Shown here: one piece after another, positions 1 to 64,000 of the stretch | Layout: the number at the start of each line of letters is the position of its first letter | Numbering within the stretch: position 1 is the first letter of the stretch | Assembly (NCBI GenBank): GCA_021604505.1 | Contig: BQJC01000001.1 | Coordinates: 1,018,218-1,082,217 of the forward strand | DNA: 64,000 nucleotides | From: Nitrospinaceae bacterium | GTDB taxonomy: Bacteria; Nitrospinota; Nitrospinia; Nitrospinales; VA-1 | Direction: 5' to 3' | Position numbers and translations under genes: made by a program | Notes under the pieces: model-generated | The model's database searches: none | What the model was told of the DNA's origin: nothing | What the model saw: the letters and a program-made list of their open reading frames with translations, nothing else

Positions 1-42
1 ACGGGCGGGATTAAATTCAAAAAACAAGAATTAAGAAGAGGA

Positions 43-62
43 GCGCCCAATAATATGGGCGC
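43..62 (-). terminator. Hairpin terminator after the first DUF4402 gene
   Basis: A perfect 6-bp stem (GCGCCC / GGGCGC) with an AT-rich 8-base loop lies about 45 bases beyond the stop codon of the minus-strand gene ending at 106. Read on the minus strand, a pyrimidine- and T-rich tail follows. It is a plausible intrinsic terminator, but the T tract is interrupted. Confidence 0.4.
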
Positions 63-105
63 CCCACTCTTTTTCTCAAAGGTTCAGTTCAAGGCTCAGA
101 CATTC

Positions 106-651
106 TCAGTAATCGACCGTAACATTGAACGTACCGGTATATGCACCCGGAGTCTGATTGGCATTTACATTAAGCGTGCCGGCGAAACCGAGTACATCCA
201 TCCCACTTCCATTGAGTTGTCCTCCTGCTCCACTAACTGGCCCTCCTGCCGTATCTGAAAAATAGATCAGATTGGCGGTCATAGTACTGCCCCCTAACTC
301 ACTCAAAGTAACGGTTGTTTGACTCCCCGTATTTTGGTAAGCACGGTTTGGTTCACCTTGAAGGCCGAAACTGCCACGTCCGGCAGATATCGCAGTAATC
401 CAACTCACATCTCCGGTAGTGCTTTTGGGGCCAAACTGGGCTGGAGATACAATTACAGTACCCCCAGTCGGTCCTACGGTGAAATCCCCAAAATCCAATG
501 GAGTCTGGAAAACGATCACCAGTGGAGTGACCATTTCAGCACTTGCAGTTGCCGTTTCACTGGCCGCCTGCGCCGTCGGCACCCTTTGGGCGATGAGACC
601 GGTTAGCAAAAGGACCACAACAGTGAATCTAAAACAACGTGTTTTGGTCAT
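106..651 (-). CDS. Secreted DUF4402-type protein (copy 1)
   Basis: A 181-residue secreted protein of the DUF4402 type, which has no defined enzymatic role and is usually predicted to be extracellular or fimbria-like. Residues 1-29 form a signal peptide ending AQA. The mature part has the family pattern: an early LDFGDF segment, a Gly/Thr turn leading to a VIVSP strand, a central RAYQNTG segment, and a closing GAYTGTFNVTVDY beta strand. The start is supported by AAAGGAG just upstream. It is the last of four tandem minus-strand relatives (106-2843). Only the family assignment is supported; the function is unknown. Confidence 0.8.
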   Translation of the reverse strand: MTKTRCFRFTVVVLLLTGLIAQRVPTAQAASETATASAEMVTPLVIVFQTPLDFGDFTVGPTGGTVIVSPAQFGPKSTTGDVSWITAISAGRGSFGLQGEPNRAYQNTGSQTTVTLSELGGSTMTANLIYFSDTAGGPVSGAGGQLNGSGMDVLGFAGTLNVNANQTPGAYTGTFNVTVDY

Positions 652-788
652 TGAAGTTCTCCTTTAAAACTCATCCTATTAAGAGGATTGAGAAACTGGA
701 ACCGAGAAAAAAAGCTTTTCAATATTAAACCCGGCTTTATTTCCCCAGTTTCCGATTCACCAGGCAAAAACCCGGCTTGTTTCGTCTC

Positions 789-1283
789 TTAATAGTTGAC
801 CACAATGTTGAAGGTTCCTGAATAGGCGCCAGCAACCTGGTTGGCCCCAACGCTGAGAACACCGCCAACACCGAGTGTGTCATTCCCCGTGCCATCAAGA
901 GTAGGCTGTCTATCAATAACGAGAGTGGAGCTCATAGCCGCTCCGGGACCTGTTAAAGAGACTGAGGTATCACTGGTGTTAGTGTTATATGCGCGATTGG
1001 GATCCCCATTTATATCAAAGACAGCACGTGCAGTACTGGGAGGAGATACCTGAGGTACAGTCGCTGTGGAGGTGCCATCAACCGCGCTGACCGTTACAGT
1101 TCCGGGGGTTGGATCTGAAACTATCCCACCAAAATTTAAATCCTGTAGATTAACAATAGTAATGGGTGTTACCACCGTAGCCTCGGCCTGCCCTGGAGCT
1201 GTTGCCGCCATTGCGTTGGATGCGCTCATTCCAGAGATCAAAAAAGCCGCTACTGCCATTTTCAACAAATTCTTTGTTTTCAT
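789..1283 (-). CDS. Secreted DUF4402-type protein (copy 2)
   Basis: A 164-residue relative of the protein at 106-651. The start at 1283 (MKTKNLLKM) is preferred over the longer frame beginning at 1337, because AGGAG lies 8 bases upstream and a normal signal peptide (ending near AMAA) follows directly. The mature part carries LNFGGI, a GTVTVSA strand, PNRAYNTN and a terminal GAYSGTFNIVVNY strand, which match copy 1. The shared positions suggest tandem duplication and divergence. A hairpin cluster (1321-1437) lies directly upstream and would be in the leader or intergenic RNA. Role unknown; probably a structural surface or secreted protein. Confidence 0.8.
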   Translation of the reverse strand: MKTKNLLKMAVAAFLISGMSASNAMAATAPGQAEATVVTPITIVNLQDLNFGGIVSDPTPGTVTVSAVDGTSTATVPQVSPPSTARAVFDINGDPNRAYNTNTSDTSVSLTGPGAAMSSTLVIDRQPTLDGTGNDTLGVGGVLSVGANQVAGAYSGTFNIVVNY

Positions 1284-1320
1284 TGTCCTTCTCCTGTAAA
1301 ATAAGACTGAATGTGGATGA

Positions 1321-1437
1321 GCCGCTATGCGGCACATTCTTTTTTACTCACAGCCCCCAGGCTGTGAAGCTCTACTACCGCCGAAATTTCGGCGGTAAGT
1401 TCTTTGACCGGGTCGACTTTCGCGAGTCGGCCCGGTT
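1321..1437. repeat. Cluster of four hairpins between DUF4402 genes
   Basis: Four separate inverted repeats occur within 117 bases: 1321-1333 (5-bp stem, 3-base loop), 1349-1366 (7-bp stem), 1377-1396 (a perfect 20-base palindrome, ACCGCCGAAA and its complement) and 1406-1437 (an 11-bp core stem with one wobble or mismatch). None is followed by a clear T tract on the minus strand, so a simple terminator does not explain the set. It sits between the stop of the gene at 1478 and the start of the gene at 1283, where it could act in mRNA processing or stability, or in partial termination. Confidence 0.6.
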
Positions 1438-1477
1438 CTTTTATACGACCTTCCATCTCCAGAAGACTCGGAGACGA

Positions 1478-2026
1478 TTAAAAATTAACGGTAATTGTGA
1501 CATCCCCTTCATATTTCCCGTTCAATGCGTTGGCGGGAACCTGCAATGTGCCGCCCACATAGACAATATCCTCCCCAATCCCGTTGGTCTTACCTGTCAA
1601 GGTCACGATACCTCGTGTTTCGCTGAAACTTTTAAGGTCCGTAACCTGCAAACTTGGGTTTATCCCCTGGTCATGCACGGCCGGTGAACTGGACAACGCA
1701 ATATTGAAGAAGGCATCCGGTGTTCCTGAAACATCAAACTTGGCCCGATGATGAAGGGTCGCGTTACCGGGGCCCAACTCCGTACCTCCCGTTGCAGTTC
1801 GCGCGTTGTCCTCAGGAGCCACCACAACGGTTCCAGCCGTGCCTCCGGGCCGGATTTGGCCAAATTCAAGCTCTTCGGTCATCTGGATATCCAGGGGTTC
1901 GCTTACGGTGGCTGTTGCCTGCCCGGTGGCCGACGCCCCCGCAATAACAATCTGGGGCAATCCCCATTGCAGCAAGAGCACCATCATCAGATAAAAGCAT
2001 CTTTTACGAAACAGTTTTGCTTTCAT
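1478..2026 (-). CDS. Secreted DUF4402-type protein (copy 3)
   Basis: A 182-residue member of the same tandem family. The start at 2026 (MKAKLFRKR) gives a typical Lys/Arg-rich signal peptide followed by a hydrophobic core ending near VIAGASA. A longer start at 2062 is possible, since neither has a strong ribosome binding site. Family features are LEFGQIRPGGTAGTVVV, a FDVSGTPDAFFNI segment in place of the usual NRAY motif, and a closing GKYEGDVTITVNF strand. It is more diverged from copies 1 and 2 than they are from each other. Function unknown. Confidence 0.75.
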   Translation of the reverse strand: MKAKLFRKRCFYLMMVLLLQWGLPQIVIAGASATGQATATVSEPLDIQMTEELEFGQIRPGGTAGTVVVAPEDNARTATGGTELGPGNATLHHRAKFDVSGTPDAFFNIALSSSPAVHDQGINPSLQVTDLKSFSETRGIVTLTGKTNGIGEDIVYVGGTLQVPANALNGKYEGDVTITVNF

Positions 2027-2144
2027 CGCAGGAACCGTTAAACTTTTTGGATCAATCAACATTTGTGGGCAATCAAATGAGTTAATAATATTTTATTTCC
2101 GTAAAATCCAAAATCCATCGAAATCAGTCGCAATGCCCGTTGAG

Positions 2145-2843
2145 TCAGGGCAGGTAATCAACAAACACATCCAGCGGCGCCTTAAAATTTCCTGTCACGC
2201 GATCCGAATCCAAAGACAGGGTTCCTCCAACTAAAAGCCTGGCTTTGCCGTCTCTTCCAAAAGAACCAAACACATTTCCGTCTTTCTTTCGGGATTTGCC
2301 TGCCCTGCTTGAGGGAAGGTAGGCGATCAGTTCTGAAACTCGGGCTCCACCACCATTTCCTCCTGTCAACACTATCTGCCTGGGAAGGGTGATGACAAAC
2401 CGTTTATTGGGTTGGCCCTGCAATTCAAATTCGGCGGGCCCGTATCTGCCACCGAGGGCAACACCCGAATAAACTACTTTACTCCCTGTAACCGGGTCGA
2501 TGACCACTCTTGCCCCTCGACCTGAGTTTGAAACAATTTCCCCAAACTGAAGGCTATGCAGGCTGTTCACTTTCAGTTGCTTTAATGGCCGACATTTTCC
2601 GCGTCGATCTTTTGCCTCGCAATCTTTCTCATCATCGCCAATATCGACCGAAGCAAGGCGTAACCAGGCCTCTCGATTGGGTTTGACCGCTTCTACGTTT
2701 TGTTTCTGATTTAATATTTTTAAATGGGGGTGCGGAGTGACGATCAGACCGTTGCCGGCATAAAGAGGGGTGGCAAAAAGAAGAAACAGCAAGAGTATAT
2801 TTACGCCAACTATTATTTTGATACCAGGTCTTAACAGTGACAT
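2145..2843 (-). CDS. Secreted DUF4402-like protein with N-terminal extension (copy 4)
   Basis: A 232-residue secreted protein, first gene of the four-member array. A signal peptide covers about residues 1-29 (ending LYAG). Residues 30-95 are an extension absent from the other copies, containing a charged stretch with two cysteines (DCEAKDRRGKC). The rest follows the DUF4402 plan: LQFGEIVSNSGRGARVVI, a QPNKRFVITL segment matching PNRAY of copies 1 and 2, and a terminal GNFKAPLDVFVDY strand. The similarity is weaker than among the other three. A short element shared with the TonB-receptor promoter lies about 45 bases upstream. Function unknown. Confidence 0.7.
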   Translation of the reverse strand: MSLLRPGIKIIVGVNILLLFLLFATPLYAGNGLIVTPHPHLKILNQKQNVEAVKPNREAWLRLASVDIGDDEKDCEAKDRRGKCRPLKQLKVNSLHSLQFGEIVSNSGRGARVVIDPVTGSKVVYSGVALGGRYGPAEFELQGQPNKRFVITLPRQIVLTGGNGGGARVSELIAYLPSSRAGKSRKKDGNVFGSFGRDGKARLLVGGTLSLDSDRVTGNFKAPLDVFVDYLP

Positions 2844-2887
2844 CAGCAGGAAACCTTCTTTATTTATCGCATTTAACGAGAACTCAG

Positions 2888-2903
2888 TTTTATAGCTGTG
2901 AAT
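2888..2903 (-). promoter_or_regulatory. 16-base element shared with the TonB-receptor upstream region
   Basis: The plus-strand text TTTTATAGCTGTGAAT differs at one base from 8541-8556. Both copies lie 40-45 bases upstream of a minus-strand start codon. In minus-strand sense the element ends in TATAAA, which could serve as a -10 hexamer; no convincing -35 is seen here. Confidence 0.35.
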
Positions 2904-3096
2904 CTATTCAATAAATTTTGCTCAAGCCAACACTAGATTTACACTCTTAGATTGGCTTTTATAAAGGAATTTTTAATTGGAGACAATGACCCGACCGAGT
3001 CATTTTTGGCGATTAATCAATTGATTTGGTTTTGCGGCAAAGAAATTCAGAGGAAGGATATATCTTTGCGGTACTTATCAGAAGCGCAACTATCAT

Positions 3097-3699
3097 TCAC
3101 TGATTGAGCAAGGATACAAGCTGTGCCCGTCTGGACACTTGAAGTTTATCGTGAATCTGTTTGATATGGTTTTTTGTCGTGTTCAGGCTGATATTTAATT
3201 GGGAAGAAATTTCGGAATTGGCCAATCCCTTTTTAATCAAATGGCAGATTTCTATTTCGCGGCTGGTTAAACCGGCTTTATGCATTAATCGGTTTAGATT
3301 GGAGGTTTTTCTTTCTATGGAAGTTTTGCATTTCTGTTGTTGCAGACATTCGTCAACACTGTTGAGCAATTCTTGTGTCTGGCAGGGCTTAAGAAGATAG
3401 TCGCATGCCCCTAATTTTAAGGCATCTATTGCAGAAGTCAGGGAAGGGTAACCTGTAAGAATTACTATTTCAGTGACAGGATTTATTTTTTTTATGGCCT
3501 TGGAAAATTGAATGCCATCCACACCTTCCATTATCAGATCAGTGATTACCAAATCGCATGGGACATCAGTAAATTTTCGAAGCCCTTCTTTTCCATCTGA
3601 GGCCGTATTTACAAAATAACCCTGCTTTTTGAGAACATGGGAAATCGTCTTCAAGATGATCATTTCGTCGTCAACCAGCAAAATAGATTTATTATTCAT
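3097..3699 (-). CDS. Response regulator, receiver plus LuxR-type HTH
   Basis: A 200-residue two-component response regulator. The receiver domain (about 1-125) has the acidic pair D10/D11, phospho-acceptor D54 (in VITDLIM), T82 and K104 (in LLKP). The output domain (about 140-200) is a LuxR/GerE-type helix-turn-helix beginning GLTSREIEICHLI. It should be phosphorylated by the kinase encoded immediately upstream, with which it overlaps by 4 bases, and then bind DNA. Likely targets include the neighbouring TonB-receptor operon, but this is inference. A good Shine-Dalgarno sequence (AAGGAAA) precedes the ATG. Confidence 0.92.
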   Translation of the reverse strand: MNNKSILLVDDEMIILKTISHVLKKQGYFVNTASDGKEGLRKFTDVPCDLVITDLIMEGVDGIQFSKAIKKINPVTEIVILTGYPSLTSAIDALKLGACDYLLKPCQTQELLNSVDECLQQQKCKTSIERKTSNLNRLMHKAGLTSREIEICHLIKKGLANSEISSQLNISLNTTKNHIKQIHDKLQVSRRAQLVSLLNQ

Positions 3700-5558
3700 T
3701 TTGATTTCCTTTTAATTGGAAGACTGATTATAAATTTAGTGCCTTTTCCCTGATGGCTTTCAACTTCAATATCGCCTCCATGTGCTTTGATAATCCCGTA
3801 ACTCAAGGAGAGCCCCAACCCCGTACCCGTCACTTGGGTTTTTTTTGTATAAAAGGGATCAAATATTTTTTGTATATTTTCAGGATCGACTCCTAATCCG
3901 TTATCTTCAATATTGATTTTCATCCATGAGGAACAAACCCTGGTTGTAATGGAAATTTTTCCGCCAATTTTTGGCATTGCCTCTTCGGCGTTTTGAAGCA
4001 GGTTTAAAATTACCTGCTTTATTTGATCTACAACCCCTTCTATTTCAGGAAGGTTTTGGTTGATTTTTATTTCAAGTTTGATGTTTTTTTCTTTCAATCT
4101 TTTGTTGACCCATAATAATGTTTCCTCGATTACTTTTTTGATATCCACTAATTTGATGGCACCCGAAGTGGGACGATGAAAATCCTGCAACTTCTGGATA
4201 AGGTCTTTCATCCGGTTACATTCTTTTACCGCAAGATCAATAAACACCTGGTGTGACCTGTCCATAGAAACCTCTTCGCCCACCATTTCCAACACATTTC
4301 TTATTCCGTAAATGGGGTTATTGAATTCATGAGCAATGGAGGCCGACAGTTTTCCTGTCGCACTTAGTTTCTCTGAGTGTAAGAGTTGTTTCTGGGACTG
4401 ATTCAACTCATTTTCCATTTGTTTTCGATCCGTAATATCTATGGCCATGCACACGGTATAATTGTGTTCATCTACAAAGCCCGAAAAGGATTTTGAATAA
4501 ATTTGCCAAATTCTTTTAGTCCCGTCGGACACAGTGATTTCGGTTTCACCTTCATTAACCAAATGAATATTGTTAGAAACTTCCTTCATATGGGTATGTA
4601 ACTTTTCTGAATTTTGATGGTAGGCTTTTTTTACCCAGCTTGACAACGTAGGTAGCTCTGAAGAACTGTAACCGGTAATTTCACTCCACCTACGGCTAAT
4701 CATGAGAATTTTTCCTTTATCATCGTGGACCATCATTGGTATGGGAGAATCTATGATCACCTGCCGAAACCTTGACTCACTTTTCAGTAGTTGTTCTGAA
4801 AATTGCTGGGATTCGACTATTTTTTCCTCCAAATTATTTCCGTAAGCTTCTAATTGATTATCCCTTTTCTCAATTTGAAAGAGCATTTCATTAAACCCCT
4901 CAAAGAGTTTGCCTATTTCGTCTTTCCCTTTATACCTAACCCGAAGCGAGTAGTCAGCGGTTTCAGATATAACATTAGCGGTTTCCGCCAAGGCTAAAAT
5001 AGGTTTAGAAATGATACCTTGCATATTGATCGTTATGAAGAACGCAACTATAAGAACTCCAACAAAAGTGAGACCGCTAAAATATAAAATATTTCTTTGT
5101 CTGGATTTATACCCATGCAATTTAGCGCGAAGATATATTTTTCCCAATTCTTCATTTTCAAACACTATGGGTAAGACCATTTCAATATGATCTTTGTCAA
5201 TGACCTGCCCTGTTTCAAGAGTGGTGGGAAACTCAAATTGAGGCCATTCATCTGGAATATACCTTGCAAATATATTGTCTTTGGAATCAAAGATAGCCGC
5301 GGAGACAATTTGATGATCGGTTTTAAATGAAGAAAGGGTTTTAGAGGCCATTACCTCATCGTCAAAGACCAGGGCTGAGCGGCTGTTATCGGCCACCACC
5401 TTGCCTAAAACCGTGAGGTTTCGAATTATTTCTTCCTTTAGCAACTTCAAATCGTTGTAGAGAAAAACACCGCTCGACAATAACAGGGCTGGAAATGTTG
5501 CCGCCAAGACCATAAGGATGATTTTATTTCGAATGGTAAGATTCTTGACCAATTTCAT
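3696..5558 (-). CDS. Membrane sensor histidine kinase (HAMP-PAS-HisKA-HATPase)
   Basis: A 620-residue hybrid-free sensor kinase. There are two membrane segments (about 14-36 and 160-182) around a periplasmic domain of about 125 residues similar in size to CHASE8-type sensors. These are followed by a HAMP region, a coiled coil, a PAS domain (about 265-385), the HisKA H-box (SIAHEFNNPIYGIRN, near residue 410), and an ATPase domain with N-box NLLQNAEEA, G1 EDNGLGV and G2 GTGLGLSLSYG. The ATG at 5558 is preferred to a TTG two codons earlier. It overlaps the downstream regulator by 4 bases. With the YfiR-like protein and TonB receptor upstream it probably senses a periplasmic signal linked to uptake; the ligand is unknown. 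Confidence 0.9.
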   Translation of the reverse strand: MKLVKNLTIRNKIILMVLAATFPALLLSSGVFLYNDLKLLKEEIIRNLTVLGKVVADNSRSALVFDDEVMASKTLSSFKTDHQIVSAAIFDSKDNIFARYIPDEWPQFEFPTTLETGQVIDKDHIEMVLPIVFENEELGKIYLRAKLHGYKSRQRNILYFSGLTFVGVLIVAFFITINMQGIISKPILALAETANVISETADYSLRVRYKGKDEIGKLFEGFNEMLFQIEKRDNQLEAYGNNLEEKIVESQQFSEQLLKSESRFRQVIIDSPIPMMVHDDKGKILMISRRWSEITGYSSSELPTLSSWVKKAYHQNSEKLHTHMKEVSNNIHLVNEGETEITVSDGTKRIWQIYSKSFSGFVDEHNYTVCMAIDITDRKQMENELNQSQKQLLHSEKLSATGKLSASIAHEFNNPIYGIRNVLEMVGEEVSMDRSHQVFIDLAVKECNRMKDLIQKLQDFHRPTSGAIKLVDIKKVIEETLLWVNKRLKEKNIKLEIKINQNLPEIEGVVDQIKQVILNLLQNAEEAMPKIGGKISITTRVCSSWMKINIEDNGLGVDPENIQKIFDPFYTKKTQVTGTGLGLSLSYGIIKAHGGDIEVESHQGKGTKFIISLPIKRKSK

Positions 5559-5664
5559 AATCAATTCTTTATTTAAATTTTTCTAATGATAAAGCCAAAA
5601 TTTAAGTTTCAGCAATCGCAGAACTTGGTTTTCCTCTTGTGCCAAGGCTGGCATAAATTATAAC

Positions 5665-6267
5665 CTAATTTCCAGAGTCGACAGGAACGCCCAATTTTAA
5701 TAGTTGGGAGCTTACGGTCAACCCTGAGTTTAAAAGCGCTTTCCTATTGATCTCAAAGCGTATTTTATTATTTTGCATAAACATATTGATACCCACGCCC
5801 CTCCTTGCGTAACCTTTTGTGTCGCCGACTGTCAGTACATGAAGGTCCTTAAGATTGGCCAAAATACTGTTGAGGCGGTCCGAATTTGAGAAATCTATAA
5901 AAAGAATTTTGCAGACTTTAAGTTCGCTCTGCAAAGGATTTTTCAAAACCGTAACAGATTTGCCATTAATTGTTTTGGTTTTAGAAAGGTAATTCAGCAA
6001 ATCAACAAGAGGTTCCCCTCCCATGAGGCAAATGGGAAATTTATCAAGTCCATTTTTATGGTTTTCATTTTCCGGCCAACTGATAAATTTTGTGAAGTTA
6101 TAAATATAACTAACCTTAATCTGGCTCTCCTGGGCATCGGTTATTTCCTGGGCGAAAGAACAGGTGGCGGGTGGTGAGATAAGGACGATGATTGTCAGTG
6201 ATATGACGATCTTCCGTCTAAACCAATTCGAAAAGTTAATTTTGATTCTTTTAATCAAGGAATTCAC
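5665..6267 (-). CDS. YfiR/DUF4154-like periplasmic protein
   Basis: A 200-residue exported protein of the YfiR (DUF4154) family. The basic N-terminus is followed by a hydrophobic segment and SFAQ, giving a signal peptide of about 40 residues. Diagnostic segments are KVSYIYNFTKFISWP near the start of the mature protein and NNKIRFEINRKALLNSGLTVSSQLLKL at the C-terminus (positions about 165-193). YfiR proteins are periplasmic and in Pseudomonas restrain a membrane diguanylate cyclase. In clusters like this they accompany TonB receptors and two-component systems. The start is a GTG with no clear ribosome binding site, so the exact N-terminus is uncertain. Confidence 0.85.
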   Translation of the reverse strand: MNSLIKRIKINFSNWFRRKIVISLTIIVLISPPATCSFAQEITDAQESQIKVSYIYNFTKFISWPENENHKNGLDKFPICLMGGEPLVDLLNYLSKTKTINGKSVTVLKNPLQSELKVCKILFIDFSNSDRLNSILANLKDLHVLTVGDTKGYARRGVGINMFMQNNKIRFEINRKALLNSGLTVSSQLLKLGVPVDSGN

Positions 6268-6296
6268 TGTGTTGTTGCGCAGGGTAAAATGGGGAG

Positions 6297-8501
6297 TTAA
6301 AATTCTTTGCGTATTCCAAAGAAAAACCGCCGTGGGTCCTGAGGAGAAGACCCAAACGAATTACTCCCTCCTCCAGCGTTGAAATATTTCACATCTCCAA
6401 CGTTGGTTATGGAGAAAAATGCTGACATTCCTGCCCAGGCTTTGTTATTTTCAAGAATATTCCTGATTCCCATATTCAGGTTGACCAATGCATAGGAGCT
6501 GACCTTTTCACTCCTATTCCTTCTAAAGTGACTGGTTTTACCCACCCAAATAATTTTCGGCGTTATGAAATAATCGTTTAAATATGTGAAAGTAAACCCA
6601 CCTTTAATTTTATTTTTAGCCACAAGGGGAAGGTCGGAAGTAATTCCATTTGGTTCTTCAACAGTTCCCTCCACCCGTGAATAAGTTGCCCACAAGTCGA
6701 GTTTTTTTCTTTCCCAATGAAAAGTTCGTTCTACCGTTAAGTCAGCGCCAAAAATGTCGGCTCGCCCAACGTTATCTCTAATGGTGGTATTGGCGATGAT
6801 CCCTCCTGGTATAAATGTGGAGGGACCTTGATCCACGTCAGCGATCAGGTCGTCAATGACCGTGTAATAAGCGTCCGCTTTGATAATGAAATTCTTCGTT
6901 ATTCTGTGGCTGAGATTGATATCAAAGGTTCTGGACTTTTCCGGCCCCAAATCTGGATTGGGTAATTTAAAAAAATCACTTTCGAATCGTCCAAACCCAT
7001 CCTGTGTACCTTTAAATGTTCCGAAATGGGAAAACGCCTGGTTGGTTGAGGGTGCGAGATAGGCTTCGGAATACATCAGCTTTAAAACGGTTGATTCTCT
7101 GGGCTTGAAAATAACCCCGACTCTCGGGTTGAAGGTACTGTGAAAGCGCGTGTCGTGATCAAACCGGAATCCTGCAAAGCTGGAAAACCAATCATTCCAT
7201 TTCGATTGGGATTGAAGAAAAAACCCATAGTTTTGATAATCCTGCTCAAAAAATTTAATCGGAAGGGTATTATTCGTGCCAATATAAAATAACCCTTGAT
7301 CTCCCGCTTCTTTATCGGGGTCATATTGGGAGGGCAAATCCGCAGTTTTAGGTATGGAATTAAAACCTTGCAGCGTAACCCCGCCGCTTACTTGGTGTTT
7401 TTCACTTATTTCATATTCCAATTTTTGATCCAGGCTCCATTTTTTCCCCCTGGCAAATTTGTAGGCGTCGAAATTGGCAAAGTTGTTGGTAAATTTTGTG
7501 GACGGAAGCGTCGTGTATTGGGAATAATTAATTTGTGTTTCCCCGGAAATACGTTCGGTGTAATCAGAATAGAATTTTGCATTATAGGTTTCAATTAATG
7601 TCTTCCATGCGGCGTCTTTACTGAAAATAGCATTTTCTGGCTTGACCCCTGCAGTGGTGGGATGGCTTAGGAAAGATCGAGTAAGGCCAAGGGTTAATTT
7701 CTTATAGATATCCAGGTCCAAATAAAAGCTGTAACTGCTGGTGGGAGCCACGAAAGGCTCGCGGGCGCTGGCTGCACGAAAAACAGAGCCGTCTGTTGCA
7801 AGGGCATCCACCTTCTGAAATTCTCTGCCATAGGTCTTGGATAAATCCGGATTTTGTGAACTATTCCAATGTCCGCCCAGTTTTAAACTGAGCCAGGGGG
7901 TCAGTAATTTTCCAAAATTGAAAGTTGTATGGTAGTAATCATCCGAGCCACCAGCGACCGACATTCGAACGCCATCCAACTCTTCCGGTTTTTCCGTTAT
8001 TATATTAATTACACCAGTGAAGGCGTCTGCTCCATAAATTGCTGAAACAGGGCCGTACGCCACCTCCACCTGCTTTGCATGATACAAAGGGAAATTATCA
8101 CTTATGGGTATATGTTCGCCGGTGGGAGAGCTAATCCGCACGCCATCCTGCATGATTATAAACTTGTTGTTTCCAACATTGCCTCGAATGGCAACTTGGT
8201 TGAAAAATTCTTCAACTGATTTTTGATTAACATCTACTCCCGGTAAGTCCTGCAATAAATCCAAGAGGTTTATATAACCCCGCTCTTCGATTTGCTGTTT
8301 GCTGATTACGACGATAGTGCCCGGAGCGTCTTCTAACTTCTGTGGGATATCGGACGGGGTGCTGACCTCCAGTGTCATCAGTTTTTGTAAGGGAAGTTCT
8401 AATATCGCATCAAATTTCTGTTCGCTCGCTTGGGCACTTGGAACGAAAATAACCATAAACAACAGGCAAACCAATGGAATGGACTGTGTTCTGCTAAACA
8501 T
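6297..8501 (-). CDS. TonB-dependent outer-membrane receptor
   Basis: A 734-residue outer-membrane receptor for TonB/ExbBD-driven import. Signal peptide about 1-25 (ending AQAS); plug domain about 55-165 (DAPGTIVVISKQQI, VAIRGNVGNNKFIIM, YGADAFTGVINIIT); then a beta-barrel of about 550 residues ending in Phe. The substrate cannot be read from the sequence; the barrel type resembles vitamin or siderophore receptors. ATG at 8501 is chosen over a GTG at 8531 because AGAGG precedes it and a likely promoter at 8542-8569 would place transcription start close by. It is the first gene of the receptor / YfiR-like / kinase / regulator unit, only 29 bases before the YfiR-like gene. Confidence 0.92.
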   Translation of the reverse strand: MFSRTQSIPLVCLLFMVIFVPSAQASEQKFDAILELPLQKLMTLEVSTPSDIPQKLEDAPGTIVVISKQQIEERGYINLLDLLQDLPGVDVNQKSVEEFFNQVAIRGNVGNNKFIIMQDGVRISSPTGEHIPISDNFPLYHAKQVEVAYGPVSAIYGADAFTGVINIITEKPEELDGVRMSVAGGSDDYYHTTFNFGKLLTPWLSLKLGGHWNSSQNPDLSKTYGREFQKVDALATDGSVFRAASAREPFVAPTSSYSFYLDLDIYKKLTLGLTRSFLSHPTTAGVKPENAIFSKDAAWKTLIETYNAKFYSDYTERISGETQINYSQYTTLPSTKFTNNFANFDAYKFARGKKWSLDQKLEYEISEKHQVSGGVTLQGFNSIPKTADLPSQYDPDKEAGDQGLFYIGTNNTLPIKFFEQDYQNYGFFLQSQSKWNDWFSSFAGFRFDHDTRFHSTFNPRVGVIFKPRESTVLKLMYSEAYLAPSTNQAFSHFGTFKGTQDGFGRFESDFFKLPNPDLGPEKSRTFDINLSHRITKNFIIKADAYYTVIDDLIADVDQGPSTFIPGGIIANTTIRDNVGRADIFGADLTVERTFHWERKKLDLWATYSRVEGTVEEPNGITSDLPLVAKNKIKGGFTFTYLNDYFITPKIIWVGKTSHFRRNRSEKVSSYALVNLNMGIRNILENNKAWAGMSAFFSITNVGDVKYFNAGGGSNSFGSSPQDPRRFFFGIRKEF

Positions 8502-8541
8502 ACAACCTCTTATTTTATGTATTGAAAACACCTACTTGATT

Positions 8542-8569
8542 TTTATAGTTGTGAATTATTTCCATGCAA
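8542..8569 (-). promoter_or_regulatory. Probable sigma-70 promoter for the TonB-receptor operon
   Basis: Read on the minus strand there is TTGCAT (8564-8569), a 16-base spacer and TATAAA (8542-8547), 41 bases from the ATG at 8501. The spacer carries an ATTCACA sequence that forms part of the element shared with 2888-2903. No experimental start site is available. Confidence 0.45.
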
Positions 8570-9024
8570 ATATGTAAATAATGGAATCATTTTCCCAATC
8601 GATCCGCTTACACATCATTCACAATTCAGTGCTATCTTTGTAAAATCGCCCAAAATAACATGTGCGTCATAATGAAACTTGTTGCTAAATAGCATTTTGG
8701 GTCACATTTGTACACCCCAAAAGGGCCCGACGGGTGTGGTTGTCTCAGATTTGAGTTGCCCAAAATGGAAAAAATCGGAATTCCAATAATCTGAAAAAAG
8801 CTTCGAAATAATTTGGGAAAAAATTTAGCGTGTCTCTTCTTATTCGTAACTAATTGTTTGTGGTCTTGGATATTTAAATCAGGCAGGAAATCCCGTCGAA
8901 GACTTCGGGGCTATGGTGGGTTCTTTGTGGGAGATATGCTCCGATCAACTTTGTTTTGGCCTCTCCTAATTTAATCAATCCACCTTAATCAACGCACGCG
9001 ATTGGGGATCGAACTTGAAGCGGT
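8570..9024. other. Non-coding region between cbiZ and the TonB-receptor promoter
   Basis: About 455 bases without a credible gene on either strand. The sequence is AT-rich near 8570-8700 and around 8800. I looked for the conserved boxes of a cobalamin riboswitch, because cbiZ ends here and a TonB receptor follows, and did not find them. A weak inverted pair (TTGTGAAT near 8550 and ATTCACAA near 8618) brackets the promoter-proximal part and could be an operator. Nothing else is supported. Confidence 0.4.
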
Positions 9025-9696
9025 TCATGCCGCAATGGCTTCTGTAATAATTTGATGAACCACTTTCCCAATCAACTCGCCTAACACCGTGTGCATGCCG
9101 CAATAATTTTCGTGGAATTCTCCCGTTCCCGCCACCACGATGCAATCCGTTCCCGTCCCGGTTGCGGAGCGTCCGGATTTTTCGCTGACCACTCCCGCGT
9201 CTCTCAAGGCCGAAGTCTTGGCCATGGCCGCCATGTGAACGGCTTCCAATCTCCCGGCAATATCCGGCAAAGCGTTGCAGGCAAGCACAAGGTTGATGGT
9301 TCCTGTTGGATTCGGAGGGGTTTGAAACGGAACGTCTGCGCTATCTCCCGCGGCTCGCGCATTGGCCAGGCCGACGGTCGCTATGCCGTGCACCCACAGG
9401 GAGCCATGCGATAAAACGCATTCCTGATAGTTGTTTATCTCGGCTCCCGTAACAAGGCCCGTCGAGTCTTCCGGCAAGTCTAAAGAAACGATGACGGTTT
9501 TAAAGATGGAGTCCAGATCCTCTTCATCAAATTTTCCCAGTTGATGGTTGAACACACAGGATGAGATGGTATCGCCGCCGTTGTGAGGAGCCCAGCTCAA
9601 TACCGGCCAGGGCTTGGGGAATTGAATGACCAACGTGTTTTTTGCAATGCTTGGGTGGATGGGAGAACGGGTCACTTCAGGATTCTTAATTTCCAT
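9025..9696 (-). CDS. cbiZ: Adenosylcobinamide amidohydrolase (CbiZ family)
   Basis: A 223-residue CbiZ-type amidohydrolase, which in characterised members removes the aminopropanol side chain of adenosylcobinamide so that salvaged corrinoids can re-enter B12 synthesis. Family signatures visible are TGAEINNYQE, a GTINLVLACNALPD segment in mid-protein, and GTGTDCIVVAG in the C-terminal third. Length is typical. There is no signal peptide, so it is cytoplasmic. It lies 16 bases after the AMMECR1 gene and is probably co-transcribed with it. No other cobalamin gene is in the window, so its link to the TonB receptor 0.5 kb downstream is only suggestive. Confidence 0.85.
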   Translation of the reverse strand: MEIKNPEVTRSPIHPSIAKNTLVIQFPKPWPVLSWAPHNGGDTISSCVFNHQLGKFDEEDLDSIFKTVIVSLDLPEDSTGLVTGAEINNYQECVLSHGSLWVHGIATVGLANARAAGDSADVPFQTPPNPTGTINLVLACNALPDIAGRLEAVHMAAMAKTSALRDAGVVSEKSGRSATGTGTDCIVVAGTGEFHENYCGMHTVLGELIGKVVHQIITEAIAA

Positions 9697-9712
9697 AGAC
9701 GATTTTTCTTTT

Positions 9713-10231
9713 TCAATGATAGCGCTTCACTTCAAAGCGGTACATCTCGCAAGGTTCGTTTTCGGTCATCCCGGCTTTTTTGCGGCAGATTTTGAGTTGC
9801 TTTGCGACCGTGTCCACGCCTTCCAGGTCGGGCAGCAGGACGCCCTGTTTTTCTCCTGCCTTCAATTCCACGCCGTACTTCTTGCAGTCCAATTGCGAAA
9901 CGTCGTCGATTCTTTCCAAAGGCGTGAGAACGTCCACGGAAAAGGTCAAACGGGACAACTCCTCCTGGGAAACGGGATAAAAGCGCGGGTCGCGGCTGGC
10001 GGCGCTGATGGCGTTGTGGATGATTTCCACCGCCAGGTTGTCATGGGCCGGTGTCAGGTTGCCGATGCATCCTCTAAGCCTGGGTCCGTTTTTGATGGAC
10101 ACAAACACGCCTTTGGGTTCTTGTAAGTCCTGGGTGAGGTCCTTGGGGCAGGGCAGGGGAACGCCGTGTTCCAGATAATGAGAAACGGATTGCAGGGCCA
10201 GAGCGACATAAGGATGTGGATTGGTTTCCAT
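9713..10231 (-). CDS. AMMECR1-domain protein (AmmeMemoRadiSam A-type)
   Basis: A 172-residue AMMECR1 protein. The hallmark LRGCIGNL motif is near residue 56, followed by the family segments AISAASRDPRFYPVSQEEL and LTFSVDVLTPLERI. In many bacteria AMMECR1 (A) occurs with a Memo-like protein (B) and a radical SAM enzyme in the AmmeMemoRadiSam system; neither partner is next to it here. The biochemical role of the domain is not settled. It is encoded directly upstream of cbiZ with a 16-base gap, implying co-expression. Confidence 0.88.
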   Translation of the reverse strand: METNPHPYVALALQSVSHYLEHGVPLPCPKDLTQDLQEPKGVFVSIKNGPRLRGCIGNLTPAHDNLAVEIIHNAISAASRDPRFYPVSQEELSRLTFSVDVLTPLERIDDVSQLDCKKYGVELKAGEKQGVLLPDLEGVDTVAKQLKICRKKAGMTENEPCEMYRFEVKRYH

Positions 10232-10359
10232 ACGCCCTTTTTGGTTGGATTACCCTCTAGTAAAACCATAATACGTTGTATGAAAAGGCGCAACTAATTA
10301 TTGGCCGGGTCAACGGCGGGGATGAGCTTTAAACGGGGTTTGAAGGGTTATTACGTGTT

Positions 10360-11361
10360 TCAGTGGCAGGATTTTGCCGTGGTGTAGCGGTCCACAGTGT
10401 GATCGGCGACGGTGACCAGGCATTCGATGTATTCCGGGCACGGAAAGGGAGTATTACGCAAGGTGGTTTTCGCCCGGTCCAGATATTCGCGGGCCAGATT
10501 CAAGGTGTATTCCACCGATTTGGCCTCCCGCATGCGTTCGAGAATGTAGTCGAATTCCTTATTAGTGATATTTTCGTTTTGCACAAAGGATTCAATTTTC
10601 TTTTTCAATGCGTCGTCGCCGTTCTGGAAGAGGTGCAACAACGGCAGGGTAACATGGCCTTCTTTAAAATCAGTTCCAGGGGGTTTGCCGAGAAGCTCTT
10701 CATCGCCTCCATAGTCCATGGCGTCGTCCACCAATTGAAACGCCATGCCAAAATCATTGCCGAAGGATACCAGGGCGCGCACCTGCTCTTCATTTGCATT
10801 GGCAAGCAAAGCTCCCATTTCACAACTCACGGAAATGATGGAGGCCGTTTTTCGGTGAATGACATCCAGACAGTGTTTTTTGCTGACCTCAAGCTTTCTG
10901 GCCTGGGTGAATTCAAGAATCCCGCCTTCGACCAGAATTTTGGTGGCCTGCGCAATGGCGCGGATAATTTTTCCGTCGCAGTCCTCGGCCAGAATCAGAA
11001 TGGCCCGGGAGATCAAAAAATCTCCGACGAGAATGCTGGCGTCGCTCCCCCATTTGGAATTTACGGTTTCGTGCCCGCGCCGGACGGTCGTTTCGTCCAC
11101 CACATCGTCGTGAAGAAGCGTGGCGGCATGGATGTATTCAATGACACAGCCGTGCTTGATGACGGCGTCGTCGATCTCCCGGCCACACAGCTTGGCGGAG
11201 ATCAGGGCCAGAAGGGGGCGGACCCGCTTCCCGCCGGCGTCCATGAGATAGGAGCTGATGCCGGGAATCAGGGGAATGTCCGATTCGTAGTTCTTTCGGA
11301 TCGCATCCTCAAGCCCTGCCAGTTCTTCTTTAAATTGCCTTGTTACCGCGTTAAAATCCAT
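10360..11361 (-). CDS. Trans-polyprenyl diphosphate synthase (IspB/HepT type)
   Basis: A 333-residue all-trans polyprenyl diphosphate synthase, which extends farnesyl or geranylgeranyl diphosphate with isopentenyl diphosphate to make the quinone side chain. Both aspartate-rich Mg-binding motifs are present: DDVVDE (about residue 91) and DDAMDYGG (about residue 220). The substrate-binding GGKRVRP motif is near residue 43. Length and the residues before the first motif fit long-chain (C40-C50) enzymes rather than IspA. It is cytoplasmic and probably serves menaquinone or ubiquinone synthesis. The gene is divergent from the glycosyltransferase at 11602. Confidence 0.9.
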   Translation of the reverse strand: MDFNAVTRQFKEELAGLEDAIRKNYESDIPLIPGISSYLMDAGGKRVRPLLALISAKLCGREIDDAVIKHGCVIEYIHAATLLHDDVVDETTVRRGHETVNSKWGSDASILVGDFLISRAILILAEDCDGKIIRAIAQATKILVEGGILEFTQARKLEVSKKHCLDVIHRKTASIISVSCEMGALLANANEEQVRALVSFGNDFGMAFQLVDDAMDYGGDEELLGKPPGTDFKEGHVTLPLLHLFQNGDDALKKKIESFVQNENITNKEFDYILERMREAKSVEYTLNLAREYLDRAKTTLRNTPFPCPEYIECLVTVADHTVDRYTTAKSCH

Positions 11362-11601
11362 ATATGGTCAACCATTTTTGGAGCAATAGTATTACTATGG
11401 CCGGACGAGTTGGAGGGGATGTCGAATCATCGCCCTGATTGGATATTTTCTACCGGTGCATCTGGCGGAAGCTATTATTTTTATGGGAAAAATGGCATTT
11501 TGTCAAGCCAATTATGGGTTCTCAAAAAACTTAAGAAAGCCGAATATTTTGTGTCCTGAAAATTTTTCACACATCTGTTTACCGGGCGAAAGGGAGAGCC
11601 T

Positions 11602-12495
11602 GTGAACCCCCTGGTGACGGTCATTCTTCCGACCTATAACCGCGCCGACTTTTTGCGGGAGTCGATCCAATCGGTTATGTTTCAAACCTTTACCGATTTT
11701 GAGCTGATCGTGGTCGACGATGGTTCCACAGACCATACGAACGAGGTGGTGCGGGAGTTTTCGGGAATCCGCACCCTATCCTGCCCGGCAAACGGCGGCG
11801 TGTCGAAAGCCAGAAACCTGGGGATCGCGGAGGCCCGGGGGCGCTACATCTGTTTTCTCGATTCCGATGATTTGTGGGTGAAAAATAAGCTGGAAACTCA
11901 AATATCCTGGATGGAATCGCAAAAAGATTGCCAGGTGTGCTATACCGATGAAATCTGGATTCGGCGGGGAGTTCGCGTCAATCCCATGAATAAGCATCGC
12001 AAGGTGTCCGGGGATATTTTTTCCCATTGCCTGCCGCTTTGCATCGTCAGCCCCTCATCGGTTTTGATGCGGGCTTCGGTTTTTTCTGAGGTAGGAGTGT
12101 TCGACGAGACGTTGACTGTTTGCGAAGACTACGATCTGTGGCTGAGGATTTCAATGAAATACCCGTTTCACTGGAACGACGGGAAGTTGATCGTCAAACG
12201 GGGAGGGCATGACGATCAACTCTCGGCCCGGTATTGGGGGATGGATCGATTCAGAGTCTACGCTCTTGAAAAGCTCCTTCGCGATCCGAATTTAATCGGC
12301 AAACGGCGGGATCAGGTTCTTGAGACCATGCAGGACAAATGCAATATTTTGATCCAGGGATTTGCCAAACGTGGAAAGCTCAGGGAAGCGGAATATTACC
12401 GGAAGCTGGTAAAGCGATACTCAGGCAGGGAAAGTCTAAACGAAGAGTTGGAAACCGAGGGGTTGAACGCTCTGCAAATACCGGGAATGGAATAG
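11602..12495 (+). CDS. Family 2 glycosyltransferase
   Basis: A 297-residue GT-A fold glycosyltransferase of family 2. It begins VTVILPTYNRADFL, has the nucleotide-binding VVDDGST (D39/D40) and the metal-binding DSDD (87-90) followed by LWV. A CEDYDLWLRIS segment around residue 174 matches the ED acceptor-site region of such enzymes. No membrane segment is visible. It starts with GTG preceded by GGGAG. The HEAT-repeat gene follows 7 bases later and is probably co-transcribed. The sugar and acceptor are not predictable; a role in surface polysaccharide is likely given manC nearby. Confidence 0.9.
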   Translation: MNPLVTVILPTYNRADFLRESIQSVMFQTFTDFELIVVDDGSTDHTNEVVREFSGIRTLSCPANGGVSKARNLGIAEARGRYICFLDSDDLWVKNKLETQISWMESQKDCQVCYTDEIWIRRGVRVNPMNKHRKVSGDIFSHCLPLCIVSPSSVLMRASVFSEVGVFDETLTVCEDYDLWLRISMKYPFHWNDGKLIVKRGGHDDQLSARYWGMDRFRVYALEKLLRDPNLIGKRRDQVLETMQDKCNILIQGFAKRGKLREAEYYRKLVKRYSGRESLNEELETEGLNALQIPGME

Positions 12496-12502
12496 GAACT
12501 CA

Positions 12503-13657
12503 ATGAACGATCGAATTGTGCAAACCTTCAAAAACTGTATAGGGACCGCATGTTTTTTAGTGGCTGTGTTGCTGATCACCGTCCCGCTGGCGGCTCTCGA
12601 AAAACCTGAAGGCGCAATCCAGAAAATCAGGCAACGCTGTTTTTCCATACTTTTTCACGCCATCAAAAGTGAGAACGCCTATATTCGCGGGGCCGCGGCA
12701 AGAGCCGCCGGGGAATCCAAAGATCCCGCCCTCATCCCCCTTTTAAAAAAAGCGTCGACGGATGTTTACCACACCAACCGGCTGTTTGCACTTCAAGGGT
12801 TGAAGAGTTTTTCCGAAAAAGATGCGGCGGCCACTGCCCTGAACCTTTCCAGGGATTCCAATGTATGGGTGAAAAGCGCGGCTCTCGAAATATTGGGAGA
12901 GTTGGGCGGACCGGAGGCGAAGGAGAAAATTCGTCCACAACTGGATTCCCCGGACCGTCCGGTGCGAATGGCTGCGGCGGCGGCATTGTATAAACTGGGA
13001 GAAAAAGAACATCTATCCCTTTTGCTGGAAATGTCGCGGGATTCCAATTCCATTTCCAGGTACCAGGCCATTGGCTATCTCGGCAAGATTCGTACCGAGG
13101 AGATGCTTCCACATTTAACCGCTCTGCTCGACGACCGGGAAGACGAAGTGGTTTTCTACAGCCTGAAGGCCATCGGTCCATTGGCAAGGCCGGATATTTT
13201 CCCCCAATTAACGAAATTGACATTGAGCAACAATCCTTCCATTCGCTATCAGGCGGTGCTGATCATGGGGCATTTACCTCCGGACATTTCCTTAAGCCGC
13301 GTCAGGGAGCTTTGTGAGGATGCGGACCCGATGGTGAGGGTTTCCGCCGCGGTGTCGATGAACCGTTTGGGTTCTGAAGAATGCGGAAAGGTCTTCGCCG
13401 AGGAACTTGAAAATTCCGACTATGGGGTCCGCAGTACCGCCGCCAGAATCCTTGGAGAAATCAATCTGTCGGACCGGGTGCAATTACTGGATCATGCTCT
13501 CAAGGATGAAAACACGCGCGTGCGTACGGCGGGAGTCCGGGCGGTGGGCATGATGGGCGGAGCGGAAGCGTTTCCGCTTTTGATGCGTATGCTGGATGAC
13601 CCGCAAGAGGCCGTTCGGGCTTATGCCGCAGGCAATTTGATCAAGCTCACGAGTTAA
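12503..13657 (+). CDS. Exported HEAT-repeat protein
   Basis: A 384-residue protein built almost wholly of HEAT/PBS-lyase-type helical repeats. The N-terminal hydrophobic stretch (about 13-32, ending PLAALEK) looks like a signal peptide or anchor. At least eight repeats of about 31 residues follow, each with the pattern of a PxVRxxAAxALGxLG-like unit (for example NVWVKSAALEILGELG, NTRVRTAGVRAVGMMG, QEAVRAYAAGNLIKL). Such repeats form curved scaffolds for protein binding and have no catalytic residues of their own. It lies directly behind the glycosyltransferase gene, suggesting a shared pathway, but a partner cannot be named. Confidence 0.85.
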   Translation: MNDRIVQTFKNCIGTACFLVAVLLITVPLAALEKPEGAIQKIRQRCFSILFHAIKSENAYIRGAAARAAGESKDPALIPLLKKASTDVYHTNRLFALQGLKSFSEKDAAATALNLSRDSNVWVKSAALEILGELGGPEAKEKIRPQLDSPDRPVRMAAAAALYKLGEKEHLSLLLEMSRDSNSISRYQAIGYLGKIRTEEMLPHLTALLDDREDEVVFYSLKAIGPLARPDIFPQLTKLTLSNNPSIRYQAVLIMGHLPPDISLSRVRELCEDADPMVRVSAAVSMNRLGSEECGKVFAEELENSDYGVRSTAARILGEINLSDRVQLLDHALKDENTRVRTAGVRAVGMMGGAEAFPLLMRMLDDPQEAVRAYAAGNLIKLTS

Positions 13658-13665
13658 GCCAAAGA

Positions 13666-13703
13666 AGACAACTCCATCCCGGTCCGGGGTCGGAGTGGTG
13701 TCT
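13666..13703. terminator. Possible bidirectional terminator
   Basis: An imperfect inverted repeat (arms AGACAACTCC and GGAGTGGTGTCT) with a GC-rich interior lies in the 47-base gap between the converging HEAT-repeat and manC genes. There is no clear T tract, so it is tentative. Confidence 0.3.
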
Positions 13704-13704
13704 A

Positions 13705-15135
13705 TCAACAGCGGTTATAGTCATCCTCATAGCGGGTGATGTCAGTTTCATCCACCCGTTGGCCCTGCTGAACTTCGATGAGTATCAGATCGGTTTCGTG
13801 GGGATTTGCCAGGCGGTGCTTAGATCCCTGGGGGATGAGCAGCGATTCGTTCTTTTTCAGAGCAATTTGTTTGTCGTCAAGATCCACGAGCGCCGATCCC
13901 GAAACCACCGTCCAGTGTTCACTCCGGTGCGAATGCGATTGCAGGCTGAGCCGTTCGCCGCTGTTAACGTCAATGCGTTTTACCAGGTAATGGTCTTTTT
14001 CCTCCAGGACGGTGTAAGAGCCCCAGGGTTTTTGGACGGTGGCGCCGAGTCTCACTTCCGGGCGCTTTTGTTCTTTCAATTTATCCACAAGCTTTTTGAC
14101 CTCCTGAGCCTTGTTTTTATTGCATACCAGAAGCGCATCGCGGGTATCCACCACGATAAGATCTTTAAGCCCCACCGCGCCGATGATTCGCTCATCGCCA
14201 TGGATGATGGAGCCGGAACAGTCCAGTTGCGTCACGTTTCCCTTGAGAATATTTCCATCCGGGTCGCTTTCGCTCACCTCTTCAAGAGCGTTCCAGGCGC
14301 CGACATCGCTCCAGTTTATTTCTGCGGGAATCAAAGCGGCATGTTTGGTTTTCTCCATGATTCCATAGTCGATAGAAATAGACGGCAGAGTGTTGTATAT
14401 TTTTTTTCCTTCGAGGTCAAGAGCCTGGTAGGGATACTTTCCTGAATTTTCAATCGCATGAGAGACAATCGCGTCCAACTTGTCATAAAGTTCGGGCAGA
14501 TGGTTTTTCATTTCATCAAGAAGAGAAGCGACCTTCCACAGAAACACGCCGCAGTTCCAGAAATATCCACCTGCGTCGATGAGCTTTTCAGCGGTCGGTG
14601 CATCCGGTTTTTCCACGAACCGGTCCACCTGCCAGGCTCCGTTCATTCCATCCAGAGGAAGCCCTTTTTTGATGTACCCATAACCCGTTTCCGGACGGTC
14701 GGGGGAGATGCCAAGAGTCACCATGAAACCGCTTTCGGCCACTTTTTCTCCCTGCTTTAAAAGCTCATGAAACGTTTCCGGGTTTTCTACCGCATGATCC
14801 GCCGGGAAAACGGCCATCACTTCGTCGGGATTTTTTTCATGAAGGACCTTGGCCGCGTATCCAATCGCCGCTGCCGTATTTTTCCCCACAGGTTCGGTTA
14901 AAAGATGCGACGGATCGAACCCGTACTTTTCAACCTGTCGACAGGTTTCAAAGGCATGGTCGGCATGGGTGACCATGAAAATACGGTCGATGGGAATCAC
15001 AGGCAACAGTCTTTCCACCGTGTTCTGGACCATGGTTCCCGGACCCACGATTCTGAGGAGTTGTTTGGGGCTTTGTTCCCGGCTTTTGGGCCAGAAGCGC
15101 GTCCCACTGCCGCCTGCTAGAATGACGCCGAACAT
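13705..15135 (-). CDS. manC: Mannose-1-phosphate guanylyltransferase / mannose-6-phosphate isomerase
   Basis: A 476-residue bifunctional ManC/AlgA-type enzyme that makes GDP-mannose for polysaccharides. The N-terminal nucleotidyltransferase starts FGVILAGGSGTRFWPKS, the classical GGxGTR(F/L)WPxS pyrophosphorylase signature, followed by SPKQLL. FVEKPD and a WNCGVF segment are also typical. The C-terminal cupin (about 355-470) carries the isomerase region: KPWGSY, GERLSLQSHSHRSEHWTVVSG and the closing IPQGSKHRLANP. It is full length and intact. It stands alone, transcribed towards the HEAT-repeat gene. It probably supports the glycosyltransferase at 11602 or lipopolysaccharide synthesis. Confidence 0.93.
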   Translation of the reverse strand: MFGVILAGGSGTRFWPKSREQSPKQLLRIVGPGTMVQNTVERLLPVIPIDRIFMVTHADHAFETCRQVEKYGFDPSHLLTEPVGKNTAAAIGYAAKVLHEKNPDEVMAVFPADHAVENPETFHELLKQGEKVAESGFMVTLGISPDRPETGYGYIKKGLPLDGMNGAWQVDRFVEKPDAPTAEKLIDAGGYFWNCGVFLWKVASLLDEMKNHLPELYDKLDAIVSHAIENSGKYPYQALDLEGKKIYNTLPSISIDYGIMEKTKHAALIPAEINWSDVGAWNALEEVSESDPDGNILKGNVTQLDCSGSIIHGDERIIGAVGLKDLIVVDTRDALLVCNKNKAQEVKKLVDKLKEQKRPEVRLGATVQKPWGSYTVLEEKDHYLVKRIDVNSGERLSLQSHSHRSEHWTVVSGSALVDLDDKQIALKKNESLLIPQGSKHRLANPHETDLILIEVQQGQRVDETDITRYEDDYNRC

Positions 15136-15411
15136 AGAAAACCGATCACCTGTCGTCTAAGGAAGAACTCTGTAGGGAATTGTCCGTCCATGAGGGTTAA
15201 TGGATGATAGCCAATTGAATAGGTTTATGATAATTTGACGCGTCCGCTGGGTTTTGCCGCCACGTTGGGGAGTTGAAATTGATTTATCAAAGGTTTATTT
15301 ATGAATTCCCCGTGAATAATCAGAACCCATACTAGCGAAAAGTTCATCAAAGGACTACAAAAAAGAATTCTATCTGACAACGGCATTTCACACAGGTTTT
15401 TGTTCCCGATT

Positions 15412-16137
15412 ATGGAAAAAGCGATTTTTTACCCCTTTCTGGCATTTATTTTTTTAATCACCATGGTCGGTGGTTGGATTCCCACATTTAAGACGTGGTC
15501 CAAATCCACGTTCCGCATGATCATCAGTTTTTGTGCCGGTGTTTTACTGGGAGCGGTTTTCTTCCATATGTTGCCTGAGATAGGTCCGGTTCTGGGAGGG
15601 GAAGTGGGATATTCAATCATGATTGGATTTCTCCTGATCTTTATTCTGGAAAAATTCATCATGGTCCATCCTTGTGAAGAAGGGGAGTGTGATTACCACA
15701 AAATTGGCTTGGCCGCTTATGTAGGCATCGGGTTTCATAGCATCCTCGATGGCATGGCGATCGGGGCCGGAAGTTTATTGAACCTGAGCACGGTCATCAT
15801 TCTGGCGGTCACCGTGCATAAATTCCCGGCGGCGCTGGCGCTCAGCAGTCTACTGGTGCGGGGAGGGGAATACTCCAAGCAAAAAATCCTGCGTTCCATG
15901 TTTATTTTCGCGTTGACTACTCCTTTGGGTGCGGTGTTGACCATTTTATTGTTCCAGGGCGTGGATGAATATCTGGTCGCGGTGGCCCTGGGAGTTTCCG
16001 CCGGGACGTTCCTGTTTATTTCCACCGCCGACCTTCTGCCTGCGGTGATCGCCGAGCACGAAAGCAAAGAGTACAAAAATCTGGTCAGCCTTTGTTTGGG
16101 AATATTGGTCATGATCCTTTCCAAAGGGCTTGTGTAA
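15412..16137 (+). CDS. ZIP-family metal transporter
   Basis: A 241-residue inner-membrane ZIP permease, probably importing zinc or a related divalent metal. Around eight hydrophobic segments are visible. The metal-site helices are recognisable: GFHSILDGMAIGAG (H and D, helix IV) and VHKFPAALALSSLL (HxxP-type helix V), corresponding to the HN/HE motifs of the family. Helix I ends with FCAGVLLGAVFFHMLPE. A cytoplasmic loop has HPCEEGECDYHK, a short Cys/His/Glu-rich segment likely to bind metal. The ATG at 15412 is used; a TTG at 15400 is also possible. The ABC exporter genes follow within 8 bases. Confidence 0.85.
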   Translation: MEKAIFYPFLAFIFLITMVGGWIPTFKTWSKSTFRMIISFCAGVLLGAVFFHMLPEIGPVLGGEVGYSIMIGFLLIFILEKFIMVHPCEEGECDYHKIGLAAYVGIGFHSILDGMAIGAGSLLNLSTVIILAVTVHKFPAALALSSLLVRGGEYSKQKILRSMFIFALTTPLGAVLTILLFQGVDEYLVAVALGVSAGTFLFISTADLLPAVIAEHESKEYKNLVSLCLGILVMILSKGLV

Positions 16138-16144
16138 CCGAAAA

Positions 16145-17893
16145 ATGATTCCAGAAAAGATCCGTCCCTTTTTGCCGTTCATGGCCAAATACCGGCGTGA
16201 AATGGCAATCGGGATGGCCGCTCTATTGATAACCGACCTCGCCGGACTGGTGATCCCCTGGTTGTTAAAGGAGTTTGTCGATCTTCTCCCCAGGGACCCC
16301 GACCGCTCCTTACTCCTGAAATACGCAGGGCTTCTTTTTTTAACATCGGTCTTTCTGGCCGTTGGCCGCTATGGGTGGAGGAAATACCTTTTTGGTCCCT
16401 CCCGCAAAGCCGAGTTTGACATCCTCAACAAACTGTTCGCGCATTTTCTGACCCTCGACGCTTTCTATTTTCAAGGGCAAAAGCTGGGCGATCTGATTTC
16501 GCGCGCCACGAACGACCTCCGGTCGGTTCGCGATTTCATCGGACTGGGCCTCTTGATTCTCGTCGATTCCACCGTGGTCATCATCGCCTGTGTGTGTCTG
16601 ATGGTTTGGATCAACCCCGGCCTGACGATGGTGGTGATGCTTCCACTTCCCCTGGTCACTGTTTTATTTTTTAAATTTATTCAGGAAATCAGCAAACGAC
16701 ACAAGGCGGTGCAGGAGCACCTCGCAAAAATGACCGCCCGTGTTCAGGAAAACCTGGCAGGGATCCGCGTCCTGCACGCCTTTGCGCAGGAGGAAAACGA
16801 GAAAAGAAAATTTGATGAGCTGAACAGGGAATACATTCGGAAAAATCTCAGGATCACCAAACTGTTCGGCATCTTCACGCCTTCTCTGGTTTTTACCCTG
16901 GGCGTGGCGTCGATGATTTCCCTGTGGCTGGGAGGTAAGGCGGTCATAGGGCAGGAAATGACCCTGGGTTCGTTTGTCGCTTTCAACGGCTACCTGATGA
17001 TGCTGTCGTGGCCCATGATGGGTATCGGTTACGTGATCAACCTGACGCAAAAAGGCCAGACCGCCATGGCCCGCATTCAGGAAATATTTTCCGCCCAGCC
17101 TGCCATTGTGGAAGGCGAGGCTGATGCCTTCGAAATAGAAGGGAAGATTGAATTTAAAAATTTTGGCTTTACTTACCCAGAGGCGGCCTCACCCGCCTTG
17201 ACCGGAATCGATTTGACGATTCCAAAGGGAGAAACCCTGGTGATCGTCGGCAAAATCGGATCGGGAAAAAGTACGCTCGGGCAAATGCTCCCGCGTATTC
17301 TGGACGGTACCGAGGGGAACCTGCTCATTGATGGCCGGCCGATCCAAAACCTTTCCCTCACTCATCTTCGCAAAAATATCGGTTATGTGGATCAGGAACC
17401 GTTTTTGTTTTCCCTGTCCATACGCGAAAACATTCTTTTGGGAAATACCGATGCCACTCAGGAAGAAGTGGACGAAGCCGTCAAAAATGCCGGATTGGAA
17501 GCGGATCTGGACCGGTTTCCCGAGGGACTGGAAACCATTGTCGGGGAGCGGGGGGTGTCCTTGTCCGGCGGCCAAAAACAGAGGATCGCGTTAGCGAGGG
17601 CTCTACTGAAGCACCCTGGAATTCTGGTTCTGGACGACGCCTTTTCCAGCCTGGATGCGGAAACCGAGGATTTTATTTTAAAACAGATCAAGCAGACGAT
17701 TCGGGACGTGACCACGGTGATCATCACCCACCGCATGTCCATCGCCCGGCAAGCCGATCAGATCGTTGTTATGGATGGGGGGCAAATCATCGAGCGCGGA
17801 ACCCATTCGCAGTTGCTAAAAAAGCGCGGAGTTTACTTGTCAATGGCCACCAGTCAGGCCCTGGCCAGGCAAATGGAAATCACCCTGCAATGA
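16145..17893 (+). CDS. ABC exporter half-transporter, degenerate-site subunit
   Basis: A 582-residue fused permease-ATPase. Six membrane helices (about 15-300) precede an ATPase domain with Walker A GKIGSGKS, Q-loop YVDQEPFLF, signature LSGGQKQR, Walker B ILVLDDAFSSLD and H-loop ITHRMS. The residue after the Walker B aspartate is Asp instead of the catalytic Glu. Together with the altered signature of the next gene this is the arrangement of heterodimeric exporters such as TM287/288 and BmrCD, where one ATP site is inactive. ATG at 16145 is used rather than a TTG at 16130. It overlaps the partner gene by 4 bases. The substrate is unknown (lipid, drug or peptide). Confidence 0.92.
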   Translation: MIPEKIRPFLPFMAKYRREMAIGMAALLITDLAGLVIPWLLKEFVDLLPRDPDRSLLLKYAGLLFLTSVFLAVGRYGWRKYLFGPSRKAEFDILNKLFAHFLTLDAFYFQGQKLGDLISRATNDLRSVRDFIGLGLLILVDSTVVIIACVCLMVWINPGLTMVVMLPLPLVTVLFFKFIQEISKRHKAVQEHLAKMTARVQENLAGIRVLHAFAQEENEKRKFDELNREYIRKNLRITKLFGIFTPSLVFTLGVASMISLWLGGKAVIGQEMTLGSFVAFNGYLMMLSWPMMGIGYVINLTQKGQTAMARIQEIFSAQPAIVEGEADAFEIEGKIEFKNFGFTYPEAASPALTGIDLTIPKGETLVIVGKIGSGKSTLGQMLPRILDGTEGNLLIDGRPIQNLSLTHLRKNIGYVDQEPFLFSLSIRENILLGNTDATQEEVDEAVKNAGLEADLDRFPEGLETIVGERGVSLSGGQKQRIALARALLKHPGILVLDDAFSSLDAETEDFILKQIKQTIRDVTTVIITHRMSIARQADQIVVMDGGQIIERGTHSQLLKKRGVYLSMATSQALARQMEITLQ

Positions 17894-19686
17894 ACGACAC
17901 GTTTTCTGAAAATCTGGGCGACCGTTACCAGGACTGGGCTTTATTCAAACGAATTGTCTTCTATCTCAAACCCTACCGGTTTTTAGTTGCAGTGGCGATT
18001 TTCTTTTTGTTCGCCGTTTCCCTGTTGAACCTTGCCGGACCCTACTTCACCAAAATCGTGATCGATGATTACATCAAGGCCTCCCGTCTCGAAGGACTGG
18101 ATAGCGTCGCGCTGTTGTTTTTGGGAGTGCTGGCCACGGCCTTTGTGTGCCAGTTTTTTCAAACCTATCTGATGCAGTATATCGGGCAGAAGGTGATGTA
18201 CGACATGCGTTCCCAGGTTTTCGCTCACCTGCACAAGATGTCCTTCAACTTTTTTGACAAAAACCCCATCGGCAAAATGGTCACCCGCGTGGTCAATGAC
18301 GTGGAAGTGCTCAACGAAATGCTGACTTCCGGGCTCATCCTGGTCTTCAGCGATCTGTTCACGCTGGCGGGGATATTTTGCGTCATGTTTTATCTGGATT
18401 GGCGTTTGACGCTCGTCGTCTGCCTTGTTTTTCCTTTATTGTATCTGGCGACTCAAGCCTACCGCACACGGGCAAGAGACGCGCTTAGAAAAAACCGGGC
18501 GCACATCACCGGCCTGAATACCTTTTTGGAAGAAAACCTGTCCGGCATGTCGACCGTGCAGATGTTCAACAAGGAAAAAGACCATTACCGTCGCTTTAAG
18601 GACATCAACCACGACAAGCTCAAGGAAGATTTACGGTCTTTGCATTACAACTCGGTGTATCTGCCTTCCATCGACCTGTTCAGCGCCCTGGGGGTGGGTC
18701 TTGTCATCTGGTATGGCGGCGGGCGCTTCGTGCAGGATGAGATTCAACTGGGGGTTTTGGTGGCGTTTCTTCAGTACCTGCAGAAGTTTTTTGAACCGAT
18801 TCGCGATCTGGCTGAAAAATTCAATATCATCCAGACCGCCATGGCTTCTTCCGAACGGGTGTTTGAACTTCTCGACACACCGGAGGAGATAAAGAACCCC
18901 AATGAACCGGTTCCCGCAGAAACAGGAATTCAGGGAGCGGTGGAGTTTAAAAATGTGTGGTTCGCCTACAAGAATGAGGACTACGTGCTGAAGGATATCT
19001 CCTTTACCATCCGGGAAGGAGAGAGCCTGGCCATTGTCGGTGCGACAGGATCAGGGAAATCCACCATCGTCAACGCCCTGTGCCGTTTTTACGATATTCA
19101 GAAGGGTGACATTCTGGTGGATGGGGTTTCCATTCGGCAAATGGACAAATATGAACTGCGCCGCCACATGGCCCTGGTCCAGCAGGATGTATTTTTGTTT
19201 TCCGGAAACATATTGGAAAACATCCGCCTGGGAAGCGCAAATCTGGAGCAGGATGCGGTCGAATCCATCGCCCAGGCGGTGCATTCGCACCATTTCATCG
19301 ACAGCCTGCCGCAAAAGTACCTGCAGGATATTAAAGAAGGTGGGAACAACCTTTCCCTGGGCCAGAAACAATTGCTTTCCTTTGCCAGGGCCCTGGCAGT
19401 GGACCCCAGGATTCTGGTGCTCGATGAAGCCACCTCCAGCGTCGATACCGAAACCGAACGCCACATCCAAACGGCCATCCGCGAATTGATTGCCGGCCGG
19501 ACCTCGATCATCATTGCTCACCGTTTATCGACTCTCAAACACGTCGATAAGATCCTGGTCATCAAAAAGGGTGAGATGGTCGAGTACGGTTCGCAACAGG
19601 AGTTGTTGAAGCAAAAAGGCGTCTACCATAAGCTTTATCACCTCCAGGCCGATGAAACCCCCGCTTTTCAGGAAAAACCCTTGTAA
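17890..19686 (+). CDS. ABC exporter half-transporter, partner subunit
   Basis: A 598-residue fused permease-ATPase partner of the preceding gene. Six membrane helices are followed by Walker A GATGSGKS, Q-loop LVQQDVFLF, the altered signature LSLGQKQL (Leu replacing the first conserved Gly), Walker B ILVLDEATSSVD with a normal catalytic Glu, and H-loop IAHRLS. The normal Walker B here and the normal signature in the partner would form the working ATP site. The genes share an ATGA overlap, which supports obligatory co-expression as a heterodimer in the inner membrane. Confidence 0.92.
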   Translation: MNDTFSENLGDRYQDWALFKRIVFYLKPYRFLVAVAIFFLFAVSLLNLAGPYFTKIVIDDYIKASRLEGLDSVALLFLGVLATAFVCQFFQTYLMQYIGQKVMYDMRSQVFAHLHKMSFNFFDKNPIGKMVTRVVNDVEVLNEMLTSGLILVFSDLFTLAGIFCVMFYLDWRLTLVVCLVFPLLYLATQAYRTRARDALRKNRAHITGLNTFLEENLSGMSTVQMFNKEKDHYRRFKDINHDKLKEDLRSLHYNSVYLPSIDLFSALGVGLVIWYGGGRFVQDEIQLGVLVAFLQYLQKFFEPIRDLAEKFNIIQTAMASSERVFELLDTPEEIKNPNEPVPAETGIQGAVEFKNVWFAYKNEDYVLKDISFTIREGESLAIVGATGSGKSTIVNALCRFYDIQKGDILVDGVSIRQMDKYELRRHMALVQQDVFLFSGNILENIRLGSANLEQDAVESIAQAVHSHHFIDSLPQKYLQDIKEGGNNLSLGQKQLLSFARALAVDPRILVLDEATSSVDTETERHIQTAIRELIAGRTSIIIAHRLSTLKHVDKILVIKKGEMVEYGSQQELLKQKGVYHKLYHLQADETPAFQEKPL

Positions 19687-19799
19687 TAAAGTCTGTTAAG
19701 GATAAAAACATTCAGTGTAAATATAAAATATCTTGCATTCCGAATAAATTCTGTTAACCTTAAAAAGTTAATAAAATCAATACAGTGCGAGGTAGAACC

Positions 19800-20396
19800 A
19801 TGGGATTGCATAAGCAGGTTCCGAAAACTAAACTCCATTTAATCAAGGTATTAGACGAAGTCCCATTTTTTGATATTTTTGATTCTGAGGAAAAGAAAGA
19901 AATTGCCTCTTCCGATAATTTTGTCATCAATTGCGACCCAGGCACCAAAATTATCGAGCAGGGTGAGATCGATTTTTCTACCTACATCCTTTTAAAGGGA
20001 AAGGTTGTATTACTCAGCAATGAGGAACCCGATCTGGTGATCGCCACCCTGAAACCGGGAGCGGTGTTCGGCGAGATTTCATTTCTAAACCGGAAACCCC
20101 GTCCCACAAACGTCATTGCCAAGGAAAAAACTAGCGTCCTGCGCATGAACGGAGAATTGTTCAATAAATTGAAAAATTCCACTCAAATCAAACTTAAGGA
20201 CCAGTACATCGAATTGCTGGTGGGGCGGATCGCCGATGTCAATCATTCCCTGCTATACCTCAAAGGGGAATTGAACCGTGTCGATCAGGCGGGGGAGCAA
20301 TTCCGCGACGATTTTCACAAAATAATCAGAAGTGGCGCACGCCTCGAAGGCGTTTACGAAAACATCACCGAAACCATCGATAAGATTGCCCGCTGA
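19800..20396 (+). CDS. Cyclic-nucleotide-binding-domain protein without a DNA-binding domain
   Basis: A 198-residue protein with one cNMP-binding fold (about residues 15-130): IIEQGEIDFSTYILLKGKVVLL and the phosphate-binding-cassette region PGAVFGEISFLNRKPRPTNVIA, close to the consensus FGExxLLxxxPRxA. The remaining 65 residues are helical, with no HTH. This is a stand-alone cyclic-nucleotide sensor that probably acts by protein contact. The start at 19800 is supported by GAGG upstream; a GTG at 19785 is less likely. A CHASE2 adenylate cyclase is encoded 19 kb away, so cAMP is a plausible ligand, by inference only. Confidence 0.85.
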   Translation: MGLHKQVPKTKLHLIKVLDEVPFFDIFDSEEKKEIASSDNFVINCDPGTKIIEQGEIDFSTYILLKGKVVLLSNEEPDLVIATLKPGAVFGEISFLNRKPRPTNVIAKEKTSVLRMNGELFNKLKNSTQIKLKDQYIELLVGRIADVNHSLLYLKGELNRVDQAGEQFRDDFHKIIRSGARLEGVYENITETIDKIAR

Positions 20397-20446
20397 TCCC
20401 TCCTGACCGGGGGCCTTCCGCAACAAACTTCCCAATCGACCCCTGG

Positions 20447-20471
20447 ATTTGCTAAAATAGATTTAGCAAAT
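20447..20471. promoter_or_regulatory. Perfect 10-bp inverted repeat upstream of the RlpA gene
   Basis: ATTTGCTAAA and its exact complement are separated by five bases, 35 bases before the RlpA start codon. There is no T tract on the plus strand; on the minus strand an AT-rich tail follows. It could be an operator for the RlpA gene or a weak terminator for the cNMP-binding gene. Confidence 0.35.
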
Positions 20472-20505
20472 AAAATCAAATAGTTATCCTCTAGGCCCTG
20501 CCTGC

Positions 20506-21201
20506 ATGAACAACTGGTTCCGTCTACTTTCTATTGTCCTCAGCCTCATTTTGTTGTTAACGGGCTGTTCTGCCATTAAAAAAACCTACCGTGCAGGAAA
20601 AGGGACGGTCAAGGGGACTCTGTGGGCCGTGACCGGAGCCTATCAATTCACCAAGGGAACGACCAAGCTCGCTTATAAAATAGGAAAATTCACCTTCGAG
20701 GTGGCAAAAGCCCCGCTCGACTGGCCGTTGATGACTGAGGAAATCGAAGAAATCGACGGCTTGCCGGTGAAAGAGGCCATCCGCCGGGGACGGGTGAAAA
20801 ACTCGCCTTATACGGTGAAGGGAAAACGATACCATCCCATGACCGTTGCCAAGGCTCAGAGTTACAAAGAAGAGGGCATCGCTTCCTGGTATGGCAATGA
20901 GACCCTGCGGCAAAAAGACGGCCACATGACGGCCAACGGCGAGGCGTTCAACCCCAAGGCCTTGTCCGCCGCCCACAAATTGTTGCCGCTTCCCACCAAC
21001 GTCAAGGTCACCAGCCTGGAAAACGGACGTTCCGTAATTGTCAGGGTGAACGACCGGGGACCGTTTCCAAGCATACACAACGCCCGTTCCGGCGACCGGA
21101 TCATCGATCTCAGCGCCGCCGCCGCGAAAAAACTGGGTTTTTATCGGAAAGGCACCGCCCGCGTCCGGGTGCAGGCCATAGAACTTGTAGAAGTGGGGTA
21201 G
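20506..21201 (+). CDS. rlpA: RlpA-like septal-ring lipoprotein
   Basis: A 231-residue lipoprotein. The signal peptide ends in the lipobox LLTGC (Cys21), which directs it to lipidation. The C-terminal two-thirds is an RlpA double-psi beta-barrel: EGIASWYGNETL, a TANGEAFNP motif, AAHKLLPLPTNVKVTSLENGR and VRVNDRGPF, with the catalytic-type Asp of NDRGPF present. RlpA proteins bind denuded peptidoglycan and in Pseudomonas act as lytic transglycosylases at the septum. No SPOR domain follows, so this is the short form. Residues 22-120 are basic and without known domain. Confidence 0.88.
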   Translation: MNNWFRLLSIVLSLILLLTGCSAIKKTYRAGKGTVKGTLWAVTGAYQFTKGTTKLAYKIGKFTFEVAKAPLDWPLMTEEIEEIDGLPVKEAIRRGRVKNSPYTVKGKRYHPMTVAKAQSYKEEGIASWYGNETLRQKDGHMTANGEAFNPKALSAAHKLLPLPTNVKVTSLENGRSVIVRVNDRGPFPSIHNARSGDRIIDLSAAAAKKLGFYRKGTARVRVQAIELVEVG

Positions 21202-21221
21202 ACAGTGTTCCGGGGAGAAAG

Positions 21222-21551
21222 CTACTGGCCTTTTTTCCTGAAAGGGATGACCAGACGTTCGACAATGCGGTTGTTTTGAACGTGTTCCTGGAGGATCTCC
21301 TCCATATCTTCCTGAGATTTTGGAGAGTACCACACGTCTTCGGGGTAAACGACCATCGAGGGGCCGTATTCGCAGGCATCCAGACAACCCGCTTTGTTGA
21401 CCCTGACCTTGCCCTTGAGTCCCAATTCCTTCACCCGGCCCTTGGCGTAATCCAATAAATCGAGAGAACCGCGCGAGGCACAGCAACCTCTGGGGTCGTC
21501 GGACTTTCTTTGGTTATTGCAGATAAACAGGTGCTTTAGAAATCGTGGCAT
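21222..21551 (-). CDS. Thioredoxin-like 2Fe-2S ferredoxin
   Basis: A 109-residue ferredoxin of the thioredoxin-fold 2Fe-2S type (as in NuoE C-terminal domains and Shethna-type ferredoxins). The cluster ligands are likely C11, one of C23/C24, C56 and C60, in the spacing CNN...GCC...GCLDAC. The segment PSMVVYPEDVWY after the last cysteine is characteristic. It is a small cytoplasmic electron carrier whose partner is unknown. The nearest redox candidate is the radical SAM enzyme at 22783, which is on the opposite strand. It converges with the RlpA gene, with 20 bases between the stop codons. Confidence 0.85.
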   Translation of the reverse strand: MPRFLKHLFICNNQRKSDDPRGCCASRGSLDLLDYAKGRVKELGLKGKVRVNKAGCLDACEYGPSMVVYPEDVWYSPKSQEDMEEILQEHVQNNRIVERLVIPFRKKGQ

Positions 21552-21597
21552 GAAAGGCTCAAAGTGGTGAAGCGGCTAAGGAATTATAACGGTAGAT

Positions 21598-22506
21598 TCA
21601 ATGCGTCACCTGGCCGGGGGGAGATTTTTTTTCCTGTATTTTCGAAAATTCATCCATCACTTGTTCCACATCTTCCCGCTTTCTCCACGCCCAGACCTTC
21701 AATTGCGATCCCAGATAATAAGCGTGGTCGAGCAACGATTCACCGTCCATCAATCCCCATTGTCCTTCCTGCATCGGGTTCAGGTACTCGTAGATGGGAT
21801 TTTCAACGGAGGTGTAAAACAACTCCAGATCCTTGGGCGTGATTTTTTTATTGAGCAGAACCCTGATCGCAGTCTCGTCGATTTCATAATCCCCCATGAC
21901 CACCTGCAGGGCCTGTTCCAGCGTTTTCCCGCTTTGCGTTTCTTTGGCGAGATCATTTTCAATGGCCTTGTTGCGTTTGGAGAAGGGGTAGTGAGTGGCT
22001 TCCAGGGCATTGCCGATATAAAAATCGAGGTCAGGAAAATAAAGATTGACCCAGTCGTCGAAGTCGATTTCCGCTCCGCCGGAGATGTCGTAATCGATCT
22101 CTTTTTCGGCCGATGTTATATGAATCTGCTGATTATAAAATTTTACGAAATTCTGTAGACAATCATAAACCAGCGCGTAGTAATAGGCATTCATCCGGTA
22201 CCAGTTATTCGTGGAATTGTGCCCGTTGATCAGCTTACGCAACATGAGCAAAACCGTGTCCGGGTCCGCAACACGATGAGACACTAGAAATGCTTCTTTC
22301 AAATAAGGGGACAATTTTTCCTTGTCGTCGCCGGCCTCCTGAATTTTCTGCTGCAGATCGGTTTTAGCCCGGTCCAGCGCATGATAAACGATGCGTTCAT
22401 GATCCAGTTGACGCTGGTAATCCATGTATTGTTTCAGGTCGGAGTTTTTGTCTTCTTCAGGGTGCTTCAGATCAGTTTGAGAAATGTCTTTGGCGAAGGC
22501 TAACAT
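21598..22506 (-). CDS. Uncharacterised 302-residue protein beside a radical SAM gene
   Basis: I do not recognise this soluble, acidic protein. It has no signal peptide or membrane segment. The N-terminal third is rich in charged helices (DLKQYMDYQRQLDHERIVYH), then come an aromatic-rich region (NNWYRMNAYYYALVYDCLQNFVKFYNQQ) and a C-terminal part with many Trp and Tyr. No cysteine pair or catalytic pattern stands out. The ATG at 22506 is preferred (AGAGAG upstream) over a TTG at 22575. It is divergently arranged with the radical SAM gene at 22783 (276 bases between start codons), which suggests co-regulation. It could be a partner or substrate-binding protein for that enzyme. Confidence 0.7.
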   Translation of the reverse strand: MLAFAKDISQTDLKHPEEDKNSDLKQYMDYQRQLDHERIVYHALDRAKTDLQQKIQEAGDDKEKLSPYLKEAFLVSHRVADPDTVLLMLRKLINGHNSTNNWYRMNAYYYALVYDCLQNFVKFYNQQIHITSAEKEIDYDISGGAEIDFDDWVNLYFPDLDFYIGNALEATHYPFSKRNKAIENDLAKETQSGKTLEQALQVVMGDYEIDETAIRVLLNKKITPKDLELFYTSVENPIYEYLNPMQEGQWGLMDGESLLDHAYYLGSQLKVWAWRKREDVEQVMDEFSKIQEKKSPPGQVTH

Positions 22507-22782
22507 CGGGCTCTCTATTTCATTGCAGGTTGTATGGCGATTCTTTATTTTGACTCGATTGGTAATCGATTTCAACCTATTTTAAATCAATGCTGATTAT
22601 CGGTACAGCCCATCCATTTTCTCCCCTTTTCCACATAACTTTTTCATCCCCTTTAAAAAATATAAATAACCCTGTTTATTGTAGGAATATTCCTATAGTG
22701 TGATTGAGTCATTAAAAACTGAGATCGATTTTTTCCCCAGCTTGCCCACAAGGGCCTTGGCATGATCCACCGGGGAGAGTCG

Positions 22783-23916
22783 ATGGTTGACGTTTCAGCG
22801 ATCAAACCTATAAAGTCTTTAATTTCAAGAACTCAGGATGAGGGAATGAATATTATCCTTAACAGCTATTGCAATTTAAAATGCAATTATTGCTTTGCCG
22901 ATGAATACATGGAAGAAACCGTGAGCACCCCCGGCAAGTCCATGGATTACGATTTTTATCTTTCCGACGTATTGCCGAAAATAAAAGGCGCATCGTTGAT
23001 CAATTTCATGGGGGGCGAGCCCACCCTGCATCCCCGGTTCACCGATATCATGACCAGCACCCTGGACAGCATGGCGCCGTTCACCTATCTCGGAATCTTC
23101 ACCAATGGGTTGATGCCCGATAAGGCCCTCGACCTTTTGCTGAAAACCGTGGGCAGGGGCGGAAGCATCGAACAGCAGATCCATTTCACCGTCCTTCTGA
23201 ACTGGCAGACGATGGAGAACACCACCGAAAAAAACCATCGCCGATGCCGGGAAGTCGCGAAACAGATTTTAGCCAAAGACGGCTACAGCCTGATGTTCAG
23301 TCTCAATTTGTATTCGACGAAGCAGGACCTGTACCGCCAGTGCGAGGAAATCGATGCAATCTATCAGGACCTGGGATTGCCGCCGGGACAGAAATATAAA
23401 ATCCGCGTCAGTCCGGCGTTTCCCATCGTCGGGGAAGAGGGGAGTGGCAACGTGACCCTGCCGATTCGCGATTATCCGAAAATGGGCCGCATGATGCTGG
23501 AACTGCTCAACGATTTCCCGCAAATGTGTTTTCGCTTTGACTGTTCGTTCCCGCCGTGTTTTTTAGATGAGATCAAGGAAGAAGAGACATCCCTGGTCGA
23601 ACGGTTTTTTTATCACGGCAGTCAGCCGGTCCCGCATATCAAGGATTGGGACAAAGACTTTTATTTCGGCTGTGCCGACGACAGCCCGATGGACATCGAC
23701 TCGAAAGGCGACTGCTTCAACTGTTTCCCGTTCCACAATTTTAAAATGGGCAACATCAGTGAGCACAAACAGGTCAACGAGTTGGCCATCAAGAAGATGC
23801 ACACCAAATTCCTTGGTCATGTATTCGAAGACACCCAGGCCAAAGAACCCTGCAAAACCTGCCCCCACTACATGGTCCGCTGCTCCAGCGGATGTTTTGC
23901 GTATAATTTCACTTAA
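22783..23916 (+). CDS. Radical SAM protein with SPASM-like C-terminus
   Basis: A 377-residue radical SAM enzyme. The cluster motif is C30-x3-C34-x2-C37 (YCNLKCNYCF), followed by the SAM-binding GGEP-type motif NFMGGEPTLHP and FTNGLM. The C-terminal part has an extended set of cysteines: CSFPPC, FGCADD, GDCFNCFPF and CKTCPHYMVRCSSGC, a SPASM/twitch-like auxiliary cluster region. Such enzymes often modify peptides or proteins. No small precursor peptide is obvious beside it; the divergent unknown protein (21598-22506) is the only close neighbour. ATG at 22783 is preferred because GGGGAG precedes it; another ATG is at 22762. Confidence 0.88.
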   Translation: MVDVSAIKPIKSLISRTQDEGMNIILNSYCNLKCNYCFADEYMEETVSTPGKSMDYDFYLSDVLPKIKGASLINFMGGEPTLHPRFTDIMTSTLDSMAPFTYLGIFTNGLMPDKALDLLLKTVGRGGSIEQQIHFTVLLNWQTMENTTEKNHRRCREVAKQILAKDGYSLMFSLNLYSTKQDLYRQCEEIDAIYQDLGLPPGQKYKIRVSPAFPIVGEEGSGNVTLPIRDYPKMGRMMLELLNDFPQMCFRFDCSFPPCFLDEIKEEETSLVERFFYHGSQPVPHIKDWDKDFYFGCADDSPMDIDSKGDCFNCFPFHNFKMGNISEHKQVNELAIKKMHTKFLGHVFEDTQAKEPCKTCPHYMVRCSSGCFAYNFT

Positions 23917-24106
23917 TCCAAGCTGGGTGCTTTTCCTCAGAGATTACGTAAGACGAAAATCCTTATAGAAATTATCCTTAGCTTATCCAGCACATTTTTG
24001 CGAGGAGCCAACGGCGACCAAGCCGTGATACCTTATTCATTAATTTTCGTGCCCTATAAGCCTCAACCTTTATAATTCCAGATAGAGGTTGAAAGAAAGT
24101 GGCGGC

Positions 24107-25318
24107 TTAAAGGTATTTGCTTAGAGCCTTTGTTAGTATTTGCTTTGCAAATGACGGAGTACTCTGTGTTACCACCACATCTTCGCAATTATTAAACCGG
24201 GCGAAGTCGACTATAGCCGTCGAAAGTGGATCGACCAGCTCAGAAAATCCCTTCTTGCTGGCAAAACCAGACTCAAGAAACAGAGCCTTAATTTCGAAGC
24301 GCGACTCATCTCGATATGATTTACAGTCCATTCGGCCTACGAGCCGGTCGGAATACAGGATAGGCAAGCAAAAATAGCCGTAGCACCGCTTTGCCTCAGG
24401 CACGTAACACTCTAGGCGGTAGTCAAAACCGAATACTTCCGAGAGCCGCTCGCGCTGAATAACCAGATTGTCGAATGGAGACAGTATCCGCACCGTGTTA
24501 GGCGGGCGAGTTGATTTGAGGTCCAGGGTCATTGGCTCAGCCCAAATTTTTGAACCTGCATCAGTAGTAAGAAGTGTGAGGTCGCCTGTATCGGTTCGAC
24601 GTTTCAGTTCAGCTTTCACTGAGCCGCCTAACGGCATACCGTATTGTCCTCCAGCACGGAATGAAGCATAGTTGGCAAAGCCATGGGTCCTGATCGTTGT
24701 GTCGATGAGAAAGCTGGCAAATTCCTCAATAGTGGGTTCCGTGGTGTTGACGGAAGAAGGCAGTACGCGTTCGGTTAGGTCGTAGGACTTTTCGAATCCA
24801 TCGCGTGCACGAATCATCAGGTCTCCCTGAAAATAGAGTTGCTCTAGTGCGCACTTAGCAGGTTTCCAGTCCCACCACCCGGTACTCTTTTTGCCGGTAT
24901 TTTCGAAGTCCCGAGCGCGAAGCGGACCATCAGACCGGATACGCCGCAAGACGCGTTCCATCATTTCTTTAGCATCTTTCGAGTTAGACGCCTTCGACCT
25001 GAACTTACGAGCGTGCAAGAGCGTAAATCTGAAGTCTTGGATTGGACGAAATGCAGCTACAGGAAACCGGCTTTCGAAAATCTTCCGTTCTGCGAGCAAT
25101 TGCCCAATGTGTCGGTTTTTGAAAGTTGGTACTCGCGTCATGAGTATATGATTATGCGCGCGAAGCACGACCGATATCGTATCAATCTGGACATACCCTA
25201 GATGACGAATTGTACGCGCTGTGGCTTCAAGGCCATGTCCGAACGGCTCGCGTTTGACTAGTCCCTGATGAGCCAATGCAATGTGCCTTAGTTTTTCTTG
25301 GTCAATATGGTGAGCCAT
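24107..25318 (-). CDS. YcaQ/AlkZ-like winged-helix DNA glycosylase family protein
   Basis: A 403-residue member of the HTH_42 (YcaQ/AlkZ) family. Characterised members are DNA glycosylases that unhook interstrand crosslinks or remove alkylated bases. The key segment LGYVQIDTISVVLRAHNHIL holds the QxD catalytic pair of the family. SRFPVAAFRPIQD, an FSPFDNLV-like segment (ILSPFDNLVIQRERL) and ECYVPEAKRCYGYFCLPIL match the C-terminal beta region. ATG at 25318 (MAHHIDQEK) is used; an earlier TTG lacks support. The gene is solitary, with long non-coding flanks and a base composition that looks different from its neighbours, so acquisition by transfer is possible. Confidence 0.85.
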   Translation of the reverse strand: MAHHIDQEKLRHIALAHQGLVKREPFGHGLEATARTIRHLGYVQIDTISVVLRAHNHILMTRVPTFKNRHIGQLLAERKIFESRFPVAAFRPIQDFRFTLLHARKFRSKASNSKDAKEMMERVLRRIRSDGPLRARDFENTGKKSTGWWDWKPAKCALEQLYFQGDLMIRARDGFEKSYDLTERVLPSSVNTTEPTIEEFASFLIDTTIRTHGFANYASFRAGGQYGMPLGGSVKAELKRRTDTGDLTLLTTDAGSKIWAEPMTLDLKSTRPPNTVRILSPFDNLVIQRERLSEVFGFDYRLECYVPEAKRCYGYFCLPILYSDRLVGRMDCKSYRDESRFEIKALFLESGFASKKGFSELVDPLSTAIVDFARFNNCEDVVVTQSTPSFAKQILTKALSKYL

Positions 25319-25502
25319 ACAATTGGTCGATTTTGTCCTAAAACGCCTTCTTATGATGTTTATAGTCGGCACTTCCAAGCGCCTTAAAGATTATCACTTG
25401 CTTGTGGGAATAGGCCATGACGTTCCATGTTTTCTTTTGCCTATTACTGCCGATAGAGCTCGTTAGGCGAACGTCTATTTTTGGTGCAAGGCACCAGAGT
25501 TC

Positions 25503-26123
25503 TTAACCCCTCACTACTAAAAAAACGCCGACGCCGATCATCACCATGCCGGCGGCGATATTGATTCCTTTATTTGCTTTGGAACTATCAAAAAGCCCAC
25601 CAGCTTTGACCGCCAGATAAGCGTAACTGAGCTTTGCCACGCCTATGGTGATTGTGGCGATGGCAATGATGATGCCGGTGTCTAAAATAGTTACTGCAGT
25701 CAGATCAATAAACGCCGGGAAAAAAACCAGATAAAACAAAACCGCTTTTTGATCGCCCAGCGTGATCAAAAGACCGGTCAGGAAACTGGAGTGCCAGGAA
25801 GATTCTTTGCTGCCTTCATCATCCACCGCCTTCGGTTTTGACCTCCACAGCGCAATTCCCAGCCAGATGAGATACGTGCCGCCCAAGTATTTTAACCATA
25901 CAAAGAGACTCGTATCCGCAAGAACCGATAAGCCATAAATGGCTAGTAAGATGTAGATGATATCGCCGACCACGATTCCAAGGGTCGTAAAAACCCCATG
26001 CGTGAATCCAAAGGCCGCCGATCGTGCCGATACGCTCAACACGCTGACACTGGGAACGGCGGCCAGAACGATCATGGCTCCGAACAACGCGGTGACACTG
26101 CTGAACGTCATACTGGTTTGCAT
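25503..26123 (-). CDS. LysE/RhtB-family amino-acid exporter
   Basis: A 206-residue inner-membrane protein of the LysE/RhtB superfamily, exporting amino acids or small metabolites. About six hydrophobic helices are present. Family landmarks are the N-terminal PSVSVLSVSARSAAFGFTHGVFTTLGIVVGD (normally PGP...G...G...G), the WLKYLGGTYLIWLGIALWRS helix, and FLTGLLITLGDQKAVLFYLVFFPAF (normally F..G...NPKA). The usual NPK is GDQKA here, a variation seen in some members. The substrate is unknown. It lies immediately upstream of, but is not clearly linked to, the cysteine operon. Confidence 0.82.
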   Translation of the reverse strand: MQTSMTFSSVTALFGAMIVLAAVPSVSVLSVSARSAAFGFTHGVFTTLGIVVGDIIYILLAIYGLSVLADTSLFVWLKYLGGTYLIWLGIALWRSKPKAVDDEGSKESSWHSSFLTGLLITLGDQKAVLFYLVFFPAFIDLTAVTILDTGIIIAIATITIGVAKLSYAYLAVKAGGLFDSSKANKGINIAAGMVMIGVGVFLVVRG

Positions 26124-26216
26124 GGGTTTTCGATCCTTTGAATGGCCGGGCAGCTAATAGCGTATATAGGGTATGACTTAAGTGGCAAGCTATCAGAATT
26201 TCCCTGAACCTGATAT

Positions 26217-26230
26217 TGCCTGATCAGGCA
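26217..26230. promoter_or_regulatory. 14-base perfect palindrome
   Basis: TGCCTGATCAGGCA is fully self-complementary and lies in the 143-base gap between the LysE-type gene and the end of the CysM-like gene. It could be an operator for the exporter or part of a terminator stem. There is no T tract. Confidence 0.25.
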
Positions 26231-26266
26231 CTTCAGAATGGATGAAAAATACGAGGGGAGGGGAGG

Positions 26267-27289
26267 TTATTTATCCGCGTCGGATTTGGGAAGCTGGTGC
26301 TCGCCGTGTTCCTGCATGTACTTTTTAAAATGGCCGAAATTGATGTAACAGCGCTCGCAACTGTCGGGGAAGATGGTCACGATGACTCCTTTTTTGATGC
26401 GCGATGCCATTTCCAGAGCGGCGCCCATAGCGGCGGCGGCTGAGTGGCCGACCAGCAACCCCTCCTCACGCTCCAGCCGTTCCACCATTTTATAGGAATC
26501 TTCGGTGCTGATGCTGATTTTGCCGTCCAGCTCTTCCTCCTTGTAGATTCCCGGAATGATGGAAGAAGCCATGTGCTTCAACCCTTCGATGCCGTGCAGG
26601 TCCTCGGCAGGTTCCACCGCGTAACATTGGACATCGGGATTCAGCTCCTTAAGACGGCGGGTGTTTCCCATGATCGTGCCGCCGGTGCCTATGCCAGCAA
26701 GAAAATGCGTGATCTTGCCATCGGTTTGTTTCCAGATTTCGTTGGCGGTGGTTTCGTAATGCGATTTCCAGTTGGAATCGTTGTTGTACTGATCCGGCAT
26801 GAAGTAGAGATCCGGATTTTCCTCGTAGATCTTCTTCGCGAGGATGATGGCCCCGTCAGAACCTTCAAAGGGACTGGAAGTCACGATCTCCGCGCCGTAA
26901 AAATCCGCCATCAACCCTTTACGTTCCTTGCAGACGTTGGCGGGCATGACGAGCTTGACTTTGTAGCCCTTGATTTTTCCGATCAGCGCATAGGCGATCC
27001 CGGTATTTCCTGAAGTGGAGTCGAGGATGATCTTGTCCTTGGTCAAGCGTCCGGATTTTTCTCCGTCCTCGATCATTTTCAAGGCCGGGCGCGATTTGAC
27101 CGAGCCGCCGGCGTTTCGCCATTCGGCTTTGGCGTAGATTTCGACGTCTTTGAATTCGCTTCCCAGATGATTCATACGGATGATCGGCGTGTTGCCGATG
27201 CTTTTTAAGACCGCTTCATCGGTGATAACGGGACAGGATGGAGCCTGTACCTCAGAAGGTGTAGGAATGTTCATCTTCAGTTTAGACAT
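26267..27289 (-). CDS. CysM-like PLP-dependent cysteine synthase
   Basis: A 340-residue fold-type II PLP enzyme of the cysteine synthase family. The Schiff-base lysine is K65 in GGSVKSR, the substrate loop is STSGNTG, and the phosphate loop is GIGTGGT. The C-terminus has an extra DSCERC segment. It is the last gene of an operon with a ThiS/MoaD-like carrier and its MoeB-like activator, the arrangement known for carrier-dependent cysteine synthesis (mycobacterial CysM uses thiocarboxylated CysO and O-phosphoserine). Use of the carrier is therefore likely but inferred. The start at 27289 is uncertain; 27274 is an alternative, and an upstream TTG at 27361 looks wrong. Confidence 0.85.
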   Translation of the reverse strand: MSKLKMNIPTPSEVQAPSCPVITDEAVLKSIGNTPIIRMNHLGSEFKDVEIYAKAEWRNAGGSVKSRPALKMIEDGEKSGRLTKDKIILDSTSGNTGIAYALIGKIKGYKVKLVMPANVCKERKGLMADFYGAEIVTSSPFEGSDGAIILAKKIYEENPDLYFMPDQYNNDSNWKSHYETTANEIWKQTDGKITHFLAGIGTGGTIMGNTRRLKELNPDVQCYAVEPAEDLHGIEGLKHMASSIIPGIYKEEELDGKISISTEDSYKMVERLEREEGLLVGHSAAAAMGAALEMASRIKKGVIVTIFPDSCERCYINFGHFKKYMQEHGEHQLPKSDADK

Positions 27290-27342
27290 TTGTCTTTTAA
27301 GATGTATTTTATAATCAGGAGGATGCGGATTGTTTCCCAATA

Positions 27343-28146
27343 CTACCTGGAAAGCCCGCAAAACTCCTCATAGTCTATTAATTCCGTGATCGTCGGATTT
27401 TCACTGCAAACCGGGCAGTTGGCATCCCGTTTCAATTTCAATTTGCGAAACTCGGTGTTGAGAGCGTCGTAAATCAAAAGCTTGCCTATCAGCGTGTCGC
27501 CTTTTCCCAGAATGAGTTTCAGGGTTTCGACGGCCTGCAAATTGCCGATCACCCCGGCTAAAACGCCCAAAACCCCGCCTTCCTGACAATTCGGGACCAA
27601 CCCCGGTGGCGGTGGTTCGGGATACAGACAGCGGTAACAAGGACCGTCACCGGGTTTGAAAACCGTTGCCTGGCCCTCGAAGCGGAAAATACTTCCGTGG
27701 ATATTGGTTTTTCCGGCCATCACGCAGGCATCGTTGATGAGATACCGGGTGGCGAAGTTATCCGTTCCGTCGAGGATGTAGTCGAAACTGTCGAAGATTT
27801 TGAGGATATTTTCCGAGGTCAGCTTTTCGTTGTAAACCGTAACCTTGACATCGGGATTCAGCGCTTCGATGGTTTTCCTGGCCGATTCGGTTTTCAGCAT
27901 CCCGATCCGCTCGGTGGAGTGGATGATCTGCCGTTGCAGATTGCTCAAATCGACCGTGTCGAAATCCACGATACCGAGGTTGCCGATGCCTGCCGCCGCC
28001 AGATAATAGGCCGCAGGCGAACCCAGACCGCCGGCGCCGATCAGCAGGACTTTGGCCTCCAGCATTTTAGTCTGACCCACGCCCCCCACTTCCGGGAGCA
28101 TGATGTGGCGGCTGTAACGTTCAACCTGTTCGTCGGTGAAATCCAT
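27343..28146 (-). CDS. MoeB/ThiF-type sulfur-carrier adenylyltransferase
   Basis: A 267-residue E1-like enzyme that adenylates the C-terminal glycine of a ubiquitin-like sulfur carrier. It has the ATP-binding GAGGLGS (37-43), LSNLQRQ with the conserved Arg, DGTDNFATRYLINDAC, and two zinc-binding CxxC pairs (CYRC near 173 and CPVC near 250). There is no C-terminal rhodanese domain. The carrier gene lies immediately upstream with 2 bases between them. It probably activates that carrier for cysteine synthesis; service to molybdopterin or thiamine synthesis cannot be excluded. Confidence 0.9.
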   Translation of the reverse strand: MDFTDEQVERYSRHIMLPEVGGVGQTKMLEAKVLLIGAGGLGSPAAYYLAAAGIGNLGIVDFDTVDLSNLQRQIIHSTERIGMLKTESARKTIEALNPDVKVTVYNEKLTSENILKIFDSFDYILDGTDNFATRYLINDACVMAGKTNIHGSIFRFEGQATVFKPGDGPCYRCLYPEPPPPGLVPNCQEGGVLGVLAGVIGNLQAVETLKLILGKGDTLIGKLLIYDALNTEFRKLKLKRDANCPVCSENPTITELIDYEEFCGLSR

Positions 28147-28148
28147 GA

Positions 28149-28430
28149 TTACCGCGATCCACCTGCAATGGCCGGAATGATGGAAATTTCATCGCCTTCC
28201 TTGACCGCGGTCTTTTCACCGTCGAGAAACCGAATATCTTCTTCGTTGACATATATATTGATGAACCGCCTGGGGGAACCGTTTTCTTCACAGATACGCT
28301 CTTTGATTCCAGAAAACTGCGTTTCCAGGTTGTCGAAAATATCCGAAATAGTATTCCCCTCAGCGGTAACCTCGCTCTTATTGCTGGTCAACTTCATGAG
28401 AGGGGTGGGGATTCTGACTTTTACCGCCAT
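28149..28430 (-). CDS. ThiS/MoaD-like sulfur-carrier protein ending GG-SR
   Basis: A 93-residue beta-grasp carrier. It starts VKVRIPTPLMKLT and has the family segments FINIYVNEEDIRFL and GDEISIIPAIAGG. Typical carriers end exactly at GG so the terminal glycine can be thiocarboxylated. Here two further residues, Ser-Arg, follow, so activation would need proteolytic trimming, as described for some CysO/HcyS-type carriers handled by JAB metalloproteases. No such protease is encoded within this window's operon. A strong AAGGAG precedes the start. It is flanked by threonine synthase and the E1-like gene. Confidence 0.88.
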   Translation of the reverse strand: MAVKVRIPTPLMKLTSNKSEVTAEGNTISDIFDNLETQFSGIKERICEENGSPRRFINIYVNEEDIRFLDGEKTAVKEGDEISIIPAIAGGSR

Positions 28431-28446
28431 GATTCACTCCTTAGTA

Positions 28447-29685
28447 TTAAACCGTTAAACTGTTGGCAAAAATTTCTTCAAAACTGCTGAGATGCGGTTC
28501 GATGACCGCCGGAGCCGCGAAAGCTCCGTCCAGGGCTTCCTGGGTTTTGAGACCGTTCCCGGTGATGCAGATGACCGTCACCTCATCGGGTTTGATGCGT
28601 CCCTGTTTGATCAATTTCTGAGCCACTCCCAGAGTCACGCCGCCTGCCGTTTCTGTGAATATGCCTTCCGTTTCCGCCAAAAGCTGCATGGCTTTTACGA
28701 CTTCTTCGTCTGAGACATCTTCTCCATAGCCGCCGCTTTCATTGGCGACTTTTATCCCGTAATAACCGTCTGCCGGGTTGCCGATGGCGATGGATTTTGC
28801 GATCGTGTTGGGTTTGACGGGGGTGATCATGTCCGCGCCATTTTTGATGGCCGTCGTCACCGGAGAGCAACCCGTTGCCTGGGCTGCGAAAACCTTGGTC
28901 TTGAACGGTCCGATCAGGTCCAGATCTTCGAATTCATGAAAAGCTTTCCAGATTTTGGTGATGAGCGAGCTTCCAGCGACTGGAACCACCACGTTGTCCG
29001 GTGCCTTCCATCCCAGTTGTTCGGCGATTTCATAGCCATAGGATTTCGACCCGTCTCCGTAATAGGGGCGGATATTGATGTTCACGAACGCCCATTTATG
29101 ATCGGTGGCGATTTCACTGCACAGGCGGTTGACGTCGTCATAACTGCCCTTGACCGCAATCAATTGCGTTCCATAGATCAAGGTGCCGAGAATCTTGCCG
29201 GCTTCCAGTCCATCTGGAATGAAGATACAGCTTTTGAGTCCGGCCTCCGCCGCGTGCGCCGCTACGGAATTCGCGAGATTCCCTGTGGATGCGCAGGACA
29301 AGGTGTCGAAACCGAATTCAACCGCCTTGGAGACGGCAACAGCCACCACCCGGTCTTTAAATGAAAACGTGGGGTGGTTGACAGAATCGTTTTTGATATA
29401 GAGATGATTCAGCCCAAGAGCTTTGCCGAGGTTCTTTGCGCGCACCAAGGGGGTGAACCCGGTATGCAGACCCACTTTCGGGTCCTCGTCGATAGGCAGA
29501 AGTTCCTGGTACCGCCACATGGAAGGAGGTCTCGACTCAATGGATTTACGACTGACCACCTTTTTGATGTTTTCATAGTCATAATCGACTTCCAGGGGGC
29601 CAAAACAAAATTCACAAACATGAATCGGTTCTTTTGGAAATTCTTTTTTACATTCTTTACAGCGCAGGCCTTTTACGTATCCCAT
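28447..29685 (-). CDS. thrC: Threonine synthase
   Basis: A 412-residue PLP enzyme converting O-phosphohomoserine to threonine. The N-terminal zinc ribbon (C9, C12, C24, C27) and the PLP lysine K110 in FSFKDR are clear, followed by CASTGNLANSVAAHAAEAG. A late FTETAGGVTLG segment and VICITGNGLK complete the family pattern. AAGGA precedes the ATG. It lies between cysK and the sulfur-carrier gene, within a sulfur amino-acid operon. A role with O-phosphohomoserine in homocysteine formation is a speculative alternative; threonine synthesis is the default. Confidence 0.9.
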   Translation of the reverse strand: MGYVKGLRCKECKKEFPKEPIHVCEFCFGPLEVDYDYENIKKVVSRKSIESRPPSMWRYQELLPIDEDPKVGLHTGFTPLVRAKNLGKALGLNHLYIKNDSVNHPTFSFKDRVVAVAVSKAVEFGFDTLSCASTGNLANSVAAHAAEAGLKSCIFIPDGLEAGKILGTLIYGTQLIAVKGSYDDVNRLCSEIATDHKWAFVNINIRPYYGDGSKSYGYEIAEQLGWKAPDNVVVPVAGSSLITKIWKAFHEFEDLDLIGPFKTKVFAAQATGCSPVTTAIKNGADMITPVKPNTIAKSIAIGNPADGYYGIKVANESGGYGEDVSDEEVVKAMQLLAETEGIFTETAGGVTLGVAQKLIKQGRIKPDEVTVICITGNGLKTQEALDGAFAAPAVIEPHLSSFEEIFANSLTV

Positions 29686-29694
29686 AGGTCCTTC

Positions 29695-30651
29695 TTAATC
29701 AAAGTATTTATAAAAACTGAGGTATCGTTCTCCGGTGTCGCAAATGATCACGACGATATTTTTACCCGGCCCCATTTCTTTAGCCAGTTGACAAGCGGCG
29801 AAGCAGTTGGCTCCAGACGAAATGCCAACCAGCAGACCTTCTTCCTTGGCCAGTCGCAAGGCAAAGCTGTAAGCATCGTCATCGGAAACCGCACGGATGC
29901 TGTCCAAAATATCCATGTTCAATACTTTGGGCTTGAATCCTGCCCCGATCCCCTGAATTTTATGCGGTCCCGGAGGGTTTCCGGAGAGAACCGCAGACGT
30001 CGCCGGTTCCACCCCAACGATTTTTGCGTCGCCATAATGTTGCTTTAAGACTTCTCCTGCACCCGTGATCGTGCCCCCGGTGCCAATTCCCGCGACGAAC
30101 CCGTGCACCGGTTCGCCGTTCATGGAAGCGATGATTTCCGGCCCTGTGGTTTGACGATGCACTTCCGGATTGGCCGGGTTGTTGAACTGTTGCGGCATGA
30201 AGTAATCCGGGTTTTGGGCCTGTAATTCCTCGGCCCGTTCGATGGTTCCTTCCATGCCGAACTCAGCGCGGCTCAATTCTAATTTGGCGCCAAAACTTTC
30301 AAGGATCGTCCTGCGTTCCTCGCTCATGTTTTCCGACATGACCAGGATGACCTTGTAACCCTTCACCGCCCCAACCAGTGCCAGACCGATGCCGGTGTTT
30401 CCGCTGGTGGGTTCAATGATAGTGGACCCAGGTTTTAAAACCCCTCGTTTTTCTGCGTCCTCAATCATAGCCAGAGCGATCCGGTCTTTCACGCTTCCAC
30501 CCGGATTCATGAACTCCAGCTTGGCAAATATATTGGCGCCATTGGGGGGAGAAACCCTGTTCAGTCTAACCAATGGCGTGCCGCCGATCAACTCTAAACT
30601 ATTATCAAATCGGGTTTTAGATTTTTCGATCGGTTGTGAATTAGCCGTCAT
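29695..30651 (-). CDS. cysK: Cysteine synthase A (O-acetylserine sulfhydrylase)
   Basis: A 318-residue PLP enzyme forming cysteine from O-acetylserine and sulfide. Features are IGGTPLVRLNR, the PLP lysine K55 in GGSVKDR, TSGNTG, VAGIGTGGTITG and the IQGIGAGF segment typical of CysK. It is a standard length. It is the first gene of the minus-strand operon that continues with thrC (9 bases later), the carrier, its activator and the CysM-like enzyme, so the cell encodes a sulfide-dependent and a probable carrier-dependent route side by side. Confidence 0.93.
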   Translation of the reverse strand: MTANSQPIEKSKTRFDNSLELIGGTPLVRLNRVSPPNGANIFAKLEFMNPGGSVKDRIALAMIEDAEKRGVLKPGSTIIEPTSGNTGIGLALVGAVKGYKVILVMSENMSEERRTILESFGAKLELSRAEFGMEGTIERAEELQAQNPDYFMPQQFNNPANPEVHRQTTGPEIIASMNGEPVHGFVAGIGTGGTITGAGEVLKQHYGDAKIVGVEPATSAVLSGNPPGPHKIQGIGAGFKPKVLNMDILDSIRAVSDDDAYSFALRLAKEEGLLVGISSGANCFAACQLAKEMGPGKNIVVIICDTGERYLSFYKYFD

Positions 30652-30725
30652 GTTCAGTTGGATTCCATCCCAAGGGTAAAACCCAGAATTTTAAGGGATA
30701 TATTGCGTTCCGTCAACTTCTGGAT

Positions 30726-30793
30726 GGGCGAAGTCGCCCTGACAGTCGCCCCAGTGGTGCTGACAACTGGACAGAACCCCTGTTCTAAAGGGG
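30726..30793 (-). promoter_or_regulatory. Hairpins in the 5' region of the cysK operon
   Basis: The 264-base gap upstream of cysK has two compact stems: 30726-30739 (GGGCGA/TCGCCC) and 30777-30793 (CCCCT/AGGGG). They would lie in the operon leader if transcription starts above 30800. I could not match them to a known SAM, T-box or other riboswitch consensus, so this is only a note of structure. Confidence 0.3.
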
Positions 30794-30915
30794 CTCAGGG
30801 GACCGTGAGCTCTAAACCTCTTGATTTTTATAATTTATCAGTGGGTAATAATATGCTTGAGATCGGGGTAAAATTCAACAGGAAATCTTTTTAAAGAAGC
30901 AAGCCGCGATTTGGG

Positions 30916-32304
30916 TCAAAAACTCACTCCGAGGGTCAGAGAGGCGATATTTTCCTTATAATCCGAGGACGCCAGATTGGAGGTGCTGTCGATAAATTGA
31001 TAATCCAGTTTGCCGAAGACATTTTTATAAATCGTCTGGGCCACTCCAAATTCAATCGTGTGCCGGAAGTCATCTCGTTTCTCACCAATACTGACAGTGA
31101 CATTTTTATAGTCCCTGAAGATATACTTGTGCCCCAGAATGATCTTGGTTTTTTTTCCAAGGGGTAGTTTCACCTGGGAGTTAACATAGTGTCCTAAGTA
31201 ATCAAACTCTTCTCCGGTGGTGATTTCGTTTTCAAATCGGTAGCTCAATTGAATGATCCCCTTGCCATCCATGATGAAAAAGAAATTGCCGAAACTAAAA
31301 CCATGGTTTTGAGCATCGCGCAGGGGGCTGTCAAAAAAATGGGTGTCCTTGTAAGCATAGGTTAGCGTCGCGTACCATTTTTCACTGACCGCATATCCAA
31401 CACTGGGGCTTGCAGATAAGATTTCCAGAAAGTCCTTTTCTCCAAGGGTCGTCCGATTATAGAAATTGAACAGTCCCAGGTTGAATTTCCCCAATTCATG
31501 AGAACCACTGAGGGAAAAAATGTGAGACTGGATATCAAACGCCGCAAGGTCGTCGTGGAGGCTTTGATAAAAATCATACCCGGCTTCAAGTTCCAGTTTG
31601 GGGGTTTTCAGGAATTTGTAAGCTCCGGAAAATTCAAAAATGTAGGAAAAATCATCCAGATTGGTGGTCAGGTCCTGTTCGTCGACGGTGATGTTATCGT
31701 CATATTCAAACCCGGCTCCAAAGGAAAGATGCCAGGGCTTTTGCGGTTTTTTATCCGCCTGTAATTTTAAAAGGGCTTTTGCTCCTTCCGCAAGTTCACT
31801 GCCGGGATCGGCTTTAATGGCCTTGTTCCAATGCTCAGCAGATTGCTCAAAGTTCCCCAACTGCGAATGTGCCTTGCCGATATTGAACAAAGCCAGTTGA
31901 TGAAAATCAGGGTCCAGCTTTCCAGCCTTTTCAAAATAGGGGATGGACTTTTCATATTGTTCCTGGCCCTGTAAGGACAGGCCGAGAAAGACCAGAGCAG
32001 AGCTGTTCTCTGGGTTCCGCTCTAAAATCTGCTGAAAGGTTTCAGCCGCTTCCTCAAAGGATTGAAGCTTGAAATAAGCGATTCCCAGATTGAGGCGGAC
32101 TCCTTCCAACGTCGGATCAAGTTCCAGAGCGCGCTTGAAGGAAGGGATGGCTTTTTCGTGTTCCCCCTCCTTGCTGAAGGCGACACCCTGTGCCAGAAAT
32201 CCGTCTGCGGTTTCCTGAGAAAAGCCTGAATAGGGCCAAAACAGGCAGAAAATAAAACTCAAAAAGCTAGTTCGAAAAACCCGGCGGAAGGGAAGGGATT
32301 TCAT
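30916..32304 (-). CDS. TPR protein with C-terminal outer-membrane barrel domain
   Basis: A 462-residue exported protein. Signal peptide about 1-28 (ending SGFSQ). Residues 33-175 contain about four tetratricopeptide repeats (for example AIPSFKRALELDPTLEGVRLNLGIAYFKL). From about residue 190 the sequence changes to alternating aromatic/polar strands typical of an outer-membrane beta-barrel and ends in LGVSF with a terminal Phe. The layout resembles TPR plus barrel proteins related to surface lipoprotein assembly modifiers. A partner or cargo is unknown. It lies upstream of, and is possibly linked to, the sulfur operon only by orientation. Confidence 0.8.
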   Translation of the reverse strand: MKSLPFRRVFRTSFLSFIFCLFWPYSGFSQETADGFLAQGVAFSKEGEHEKAIPSFKRALELDPTLEGVRLNLGIAYFKLQSFEEAAETFQQILERNPENSSALVFLGLSLQGQEQYEKSIPYFEKAGKLDPDFHQLALFNIGKAHSQLGNFEQSAEHWNKAIKADPGSELAEGAKALLKLQADKKPQKPWHLSFGAGFEYDDNITVDEQDLTTNLDDFSYIFEFSGAYKFLKTPKLELEAGYDFYQSLHDDLAAFDIQSHIFSLSGSHELGKFNLGLFNFYNRTTLGEKDFLEILSASPSVGYAVSEKWYATLTYAYKDTHFFDSPLRDAQNHGFSFGNFFFIMDGKGIIQLSYRFENEITTGEEFDYLGHYVNSQVKLPLGKKTKIILGHKYIFRDYKNVTVSIGEKRDDFRHTIEFGVAQTIYKNVFGKLDYQFIDSTSNLASSDYKENIASLTLGVSF

Positions 32305-32536
32305 TAAATTATATTTTGAGTTGGTTATATTTGCCCGAGTGAATTATACAGAATAAGCGGTGTTCGTCAAACCGAACTCTTGTTTATTCAGGAAAATAAG
32401 AAATCAGGAGCTATTTTGTGGGTATCAACCTAAAGATATGTTAGTTAAGAAATTACCGGTTGTTGAAGTATCTCAATTTTGGGGAAAATAGTGAAAAGAG
32501 GGTTCGTTCCTCCAAAATAATTCATTGTGGGGGGAT

Positions 32537-32566
32537 AAAAAAATGGGTGAGCTGGCGCTCACCCAT
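32537..32566 (-). terminator. Intrinsic terminator after the first FecR-repeat gene
   Basis: A perfect 10-bp stem (ATGGGTGAGC / GCTCACCCAT) with a 4-base loop at 32543-32566 is followed on the minus strand by a run of six or seven T. It lies 29 bases beyond the stop codon at 32595, so this is a strong rho-independent terminator. Confidence 0.85.
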
Positions 32567-32594
32567 TGGCTGGTGGCTTTCGATGCATGGAATT

Positions 32595-34127
32595 TTAAAT
32601 AATCCCACCCCCGGCATTTCCTATTTCTTTAGCGACTTGTTTGGCCGTGTTTTTGGCCGAATTCTTGGCTGTGTTTTTGGCGGAGTTCTTGGCCGCTGCC
32701 ACGGCGGAGTTCTTGGCTGCCGCTACGGCGGAGTTCTTGGCCGCTGCTACGGCGGAGTTCTTGGCTGCTGCCACGGCAGAGTTCTTGGCCGCAGACTTGG
32801 CGGATGCCTTGGCCGCTATTTTAGCCGAACCTTTGGCTGCTAACTTCGCAGAATCCTTGGCCGCTCCTTTCGCGGAGTCCTTGGCCGTTAATTTTGCAGA
32901 GCTTTTGACCATAAATTTATCGGCCTTGGCCGTGAATTTATCAACCATCTCGGCAGCTTTTTTAGCAAACCTAGCCGCTTTTTCGGGATCCTTATCCGCA
33001 AATCTATTGGCCTTGGCCATAAATTTATCGGCCATTGTAGTGGCTTTTTCAGTAAATTTAGCCGCATTTTCTTGAGCCTTAGCTGTTTTCATGGAGGTCA
33101 TGGCGGCTTTTTTCGCTAAACCTTTTTCGACCCCCTGAAACGATGCCATTTTAATAGGTTTGGTGGTTTTATTCACAACTTTAGCTAAAAAGCGGGCAGG
33201 GGCATTTTTTACCGGCGAGGAAGAGCCATCCGGGAAAAAGTCCTGCATTTCTCCCGCCGAAATAAAAAACGTACTGCCTTTGCCGTTGGTTTTATTCGAG
33301 AAGGTCTCAATTTTTCCTTCCAGAACCACAAAAGTGGATTTTCCCTCACGATTTGTAATGACCGCGAATTCGGTTCCCCGTACTCCCGCCGTTGCGGTCG
33401 GGGTGACCACTTTAAAAGAGGAACCATTGGTCATGTCTTTGGTGACTTTAAAACGAACCCAACCGATAGAAGCCTTGATCAAGGTTTCCCGAAGATTTTT
33501 ATCCGGGTTATAGACATGTTTATTAATATTGATAACCGTGTCCTCACTCATGGTGAGGGTGCTTGCATCGTCAAAGGTAAAAAGCGCCTTGGAAGAATAG
33601 TCCGTTTCGAATTGGTCGTCCATAAAAACCGGACCGGCCAACTCAATTTGCTTCTTTTTCGATTGGCCCTTATGGGTTTGATAAACTGTTCCATCCATTC
33701 CGGTGGTGATGCCGATATCCGTCGATGAAATGATCTTTGCATTTTTCAAAAACAGTTTTTGCTCGAACAATGACTTGTTTGGTTCACCGCCTGAGAAGGC
33801 ATACGTGATTCTTATAAATTCCTGTTGCGTCAGCAATCCATCGGGCGATTTATTTTCTAAAACATTCACGCCACGACTTTTCAACCGGTTTGTGACCTGC
33901 GGAAACATCGCCTTGCCGGACATTTGCGAATGATTGGTTGGCAACAGTACATTTTCAGGATGATTTTTAGCCAGTAATTTGATGAAATCCCCGCGGGTAA
34001 TTTCCCCTTGGCTGGACACAGATGAAAAAGCAACTCCTGAAGCCATGAGAACCGATAAAAAGACAATCGTAATAGAGGTTTTGCGAAATAGCTGGGCAGA
34101 TGAAAAATTGCTAAAGGAATTTTTCAT
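32595..34127 (-). CDS. FecR-domain protein with Lys-Ala octapeptide repeats (copy 1)
   Basis: A 510-residue exported protein. Signal peptide about 1-35; residues 40-120 form a helical region with ITRGDFIKLLAKNHPEN; residues 180-290 are a FecR-type domain (ALFTFDDASTLTMSEDTVININK, GWVRFKVT, VVTPTATAGVRGTEFAV, TFVVLEGKIE). After residue 330 the chain is low-complexity, rich in Ala and Lys, ending with eleven 8-residue units of the form KNSAVAAA/KDSAKxAA and the tail AGGGII. FecR domains here lack a transmembrane anti-sigma segment, so a classical FecR role is unlikely. GGAG precedes the start. It is paralogous to the gene at 34234. Confidence 0.85.
   Translation of the reverse strand: MKNSFSNFSSAQLFRKTSITIVFLSVLMASGVAFSSVSSQGEITRGDFIKLLAKNHPENVLLPTNHSQMSGKAMFPQVTNRLKSRGVNVLENKSPDGLLTQQEFIRITYAFSGGEPNKSLFEQKLFLKNAKIISSTDIGITTGMDGTVYQTHKGQSKKKQIELAGPVFMDDQFETDYSSKALFTFDDASTLTMSEDTVININKHVYNPDKNLRETLIKASIGWVRFKVTKDMTNGSSFKVVTPTATAGVRGTEFAVITNREGKSTFVVLEGKIETFSNKTNGKGSTFFISAGEMQDFFPDGSSSPVKNAPARFLAKVVNKTTKPIKMASFQGVEKGLAKKAAMTSMKTAKAQENAAKFTEKATTMADKFMAKANRFADKDPEKAARFAKKAAEMVDKFTAKADKFMVKSSAKLTAKDSAKGAAKDSAKLAAKGSAKIAAKASAKSAAKNSAVAAAKNSAVAAAKNSAVAAAKNSAVAAAKNSAKNTAKNSAKNTAKQVAKEIGNAGGGII
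32643..32906 (-). repeat. 24-bp tandem repeat encoding KxSAxxAA units
   Basis: Eleven in-frame 24-bp units at the 3' end of the FecR-type gene, encoding 8-residue repeats with Lys at position 1, Ser at 3 and Ala at 4 and 8. The four central KNSAVAAA units are the most alike. Units to the left are more diverged, suggesting recent expansion in the middle. Confidence 0.85.
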
Positions 34128-34187
34128 TTTTCTTCTCCAGTAAAATTTTTAATATAAAAATCATTGGTAAATAAAATAAAATTCTCT

Positions 34188-34221
34188 AAGACCCCGCTGC
34201 GTCTGAAGTGAGCCGGGTCTT
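34188..34221 (-). terminator. Probable terminator after the second FecR-repeat gene
   Basis: Arms AAGACCC (34188-34194) and GGGTCTT (34215-34221) enclose a GC-containing interior and, read on the minus strand, are followed by an AT-rich tail beginning AGAGAATTTTATTTT. It lies in the 106-base gap behind the stop at 34234. Confidence 0.55.
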
Positions 34222-34233
34222 TCAGGCGTTTTT

Positions 34234-35892
34234 CTATAACAAAGTTTCCTTGATGATTTGTTTTACTGTTTCGGTAGCAGCATCCTTGGCCGCCGCTACG
34301 GCAGAGTCTTTGGCCGCTTCTACGGCAGAGTCCTTGGCCGCCGCTACGGCAGAGTCCTTGGCCGCCGCTACGGCAGAGTCCTTGGCCGCCGCTACGGCGG
34401 AGTCCTTGGCCGCTGACACGGCGGAGTCTTTGGCCGCCGCTACGGCGGAGTCTTTGGCCGCCGCTACGGCGGAGTCCTTGGCCGCTGACACGGCAGAGTC
34501 TTTGGCCGCCGCTACGGCGGAATCTTTGGCCGCCGACACGGCGGAATCTTTGGCCGCCGCTACGGCGGAATCTTTGGCCACGGAAACAGCGGTGTCTTTG
34601 ACGACGGGCATGGCGGAGCCTTTAACAGATGCAACGGGAGACTCCTTAAGGCCACTCAAGGTGGAATCAAGATTGGATACAACGGGAGATTCCAGAACAT
34701 TGCTCAAAGTGGAATCAAGGGTGGATACAACGGGAGATTCCAGAACATTGCTCAAAGTGGAATCAAGGGTGGACACTGCGGGAGAATCCTTGACTCCTGT
34801 TACAGTGGAATCTATCACGGTACCTTGAGCAAAGCCGAGGCTCGCAGTTTTTGCTGAAATTTTTGCCGCGGACTTGGCTAATTCTTTGGCGATCCCTTTG
34901 GGCAAAGTTAATTTTTTTGGTTTGGTGGTTTTATTGATGACCGTATTTAACAAACCGGGCGAGGCTTTTGCTACCGCAGTCACCGCACCGTTTTGAGAAA
35001 TATCTTGAAATTCACCTGCTGAAATAAATGCAGCTTTCCCTTTCTCACCATTGGGTAAAATGGGCCAGGTTTCAATCTGGCCTTCCAGAACCACAAAGGT
35101 AGTTTTTCCTTTTGGGTTTACAAAAACCGCAAATTCCGTTCCCCTTACTCCGGCTATGGCGGTGGGTGTGACCACTTTGAAGAAAGAACCGTTTTTTAAC
35201 TTTTTGGTCACCTTGAACCGCACCCAACCCAGTGAAGCCTTGACCAGTGTTTCCCGAATATCCTGGTCCGGATTGTAGATGTGTTTGTTGATATTGATAA
35301 CAGTGTCTTCACTCATGGTGAGAGTGCTTTGATCGTCAAAAGTAAAAAGAGCTTTTGAAGTGTCGTCCGTTTCGAATTTGTCCTCCATGAAAATCGGAGC
35401 GGCCAATTCGGTTTGCTTTTTATCAGTTTCACCCTTATGGGTTTGGAAAACTTTCCCGTCAACCCCGGTAGTGAGGCCGATGTCTGTGGATGAAATGATC
35501 TCCGCATTTTTCAAAAACAGTTTTTGTTCAAACAGGGATGAGTTTTTAGGCCCGCCGGCAAAGGCATAGGTGATGCGTACAAACTCCTGTTGAGACAGGG
35601 CCTCAAGTGAAGGTTTATTATCCAGAACATTGATTCCTTGTTTTTTCAGAGAACTGGCGACTTGCATATACAATGCCTGTTTGGACAATTGAGAATGGTT
35701 TTTCGGCAAAAGAGAGTTTTCGGGATGATTTTTTGCCAGCATCTCAATAAATTCTCCACGGGTGATAGCACCTTCGCCGGGAACCGATGCAAACCCAACC
35801 CCATGAGCAAAAAGAACCGATAAAAAGACAATCAAAAAAGCGATTTTTCGAAATAACCGGATATTCGAAAAATTGTTAAATGAAAATTTCAT
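34234..35892 (-). CDS. FecR-domain protein with Lys-Ala octapeptide repeats (copy 2)
   Basis: A 552-residue paralogue of the protein at 32595-34127, with the same order of parts. A signal peptide is followed by an ITRGEFIEMLAKNHPEN helical region, then the FecR-type domain (ALFTFDDQSTLTMSEDTVININK, GVRGTEFAVFVNPKGKTTFVVLEG). Next are three 16-residue units of the form STLDSTLSNVLESPVV, then fourteen 8-residue units of the KDSAVAAA type, ending KQIIKETLL. The repeat array could form an Ala-rich helix with periodic charge. The start at 35892 is supported by GGAG; the ATG at 35904 is not. Copy 1 follows after a probable terminator. Function unknown; likely acts in the periplasm with the nearby CHASE2 cyclase. 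Confidence 0.85.
   Translation of the reverse strand: MKFSFNNFSNIRLFRKIAFLIVFLSVLFAHGVGFASVPGEGAITRGEFIEMLAKNHPENSLLPKNHSQLSKQALYMQVASSLKKQGINVLDNKPSLEALSQQEFVRITYAFAGGPKNSSLFEQKLFLKNAEIISSTDIGLTTGVDGKVFQTHKGETDKKQTELAAPIFMEDKFETDDTSKALFTFDDQSTLTMSEDTVININKHIYNPDQDIRETLVKASLGWVRFKVTKKLKNGSFFKVVTPTAIAGVRGTEFAVFVNPKGKTTFVVLEGQIETWPILPNGEKGKAAFISAGEFQDISQNGAVTAVAKASPGLLNTVINKTTKPKKLTLPKGIAKELAKSAAKISAKTASLGFAQGTVIDSTVTGVKDSPAVSTLDSTLSNVLESPVVSTLDSTLSNVLESPVVSNLDSTLSGLKESPVASVKGSAMPVVKDTAVSVAKDSAVAAAKDSAVSAAKDSAVAAAKDSAVSAAKDSAVAAAKDSAVAAAKDSAVSAAKDSAVAAAKDSAVAAAKDSAVAAAKDSAVEAAKDSAVAAAKDAATETVKQIIKETLL
34264..34599 (-). repeat. 24-bp tandem repeat encoding KDSAVAAA
   Basis: Fourteen 24-bp units, in frame, encoding KDSAVAAA with limited variation (KDSAVSAA, KDSAVEAA, terminal KDAATETV and KDTAVSVA). 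Near-identity at the DNA level suggests recent slippage or unequal crossover, so copy number may vary between strains and assemblies may collapse it. Confidence 0.9.
34632..34775 (-). repeat. 48-bp tandem repeat encoding STLDSTLSNVLESPVV
   Basis: Three 48-bp units (starting near 34632, 34680 and 34728), the last two almost identical, with a partial fourth after 34775. They encode 16-residue units with Leu at spaced positions, in the linker between the FecR-type domain and the octapeptide array. Confidence 0.8.
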
Positions 35893-35968
35893 TTCCCGCT
35901 CCATTGTTCTGTTTAAATAAAAATAGTTAAAACGCAGTTGCGTGAGAAGTAAGTTGGGTTAGCAGGAA

Positions 35969-36026
35969 ATCGGGCCTGGACCCTGTTTCCTGAGCTTTCT
36001 CATAGCCAAACAGGTGCAAGCCCGAT
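35969..36026 (-). promoter_or_regulatory. Candidate structured leader RNA upstream of FecR copy 2
   Basis: Within the 370-base non-coding region 35893-36262, three helices are nested: a 7-bp outer stem (35969-35975 with 36020-36026), a 7-bp middle stem (35982-35988 with 36008-36014) and a short 3-bp apical stem closing an AAAG loop. The structure ends 77 bases before the start codon at 35892 on the transcribed strand. I compared it by eye with c-di-GMP-I, cobalamin, TPP and SAM consensus motifs and saw no match. The remaining part of the gap (36027-36262) shows nothing recognisable. Confidence 0.4.
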
Positions 36027-36262
36027 GCCTAAAAGGACCAAAAAATAGCGAAGTTCCGAAAGGGTTTGGAAAAGGGGAGGTTGGGTCGAATACTTTTTTT
36101 TAAGCGGGGAAGGAGAACCGCTTTTTTGGAAAATTGGGTGATCAATTTTTTAAACAACTGGCGAGAGAATAAGTACCTGATTTAGAGTAGTTTACAACCG
36201 ATGTGCATCTCCTGGTTTAACCCGTTTTAAACAGACAGGTTCAGCGTGGACCAGGACAAAAG

Positions 36263-38380
36263 TCAGGAAGAAGAAATCAGTTGCGTCGCTTCATCGGCTG
36301 GCAAAGGCTTGCTCAACAGATATCCCTGAATGATATTGCACCCGATGGACCGCAAAACTTCTTTCTGGACTTCAGTTTCCACACCCTCAGCAATGGTTTT
36401 GAGGTTCAGTGCGTTCGCTAAACTTACAATAGCCTTGGCCAGGGTTGCGTCTTTTTCAGAGGTGATGTCCTTCACAAAAGCCCGGTCGACCTTAAGATTA
36501 TTCAATGGAAAACTGTTCAAATAATTAAGGGAAGAATAACCGGTTCCGAAATCGTCGATCGATATTTTTATTCCCAAACTGTTTAACTGCCTGAGTTGGT
36601 CGGCGGCATTCTCTGTGTTTTCCATCAAAACCGATTCCGTGATTTCCAACTCCAGGTATTCGGGGTGAATTTCTATGTCTTTAAGGGTCTCAATTATGGT
36701 TTCAACAAGTTCGGATTGGTTGAACTGATGGGCGGAAAGATTGACCGCGATGGTGATAAATGGCAATCCCATGTCCTGCCAGGTTTTAATCTGTTGGCAG
36801 GCAGTTCGCAGAACCCACTCACCTAAAGGATTGATGAGCCTGGTTTTTTCCGCCAGGGGGATGAATTCCATCGGGGAAACCACCCCCCGGCGCGGATGAT
36901 TCCAACGCACCAGAGCTTCAAATCCGATGATGGTTTCAGAGTCCAGATCCAGTTTGGGCTGATAATAGAGTTCAAATTGCTCCCTCTCCACGGCATTTCT
37001 GAGATCCTGCTCCAGGGTCAGCTTATTTTTAGCCTGGTCTTCCATGTCGGAGATGTAATGACGATAGGTATTTTTGCCGTTTTCCTTTGCAGAATGCATG
37101 GCCGTTTCTGCATGTTTAATCAGAATTTCGCCTTCATGTCCGTCTAAAGGATGATAGGAGAGACCAATGCTGATTGTGACAAAGACTTCTTGTTCACAAA
37201 GTGGAAAGGGGCCGTAGATCAGTCTGAGCAATTCGGAAGCGGCCTTCGCCGCCTCGGTCTCAAAATTGATCCCGGAAAGGATTACAATAAACTCATCTCC
37301 GCCATACCGTCCGACACGACAGTCTGGTGGCGCCCAATTGAGGAGTCGTTCCGTGACGGTTTTCAGTATTTTGTCACCAGCTTGGAGTCCCATGGAATCG
37401 TTGATAACTTTAAAATCATCCAGATCCAGCAACAATACAGCGATGGATTTATTTTTCCGGTTTTCGGTCGCCAGCTCTGAGTTCAGGTGCTCAAGAATCA
37501 GTTTTTTATTCGGAAGCCCCGTCAACGAATCATAAAAAGTCAGATTGGAATTCTTATCTTCCAACTCCTGGACCTGAGACATGTCTTGCGCTATGCCTAC
37601 GAAGACCGGTGGAGTTTCGGTCGTTTGCAATTTAAAATGAATTTCGACAGGGTAAGTCGATCCGTCCTTCCTTTGGTGTTCCCCTTTGTAAACGACCTCC
37701 TGTTTTTTCCCTGCGCGCAAGGGTTTTGTCAGTTCGACAAAAAATTCTTTTGTCGTGTAGGCGATCACGTCAAATGGAGACATTTGCGCGATTTCGCCTT
37801 TTTCATATCCCAGATTCCTCAGGGCGCGTGAATTCATCTTTATGAAGTGATAGGTCTCGGAATCAAAGATATAAATTTCATTTAAGGTGTCATTGAGAAG
37901 GTCCTTGAGCCCGGCATTGGTTTTCTTTTCGCTTCGAAGGATTCTCATACCCTGATCCAGGGCGACCAGATCTTCCCGGGCCCGTTCAGAAACGGTCTTT
38001 AAGACAGTCATTAGAACTTGCGGGTTAGAAGCGAAATGAATCTGGAATTGATCTTTGCCTATTTCCAGCACTCTGGATTTCGAAATAGCGATCAGGGTCG
38101 CTGAACGGGGTTTGCCTTCGATCAAGGTCATCTCTCCAAAGTGATCTCCCTGGCTTCGATGCGCGATCATGGTGTTTTCTTTTTCCACTGAAAGCGCTCC
38201 GGAGAGGACGACAAACATGGAATCACCCAAATCCCCCTCCCGGAACAATATTTCTCCGCCTTCTAGGCTGATTTCCTTGCAGTCGTTTACCAGACATTGC
38301 AATTTTTCATGGCTCAAACTGCTGAAAATTCCAATGGACTTCAGGGAATTGACAATGTCGTCCTGAGAAGAGAGTTTCAT
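36263..38380 (-). CDS. cNMP-binding PAS-GGDEF-EAL signalling protein
   Basis: A 705-residue cytoplasmic protein with four modules. Residues 15-130 are a cyclic-nucleotide-binding domain (EILFREGDLGDSMFVVLSG; phosphate cassette HFGEMTLIEGKPRSATLIA). Residues 150-275 are a PAS domain ending in a PAC-like segment. Residues 280-440 are a diguanylate cyclase with intact RYGGDEF. Residues 455-700 are a phosphodiesterase with intact EALVRW and downstream DDFGTGYSS and AEGVET motifs. Both catalytic signatures look complete, so it may make or degrade c-di-GMP, gated by a cyclic nucleotide. It is divergent from the CHASE2 adenylate cyclase at 38657 (276-base intergenic region), which suggests cAMP as its ligand. 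Confidence 0.93.
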   Translation of the reverse strand: MKLSSQDDIVNSLKSIGIFSSLSHEKLQCLVNDCKEISLEGGEILFREGDLGDSMFVVLSGALSVEKENTMIAHRSQGDHFGEMTLIEGKPRSATLIAISKSRVLEIGKDQFQIHFASNPQVLMTVLKTVSERAREDLVALDQGMRILRSEKKTNAGLKDLLNDTLNEIYIFDSETYHFIKMNSRALRNLGYEKGEIAQMSPFDVIAYTTKEFFVELTKPLRAGKKQEVVYKGEHQRKDGSTYPVEIHFKLQTTETPPVFVGIAQDMSQVQELEDKNSNLTFYDSLTGLPNKKLILEHLNSELATENRKNKSIAVLLLDLDDFKVINDSMGLQAGDKILKTVTERLLNWAPPDCRVGRYGGDEFIVILSGINFETEAAKAASELLRLIYGPFPLCEQEVFVTISIGLSYHPLDGHEGEILIKHAETAMHSAKENGKNTYRHYISDMEDQAKNKLTLEQDLRNAVEREQFELYYQPKLDLDSETIIGFEALVRWNHPRRGVVSPMEFIPLAEKTRLINPLGEWVLRTACQQIKTWQDMGLPFITIAVNLSAHQFNQSELVETIIETLKDIEIHPEYLELEITESVLMENTENAADQLRQLNSLGIKISIDDFGTGYSSLNYLNSFPLNNLKVDRAFVKDITSEKDATLAKAIVSLANALNLKTIAEGVETEVQKEVLRSIGCNIIQGYLLSKPLPADEATQLISSS

Positions 38381-38656
38381 AAATTTCTCAAAAATTATTG
38401 TGGTTGACCTGTGGTCTGCTTTTTGGGCTCAATGACTATCTGTACAGGGAATATTTTTAAGGTAATTGGTTTTACATTTATTTTCAAGTAAAATAATATA
38501 TACTAAGTAATTGATTTTTAATAACCTTAGAGTTTTTTCAGGTATTGCAAAATTGGGGTCCTAAATGACATCTGGTGCAAGAAAATCGTCGCAAATAACA
38601 GGGGTAAAATCAGTGATTTTTAAAAACCTGGGCAGATTTCTCCTATTTTTGACACC

Positions 38657-40930
38657 ATGAAAAAAGCGATTCCCTGGATCATCGGCTTAGCAGTCACAAG
38701 CATCCTTTGCCTTGGTTATTGGCTGAATCCCTCCTCGATGCACCGAATGGAGCTTCTCTTTCAAAACGCTCATTTTCAGTGGCGGGGGCCTTTGCAACCG
38801 GGGCCCGAAGTGGTTATCGCCGCAATCGATGAAAAAAGTATCGATGAATTTGGGCGTTGGCCCTGGTCCAGAAAAACGATTGCGCAGCTGGTCGATAAGC
38901 TGGTTGAGAGCCAGGCGAAGGTGATCGGGTTTGACATGGTGTTCTCGTCGCCCGATGACAGCTCCGGGAAGAACAGCCTCCATCGAATAAAAGAAAAATT
39001 AAAAGAAGAGATCAAAGACGGCCCCCTGGTCGAGGGGCTGATGCATCCCATAATGCAAGAGGCAGATAACGATGCCATCCTCGCCTCGGCTCTCAAAAAA
39101 TCAAAACGAGCCATTTTAGGTTTTTTTTTCCATTTCCATGCTGAAGAGGTGCGGCACCTCACAGCAGCGGAAAGGCACGATCATTTTCAAACTATCAAGC
39201 GTGCTCAATTTGGTGGGTTCACAAAGCCCAAACACGACTTTGATTTGTCGCTGGTGGATTTCAGGTCAGGCTATGCGGTGGAGTCGAACATTCCCATGCT
39301 ATCCGAAAGCGCCAGAAGTCAGGGCTACATCTCGTTTGATATCGAGCCGGATGGTTCCATGCGCAGGCTCCCCATCATCGTCAAGTACCTCGATAAAGCT
39401 TCCAACCGCGAGTATTTTTTCCCCCCCATGAGCGTCAGGGTTCTTGAAAGGTATTTAAAGGGAGCGCTTTTGTTCCGTGTGGGGGAGTTTGGGGCGGAAA
39501 AAGTACTTTTTAATGGAACGGAATCCATAGAAGTGCCCATCAATGAAAAAGGCGAAATGCTGGTAAATTTTCTCGGAGCCAGGGGAACGTTCCCACATAT
39601 TTCCATTGTCGACATTCTGCGTGACGGTGACAACCGGGTTTCTGGCGAGAGTTTGAAGGGTAAAATCGTCTTGATCGGAACCACTGCAACGGCCATGGGG
39701 GACAATAAAGTCACGCCGTTTGACCCGGCCTATCCGGGCGTCGAGATCCACGCGACCATCATCGACAACATCTTAAGGAAAAATTTCCTTTATCAACCGG
39801 GGTGGATTTTTCAGGCCGATTTGGTTTATCTGTTGGCCTCAGGGTTTTTCTTGACCTGGATGTATTTGCGTATCAAGCCGGTTAGGGGCGCATTGGTTTG
39901 TGGTCTGGTAGCCGGTGCCCAGTTTTTATTGACTCAATGGGTCTTTGTGAACCATGGATTTTGGATCACCGCGGTATTCCCGTTTCTTGAAAATATTCTT
40001 ATTTTCGGATCGTTGACGATTCATTGGTATTTGACGGAGAAAAAACAAAAGCACTTCATTCACGATGTCTTTGGCAAGTACCTCTCTCCCAAAGTGGTCG
40101 ACAGACTCATCGAAGACCCCGGTCAGTTGCAATTGGGCGGCGAGGAAAAAGAACTCACCGCGTTGTTCACCGATTTGGCGGAGTTCACGACCTTATCCGA
40201 AAAGCTGTCCGCGCAGGAACTGGTCAATCTTCTAAACGACTATTTCACGGAGATGACAGAAATTCTTTTGAAGCATGAAGGGACTTTGGATAAATACGAT
40301 GGTGACGCAATCAAGGCGTTTTTTGGTGCGCCCTATTATTTTGAAGACCACGCGAAGCGGGCCTGTTGGGTGGCGATTGAAATGCAGGAACGGCTGAAGG
40401 CCCTGCGTGAGCAGTGGAAAAAGGAGGGAAGACCAGAACTGGAAATGCGCATTGGGTTGAACACCGGAATGATGGTGGTGGGAAATTTAGGGTCGAAAAA
40501 TAGAATGAATTATGGCATGAACGGCGACTCCGTCAACCTTGCCGCCCGGCTGGAAGGCGCGAATAAGGAATATGGAACATTTACTTTGATCAGCGAATCA
40601 ACTTATGAACAAGCAAAAGATTGCATCGAAGTTCGGGAGCTGGATTCTATCCGGGTGGTCGGGCGCACCACACCGGTCCGGATTTTTGAACTTCTGGGTA
40701 AAAAGGGTTCACTGGATGAAACCACCCGTGAAATATTGGGTTGGTATCAGAAGGGACTCGGGTTTTATAGAGAAGGGGACTGGGAGGAAGCAATAACCCA
40801 GTTTAAAAATGTTCTTGAAAAACGTCCCCAGGACGGTCCCTCTTTTACCCTGTTGAACCGGTGTCAATTATTAGGGAAAAGTTTCCCGCAGAAAAAATGG
40901 GACGGAATTTATTCCATGCCCGCCAAGTAA
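38657..40930 (+). CDS. CHASE2-domain class III adenylate/guanylate cyclase
   Basis: A 757-residue membrane cyclase. TM1 (about 3-23) leads into a large extracytoplasmic CHASE2 domain (about 40-370; VVIAAIDEKSIDEFGRWPWSR is the hallmark start). Three more membrane helices (about 385-455) follow, then a class III cyclase domain (about 480-665) with both metal aspartates in FTDLAEFTTLSE and KYDGDAIKAFFGAP and a NYGMNGDSVNLAARLEGANK segment. The last 90 residues contain a TPR-like unit. It probably makes cAMP in response to an extracytoplasmic signal. CHASE2 cyclases are often found next to FecR-domain genes, as here on the other side of the divergent cNMP-GGDEF-EAL gene. Confidence 0.93.
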   Translation: MKKAIPWIIGLAVTSILCLGYWLNPSSMHRMELLFQNAHFQWRGPLQPGPEVVIAAIDEKSIDEFGRWPWSRKTIAQLVDKLVESQAKVIGFDMVFSSPDDSSGKNSLHRIKEKLKEEIKDGPLVEGLMHPIMQEADNDAILASALKKSKRAILGFFFHFHAEEVRHLTAAERHDHFQTIKRAQFGGFTKPKHDFDLSLVDFRSGYAVESNIPMLSESARSQGYISFDIEPDGSMRRLPIIVKYLDKASNREYFFPPMSVRVLERYLKGALLFRVGEFGAEKVLFNGTESIEVPINEKGEMLVNFLGARGTFPHISIVDILRDGDNRVSGESLKGKIVLIGTTATAMGDNKVTPFDPAYPGVEIHATIIDNILRKNFLYQPGWIFQADLVYLLASGFFLTWMYLRIKPVRGALVCGLVAGAQFLLTQWVFVNHGFWITAVFPFLENILIFGSLTIHWYLTEKKQKHFIHDVFGKYLSPKVVDRLIEDPGQLQLGGEEKELTALFTDLAEFTTLSEKLSAQELVNLLNDYFTEMTEILLKHEGTLDKYDGDAIKAFFGAPYYFEDHAKRACWVAIEMQERLKALREQWKKEGRPELEMRIGLNTGMMVVGNLGSKNRMNYGMNGDSVNLAARLEGANKEYGTFTLISESTYEQAKDCIEVRELDSIRVVGRTTPVRIFELLGKKGSLDETTREILGWYQKGLGFYREGDWEEAITQFKNVLEKRPQDGPSFTLLNRCQLLGKSFPQKKWDGIYSMPAK

Positions 40931-40964
40931 ATGAGTGAGGAGAACAGGCGCTCCCTTAGCCGGA

Positions 40965-43502
40965 TCAACCCTGGCTGAGATCTTTTTTGAAACTTCCCAA
41001 ACGTCTTTGAAACTGTTTGGTCACGAAATCGGAATCTTCCGAATTGGAGATGATGTGAGGCGTTATAAACAACATCAATTCCGTTTTCTTGGTGGTGTCG
41101 ATGTCCGTACTGAACAGCTTTCCCAGATAAGGGATTTTCCTAAGGATCGGAATTCCTTCATTCGAGTCGACGGTGTCCGTCCGCATTAATCCACCCATAA
41201 TCAAGACTTGATTGTCTTTGAGGACGACCTCTGTGTTCAACAGCCGTGTGCTGAAAGAAGGTGAATTCCCGATCGTGGGCCCCAGACTGCTGATTTCCTG
41301 GCTCAGCTTCAGGTTCACGAAATTGTCGGAATTGATTTTAGGGATGATGTCCAGTTTGATGCCGACGCTTCGGTATTCAATGGTCGATTGGGTTACCGGG
41401 TTGGCCGCCCCCGCCGACGTGAGGGTCGTGCTTTGAATGGGAATTTCATCGGCGATGGAGATATTTGCGGTTTTATTGTCCGTCGTTACCAGTATCGGGT
41501 TGGCCAGGACATTGGCTTTGGAGTCGGACGCGAAGGCTTGCAACAATGTGATCAGTCGATTGGGATCGCTGACCAGAAAACTGCCTCCCGGCTGAAGAAT
41601 CGACGAGGTGGCGCCTCCGATTTGCGCTCCCAGGGTGCCGCCTCCGGGTGCCGGCGTTTGATTCACTCCACCCACAAAGGTGGTGCTTCCCTTATTCCCT
41701 TGCAGGGCCCACTCAAGGCCGGCGCGGGTCTCCGCATCCAGCGTCACATCGATGATCAAAACTTCGATGAGCACCTGTTGCGGAAACAGGTCCAGTTTTT
41801 TGATCAGTGCCAGAAGAGCCGGATAATTTCTCGGACTGGTACGAATGACCAGGGAGTTGGTGTCCGGATCGGGAATGATTATTATTTCGCCTTGAAAACT
41901 GTCTTCAATGCCTCCTTGAGTTTCGATGGAAACATTCTTCTTGGCGCCTGGCGCACCTTTTTTGTCTTTTTGATATTCTTTGACCTTTTTGAGTTTGGTT
42001 TGATCGTCGGTTGAGGGTCTTTTGGCCTTTCGGTCTTTTTCCGGGTCGTCTCCCTGTCCCTGGAAAATATCGTTTAAAAGAGCCGATAACGGCAACGCAT
42101 CACCGTTTTGAACGTAATAAACGAATGTGCTGGATTTTCCCTCGGAGATGGGTTGGTCCAGTTTATTAATCCAGAATTCGATGGAAGGAAGGGTTTTTTC
42201 AAATGCGTTGACCACCAGAATGGAATTCATCCGTTCCAATGAGAGAAAGTTCAATGAATTTCCCAGGGATTCGCTATAGCCCATGGATGAGAAGATTTCC
42301 ACAAGTTCCGCGACGACGGTTTCGGAGTCGGCGTTATTGAGCTTAAAGAGTTGAATGTCTGAAGACGCCAGCTTGTCAATGTCCAACGCGGCCACTACGC
42401 TCAGGATGCGTTTGACGTTAACCGCCATTTCGACCAGCATCATATTGTTTGTTTCGGGCATTTCGATGAATGTCGCGTTTTCAGAAAGCAGCGGCGTGAG
42501 GATTTTTTTCATCGACGCCATCGAAATGTATTTTAGAGGAATGATCTGAATGATCATCCGCTCGTGAGGGGGGATCAAACGATCGTTTCCGTAATAGATG
42601 TTCAACGGTTTTTTTCCCGCTTCCTTAGTGGGAAGAAAGCGGTAAAAGTTTCCACTCTTCAATACGGAAATGTTGTGTAAAGCGAGAATTTGTTCCAGCA
42701 CATGATACAAGTCCCGTACAGGAATCTCGTTGAAGGTTTGCAGGGTGACTTTGCCTTTTAAATTTCCCTCGATCAGGTAATCGATTTGCAGTAGTTCGCA
42801 AAAAGTGGTGATGACATCGTAAATTTCGGTGCCTTCAAAGTTCAGCGTGATGTGCTTGGCCTGGCGCAGACTTTTAGGAAGGCGGGGAGTTGGGTCAAAG
42901 GAGGTACGAAACCTTTCCTGGGATGTATTTTTTCTTGTCTGAATGACTTCCTTCGTAAAATCGGCAGGTATTGTATCCGTATGATCGGATGCTTTTTCTT
43001 CGATAATGGAAGAAAGCAGTGAGGACACGAAAAATTTTTCGTCCTGCTCATTTTGAATCAGGTACCAGGGTTCCTTTTTGCCTGGAGAGTTGTTGATCCT
43101 TAAAAGTCGGTAGGTTTGTCCCTTGGATGCGATCCCCACTTTTTTAAACTGCGGGCCGGGTCCCTGGCGCAGGGGAACATTATTGCCCGACACGCTGATC
43201 CATTTGGTGACGGGGTCTTTGGGAATTTTGCGGAGTTGATTTTTGTCAATGAGCTCGGGTTCGGATGTGCCAAAGGCCGGCGCATTTCTTTTGCGAATGT
43301 CCGACCCGGCCCTTATTTCAATGGAAGGGGTGTCCTTTTTGTTCCGCGGTCGAAAGTCCTTCGCTTTCTTTTCCGGCAAACGCATGGAATCGATGGGGTT
43401 TTCATTTCGATCCGCCTGGTTCAGGGCAGGTTTTCCCTGATGACTGCATGCAAAGACGAACCCTAGAAGAAAAATGAAAGATATTTTGAAAAGTCGGGTC
43501 AT
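40965..43502 (-). CDS. gspD: Type II secretion secretin GspD with SH3-like domain
   Basis: An 845-residue outer-membrane secretin, the exit pore of the T2SS. A lipobox-type signal ends at C19 (FVFAC). Residues 100-165 match a bacterial SH3 domain (VPLRQGPGPQFKKVGIASKGQTYRLL, WYLIQNEQDEKFFVSSLL), which is unusual in GspD. The periplasmic N0-N3 domains follow, then the secretin core with VLIEVLIIDVTL, SNANILANP-like KANVLANPILVT and the closing VPILRKIPYLGKLF-type segment (IPILRKIPYLGKLF). A charged insert (KRPSTDDQTKLKKVKEYQKD) lies before the N3 region. It is last in the gsp operon and overlaps gspM by 4 bases. Confidence 0.95.
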   Translation of the reverse strand: MTRLFKISFIFLLGFVFACSHQGKPALNQADRNENPIDSMRLPEKKAKDFRPRNKKDTPSIEIRAGSDIRKRNAPAFGTSEPELIDKNQLRKIPKDPVTKWISVSGNNVPLRQGPGPQFKKVGIASKGQTYRLLRINNSPGKKEPWYLIQNEQDEKFFVSSLLSSIIEEKASDHTDTIPADFTKEVIQTRKNTSQERFRTSFDPTPRLPKSLRQAKHITLNFEGTEIYDVITTFCELLQIDYLIEGNLKGKVTLQTFNEIPVRDLYHVLEQILALHNISVLKSGNFYRFLPTKEAGKKPLNIYYGNDRLIPPHERMIIQIIPLKYISMASMKKILTPLLSENATFIEMPETNNMMLVEMAVNVKRILSVVAALDIDKLASSDIQLFKLNNADSETVVAELVEIFSSMGYSESLGNSLNFLSLERMNSILVVNAFEKTLPSIEFWINKLDQPISEGKSSTFVYYVQNGDALPLSALLNDIFQGQGDDPEKDRKAKRPSTDDQTKLKKVKEYQKDKKGAPGAKKNVSIETQGGIEDSFQGEIIIIPDPDTNSLVIRTSPRNYPALLALIKKLDLFPQQVLIEVLIIDVTLDAETRAGLEWALQGNKGSTTFVGGVNQTPAPGGGTLGAQIGGATSSILQPGGSFLVSDPNRLITLLQAFASDSKANVLANPILVTTDNKTANISIADEIPIQSTTLTSAGAANPVTQSTIEYRSVGIKLDIIPKINSDNFVNLKLSQEISSLGPTIGNSPSFSTRLLNTEVVLKDNQVLIMGGLMRTDTVDSNEGIPILRKIPYLGKLFSTDIDTTKKTELMLFITPHIISNSEDSDFVTKQFQRRLGSFKKDLSQG

Positions 43503-44080
43503 ATCTTGGAGGCGCTCTCGGGTTTTAGTTCCTGAATGAATCCGTTGACCAGCAACCGGGTTTGCAATTCTTCAGGGTCTGATTTGTTCACTCTTCGGGT
43601 GACGATCTCCTCGATCACTAAAAACTTTGCGGAGTTTTCTATCCGGAAAATGAATTGGCTTAGATTCTTCAAATTGGAACGAAGCGTCATGCCGATGGGA
43701 ACCGCTGAAATTTCTTCAATCATCTTGGGCTTTTCAACCCGGACCCGTTCAATTCTGACTCCCGATTGCGCGGCAAAGCCATTGATCATTTTTTGCAGGC
43801 CGGCGGCGGCCATGCTGGGCTGTTTTTCAGTTAAAAACTTTTGCTTCAGAGTGATGCGAGTGCGTTTGTTCGCCTGGTTTTTGGCCTGGTAATAAGAGTT
43901 TTGATTTAAAATTGAATAATACTTTTGAATGAATTGGATCTTGTTTTGAATTTGCTGATCGACACTTTTTTGTTTGTCGTAAATCGGTTGAAAGACTGCA
44001 ACCGTCAACAGGTAAACTCCAACCGCGGCCCCGCCGACGATTAAAAAAATTCTATCCCTGGGAGTGATTTTCAGATTCAT
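43499..44080 (-). CDS. gspM: T2SS inner-membrane protein GspM/PilO-like
   Basis: A 193-residue bitopic inner-membrane protein. A short cytoplasmic N-terminus and a transmembrane helix (about 13-31, IFLIVGGAAVGVYLLTVAVF) lead into a coiled-coil stretch (KQKSVDQQIQNKIQFIQKYY) and a ferredoxin-like periplasmic domain. Position (between gspL and gspD), length and topology identify it as GspM; sequence similarity is low, as usual for this subunit. It would pair with GspL in the assembly platform. It overlaps gspL and gspD by 4 bases each. Confidence 0.8.
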   Translation of the reverse strand: MNLKITPRDRIFLIVGGAAVGVYLLTVAVFQPIYDKQKSVDQQIQNKIQFIQKYYSILNQNSYYQAKNQANKRTRITLKQKFLTEKQPSMAAAGLQKMINGFAAQSGVRIERVRVEKPKMIEEISAVPIGMTLRSNLKNLSQFIFRIENSAKFLVIEEIVTRRVNKSDPEELQTRLLVNGFIQELKPESASKI

Positions 44081-45555
44081 GGATTTGCCTGCACTTCCGT
44101 TTGTATGGTAAACCTCTCGCCTTCATTTTCATTGATGATGGTCCCTTTAAATTTCGTTCCCTTGAAGCGTGGAGAATTTTCAATGATCGGAACCAGTTTG
44201 GAGGCGGTTTTTGAAATGCCGCTGATTTCCATGGTATTTTTTGCAATTTTTATATGAGTCAGCCAGGTGTCCCTGGAAAGCGTTCTACTCAAGTCCGCCA
44301 GAGCCGGTAGCCTCGAAGGATAAGTCCGTTCAATGGAGTTGAATGTATCCACGAATCCGGCAAGGTAATCGTGCTCCTGGTCTATTTCCTGTAGCGATGT
44401 GACCTGTTGTTTTACCTCCAGCAATTGCTGATCCAGATTAGCAAGAGTAACATTTTGATAGATGATTTTGTTGACGAATAAACCGATCAAAAGAATAATG
44501 GCGGCGGCGGAGAGGCCAATCGTGAGTTTGATATTGGCTTTGCGTTTTTTAGGTTTCAGTTCGACGGGTAATAGATTGACCTCAATTTCGTTTCGTTTTA
44601 ATTCCCTCAGCCCCAGGCTCAGTGAAGTGGTTGTGTAGGCGCTCGATAAAATCTGGTTGGAATTGGTCTCTACGGCAGAAGGGATTGCGACACGGGTGGT
44701 GAAGACCTCCGTCTCTCGTTGCAATTGTTCGGCAAGGAACGGATTGTAAGGACCGCCCCCAAGCAGAAAAAGAGTTTCCACCGACTGGGCATCGTCGATA
44801 TGGCGGCACGATTCCAGGGCATTTTGCAGTTCCTCGACGATAACTTTTGCCAGACCCTTCGAAATGGATTCGTAATAGGAGCCGTCGAGATTGTTTTCAA
44901 AAAACCCATGCATGAAGTCTGGGTCGTTGAGGGGCACATTTTTGGAAAAATCAATGTGACGGTTTGTCAAAAGGGACATTTCAATGCCTTGCGGCCCGAC
45001 GTCAATCACTGCGGAAAGGGGCGGCATCTCGGTGGACTGCGAAAATACCAGATTGGCATTGGCAAATGTGGGCACGTCGACAATGGTGGGTTTCAGATTC
45101 AGGCGGCCCAGCATTTCCAGATAATAATCGACATGGTCCTTCTTCACCGCCGCGGATATGACATGATATAAATTGTCCCTTTTCCGGGTAAAGCAGGGTG
45201 CGAAATAAAAATTATCTATATTGGAAGAAAAATGCCGTTCCAGTTCGAATTCGATCATGGAATGCGCGGTTTTTAAGTCAGGGGCCGGGAGTTCAAAGGA
45301 CTCAAAACTGTAATGCGCTCTTGGCAGACTGACCACCAGGTTTTGCGGCCAGATATCATTTTGAATCAGGAACTGGTTGATCGTATCAAGGAAACCTCTT
45401 TCCGCTTTTTCGTCCCCTGGGGACAGTAATGGGGTTTGAAAAAATTCGCAATCGATGACCTGAAAGGTTCGCAGCGTTTTCCCCAGAAGGGTGATCGCAA
45501 CCGATTCTTCCCGGATGTCGAGGCCCAGTGATTTTTCCAGATAGACAGTTTTCAT
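44077..45555 (-). CDS. gspL: T2SS assembly platform protein GspL (PilM-PilN fusion type)
   Basis: A 492-residue protein. Residues 1-330 have the actin-like PilM/GspL cytoplasmic fold (SLGLDIREESVAITLL, AVIDVGPQGIEMSLL, LFLLGGGPYNPFLAEQL). A transmembrane helix (about 350-370, LTIGLSAAAIILLIGLFV) leads to a coiled coil and a PilN-like periplasmic domain with WLTHIKIAKNTMEISG. This combination is that of GspL, which binds GspE and GspM. It overlaps gspK and gspM by 4 bases. Confidence 0.88.
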   Translation of the reverse strand: MKTVYLEKSLGLDIREESVAITLLGKTLRTFQVIDCEFFQTPLLSPGDEKAERGFLDTINQFLIQNDIWPQNLVVSLPRAHYSFESFELPAPDLKTAHSMIEFELERHFSSNIDNFYFAPCFTRKRDNLYHVISAAVKKDHVDYYLEMLGRLNLKPTIVDVPTFANANLVFSQSTEMPPLSAVIDVGPQGIEMSLLTNRHIDFSKNVPLNDPDFMHGFFENNLDGSYYESISKGLAKVIVEELQNALESCRHIDDAQSVETLFLLGGGPYNPFLAEQLQRETEVFTTRVAIPSAVETNSNQILSSAYTTTSLSLGLRELKRNEIEVNLLPVELKPKKRKANIKLTIGLSAAAIILLIGLFVNKIIYQNVTLANLDQQLLEVKQQVTSLQEIDQEHDYLAGFVDTFNSIERTYPSRLPALADLSRTLSRDTWLTHIKIAKNTMEISGISKTASKLVPIIENSPRFKGTKFKGTIINENEGERFTIQTEVQANP

Positions 45556-46634
45556 GGGTCGATGAGATTATCGTTCCAGTAATGCGTCAGTAAGCCTGTG
45601 TTCGCAGCTCCCTGTGGTTTTTCCATGACGGCAGAAATCGTGTGCCGGGTCTTGTTTTCACCAAAACTTCCTGTCGACTTAACGCGAAAATGAGTGGACG
45701 TGGTTTCGTTGTAATATCCTTTTTCACCTTTCAGCCGTAAAATTTCTGCGATTTCGTTTTCTCCAAACAGGATGGACAGCACCTCGGGACTGGCGGTGTT
45801 GGGGTTGACAGGGGTTGCGTTATATACAGTAAAGATTTGGTCCAGACCGACACGAATTTTTGTTTCTTCATCTCCTTCGGAAGATCCAAAAAAGATTTCC
45901 TTTGTCATTCCGCGAACTTTGAGCAACTCCTCCAGTGCTTCAACCTTTCCGTTTTTCGCATGATAGGGTGGGTTCTGTTGCTGGTAGTATTCGTTTTCCG
46001 CTCCATTGATGCGGTGATTGGAGTCTTCGTCAATCCAGTCAAGGATTGAGTCTGCAATTATATCCCTTTCTTCTCCCACTTCAATGCCTGAAAACTCCAA
46101 GGCCTTGATTAATATTCCACGGCTCGCGGTATTGATAGAAATTTTGCTGTTTTCGTCGGTGATGGAGTAGGAGATGGTTCCATTTCCAAGCGGAATGTCC
46201 TTGCGTTCGACGATTTCATATTCCTTTTGATCTTGTTCTTCCGTGCCGGTCGTTTGTTTTTGAGCGTCGGGGTCATTGATTTCAAATTTTTTTATCTCGA
46301 ACTTTTGAATTTCAAGTTCTTTTATTTTAGCGCCTTTGGTTTTAGAATCTTTTTGTTCCGAATCTGTTTTCGAGACCAGGGGGGGTCCGGAAATCCAGCC
46401 ATGATCGGGATGAATCGAATGAAAGCGGGCAGGCTTTAAAAACTCGGTCATTGCCAACGCTATCCCGGCTTTCGCCAGGTAATAGCTTTCAATGTCTTCC
46501 TTGAGATTGCGCGTGGTGTTCACTTCCATTTTCATGGAAAACGCGAACTCCGTAGCCAGAGCCATTAAAAGCACCAACACCCACAGGACCACCATCATCG
46601 CGATTCCATTTTGATTCTTATCAGGTCTTTTCAT
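45552..46634 (-). CDS. gspK: T2SS minor pseudopilin GspK
   Basis: A 360-residue minor pseudopilin, the large tip subunit of the T2SS pseudopilus. The N-terminus NGIAMMVVLWVLVLLMALATEFAF has the GspK-type Gly-Ile-Ala cleavage region, lacking the Glu+5 of other pseudopilins, as is typical. A low-complexity insert (about 85-130) is rich in Lys, Glu, Ile and Phe. ISINTASRGILIKALEF and the helix-hairpin-like NPNTASPEVLSIL match the family. It overlaps gspJ by 14 bases and gspL by 4. Confidence 0.9.
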   Translation of the reverse strand: MKRPDKNQNGIAMMVVLWVLVLLMALATEFAFSMKMEVNTTRNLKEDIESYYLAKAGIALAMTEFLKPARFHSIHPDHGWISGPPLVSKTDSEQKDSKTKGAKIKELEIQKFEIKKFEINDPDAQKQTTGTEEQDQKEYEIVERKDIPLGNGTISYSITDENSKISINTASRGILIKALEFSGIEVGEERDIIADSILDWIDEDSNHRINGAENEYYQQQNPPYHAKNGKVEALEELLKVRGMTKEIFFGSSEGDEETKIRVGLDQIFTVYNATPVNPNTASPEVLSILFGENEIAEILRLKGEKGYYNETTSTHFRVKSTGSFGENKTRHTISAVMEKPQGAANTGLLTHYWNDNLIDP

Positions 46635-47484
46635 TTCCGACCTCCTTTTCCTTCCCCTCAGGCAGTTTGAATTCCATCCCCGAATGCAGAAGCAAATGCA
46701 GGGGCGGCGAAGAAATCAGTTTGGGTTCCTCTTTTTTCCCTGATTCCGCCGGCTCAAGAAGTCCAAGGGAGATTTCCACTCCTTTCGGCAGAGTCGGGGA
46801 GGAATCTTTTTCCAGAGGGTTCCCTTTGTCGTAGAAATCTGGGTTGCCGGAGTTTAACGTCCGGTTAAAATTGATTTCGTCGACCCACTCCCCGGTGTAG
46901 CTTAGAGCGTCTTTTGTGGAACCCGGAACTTTTTGCGGTTCTTTTTCCATTTGGTAATAGCGGAATTTTAAATACGAAACATTTTTAGCGAGCAGGAAGT
47001 ACTGACCTTCATCCTCTTTTGCGCTGGAATCCGAGAAAATGTCCCCGTCGGAGATATCCCTTTCCATCAGGATGATTCCTGTTTCGTTCGTTTCAGGGTG
47101 TCTGCCCAGATAAAATTTCACTTCATGGGCCCAAACAAATTCATCCGGGGATGAAATGGGAGTGGCGAATGTCACAAAACGAATGGAATCCTTTTTTCCT
47201 TCGAAAGCCAGAATGCGCTTTGTTTGGGCGGCTGTTTTCAGGGTCAACCTTTCTTCTGCAGGGGGCACAAAAACCGGATAGCTGGACTTAATCTTCTCCG
47301 AGAGATGTTCGCCGATGATTCTGAGCCGCTGAAAGGTTTCCGCCCTTTTGGTTCCCGTTTCCTGGGTTGCGATGCCCAGGCGAATGGCGCCGAGCGAGAT
47401 CCCGACGATGAACCCGACGATGACCAGTGACAGGATCAACTCCAGAAGGGTGAATCCATGCGCGTTGTTGACAGGTCGTATCAT
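46621..47484 (-). CDS. gspJ: T2SS minor pseudopilin GspJ
   Basis: A 287-residue minor pseudopilin. With the start at 47484 the short leader MIRPVNNAHG precedes FTLLELILSLVIVGFIVG, containing the Glu+5 of type IV pilin-like proteins. The start at 47550 would add 22 residues and overlap gspI, so it is not used. The mature part includes an FQRLRIIGEHLSEKIK segment and a Pro/Lys/Glu-rich C-terminus. It begins 4 bases after the end of gspI and sits before gspK. Confidence 0.85.
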   Translation of the reverse strand: MIRPVNNAHGFTLLELILSLVIVGFIVGISLGAIRLGIATQETGTKRAETFQRLRIIGEHLSEKIKSSYPVFVPPAEERLTLKTAAQTKRILAFEGKKDSIRFVTFATPISSPDEFVWAHEVKFYLGRHPETNETGIILMERDISDGDIFSDSSAKEDEGQYFLLAKNVSYLKFRYYQMEKEPQKVPGSTKDALSYTGEWVDEINFNRTLNSGNPDFYDKGNPLEKDSSPTLPKGVEISLGLLEPAESGKKEEPKLISSPPLHLLLHSGMEFKLPEGKEKEVGNEKT

Positions 47485-47488
47485 GAGA

Positions 47489-48130
47489 TCAGAATCCGGA
47501 AATGTTGTTCGAAGAACCCGATCCGCTGATCCTGCTGGTTCCCGATCCACTTATCTGGTTTCCCGGAGAACTGGGTGAAGACCCTGGGTCAGAAGTTTGC
47601 GGGGAATCCTGTGCCGGAGATTCCGTCGGACTTTGCTGTGCCTGGGCATTGATTCCACCGCTGAAAATCTTTGCCAGCAGGGAGTCCGATGCCGGGGAGG
47701 TCGAGCCGTCGAGTTTCAAGGTGACAAGTTCTACATTTCGCTGTTTTTCATTTTCTCCCCAGAAGACTTTTAAAATAACCTTGGACAGGTTGATGTTTTC
47801 GTCCTCATCGTTCAACGGCGACTCAAAAGGTTCGATATTCATCGACCACTGAAAATTATCTTCGTCTTTAAAAGTCCCCGAGAGGGTTTCCGTCTCATAG
47901 TTCATCATTTCCATTTCGCTGAGTTTTGAGTTGGCCAGCCGCACCGCCCGCATGTACTCGTCGGACATCCCAACCGACCGGATGCTGGTCGAGAACAGAT
48001 TGAGTACGGTGATGTAGCCCATCGCCATGATGGCAAGGGCGACGATCACTTCAAGAAGGGAAAACCCGTGGTCATTGAGTTTCCTGCTCGATGCGGGAAC
48101 TTCCTGTAATGGGGTCGATGGTGATTTCAT
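47489..48130 (-). CDS. gspI: T2SS minor pseudopilin GspI with Ser/Gly-rich tail
   Basis: A 213-residue minor pseudopilin. The leader ends in HG before FSLLEVIVALAIMAMGY, with Glu+5. The core ends near residue 145. The last 60 residues are a low-complexity tail rich in Ser, Gly, Pro and Gln (ending ISGSGSSNNISGF), unusual for GspI. The only Met start lies 59 bases inside gspH, so the two genes overlap substantially. Confidence 0.85.
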   Translation of the reverse strand: MKSPSTPLQEVPASSRKLNDHGFSLLEVIVALAIMAMGYITVLNLFSTSIRSVGMSDEYMRAVRLANSKLSEMEMMNYETETLSGTFKDEDNFQWSMNIEPFESPLNDEDENINLSKVILKVFWGENEKQRNVELVTLKLDGSTSPASDSLLAKIFSGGINAQAQQSPTESPAQDSPQTSDPGSSPSSPGNQISGSGTSRISGSGSSNNISGF

Positions 48131-48572
48131 AAGCTGAGTCGGATTTTCCCGGAGACACCTTTTCTATTCGGATGGCGCCTCCGCTGGAATTTCCTCTAGG
48201 GTAAAAATGGATCGTGAATGTTCCCTTATCAACCGTTTTTTCCTTATTCGTCATGTGGGACATGGAGAATCCGGGGTCAAGCGTTTTACGGATTGGAGAT
48301 GTATTGGTCTTCTTATTGCTTATCCAGTATTTTTTGCTTGCGATGTCTGCATTAAAGGTCGTTACGGTTTTGCGCGTGATGGCCTCGCTCCTGGCATATC
48401 GCAAAGCAGATTGAACTTCGCGGGTTTCGGACTGATGCTTGACACGGTCCAGAGTGGACATCACGAACGGCGTGGTCAAGCCCGCGATCAGGCCGATGAA
48501 AACAAGAACCAGTATTATTTCCAGCAGGGTGAAACCGCGAGTGTTTTGCAACACCCCCGGTTTTTTATTCAA
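48072..48572 (-). CDS. gspH: T2SS minor pseudopilin GspH
   Basis: A minor pseudopilin of about 166 residues. The prepilin signature RGFTLLEIILVLVFIGLIAG is unambiguous. No ATG lies between this signature and the end of gspG; the nearest ATG codons (48635-48689) would overlap gspG by 70-124 bases. A TTG at 48572 gives a short basic leader (residues NKKPGVLQNTRG) and an 8-base overlap, so it is chosen, with a GTG at 48554 as an alternative. The family position between gspG and gspI supports the call. Confidence 0.8.
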   Translation of the reverse strand: MNKKPGVLQNTRGFTLLEIILVLVFIGLIAGLTTPFVMSTLDRVKHQSETREVQSALRYARSEAITRKTVTTFNADIASKKYWISNKKTNTSPIRKTLDPGFSMSHMTNKEKTVDKGTFTIHFYPRGNSSGGAIRIEKVSPGKSDSAYEITIDPITGSSRIEQETQ

Positions 48573-48984
48573 AGTTTTCCCAACTGACGATGTCCTTGTT
48601 ATTTTTTTCTCCGCCTTCGGCTTTGTCGGCGCCATAGGAAACCAGATCGTATTCGCCATGCTGTCCCGGTGAAGTGTAGACGTATTCATTGCCCCAGGGA
48701 TCTTTTGGCACCTTCTTTTTGAGATAGGTTTTTATAGCCGCCAACCCCTCATCCGTGGTCGGGTACTTATGATTTTCCAGCCGGTATAAATCGAGAGCCT
48801 GACCCAGCAGTTCGATTTGCGCCTGGGCATCCTGTTGCCGGGCTTTATCGGCCTGGCCAAAAAACTTGGGCGCAACTAAAGCCGCTAAAAGGGCTATGAT
48901 CACCATGACCACCATGAGTTCGATCAGAGTAAAACCTTTCGCGTTACGAAAAACATTTGGGTTGAATGAGGGTTTTTTATTCAT
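48565..48984 (-). CDS. gspG: T2SS major pseudopilin GspG
   Basis: A 139-residue major pseudopilin. Leader MNKKPSFNPNVFRNAKG, then FTLIELMVVMVIIALLAALVAPKFFGQ with Glu+5. The C-terminal half is strongly conserved: LDLYRLENHKYPTTDEGL, VPKDPWGNEYVY and YDLVSYGADKAEGG, including the calcium-loop region. A prepilin peptidase (GspO/PilD) must be supplied from outside the window. Confidence 0.95.
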   Translation of the reverse strand: MNKKPSFNPNVFRNAKGFTLIELMVVMVIIALLAALVAPKFFGQADKARQQDAQAQIELLGQALDLYRLENHKYPTTDEGLAAIKTYLKKKVPKDPWGNEYVYTSPGQHGEYDLVSYGADKAEGGEKNNKDIVSWENFE

Positions 48985-49019
48985 CTATATCCCTTAAAGC
49001 TTAGGGTTTAACAGTTTGG

Positions 49020-50246
49020 TTAGAATGCAATTTCATTGACGCTGAAAATTGCCATCAACATGGATATGACAATGAAACCGATGATCACTGCCATCAGCAA
49101 GATCATCATGGGTTCGATCAAAGAGATGATTTGCTTGAGAGCCGTTTCCACTTCCCGATCGTAGGTCTCGGAAACTTTAGCCAGCATTTCGTCTAAATTT
49201 CCCGATGTTTCGCCCACCGTGATCATATGCACGGCCATGGCTGGAAAGACCCCGGACTGCTCAAGCGAACCGGACAACCCTTTCCCATTCTTTAAGCTGG
49301 TCAAGAGAGGGTTCATGGCCGCTACGATGACGCTGTTACTCAGTATGGATTTTACGATTCCCAAAGCATGCAGGACGGGAACTCCGCTTCTCAGTAATGT
49401 GGACAGGGTCAGGCTGAATCGTGAGACTTCAATTTTTCGGACCAGAGCCCCGAACAGCGGCAGCCTGAGTATCAAGGAGTCCCACTGGAATTTACCGCCT
49501 TCTGTTTTTACATAATAAAAGAAACCTGCCGCGGCCATTATAGAAAGGATCGTTATCAGCCACCAGTAACTCTGCACTCCAGAGCTTAAGCCCAGCATGA
49601 TTTTAGTGGGTAAAGGCAGAGCGGTTCCCATGTCGTCAAAAATTTTCGAGAATCTGGGAATGACCACGGTGATCAAAAGGACCACCGCCGACCCACCAAC
49701 AATCGTTAAAACCGCCGGGTAAACCATGGCCGAACGGATGTTATTTTTCAGATTTTCCGATTTTTCCATGTATTGCGCTAAGCGATCCAGGCAGGATGTC
49801 AGGACGCCGCCTTCTTCTCCGGCGCGGACCATATTCACATACAATTTTGAAAACGCCTGCGGATGTTCCGACAAAGCTTCGGCGAAAGACCCTCCGCTAT
49901 GCACCCGTTTTTGAACCGCGGACAATATCAGCCGGACCTTGGGGTTTTCCGTCAATTTGGCAAGGCTCGACAAACTGCTGTCCAGAGTGATTCCGGAGCC
50001 CACCAGTGTGGACAACTGCTGGGTCAGGGCGAGAACCTCTTTTTGCGAAATTTTGTTAAAAAAGTCGGCGCCGGGAAGGCTGATTTCCCTGGAACCGAAT
50101 TTTCTGGTTTTGGCTTCTGAAACCTGAACCGGGAAATAGTTTAGTTTCTGGATCAGTTTGACCGCGACCTGATAATCGGGGGCGTCGATGTTTCCTTCAA
50201 CGAATTTCCCTTTTTGATCAGTTGCTTTGTAAGAATAGACAGCCAT
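49020..50246 (-). CDS. gspF: T2SS inner-membrane platform protein GspF
   Basis: A 408-residue polytopic protein with two homologous GspF/PilC halves. The N-terminus MAVYSYKATDQKGKFVEGNID is characteristic, the central helices lie at about 170-195 and 215-240, and the last helix pair is near residues 375-400 (PMMILLMAVIIGFIVISML). The segment MVRAGEEGGVL and its counterpart MITVGETSGNL mark the two repeats. It anchors the GspE ATPase in the inner membrane. It starts 17 bases after gspE. Confidence 0.95.
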   Translation of the reverse strand: MAVYSYKATDQKGKFVEGNIDAPDYQVAVKLIQKLNYFPVQVSEAKTRKFGSREISLPGADFFNKISQKEVLALTQQLSTLVGSGITLDSSLSSLAKLTENPKVRLILSAVQKRVHSGGSFAEALSEHPQAFSKLYVNMVRAGEEGGVLTSCLDRLAQYMEKSENLKNNIRSAMVYPAVLTIVGGSAVVLLITVVIPRFSKIFDDMGTALPLPTKIMLGLSSGVQSYWWLITILSIMAAAGFFYYVKTEGGKFQWDSLILRLPLFGALVRKIEVSRFSLTLSTLLRSGVPVLHALGIVKSILSNSVIVAAMNPLLTSLKNGKGLSGSLEQSGVFPAMAVHMITVGETSGNLDEMLAKVSETYDREVETALKQIISLIEPMMILLMAVIIGFIVISMLMAIFSVNEIAF

Positions 50247-50262
50247 AACTACTTTTAATCCC

Positions 50263-51975
50263 TCAAGTATGTTCGCCGATGGTCACTCTCAGGATTTCTT
50301 CAACCGTGGTGATTCCCTGCAGAACTTTTCTCCAGCCGTCTTCCCGGAGCGTGCGCATTCCGGCTTTTCTGGCCATGGCGCGAATCGTTTGCCCGTTGGC
50401 TTTGGCGAGAATGAGTCCACGGATGGCTTCGTCGATAATGAGAAGTTCATAAATTCCGGCTCTTCCGCGAAACCCGGTATGACTGCAATGCTTGCACCCC
50501 GTGCCATGATAAATCGTCAGACCCGGTTTTACCCAGGGACCCATTTCCCGGAGCAGGGCGGGGTTGAGCGTCGCCGGTTCCTTGCAATCCGTGCAGATCA
50601 CCCGCACCAGCCGCTGAGCGAGCACCCCCAAAAGCGCTGTGGAAATCAGAAAGTTTTCGATGCCCATATCCAGAAGGCGGGTGATGGCGCCGGCGGCGTC
50701 GTTGGTATGAACCGTGCTGAACACCAGATGTCCGGTCAAGGCCGCTTGGATGGCGATCTCCGCTGTTTCCGGATCGCGAATTTCCCCCACCATGATGACG
50801 TCGGGGTCCTGGCGCACGATCGACCGCAGGCCGCTGGCAAAGGTCAGACCGATCTGCGGCTTTACGTGGATCTGGTTGATTCCCCGCATCTGGTACTCTA
50901 CGGGATCTTCGATGGTGATGATTTTTCTTTCCGGAGTGTTGATCTTGTCTAAAGCCGCGTACAGGGTGGTGGTTTTTCCGCTACCCGTGGGTCCGGTCAC
51001 CAGCAGTTTTCCATAGGGTTTCAGGATCAAGGCTTCCAGCTGTTCGAGTTGCCTTTTAGGAAATCCCAGATGCTGCAGGTCCACCTGCAAATTGCCGCGG
51101 TCGAGGATTCTCATGACCACGCTTTCTCCGTACAGCGTGGGCAGAGTGGACACGCGCATGTCGATGTCTTTTCCCTGAATTTTCAGCTTGATCCTGCCAT
51201 CCTGCGGCAGGCGGCGCTCCGAGATGTCCAGCTTGGCCATGATCTTGATGCGCGTGGCGATGGCGGAGTTTAATTTTTTGGGCGGCGCTTCGAATTCGTG
51301 GAGCATTCCGTCGATCCGGTATCTCAGGATGAGATCCTCGGCGAAAGGTTCCAGGTGGATGTCGCTGGCGCGCATTTCAATGGCCTGGCAGATGATATGG
51401 TTGACCAGCTTGATGACCGGGGCTTCCGAAGCCATGTCGCGGATATGCTCGGTGCTCTCCTCGTCGCTGTCCAGGTTGTGAATGTCGTCATCCTTGACTT
51501 TGTCCACCATCCGGTCCATGGCGGAACCGCCGCCGCCATAAAACGTTTCAATGGCTTCGAGGATCTCCTGCTCGGAAGCCAGCGTGATTTTAATCTCCTT
51601 GTTCACGGAAATTTTCAGATTTTCAAGAGTGTAGTAATCGAAGGGATCGAAAATAACGATGGTCAGGGAGTCGCCGCTCATTTCAAGGGGGAAGATCACT
51701 TTTTCCTTGAGGAAAGCTTCGGAAATCACCAGATCCGGAACCGGGAATTGTTCCTTTGGGAAATCTTCAATTTTTACGATCGGTATATTTAGCTCCTCGC
51801 TCAGGGTGGTCAACAGAGCCTGAGTGTGGATATAGCCATGATCGACAAGCGTCTTACCCAGATACTTTCCGCTATGAAGATTATTGGCTTTTATTTCCTG
51901 GAACGCCTTTTCCGTGATCTTGTTGTGCCGTAAAAGAATTCTCTCGACCGGGTCTGTTTTTTTTAATTTTGACAT
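50263..51975 (-). CDS. gspE: T2SS ATPase GspE
   Basis: A 570-residue secretion ATPase that powers pseudopilus assembly. The N-terminal MshEN-type region (about 1-160) is followed by the RecA-like core with Walker A GPTGSGKTTT, an Asp box ITIEDPVEYQ, Walker B VGEIRDPETAEIA and His box LVFSTVHTNDA. Zinc-binding CxxC pairs (CTDC and CKHC, about 455-490) are intact. ASDIHLEPF before the core is typical. It starts 7 bases after gspC. Confidence 0.96.
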   Translation of the reverse strand: MSKLKKTDPVERILLRHNKITEKAFQEIKANNLHSGKYLGKTLVDHGYIHTQALLTTLSEELNIPIVKIEDFPKEQFPVPDLVISEAFLKEKVIFPLEMSGDSLTIVIFDPFDYYTLENLKISVNKEIKITLASEQEILEAIETFYGGGGSAMDRMVDKVKDDDIHNLDSDEESTEHIRDMASEAPVIKLVNHIICQAIEMRASDIHLEPFAEDLILRYRIDGMLHEFEAPPKKLNSAIATRIKIMAKLDISERRLPQDGRIKLKIQGKDIDMRVSTLPTLYGESVVMRILDRGNLQVDLQHLGFPKRQLEQLEALILKPYGKLLVTGPTGSGKTTTLYAALDKINTPERKIITIEDPVEYQMRGINQIHVKPQIGLTFASGLRSIVRQDPDVIMVGEIRDPETAEIAIQAALTGHLVFSTVHTNDAAGAITRLLDMGIENFLISTALLGVLAQRLVRVICTDCKEPATLNPALLREMGPWVKPGLTIYHGTGCKHCSHTGFRGRAGIYELLIIDEAIRGLILAKANGQTIRAMARKAGMRTLREDGWRKVLQGITTVEEILRVTIGEHT

Positions 51976-51981
51976 TGGAGC

Positions 51982-52821
51982 TTATCGACCTGAAATATGG
52001 GGTCTGGATTTCCCTTCCGATGGCGCGGTGGGCGCTCCCGAGACTCTGAAAGAGCGCGGGGCCGGTACGGGTTTTGGCCGGTTGATCTGGCGCTTTGCCC
52101 TCACATTAGTAGAAGCTTTGCGGGGCGGGGGAGGCCTTTTGATTTTCTTGGGATCGAAATTCTTGTTTTTTTGTATCAGGGTGTTTCCCACTTTGCGAAT
52201 GACTTTATCATCCGGTCTGTCAGACAGATTGAGATTCAAAACCACGCCTCTTTTATTATCCAGAGTGACCCGGTTTTTTTCAATCTCCGTCAGCTCAAAG
52301 TTGCCGATTTGTGAGCCCAGCGGATATCCTTTTCTTTTTAACGGTTTTTGCTTGATCGCGTTATTGGCTTCCTGAACCGGATAGTTGCCTTCCATGATCG
52401 CGATTTTACTGTTGCCCAAAAACACCACGCCCTTTAATTTCAGATTGGGCGGAGGAAGATTGCTGGCGCGGGCCACTTGAGCGACCGGAACCGGTGGGGG
52501 TGGCGGCGGCATGAATTCTTTCCGGTCTTTGCGAAACAGATTTCCCTGGACCGTGGCGTTGATGAGTCCCGAATGGTTGACCCGTCTATTGAGAACGAGA
52601 GGTTTATGCGCTTTGGCGGCCGGAGTGATGGAAGCGGGGTCTATCCTTTCAGGATATTTGGGATTTGCCCAGGTTCTGATGGAAAGGGTCACCAGAGCGA
52701 TGACAATCAGGACGAGGGCCAAATTTATCGCCGAAAAAATATTTTTCACAGGGCTGCTTAACCATTGCAAAAATGTTACCCAATATCTCTTAAAGTTAGT
52801 AAAAATATGGGGTTTTGTCAA
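51982..52821 (-). CDS. gspC: T2SS inner-membrane protein GspC (homology-region type)
   Basis: A 279-residue bitopic protein at the head of the gsp operon. A transmembrane helix (about 32-50, LALVLIVIALVTLSIRTW) precedes the periplasmic homology region that contacts GspD (NLKLKGVVFLGNSKIAIME, GYPLGSQIGNFELTEIEKNRVTL). A PPPPPPVP linker (residues about 105-112) and a Pro/Lys/Arg-rich C-terminus replace the PDZ domain found in some GspC proteins. The identification is by topology, the homology region and gene position. Confidence 0.85.
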   Translation of the reverse strand: MTKPHIFTNFKRYWVTFLQWLSSPVKNIFSAINLALVLIVIALVTLSIRTWANPKYPERIDPASITPAAKAHKPLVLNRRVNHSGLINATVQGNLFRKDRKEFMPPPPPPVPVAQVARASNLPPPNLKLKGVVFLGNSKIAIMEGNYPVQEANNAIKQKPLKRKGYPLGSQIGNFELTEIEKNRVTLDNKRGVVLNLNLSDRPDDKVIRKVGNTLIQKNKNFDPKKIKRPPPPRKASTNVRAKRQINRPKPVPAPRSFRVSGAPTAPSEGKSRPHISGR

Positions 52822-53064
52822 GTTGGACGGCTCCGTATTAAGGCCCTGAAACGCAGGTTGTGGACGGATTTTGCCGCCCGTGATTGAGAAATTGAATATT
52901 CAGCTACCTCTAGCTTTTCGGACATTCTGCAAAATTTCTTTAAAGATATTAAAAAACCGGAAGATACGCCTGTTTCCTGGGTTCGGGAAAATTCAGGAGA
53001 TTTTGTTAAAATTCTTTCCTATTTTTGGTAAATGGATACTGCGGTTTTTTACAAATTATGGATT

Positions 53065-53781
53065 TTAATTCGTGGCGGTACGAGGATCTGTTTTTACTCC
53101 GATGGAATCCAGGTAATATTTCAGTTTTGGATTGTTAAGAATATGAGAAGGAATTGCCATTTTCAGTGAAGTGTCGTTCAAGTTGGCGCCGAAGAGTTCC
53201 CGTGCTTCATCCGGTAAGGGAATCCCCAGGGATTGCAAATACACCCACAACGCAGGTTCCGAAAGGAGTTCCTGCGGAAGACTATCCAGAATAGACTCCG
53301 GTTCGCTTTGCTTTTTTGCATTTTCCAAATGAAATTCCGGCTCGATTTTATTTTCTACGACTTCCGAGGGAAACGCATCGGTCGGATCGAAGAGTGAGTA
53401 CATCGGATTCCTGTCCAGTATCCAGACTTTGCTGTTTTGTGGATCATTCGACCAGATTTCAATGCGGCTGTATTCGCGGGTCACCTGCAGGGTGGCGGAA
53501 GTCCAGTCCGAAGCCTGAATATCGACTGGCACCGGATCGTCTCGAAGGGCTTCGGGAAGATGAAACTCGATGCCGGATCGTTCATGGACCTCTTGCAGAA
53601 CATCTTCCAGAGTCCTTCCCTGGGACCAGAGTTTAACCCGGTGGTTGCCTGCCTGAGTGTTTTCAACGCGCAGGCGCGGACCATCGTCCTTGAGGGTCGA
53701 CAGCGACCCGGCGTGAGATTCGATGTGGCTGAATGCCAGCCCAACGATGAGAACGATCCATTGCACAGAAGGAAGTTTCAT
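53065..53781 (-). CDS. Exported protein with an STN-like domain
   Basis: A 238-residue exported protein. With the start at 53781 (MKLPSVQWIV) the signal peptide ends near SHAGS. Residues 35-105 resemble the short secretin/TonB N-terminal (STN) fold: VKLWSQGRTLEDVLQEVHERSGIEFHLPEAL, followed by a PVPVDIQASDW strand. The C-terminal half is acidic and helical (LPQELLSEPALWVYLQSLGIPLPDEARELFG). There is no membrane pore region. It lies 243 bases upstream of gspC, so it might assist the T2SS, but that is inference from position. The longer start at 53859 would give no clean signal peptide. Confidence 0.65.
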   Translation of the reverse strand: MKLPSVQWIVLIVGLAFSHIESHAGSLSTLKDDGPRLRVENTQAGNHRVKLWSQGRTLEDVLQEVHERSGIEFHLPEALRDDPVPVDIQASDWTSATLQVTREYSRIEIWSNDPQNSKVWILDRNPMYSLFDPTDAFPSEVVENKIEPEFHLENAKKQSEPESILDSLPQELLSEPALWVYLQSLGIPLPDEARELFGANLNDTSLKMAIPSHILNNPKLKYYLDSIGVKTDPRTATN

Positions 53782-53931
53782 TTTATATCGACAGTCACAG
53801 CCGCCTGCAGTGTTATTCGGGTGAAACGAGCCAGGGTCAATGGGAAAGTAAATTCCCATTGACCCAGCCCTGATTCAGCCAATACTTCACCTTAGATTGC
53901 GTTCAATGAGTAAGAGCATTATCGCATAATT

Positions 53932-55740
53932 TTACTCATAGTCCTCATTCAAAGCCTTTAGGAACTTAACCAGCGGAGTGACGGCGGAATCCGACAATCG
54001 GATACCTTTCAGTTGCGAAGCCCCGTTTCTGAGTTTTCCGGCTCTCGCTAAGATCGAAGATTTTCGGTAAAATTCGATCGTCGAATCCAACGTGTCGAAT
54101 TGGCCGGTGTGCATGAAAGGCGCTGAATGCCCTAAATCCCGAAGGCCGGGAGTTTTGAACAGAGCAATGCTGGTAGGAAGCAGTTGGCGGAGCCGGCACC
54201 TTTCAAAAACCTTTTCAGCCAGTTGCGGGTCCTGAATGAGATCGAAAGCGGTGAATCTTTCCCCAACTCTTTTTTCGCAAAGCGTTTCCCAGATTTCGGC
54301 TTGCGGCTTGGGGAAATCGGGGTTGGCAAAAATGTTCCACAACCCCAGGTCGGTGAGGCGGCGGTCGGAGTCTGACGGCACGCTTCTGAATCTCCCGGAT
54401 GCAGTGGGATGTTGGGAGGTGGCGGGTAAATAGCGGTTGTGCCGGACCAGACGCTTGAACAGAGAAGGAATCTTAAGTTTTCTGAATTTTCCCTTTCCGT
54501 GGATGGCGTCATACTCATCCTGCGCGGCCCCGGTGTTATGAAAGTTGAGGTCCGTAAAGTTTGGCGCTCGATGGCAGACAACGCAATTCCCGGTTTCCAT
54601 GCCTTTTACAGACTTTCGGTCGTCTGAGTCTTCATCCTCTTCTTCGCCCTCATCGTAGTCCTCATCCGGGTCATCGTCGTTAACGTCATCGTCGTCTCCA
54701 TCAGAACTCCTTCTTGCAGGTTCCGCAAAAAAGATTTTGAGACCTGCCAATTCTTCCGGGCCAAAACTAAAACTTTGATCGTGAAATTTGAAAGGACCCG
54801 GTTCGCCGCCCGCGACAAATAACGGAGTTCCAAGGGCGTAGATTTCCTTTAACAATCGGCGGCTGTATTCCAGAAAAGACTCACCGGGGGCCGGTTGACG
54901 GTCGAGACCGTTTTTAGCCAGAAACGCATCGTAAGGTGAAAGGTTGAAGTTTCCATCGTCGTCCTGACTGAAACCCAGGTCATCCACGTACGCGGCAATC
55001 AGGTTGGCCACGGCGTCAAAAATCTCTTCATCCGTAGCGGTGGTCACATCAAGGCCCAGAGCGCCCAGGGCAGGGTTGCCGAGAGCCGTGGTGTAGGGTT
55101 CTCCAACAAAGTCACCGCCTGCGAACGGGTTGCTTCCATCGTCCGCGCGAATGATAGAAGCGACATGCGCGATGGCAGGGGCCGCTTCAGTGGGAAGCCA
55201 GCCATAGTTTCTTCCTGTCAACGTGGCTTTGACGAGATCGGCCATGGTGGCAAATTCAGCATCGAAGTGGTTCAGGCTGAATAATGAAGATCCGACCAGG
55301 GGAGGGGAGTTTCTCGGTGCCGTCAACAGACCGTCTTCGCGGGCGGGGACGCGGCTGCGGCGGGAAAAATCCGTATAGGTTCGCATGCCGCTGGCGGGAA
55401 AGGGACCCGCTTCAACGTCCCCATCCAGCAAGCCATCGACAAAATGGCACGCCCGGCAGTTCATGGAAAAGCCGGCAAACGGCCCCGGTGAGTTGGGAGG
55501 CAGGATTCCCAGGGGATCATCGGCTTCATCGAGGATCGGGTCACCACTGATGAGAAGTGTGTTGGGCCCGGTTGAATTGGCGAAGAAAAACTGGGCAAAC
55601 CGGGTTTCCAGAAAAAGCCTTTCGCCTAAGACGATTTCAGGAGGGTCTTCATCTGCGAAGGCGGGCAAACCAACCACGGAAAAAATAAACATTAAAAACA
55701 GGACTTGAGCGACCTTGCGTTTAACTGAACTTGTTTTCAT
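53932..55740 (-). CDS. Di-haem cytochrome c peroxidase-like protein with acidic insertion
   Basis: A 602-residue periplasmic or extracellular protein of the cytochrome c peroxidase/MauG superfamily. The signal peptide ends near AFADE. Two haem c motifs are present: CRACH (about residue 95) and CVVCH (about residue 390). The late segment LFKTPGLRDLGHSAPFMHTGQFDTLDSTIEFY is the family's C-terminal signature. Between them, just before the second haem, is an acidic stretch of about 35 residues dominated by Asp and Glu. AGGAAGGA precedes the ATG at 55740. Substrate unknown; it could be H2O2 or a protein or amine substrate, as in MauG. It lies downstream of the Fur-like palindrome. Confidence 0.88.
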   Translation of the reverse strand: MKTSSVKRKVAQVLFLMFIFSVVGLPAFADEDPPEIVLGERLFLETRFAQFFFANSTGPNTLLISGDPILDEADDPLGILPPNSPGPFAGFSMNCRACHFVDGLLDGDVEAGPFPASGMRTYTDFSRRSRVPAREDGLLTAPRNSPPLVGSSLFSLNHFDAEFATMADLVKATLTGRNYGWLPTEAAPAIAHVASIIRADDGSNPFAGGDFVGEPYTTALGNPALGALGLDVTTATDEEIFDAVANLIAAYVDDLGFSQDDDGNFNLSPYDAFLAKNGLDRQPAPGESFLEYSRRLLKEIYALGTPLFVAGGEPGPFKFHDQSFSFGPEELAGLKIFFAEPARRSSDGDDDDVNDDDPDEDYDEGEEEDEDSDDRKSVKGMETGNCVVCHRAPNFTDLNFHNTGAAQDEYDAIHGKGKFRKLKIPSLFKRLVRHNRYLPATSQHPTASGRFRSVPSDSDRRLTDLGLWNIFANPDFPKPQAEIWETLCEKRVGERFTAFDLIQDPQLAEKVFERCRLRQLLPTSIALFKTPGLRDLGHSAPFMHTGQFDTLDSTIEFYRKSSILARAGKLRNGASQLKGIRLSDSAVTPLVKFLKALNEDYE

Positions 55741-55863
55741 AATCCTTCCTTCCTGTAACAAATAACTTTCTTAAACATGGTTTGTTTAGCCTCCTTACCC
55801 CCGGTTTATAAAAAAATATCTATTTCTGGACACTTTGAGATCCAGGAAAAAATCATTCAAAAA

Positions 55864-56061
55864 TCAAGCAGGTCGATCGTTCTTCACAATCAAGGAAAGA
55901 GGTTTTCGTTTCGTGACTGTTTTGTCCTCTGTCCACTTTTTAAACCTTTGCAGGAGCCCGCACTTGGGGCATTTGATTTCGATGGCTTTGACCTCACCTT
56001 TCAGAAGAAGGCGGGAGCACTTCCGGCAACGCAATTCGTTTGTTGGTCGTCGATCCGTCAT
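55864..56061 (-). CDS. Com-like zinc-ribbon protein
   Basis: A 65-residue basic protein with two CxxC pairs (C12/C15 and C31/C34). The sequence ELRCRKCSRLLLKGEVKAIEIKCPKCG matches the Com family (Mu phage Com is a translational activator that binds RNA); other members are small chromosomal zinc ribbons. It has no recognisable ribosome binding site. The ATG lies 5 bases after the T tract of a strong hairpin (56065-56106), so expression may depend on read-through or a start inside that element. It is encoded 123 bases before the di-haem peroxidase gene, on the same strand. Confidence 0.7.
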   Translation of the reverse strand: MTDRRPTNELRCRKCSRLLLKGEVKAIEIKCPKCGLLQRFKKWTEDKTVTKRKPLSLIVKNDRPA

Positions 56062-56064
56062 AAT

Positions 56065-56106
56065 TGAAAAAAGCCCAGGTGGAAGGGAATCGCGCCACCG
56101 GGGCTT
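56065..56106 (-). terminator. Strong hairpin with T tract directly upstream of the Com-like gene
   Basis: Stem arms AAGCCCAGGTGG (56071-56082) and CCACCGGGGCTT (56095-56106) pair at 11 of 12 positions and, on the minus strand, are followed by a T run. This is a classical intrinsic terminator. It sits between the palindrome at 56145-56181 and the Com-like start codon at 56061, so it may attenuate that gene or end an upstream transcript. Confidence 0.7.
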
Positions 56107-56144
56107 CTGGAGCCTCTCTAAGATCAGTTGTCGAAAGACACTTG

Positions 56145-56181
56145 AACTATAATTATGAAAATGATTTTCATAATTATAGTT
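56145..56181. promoter_or_regulatory. Perfect 17-bp inverted repeat with Fur-box-like core
   Basis: Arms 56145-56161 and 56165-56181 are exactly complementary around a 3-base centre. The centre of the site, TGAAAATGATTTTCA, fits the 7-1-7 Fur pattern TGATAATNATTATCA with two symmetrical substitutions. It has no T tract on either side. It could control the minus-strand Com-like/peroxidase genes, the plus-strand gene at 56451, or both. The rest of the gap to 56450 holds an 18-base palindrome at 56246-56263 (ATTGATATTAATATCAAT) and is otherwise AT-rich and unremarkable. Confidence 0.6.
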
Positions 56182-56450
56182 GGGGAAGTTAATCTGTCAA
56201 ATTTTTTTAAACTAAGCAATACTTCTACAAAGGGTGCGAATTATTATTGATATTAATATCAATATGTTAAAGCAGGATCATTGGGAAATAATCCTTTTGC
56301 CGCGCACAAAATTTTTCGCTGATTTTTGGTTCTCAAACAAAAAAAGTGGTTTTTTCTCATTTTCACCGCGAGGGTACGTTGTCTTGGCAGTGATTTTGTG
56401 GGAGATTGGAATATATTTTCTGGATACCTTTAAAATTTCTGGAGGTGACT

Positions 56451-56810
56451 TTGAGTGCCCAGGGTTTGTTGGTGGAGGTAAAAAAACATATTCCTTTCCG
56501 AGCCTATGGGAAGGGGCCGGTGATTGAGCTTTTTCGGGAGTTGGGGGTTTTTGTCGATAAAAAGACAGCCCTCGAGGTAACAGACGCCTTTCGATCCGAT
56601 GAGTCCGGCGAGATCGTCTGTGAAGTGGCGGTGGACGGCAAAGGCAAGATTTCGGCGGCATTGACCAATTTGAAGCTCGACATCACCCATCCCCTGTATC
56701 GCAGGGTAAAAAATTACCGCGATGAGGTTGTCGATGATTTAACCAAGCAGGAACTCGATGTCAACCGGACATCGTTCTCGGTGGGGGATTTGTACCGTCA
56801 GAAAAAGTAA
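56451..56810 (+). CDS. Uncharacterised small protein (TTG start)
   Basis: A 119-residue cytoplasmic protein I do not recognise. TTG at 56451 is chosen because GGAGG lies 5 bases upstream. The sequence starts SAQGLLVEVKKHIPFRAYGKGPVIELFRELG and is a mix of alpha and beta, with no cysteine pairs or signal peptide. It ends with a charged segment (VDDLTKQELDVNRTSFSVGDLYRQKK). It is alone on the plus strand, divergent from the peroxidase group across the Fur-like palindrome and converging on the acidic-tailed secreted protein. Function unknown. Confidence 0.6.
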   Translation: MSAQGLLVEVKKHIPFRAYGKGPVIELFRELGVFVDKKTALEVTDAFRSDESGEIVCEVAVDGKGKISAALTNLKLDITHPLYRRVKNYRDEVVDDLTKQELDVNRTSFSVGDLYRQKK

Positions 56811-56864
56811 GGCGTTTTTGCTTTCTAGGCCCGATGACCGCAGCTGGGTTCTGGTATTGCGCTG

Positions 56865-56899
56865 AAGGGAAAGGGGAAAACCTCTTTCCCCTTTCCCTT
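56865..56899. terminator. 15-bp G/A-rich hairpin after the secreted paralogue gene (1)
   Basis: Perfect 15-bp stem (AAGGGAAAGGGGAAA and its complement) with a 5-base loop, between the converging gene at 56810 and the stop at 56940. No long T tract follows on either strand. It closely resembles the hairpins behind the two related genes (58523-58555 and 60353-60383). Confidence 0.6.
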
Positions 56900-56939
56900 T
56901 GCGTTAATGAGTCAATCGATAAAACTCGACGGTTAATGA

Positions 56940-58097
56940 TCAATCATCGTCTTCGTCGTCATCATCGTCGTCATCCTCATTGGCCTCCAAGACTTCGATT
57001 TGCGAGGAAGGAACGCACAGCAACCGCGATTCTTTCAGTTTAAACGTCTGCGTGCCAAACTGATTTTCGACCTTAACTTTCAGTTTTGGCTTATATTTAT
57101 CGATCCGGTAACAGGTCAGGTTGTTGTCCGGATTGGATATTCCCTCACCGTTTTTGTCAACCGGCGTGCAGTACTTTTTGGCCTTGCGGCTCACCTTGAC
57201 GTTTTCCCTGTCAACGAACTGATCTTCCAGGTCCACACGTCTGCGGTCAAGCTTCGTCGACCAGTCAATGTTATAGCACTGAAAATGATCGAAGCCTCCG
57301 GGCTCAATCGGATCTGCGCCGCCTGTGAGGATCTGGATGTCAGACCTCGCCACAACCTCTCCACTGGAGTTTCTCGCCAGAAGGTAAATGACGTAGTTCC
57401 CAGGAACCGTAGGGTCAAAACCTGCCAGTGGACCTGCAAGAAAAAAGTCATACCTCCAGGAGTTCTGGGCGACGTTGTTGTTGGCAATGCGGTCGGCATA
57501 CAAAGCAACGGCAGCGGCTTGGGTTCCCGGGACAACACTTCGACAGTCGGCGATAGGGACGCTGGCCCCTCCACCGTTCCCTGTGCTGTTATCCCCGATG
57601 GCGTGATCGGCGCAAACAACGCCGCCAACGGGGTCAAGTCCGTTTATGGGGTCGAAGGTCAGAAAATCGGTTCCCGGTCCCGGATCGCCATCCAAACCAA
57701 TTTCATAAGTGAATTCATTGAGTTTGGAGCCTGAGGAGGTGGGGTCTTCGAAATCCGTGTTGATGGACCACTCAAAGCTCCACTCAGGGGTCGGAGATGT
57801 TCTTGTCGGACCCACAATGGCTTGAAAGTTGTAGGTTCCGTTGCTGTTGCTGTTGAAGGTGTTTTCAGGCAGGCCAGCCCCATTGAACCGGAGCTTGCCA
57901 CGAAGCCCGATCTCTAAGCCGTTTCGGCGGTCGGTCGTGAAACTGCCGTTACTGTTTCCGGACCCAAAGATGACTTCCGGTGTGACGTTCTGCTCAAACT
58001 GAACAACGGCTAACGCGCTATTCGTTCCACAGAGGGAAAAAGCAACCGCTGAGGCTACCGTTAGTATGGCAATCTTCAGATTTGCGAACACTCTCAT
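56940..58097 (-). CDS. Acidic-tailed secreted protein with C-terminal Cys module (paralogue 1)
   Basis: A 385-residue secreted protein. Signal peptide about 1-30 (ending ALA). Residues 31-265 are a beta-rich region with VVQFEQNVTPEVIFGSGNSNGSFTTDRRNG and NTFNSNSNGTYNF, shared with paralogue 2. Residues 270-370 are a cysteine-containing module: FQCYNI, KYCTPVDKNGEG, NPDNNLTCY, VENQFGTQTFKL and LLCVPS. The last 13 residues are almost all Asp/Glu. AGGAG precedes the start. No family name is certain; the C-terminal module occurs in secreted proteins of several bacteria. Likely extracellular, perhaps a T2SS substrate given the neighbouring gsp operon (inference). Confidence 0.75.
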   Translation of the reverse strand: MRVFANLKIAILTVASAVAFSLCGTNSALAVVQFEQNVTPEVIFGSGNSNGSFTTDRRNGLEIGLRGKLRFNGAGLPENTFNSNSNGTYNFQAIVGPTRTSPTPEWSFEWSINTDFEDPTSSGSKLNEFTYEIGLDGDPGPGTDFLTFDPINGLDPVGGVVCADHAIGDNSTGNGGGASVPIADCRSVVPGTQAAAVALYADRIANNNVAQNSWRYDFFLAGPLAGFDPTVPGNYVIYLLARNSSGEVVARSDIQILTGGADPIEPGGFDHFQCYNIDWSTKLDRRRVDLEDQFVDRENVKVSRKAKKYCTPVDKNGEGISNPDNNLTCYRIDKYKPKLKVKVENQFGTQTFKLKESRLLCVPSSQIEVLEANEDDDDDDDEDDD

Positions 58098-58593
58098 ATT
58101 ATGATTTCTCCTGGCGGGTTAGGGTTACCGAGCTTGACACTTTTACTTGCGGACAAACTTGATCTTAAAAGTAAGGCGATCCGTATTTTCGCATAAGGGA
58201 TAATTGAACAAGGAAATTAAACTTATATTAACTTTCAATTATAATGATAAACATTTAATAAATAAAGAGTTTAATGGGTTTATATATCGGAATACTGATA
58301 ATAAATGAAAAAATAATGGTTTTCCAAATTAGATAGTTATTAGATGAAAACCTAATTTCAAATTTAGTTAATAGAGTTATATTTAGTGAAAATCTAATTA
58401 GAAGATTTACTCGACAATGCGGCTTTCCAGAGAGAAACGTTCAAGCTTAAGAAAGTGGGTTCAGATTAGGATGATTGGAAATTTATAGGGTTCGGAAGAG
58501 GGGAAAGTTAATGGAAGGTTCAGGGGAAAAAGGAAATAGTTTTTCCTCTTTCCCCAAGCGGTAATGAGTCATCCATTTTGACCCGATGAATCT
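58098..58593. other. AT-rich gap between secreted paralogues 1 and 2
   Basis: About 500 bases with no credible gene. The stretch 58200-58400 is very AT-rich and has scattered near-repeats such as ATTAGATGAAAACCTAATTT and AGTGAAAATCTAATTAG, which could bind a regulator or simply promote transcription of paralogue 1. The hairpin 58523-58555 (GGGGAAAAAGGAAA pairing with TTTTCCTCTTTCCCC, one mismatch) lies just behind the stop of paralogue 2. Confidence 0.4.
58523..58555. terminator. G/A-rich hairpin after the secreted paralogue gene (2)
   Basis: About 14 bp of stem with one mismatch, located about 40 bases after the stop codon of the gene at 58594. It matches the hairpins at 56865-56899 and 60353-60383 in composition and position. 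Confidence 0.5.
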
Positions 58594-59706
58594 TCAATAA
58601 TGATCATCGCCATCATCGCCGCCCTCCAGATTTATTGATCGCGATTGCATGGACGGAATGCAGAGCAATTCGGGTTTCGTGAGGAGGATGGTGTGTTCAC
58701 CAAACTGGTTATTTACCGTGACTTCCTGCCTCAATCGGGTTTCTTTAACGCTGTAACAACTCAGGGTGTTGTCCGGATTAATGACTCCGCCTCCATCCTT
58801 GTCGGTCGGCGTGCAATAAGATTCAATCTTATTGCCTAAATGGACCTTTTCCCGCAAGCCGAATTGATCGCTGAGGCCGGCCTCTGGATAGGAATCGAGG
58901 TTCGATGATACTGTCACGTCATAGCACTGGAAAGAATCCGCCGGGACAACCGGTTCGGCGTCACCCACGAGAACTTGAATGTCGGCTCTGGCGACCACCT
59001 GTTCTTCTGCATTCCTTGCCAGGAAATAGATGGAATAGTTACCATTGACCGCAGGATCAAAGCCATCAAACGGTGGGCCGTCGAAAAACTCGTAATTCCA
59101 GGAATTCTGGGCGACGTTTTTACTCGTGAGCAAATTTGTGTAGGCCGGATTGTCTTCGGCTCTGGCGGCTTCACCGTTAGGTGTGTAATTGTCGCCAAAA
59201 GCATGATCGGGAGGCGTGAGGGGCGGATGCAGATCGAGTGTGATCGGGTCGAAAACCAGGAATTTCGTCCTCGGACCGGGATCAAAGTCCAGGCCCATTT
59301 CGTAAGTGAGGTCATTGAGGGACAGCCCGGAGCTTTCGTCATAATTTGTGTTGATGGACCATTCGAAGTTCCACACAGGCGTGTTGTTGGGAGCCGGGTC
59401 GAAGGGGAACCCTGACGGAGCCCTTCCGGTGGTGAAGTTATAGGTTCCGTTGCTGTTACTGTTAAAGGTATTTTCAGCCAGATTGTCGCTGTTGAAACGG
59501 AGCTTGGTGCGAAGGCCGATCTCGACACCGTTTCGGCGGTCCGTGGTGAAACCGCCGTTGGTACTGTCTAGTCCAAGAATGACACCCGGCGTAATGTACT
59601 GCTCATACTGAACGACGGCCAAGGCTTGACCTGTTTCAAATAGAGAAAAAGTGAACATTGAAGCTACAGTGAACACGGCAAATTTCAGATTCGCCAACAT
59701 TTTCAT
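58594..59706 (-). CDS. Acidic-tailed secreted protein with C-terminal Cys module (paralogue 2)
   Basis: A 370-residue paralogue of 56940-58097. Signal peptide about 1-30 (ending ALAV). The N-terminal region repeats the pattern VVQYEQYITPGVILG, FTTDRRNGVEIGLRTKLRFN and NTFNSNSNGTYNF. The C-terminal module (about 265-355) has FQCYDV, SYCTPTDKDGGG, NPDNTLSCY, VNNQFGEHTILL and LLCIPS. The tail (DDGDDHY) is short but acidic. GGGAG precedes the start. The middle of the protein differs more from paralogue 1 than the two ends, as expected after duplication. Confidence 0.75.
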   Translation of the reverse strand: MKMLANLKFAVFTVASMFTFSLFETGQALAVVQYEQYITPGVILGLDSTNGGFTTDRRNGVEIGLRTKLRFNSDNLAENTFNSNSNGTYNFTTGRAPSGFPFDPAPNNTPVWNFEWSINTNYDESSGLSLNDLTYEMGLDFDPGPRTKFLVFDPITLDLHPPLTPPDHAFGDNYTPNGEAARAEDNPAYTNLLTSKNVAQNSWNYEFFDGPPFDGFDPAVNGNYSIYFLARNAEEQVVARADIQVLVGDAEPVVPADSFQCYDVTVSSNLDSYPEAGLSDQFGLREKVHLGNKIESYCTPTDKDGGGVINPDNTLSCYSVKETRLRQEVTVNNQFGEHTILLTKPELLCIPSMQSRSINLEGGDDGDDHY

Positions 59707-60020
59707 AACTTAATGTCTCCCGATCTTTTACTTAAACGCCAATGAGAGCGACCCGTAATAAACCCCAAAACTATTTTTCGCTCTTCCAAGCCAGAAAAAA
59801 CATCAATAGCGGTCCCTTGTTTCCACTGGAGGAAAAGCTCCCCAGGGGAAGGATCATTTAAGTTTGGTAGAGCGATATTTTTGGGAAATTTGGTTTAGAT
59901 TTACTTTTAATTACAATAATAAGTAATTGAAAGTAAATGACTAATTGAAATTATAACTTTTGGAAGGCCAATATTCAATTAAAAATTACTATTAATTTAA
60001 ACAAATTTACACATAGTATG

Positions 60021-60038
60021 AATCTATTCGAATAGATT
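60021..60038. promoter_or_regulatory. 18-base perfect palindrome
   Basis: AATCTATTCGAATAGATT is fully self-complementary and lies about 315 bases upstream of the paralogue 2 start on the minus strand. It may be a binding site for a dimeric regulator. A CTTTTTGATTTTT tract follows on the plus strand. Confidence 0.35.
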
Positions 60039-60352
60039 CTTTTTGATTTTTATAGATAGAAAATTCAATTGGATAGGTTGAGAGCCGTGCAAAAGAGGCC
60101 GGGGAAGAGTTTCGTGAAGTCTGCACCTCTGCAGGTATAGCTGAATTTAAAAAGTAAGAAGAACAGTACTTAAGAAGTGAAAGATTTCTAAGATTTAAAA
60201 CGGACGGTAAGTTCCAGCGGAAGACAGGGGGGTATCGTTGGAAAGCGTGCGATCAAATCTTCAACTATCGAACATGAAAGTTGAGTCCAGGCTCAACTTT
60301 GTTCCGTGTTGATGAACTTGTTCAGGAAGGGAAAAATTGTTGGACCTTTGCC

Positions 60353-60383
60353 GGGAAAAGGGAAGCGGAACTTCCCCTTTCCC
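60353..60383. terminator. G/A-rich hairpin after the secreted paralogue gene (3)
   Basis: Arms GGGAAAAGGGAAG (60353-60365) and CTTCCCCTTTCCC (60371-60383) pair at 12 of 13 positions around a 5-base loop, about 20 bases beyond the stop at 60403. It is the third member of the hairpin series. Confidence 0.55.
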
Positions 60384-60402
60384 AAAAGCCTATAGATGCA
60401 AT

Positions 60403-61578
60403 TTAATCATCATCGTCATCGTCGTCATGACCGCCTTTTTTCGTATCCTGAACGTCTGTTTGCAGGGAAGGCACGCAAAGTAATTCGGAATCCTTGAGTT
60501 CAAAGGATTGTTGGCCGAACTGGTTTTCAATCGTTATTTTCCGATTCGGCTTGTACCCTTCGACCTTGTAGCAAGTCAAGTGGTTGTCTGGATTACCGAT
60601 TCCCTCACCGTTTTTGTCAACCGGCGTGCAGTACAATTCCGCCTTTTCCTTTACTTGTACGTTTTCCCGGACAGCAAACTGATCATCGAGATTCACAATG
60701 GGTTTGGGATCAAGCTTCGTTGATTTCTTAACGTCGTAGCACTGCAGATGATCGGCTGAAGCCGCGACCGACGGTACGAGTAAAACACTGTTGTCGATTG
60801 CAAGCAGGCCGGCAAATCTTTGTGGAACGGATCCGCCGGCATTCAGCCATGCGTAACGGTTGCCGCCGGCATTTTTAAGAAGGTGCTGTTTCGGATTTAA
60901 ATTTTCATAGATTTGAACCCCGTTGCTGTCAAAAATGAAGGTGTTCCGGTCGATGGTGTCGGTGTCCGGGTTTCCCGTATTGGAACTGCTTTCCACCCAG
61001 GAACTGAGGATCGTGTACCAACCGGGAGCAGTGATACAAACCCCGCCGCCGCTGGGGTTTCCTGCGCCATCTGCATCCGCCGCGATGGCCCAGCCTTCGG
61101 TGGTTCCGCCGCAAAGGATTTTTTTGGCGCCAACCCCTCCGGCTTCGAGCCAGCCAAGCGGTCCACTGCCACCCGCAGGATCACAATTGGGGAGAGCGAG
61201 AAGGGTGGCTGGATCAGTGCGGGCAAATTCAGAGCAGGTGAGTGCATTGTCGAGCCACCATCCATCGTCCAGATTGCCTTTCGCAGGGTCGATGTAGACA
61301 TCCAGAAATTGTTTGACAAACCCCGGCCAGGTGCCTCTATATTCGCCAAAGCGCGTAAAGATTCCCGATCCGCTCACACCCGCCTCGGCGTGAAAACCGC
61401 CTTTCGATGAGGGGATGCCACTGGTTCCTGAGGGAACCCGGGTGATCGTTCCTCCAAAATCGATCCAGCCAGACGTGTCGGTTTCAAAGCCTTGGGAAAA
61501 GGGTTCATCAGCTTGGCCGGAAATCGCAGTGCCAAGGGTGAAGGTCAGAAACACTGCCAATAATATGGATCGTTTCAT
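60403..61578 (-). CDS. Acidic-tailed secreted protein with C-terminal Cys module (paralogue 3)
   Basis: A 391-residue secreted protein with signal peptide about 1-23. The N-terminal two-thirds is unrelated to paralogues 1 and 2: FSQGFETDTSGWIDFGG, a Gly/Ser-rich stretch, WWLDNALTCSEFARTD, suggesting a jelly-roll-like extracellular domain. From about residue 285 the same C-terminal module appears: LQCYDV, LYCTPVDKNGEG, NPDNHLTCY, IENQFGQQSFEL and LLCVPS, ending KKGGHDDDDDDD. So one module is attached to two different N-terminal parts. AAGGAGG precedes the start. A possible stem at 61621-61637 lies in its leader. Likely extracellular; function unknown. Confidence 0.75.
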   Translation of the reverse strand: MKRSILLAVFLTFTLGTAISGQADEPFSQGFETDTSGWIDFGGTITRVPSGTSGIPSSKGGFHAEAGVSGSGIFTRFGEYRGTWPGFVKQFLDVYIDPAKGNLDDGWWLDNALTCSEFARTDPATLLALPNCDPAGGSGPLGWLEAGGVGAKKILCGGTTEGWAIAADADGAGNPSGGGVCITAPGWYTILSSWVESSSNTGNPDTDTIDRNTFIFDSNGVQIYENLNPKQHLLKNAGGNRYAWLNAGGSVPQRFAGLLAIDNSVLLVPSVAASADHLQCYDVKKSTKLDPKPIVNLDDQFAVRENVQVKEKAELYCTPVDKNGEGIGNPDNHLTCYKVEGYKPNRKITIENQFGQQSFELKDSELLCVPSLQTDVQDTKKGGHDDDDDDD

Positions 61579-62111
61579 AATTCTTCCTCCTTAATTTATG
61601 ACGTAAACTGCTTAAGAGTTGGAGCCCTTTTGGCTCCCCAAATGAAACCTTATTTTTTCAATCCGCATATCAGTAGGTTCCTTGGACTGGCTTTTAATGC
61701 AAATTTTCTGTTTGGCAGTCAGCTTAAGGCTTTGAAGTCAATCAAATAAATGGGCGAGAATATAAAATTCAAAAACTTTTAATAAATTTAGATAACACTA
61801 TATAAACAAATAATTATTGCGAATTGTACTTTTCCAGAGAACAGCAATCAATGCAAAAAAATTGGGATTTCTGCCAATTGATTGATAATGAATAACAATT
61901 TTTTAGGACAACCTCATTGCTCTTGACCTTTCAGCGAGTTTTTCCACACTCACAGTTTAACTTGTTAAGGTTGCAGGAGTTGAAAAGGGAAGGGGGGTGA
62001 ATGAGAGACCAGCGTTCAGTGCGGGAATTGGGATTAATGCGAAAAACCATTCGGACGCTTAATGGGTCCAGATTGCTCAAAAACCCATCGCACGTCAAAT
62101 TAAATCCAGGG
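61579..62111. other. Non-coding gap upstream of secreted paralogue 3
   Basis: About 530 bases with no credible gene. 61621-61637 is a 6-bp hairpin (GGAGCC/GGCTCC) about 45 bases upstream of the paralogue 3 start. The section 61740-61920 is AT-rich and probably carries that gene's promoter. Nothing resembling a transcription terminator for the radical SAM gene at 62112 was seen. Confidence 0.4.
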
Positions 62112-63455
62112 TTACCCTGGTTCGGTATTGATGAATTTTTTCAGGAAGGGGAACATGGCGCCGCGTTTGGTGATCATTTCTTCGCGCGATTTTTTGACGA
62201 CAATTTCATCGATGACGGGAATTCCACGCTCCGCCGCAAATTTTTCGATGCCTTTCACCACCATCCCGCGTGCGAAGGAGGGGATGCGTTCCAGTCGTTG
62301 TTTGGCTTCCGGGGTCCATGTGGTGTGAAACTCCACTTCGAGCCCCAAAGTGTCTTCGACTTTCAAGGTGATTTCTTTGCCGCCGTGCGCTCCCGGTTCG
62401 TAGTCGCAGGAGGGATCGGGGGCCATGTAGTTTCCGGTTTCGGCAAAGGCTCGCGCACGGCATCCAGAACACATAGCGGAAAACTCGCAGGTTCCGCATT
62501 TTCCTTCCAGACCCTTGCGGTTTCTGAGCTCCACCATCAATGGAGCGTTTTCCCAGAGATCCTTGAACGTGTTGTCTTTAAGACTGCCGACCGATTCAGC
62601 GATGAAAGGGCAGGGGGTCAGATTGCCTTCCGGAGATATCCGGCTGTAATGCGTGGCCGCCGGACAGCCGCCGGAATAGGTCCGGGTGTAGACCGAATCG
62701 GGATCGTTTTCATAGACCACCCGTTTGTACTGCGGGGCGCATTTGGAATTGATCATCAACCGGCCCTTGTACTTCATCTGTTGCTCATAGAGCATTTTCA
62801 AGGCTTCTTCGTAGGCCGCGTTGGAAATATCGGTGTTACCCTGTCCACGCCCGGTGCACACCAGGAAGTAGAGATTGAACGCCACCGCGCCGATTTTTTC
62901 GGCGAACGCCACCACTTCGGGGATTTCCTTGTAGTTCATTTCCGACACGGACATCTGGATGAGAAAATCGATGCCCACTTCGTTCATCACATTGAAGGCT
63001 TCCATGGAATGTTCCCAGGCTTTTTCCACACCGCGAAACTTGTTGTGCTTGCCGGGGTCCATCGAGTCGATGCTGATGCCGACACCGTGTGCGCCGGCTT
63101 CCTTGATCTTCAGCGCGTTGGCGCGGTTGATCAGCGTGCCGTTGGTTCCCAGCACCACCATGAATTTCTTGTCCGCCGCATAGCGGATGATTTCATAGAT
63201 GTCCGGGCGCAACAGCGGTTCGCCGCCGGTTAAAATCAGAAAAGCGTTGGGGTTGACTTCGGCGATCTGGTCGATGACGTTGAAACATTGCTGGGTGTCC
63301 AGCTCGTCTGTCCTGAGACCGCCGCGAAATTCCGCGTCCAGATAGCAGTGGTCACAATTGAGGTTGCACCTCTTTGTGAGATTCCAGGAAATAGAGTATG
63401 CTCTGAAATCCATTTTACTCGGGCTGATTTCTAATCCGGTGGATGAATTTTCCAT
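62112..63455 (-). CDS. NirJ-like radical SAM/SPASM protein with PCP_red-like C-terminus
   Basis: A 447-residue radical SAM enzyme. The cluster motif is C30-x3-C34-x2-C37 (RCNLNCDHCYL), followed by ILTGGEPLLRPD and VLGTNGTLIN. SPASM-type cysteines occur at GGCPAATHYSRISPEGNLTPCPF and GKCGTCEFSAMCSGCRARAF. Residues about 388-432 (WTPEAKQRLERIPSFARGMVVKGIEKFA) resemble the PCP_red C-terminal region of light-independent protochlorophyllide reductase subunits. NirJ/AhbD-like proteins act on tetrapyrroles in haem d1 or alternative haem synthesis. That assignment is by family resemblance; no other tetrapyrrole gene is adjacent. Confidence 0.85.
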   Translation of the reverse strand: MENSSTGLEISPSKMDFRAYSISWNLTKRCNLNCDHCYLDAEFRGGLRTDELDTQQCFNVIDQIAEVNPNAFLILTGGEPLLRPDIYEIIRYAADKKFMVVLGTNGTLINRANALKIKEAGAHGVGISIDSMDPGKHNKFRGVEKAWEHSMEAFNVMNEVGIDFLIQMSVSEMNYKEIPEVVAFAEKIGAVAFNLYFLVCTGRGQGNTDISNAAYEEALKMLYEQQMKYKGRLMINSKCAPQYKRVVYENDPDSVYTRTYSGGCPAATHYSRISPEGNLTPCPFIAESVGSLKDNTFKDLWENAPLMVELRNRKGLEGKCGTCEFSAMCSGCRARAFAETGNYMAPDPSCDYEPGAHGGKEITLKVEDTLGLEVEFHTTWTPEAKQRLERIPSFARGMVVKGIEKFAAERGIPVIDEIVVKKSREEMITKRGAMFPFLKKFINTEPG

Positions 63456-63592
63456 GATAAGTTATACCTGCAAGCTAAATAGCCTTGATTAAATAACAAA
63501 ATACGGGTTTCCAGGGAATTCTGGTAAGAGGCGTACCTCAGGAACGCCCAGCGTATTCAAATTTGAAACCTTATCATATAGGGTTGCCGTCC

Positions 63593-64000
63593 ATGAAACA
63601 AATTTTTTGCCCCCATAAATGCTTCAAAACCTTAATTTTTTTGATTATAGCCCTTTTCCTGGGGTGCATCGATTCTCGAGAGTCGATATCCGATGAGCCC
63701 GTTTACACTATTATCGGCCAGGAAATAAAAGGAGTGGGGGCGGAATCTTTTGAGTGGAGCCGGGACCTGTTTGAAACCTTGGGCACGGAAGAAATTTCGA
63801 GTGCCTATTTTGACAAAGCCCTGGGTTATGAAGGTTCGAAGTTTCGAGTCATCAACTTTGCGAAACTGGTGAAACGCTTTGATCCGGATGGTCTGAGCGA
63901 CGCCGTGCTTCTAAACTGCTTCGACGATTACCAGGGAATTTTATCGATCACCGACATCAAGCGTTACCATATCCGCTTGGCGACCCGGATCGAGATCCGT
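63593..64000 (+). CDS. Lipoprotein gene, cut off by the window end
   Basis: An open frame of 136 codons from ATG at 63593 to the last base, with no stop, so the gene continues beyond the window. The signal peptide ends in the lipobox FLGC (Cys25), so the product is probably lipidated. The visible mature part includes SFEWSRDLFETLGTEEISSAYF and GLSDAVLLNCFDDYQGILSITDIKRY. The latter resembles the DGY.G-type segment of molybdopterin-oxidoreductase-like domains, but this is weak. It is divergent from the radical SAM gene. Function unknown. Confidence 0.65.
   Translation, partial: MKQIFCPHKCFKTLIFLIIALFLGCIDSRESISDEPVYTIIGQEIKGVGAESFEWSRDLFETLGTEEISSAYFDKALGYEGSKFRVINFAKLVKRFDPDGLSDAVLLNCFDDYQGILSITDIKRYHIRLATRIEIR

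Follow-up and report, generated by a model that had tools for sequence, protein, structure and literature searches.

The window, a stretch of 64,000 nucleotides from a Nitrospinaceae bacterium, carries all four genes that the first-pass annotation had grouped. Two encode FecR-domain secreted proteins on the reverse strand (32595-34127, 510 aa, Pfam FecR E=1.8e-14; 34234-35904, 556 aa, E=1.4e-13), a third a 705-aa protein with Pfam cNMP, PAS_9, GGDEF and EAL domains (36263-38380, reverse strand), and the fourth, on the forward strand, a 757-aa class III nucleotidyl cyclase with Pfam CHASE2 and Guanylate_cyc domains (38657-40930). In a profile search of the window ORFs, all four domain types named there scored above Pfam gathering cut-offs. 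The last two genes diverge across 38381-38656, exactly the 276 bp that had been reported. We found no CRP-type site (TGTGA-N6-TCACA) in this intergenic region; a different palindrome is conserved there instead, an AT-rich inverted repeat (TTTTAC...GTAAAA, 38470-38494, no strand assigned) that aligns well in six orthologous intergenic regions.

The conserved unit extends further left than first described. A gene at 30916-32304 (reverse strand, 462 aa), overlooked in the earlier annotation, encodes a protein with Pfam TPRs and, in its AlphaFold model, a 14-strand outer-membrane beta-barrel; it is a further member of the module and adjoins FecR in every sufficiently complete copy. Because a terminator-like hairpin of 11 pairs followed by a T-run lies behind the first FecR gene (32542-32567, reverse strand, consensus scan), this barrel gene is probably transcribed separately; a promoter-like site known from a consensus scan only (TTGACG-16-TATAAT, 11/12; 32343-32370, reverse strand) precedes it. 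At the other end, a second hairpin (40955-40979, forward strand, consensus scan) separates the cyclase from the convergent gspD. We asked whether the type II secretion genes next door (gspD at 40965) belong to the unit and excluded them because most other module copies have no adjoining gspD. The only other gspD seen (L091) lies beside a different pair of PDEs.

Both FecR proteins have a Sec signal and share one layout: a signal peptide, an N-terminal helical domain, the FecR domain and an Ala/Lys-rich tail. They lack a membrane anchor downstream of the signal peptide. The repeats that had been ascribed to them are real. They are (N/D)SAVAAAK octapeptides encoded by a 24-bp tandem repeat, with four NSAVAAAK copies in the first protein and 12 DSAVxAAK copies in the second. 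An AlphaFold model of residues 1-345 of the second protein (mean pLDDT 87.9) matched the PupR signalling domain 6ovk (E=5.9e-8) and the anti-sigma factor 4m0h in Foldseek, and both Pfam and Foldseek thus place the FecR-fold periplasmic domain of FecR/PupR anti-sigma regulators in these proteins. A classical anti-sigma role was rejected: the single-pass inner-membrane layout with a cytoplasmic anti-sigma segment and an adjacent ECF sigma gene is not matched, and no sigma-factor gene occurs among the annotated module genes. The sub-threshold NCBIfam neighbours on the FecR side are Leptospira surface proteins.

A survey of 60 relatives found FecR within 8 kb of 44 of their 57 CHASE2 cyclases, about one being expected, and a cNMP-GGDEF-EAL gene near 14 of the 57 (0.55 expected). 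These counts were made from Pfam positions, since local ORF calls misassigned the strand of some FecR genes. Co-location of the module genes is far beyond chance, and it is conserved. The FecR-CHASE2 pairing in itself is frequent within this bacterial order, not uncommon, and has been published before. Nor is the pairing a universal rule, since most deltaproteobacterial relatives of the cyclase sit among housekeeping genes.

The cassette keeps its gene order in L073-L077 and L080-L082, with variants in L083-L087 and partial copies besides. Trees of the four module proteins are congruent (distance correlations r=0.85-0.95), a result also expected under simple co-inheritance, and in each tree a copy from another family (G044) clusters with the window type. 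Within 6 kb, a cNMP gene accompanies each of the 25 cyclases in the window's clade and 5 of the remaining 77. The genome encodes just one further class III cyclase, which is flanked by FecR and, on its opposite side, by a CRP-type regulator. Two relatives (L056, L057) encode FecR and TPR-barrel as a single fusion protein next to CHASE2 cyclases.

The 705-aa protein is a predicted cyclic-nucleotide-controlled c-di-GMP phosphodiesterase/cyclase. The first-pass annotation had named two outcomes that would speak against its reading, a neighbourhood not conserved in relatives and a cNMP domain lacking its nucleotide-binding residues, and neither was found: the neighbourhood is conserved, the phosphate-binding cassette G82-E83...R92 is intact, and the GE...R cassette is kept in all 24 module PDE homologues. 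The GGDEF motif (360-364) is present without an RxxD I-site. EAL residues E488, N547, E579, DD609-610, K630, E665 and Q685 are intact, and these positions are kept in nearly all single-copy modules as well; in one lineage (L030/L087-type) the sole copy beside the cyclase is EAL-degenerate. Judged from these residues, what the relatives conserve as output is EAL hydrolysis; in several of them the GGDEF half is degenerate. By sequence the protein matches Bd1971 (6hq5), an EAL protein activated by cAMP (PMC6717892). The genome encodes several other cNMP proteins, which are possible targets of the nucleotide.

We favor, with moderate confidence, the reading of this locus as one envelope-to-cytoplasm relay leading from an outer-membrane sensor through FecR and the CHASE2 cyclase to cAMP and c-di-GMP hydrolysis. 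The TPR-barrel protein is likely its true input. From their adjacency and the fusions, the barrel and the secreted FecR proteins may sense something at the cell surface. By analogy with the NsrA model, the FecR domain would then alter the state of the CHASE2 periplasmic domain, most likely by releasing inhibition. The cyclase, its catalytic residues present, would make a cyclic mononucleotide, most likely cAMP, which could bind the cNMP domain through its conserved pocket and switch the EAL phosphodiesterase; if the sign is that of Bd1971, c-di-GMP would fall. A chain from FecR through CHASE2 and cAMP to c-di-GMP turnover had been proposed before. It remains the best-supported reading, given the synteny, congruent trees, intact sites and the precedents NsrA-CyaK, Bd1971 and XC_0250/XC_0249. 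That chain lacked the TPR-barrel protein, its cAMP is a probable product, and its turnover is better given as hydrolysis, the conserved output being that of the EAL domain. Adjacency of genes is in itself no proof of physical contact between the relay proteins.

The barrel protein could also have a different role. Its AlphaFold model (mean pLDDT 88.9) consists of 10 helices followed by 14 strands, and the protein ends in a C-terminal Phe. If it were a Slam/type 11-like exporter with the FecR protein as cargo, the relay would monitor whether a surface protein is exported or presented and not an external ligand, which we consider unlikely, although several observations point that way. SlipAM exceeds its cut-off in the window (23.6 bits vs 22), L077 and L076, and the strand number is that of DUF560 proteins, PgaA having 16 (PMC8406197). 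In its N-terminal half, the FecR domain is similar to 5ix9, the cell-surface anchoring domain of MpAFP. Two-partner secretion genes (TpsB/TpsA) occur at other CHASE2-FecR loci, and in Paracoccus a FecR protein encoded next to a TPR protein and a CHASE2 cyclase matches TbpB_B_D weakly at its C-terminus. However, that match is below cut-off, the window FecR proteins match only FecR in Pfam and have no such C-terminal barrel, and the closest solved fold of the TPR-barrel, at a low TM-score, is BcsC, which exports exopolysaccharide. SlipAM scores are marginal, with no match listed for L080, L086 and L187, so the protein is at most a putative type 11 secretor. More speculative, and in our view very doubtful, is a reading in which the barrel exports or threads the FecR repeat tail while the FecR domain stays behind as a periplasmic plug holding the cyclase off; tension on the surface tail, its loading or its loss would then free the cyclase, so that cAMP rises and c-di-GMP hydrolysis sets in. 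Were this true, the module would act as a sensor of mechanical force or export that signals through two second messengers, with a c-di-GMP enzyme, CRP, LuxR or histidine kinase as swappable cNMP effectors.

Within the favored relay, the identity of the nucleotide depends on the cyclase, whose CHASE2 (E=1.6e-59, 202.0 bits) and Guanylate_cyc (E=1.2e-23, 84.1 bits) matches are above Pfam cut-offs. The metal-binding D506 and D550 and the transition-state residues N627 and R631 are present and invariant in the cyclase alignment. At the purine-contact positions, K546 and G620, the canonical Lys + Thr/Ser pair of class IIIb adenylate cyclases is only half retained: the Lys is present, and the Thr is replaced by Gly across the whole clade. 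Four relatives' cyclases also carry Lys to Arg. We rejected the Thr to Gly change as a sign of repeated co-evolution with cNMP genes because all 25 carriers form one clade and are not independent evidence. The same relay could use cGMP, or have mixed specificity, and mainly switch the GGDEF half, whose motif is intact in the window protein. The CHASE2 guanylate cyclase Cya2 likewise has Gly at the second purine position, and the adjacent pair XC_0250/XC_0249 uses cGMP (PMC3770947). This we regard as quite improbable: Cya2 has Glu where the window has Lys546, its E488K variant, with the same Lys+Gly pair, is ATP-specific (PMC5995499), and GGDEF is degenerate in L077, L078 and L080-L082 with EAL kept. 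The residues thus favor ATP, and cAMP, which the first-pass annotation had assumed, is the most likely product.

That the genes are merely neighbors, the FecR proteins having a structural or surface role of their own and the cNMP-GGDEF-EAL protein reading a global cAMP pool, is very unlikely: the Leptospira matches, the other cNMP proteins and the terminator-like and promoter-like sequences that part the FecR operon from the barrel gene would fit, but conservation across families, congruent trees, the FecR-TPR-barrel fusions and the retention of a cNMP gene through every effector swap argue against it.

The question of what CHASE2 domains sense has long stood open. Direct links of cyclic mononucleotides to c-di-GMP are few, and the two messenger systems are usually studied apart. 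In this inherited cassette, a candidate outer-membrane input, a periplasmic go-between, a cyclase and a c-di-GMP enzyme occur together, and the module appears to join the biofilm messenger c-di-GMP to cyclic-nucleotide signaling. Because one cassette holds all candidate parts, the whole path can be tested with a handful of genes, and copies that combine this FecR-CHASE2 core with other effectors offer a natural series on CHASE2 control. The Nitrospinota are marine nitrite oxidizers that are hard to manipulate, and the module suggests how they may couple surface state to c-di-GMP.

The closest known systems include NsrA-CyaK/CyaD1/CyaD2-Clr of Sinorhizobium meliloti, where the outer-membrane barrel receptor NsrA feeds CHASE2 adenylate cyclases and is required for the cyclase-dependent signal response (PMC7529298, PMC13001267). 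The gene overlapping cyaK (L112, WQO39452) encodes FecR, TPR and a C-terminal region, the same parts as the window's FecR and TPR-barrel proteins; its position, size and topology make its identity with NsrA almost certain. In both systems a CHASE2 cyclase has FecR, TPR and outer-membrane barrel parts encoded beside it, fused in S. meliloti and split into separate genes in the window, and the cyclases are distant. There cAMP acts through a CRP-type regulator, as may happen at the second locus of our genome, whereas the output of the window module is a c-di-GMP enzyme. PupB-PupR and FecA-FecR also use a FecR-fold periplasmic domain (the 6ovk match) to take an outer-membrane signal, but their FecR is membrane-bound and controls a sigma factor, while ours is secreted and lies beside a cyclase.

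FecR-CHASE2 clusters and cyclase/cNMP-GGDEF pairs have already been published, and the module joins these known halves. The Campylobacterota cluster, proposed as one pathway, combines a CHASE2 adenylate cyclase, a FecR-domain outer-membrane protein and a TPR protein, but its fourth gene is a cAMP phosphodiesterase and no cNMP-GGDEF-EAL gene is described (PMC9239204). In the Burkholderia BiofilmReg operon, which affects biofilm, a FecR-domain periplasmic protein adjoins a CHASE2 receptor; this receptor is a histidine kinase with a response regulator, and FecR is fused to LysM (PMC5192318). The Xanthomonas pair XC_0250/XC_0249 supplies the other half, a class III cyclase adjoining a cNMP-GGDEF protein that links a cyclic mononucleotide to c-di-GMP, although the enzyme is a guanylate cyclase with a TPR region, the output is GGDEF synthesis and no FecR or barrel is described (PMC3770947). 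In Bdellovibrio Bd1971, a cNMP domain controls an EAL phosphodiesterase as we propose here; the protein has neither a PAS nor a GGDEF domain, and the cited part of that report describes no CHASE2 cyclase or FecR beside it (PMC6717892).

Gene calls and Pfam searches place four genes where the first-pass annotation had put them, with the domains it named: two FecR proteins, a cNMP-PAS-GGDEF-EAL protein (hereafter PDE; 36263-38380, minus strand) and a CHASE2 cyclase (38657-40930, plus strand). The divergent gap between the last two is exactly 276 bp, as claimed, and contains an AT-rich palindrome, TTTTACATTTATTTTCAAGTAAAAT (38470-38494), inside a block conserved across six orthologous divergent promoters. 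The secreted, repeat-bearing nature proposed for the FecR pair also holds: each combines a signal sequence of the Sec type with a helical N-terminal domain, a FecR domain and a tail rich in Ala and Lys that bears octapeptide repeats. The GspD encoded at 40965-43502 is extended at its N-terminus by a region that matches SH3_3 weakly, scoring 19.7 bits and so falling below the cut-off. Reading by eye at 26267-30651, we found consecutive genes for a cysteine synthase, a ThiF/MoeB-like protein, a 93-aa MoaD/ThiS-like carrier ending in GGSR, a threonine synthase and a second cysteine synthase, a row whose predicted products resemble carrier-protein-dependent sulfur amino acid synthesis.

The module is real and conserved. 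A survey of 60 relatives located 57 full-length CHASE2 cyclases. A FecR domain is encoded within 8 kb of 44 of them, where about 1.0 would be expected, and 14 lie near a cNMP-GGDEF-EAL gene (0.55 expected); both numbers are far over expectations that derive from counts and genome sizes and ignore shared ancestry. FecR linkage is not universal, as most deltaproteobacterial relatives of the cyclase have no FecR neighbor. The conserved unit is larger than four genes: in relatives, a TPR and barrel gene comes after the FecR gene, and its window counterpart lies at 30916-32304. The first FecR gene and the barrel gene are probably transcribed separately, since a hairpin resembling a terminator lies between them together with a promoter-like site. 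The full cassette occurs with order and orientation unchanged at L073, L074, L075, L076, L077, L080, L081 and L082; L083-L087 are variants with a second PDE copy, a rearrangement or an additional gene, and partial copies occur at contig ends. The four protein trees recover matching main groups (distance correlations 0.85 to 0.95), and the copy in G044, a relative of a different family, groups with the window type in all four. This agreement fits a cassette inherited or transferred as a block, and is not by itself proof of interaction.

The cyclase possesses both metal Asp residues and the Asn/Arg pair of the transition state. Of the purine residues it has Lys546, with Gly620 in place of the usual Thr across its whole clade. 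Among solved cyclases the closest is the E488K form of the CHASE2 guanylate cyclase Cya2 (6fht), a variant that is ATP-specific (PMC5995499). Since the two have the identical Lys and Gly pair, the analogy favors cAMP as the predicted product. In L084-L087, Arg replaces the purine Lys, and nucleotide specificity there is therefore less sure. On the receiving side, the PDE retains the cNMP residues G82, E83 and R92 on which the proposed relay hinges, and the phosphate cassette is kept in 24/24 module homologs. Every EAL residue checked is intact, as is the GGDEF motif, which has no RxxD inhibitory site. Because GGDEF is degenerate while the EAL site is kept in several modules (L077, L078, L080, L081, L082), predicted hydrolysis is the better conserved of the two outputs in modules with one copy. 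Two-copy lineages (L084, L085, L086, L126) carry one copy with a ruined EAL and a GGDEF bearing the RxxD I-site, and another with an intact EAL, a pattern that looks like a duplication after which synthesis and hydrolysis were divided between the copies. In L087, only the EAL-ruined type adjoins the cyclase.

Of special interest is the outer part of the module. As a single chain, the TPR-barrel protein is modeled by AlphaFold as TPR helices and a 14-strand barrel (mean pLDDT 88.9). It scores barely above the Pfam SlipAM cut-off (23.6 against 22), with two orthologs scoring higher (28.2 and 25.8), and among solved structures BcsC and porins match the model best, though with low TM-scores. Foldseek matches of the FecR model include the cell-surface signaling domain of PupR (6ovk) and an anti-sigma factor (4m0h). 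Two relatives encode FecR, TPR and a TonB-receptor-like barrel in a single protein of 1135-1143 aa, divergent from a CHASE2 cyclase, and on S. meliloti pSymB the gene for a 1190-aa FecR-TPR protein overlaps cyaK. This protein is almost certainly NsrA, described as an outer-membrane receptor with a barrel at residues 600-1200 that, like CyaK, is needed for the response to the signal (PMC7529298). The NsrA work is cited in a later paper as proposing an ECF-type (FecR) module that inhibits the transmembrane cAMP enzyme (PMC9239204). Given the fused proteins and the NsrA precedent, we read the barrel and FecR of the window as a putative split receptor that would restrain or trigger CHASE2.

Other associations of FecR were also observed. 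For the window FecR protein at 34234-35904, a profile match (E=1.1e-4) and Foldseek (rmsd 1.1, 64 columns) both show a resemblance between the N-terminal half of its FecR domain and 5ix9, the domain that anchors MpAFP at the cell surface. At L060, L095 and L105-L108, CHASE2 cyclases and FecR adjoin genes of two-partner secretion (TpsB/ShlB, joined at the scanned loci by a TpsA-like protein with a TPS domain), which suggests that FecR-CHASE2 is more broadly tied to outer-membrane secretion. On a Paracoccus plasmid (L113, 5841-7808), a FecR protein adjoining a TPR protein and a CHASE2 cyclase has weak C-terminal TbpB_B_D and FHBP_C matches, a barrel type typical of type 11 secretion cargo.

A cNMP-domain gene lies within 6 kb of 25/25 cyclases of the window's clade, against 5/77 other cyclases; as the 25 form a single clade, they represent one evolutionary association. 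The effector itself varies: the PDE in the window module, a CRP-type regulator in the second class III cyclase locus type (L042-L047), a cNMP-LuxR regulator adjoining the barrel gene in L084-L087 (both by Pfam), and, reading by eye, cNMP proteins resembling hybrid histidine kinases in L080, L081, L083 and L090. These first two module types hold the only two class III cyclases of the window genome, whose third CHASE2 protein bears a sigma-54 activator domain. A further cNMP-binding protein of about 200 aa (19785-20396) is a possible extra target of the cyclases.

Among the open-access papers searched, we found no description of FecR-CHASE2, cNMP-GGDEF-EAL and a barrel gene joined in one conserved cassette. 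The module offers a good system in which to study sensing by CHASE2. Both of its halves are already known. CHASE2 cyclases of Campylobacterota cluster with genes for FecR, TPR and a cAMP phosphodiesterase (PMC9239204), and in a Burkholderia biofilm operon FecR adjoins a CHASE2 histidine kinase (PMC5192318). The step from a cyclic mononucleotide to a c-di-GMP enzyme, the other half of the proposed relay, has its counterparts in Bd1971, an EAL enzyme activated by cAMP (PMC6717892), and in XC_0250/XC_0249, where a guanylate cyclase is paired with a cNMP-GGDEF protein (PMC3770947).
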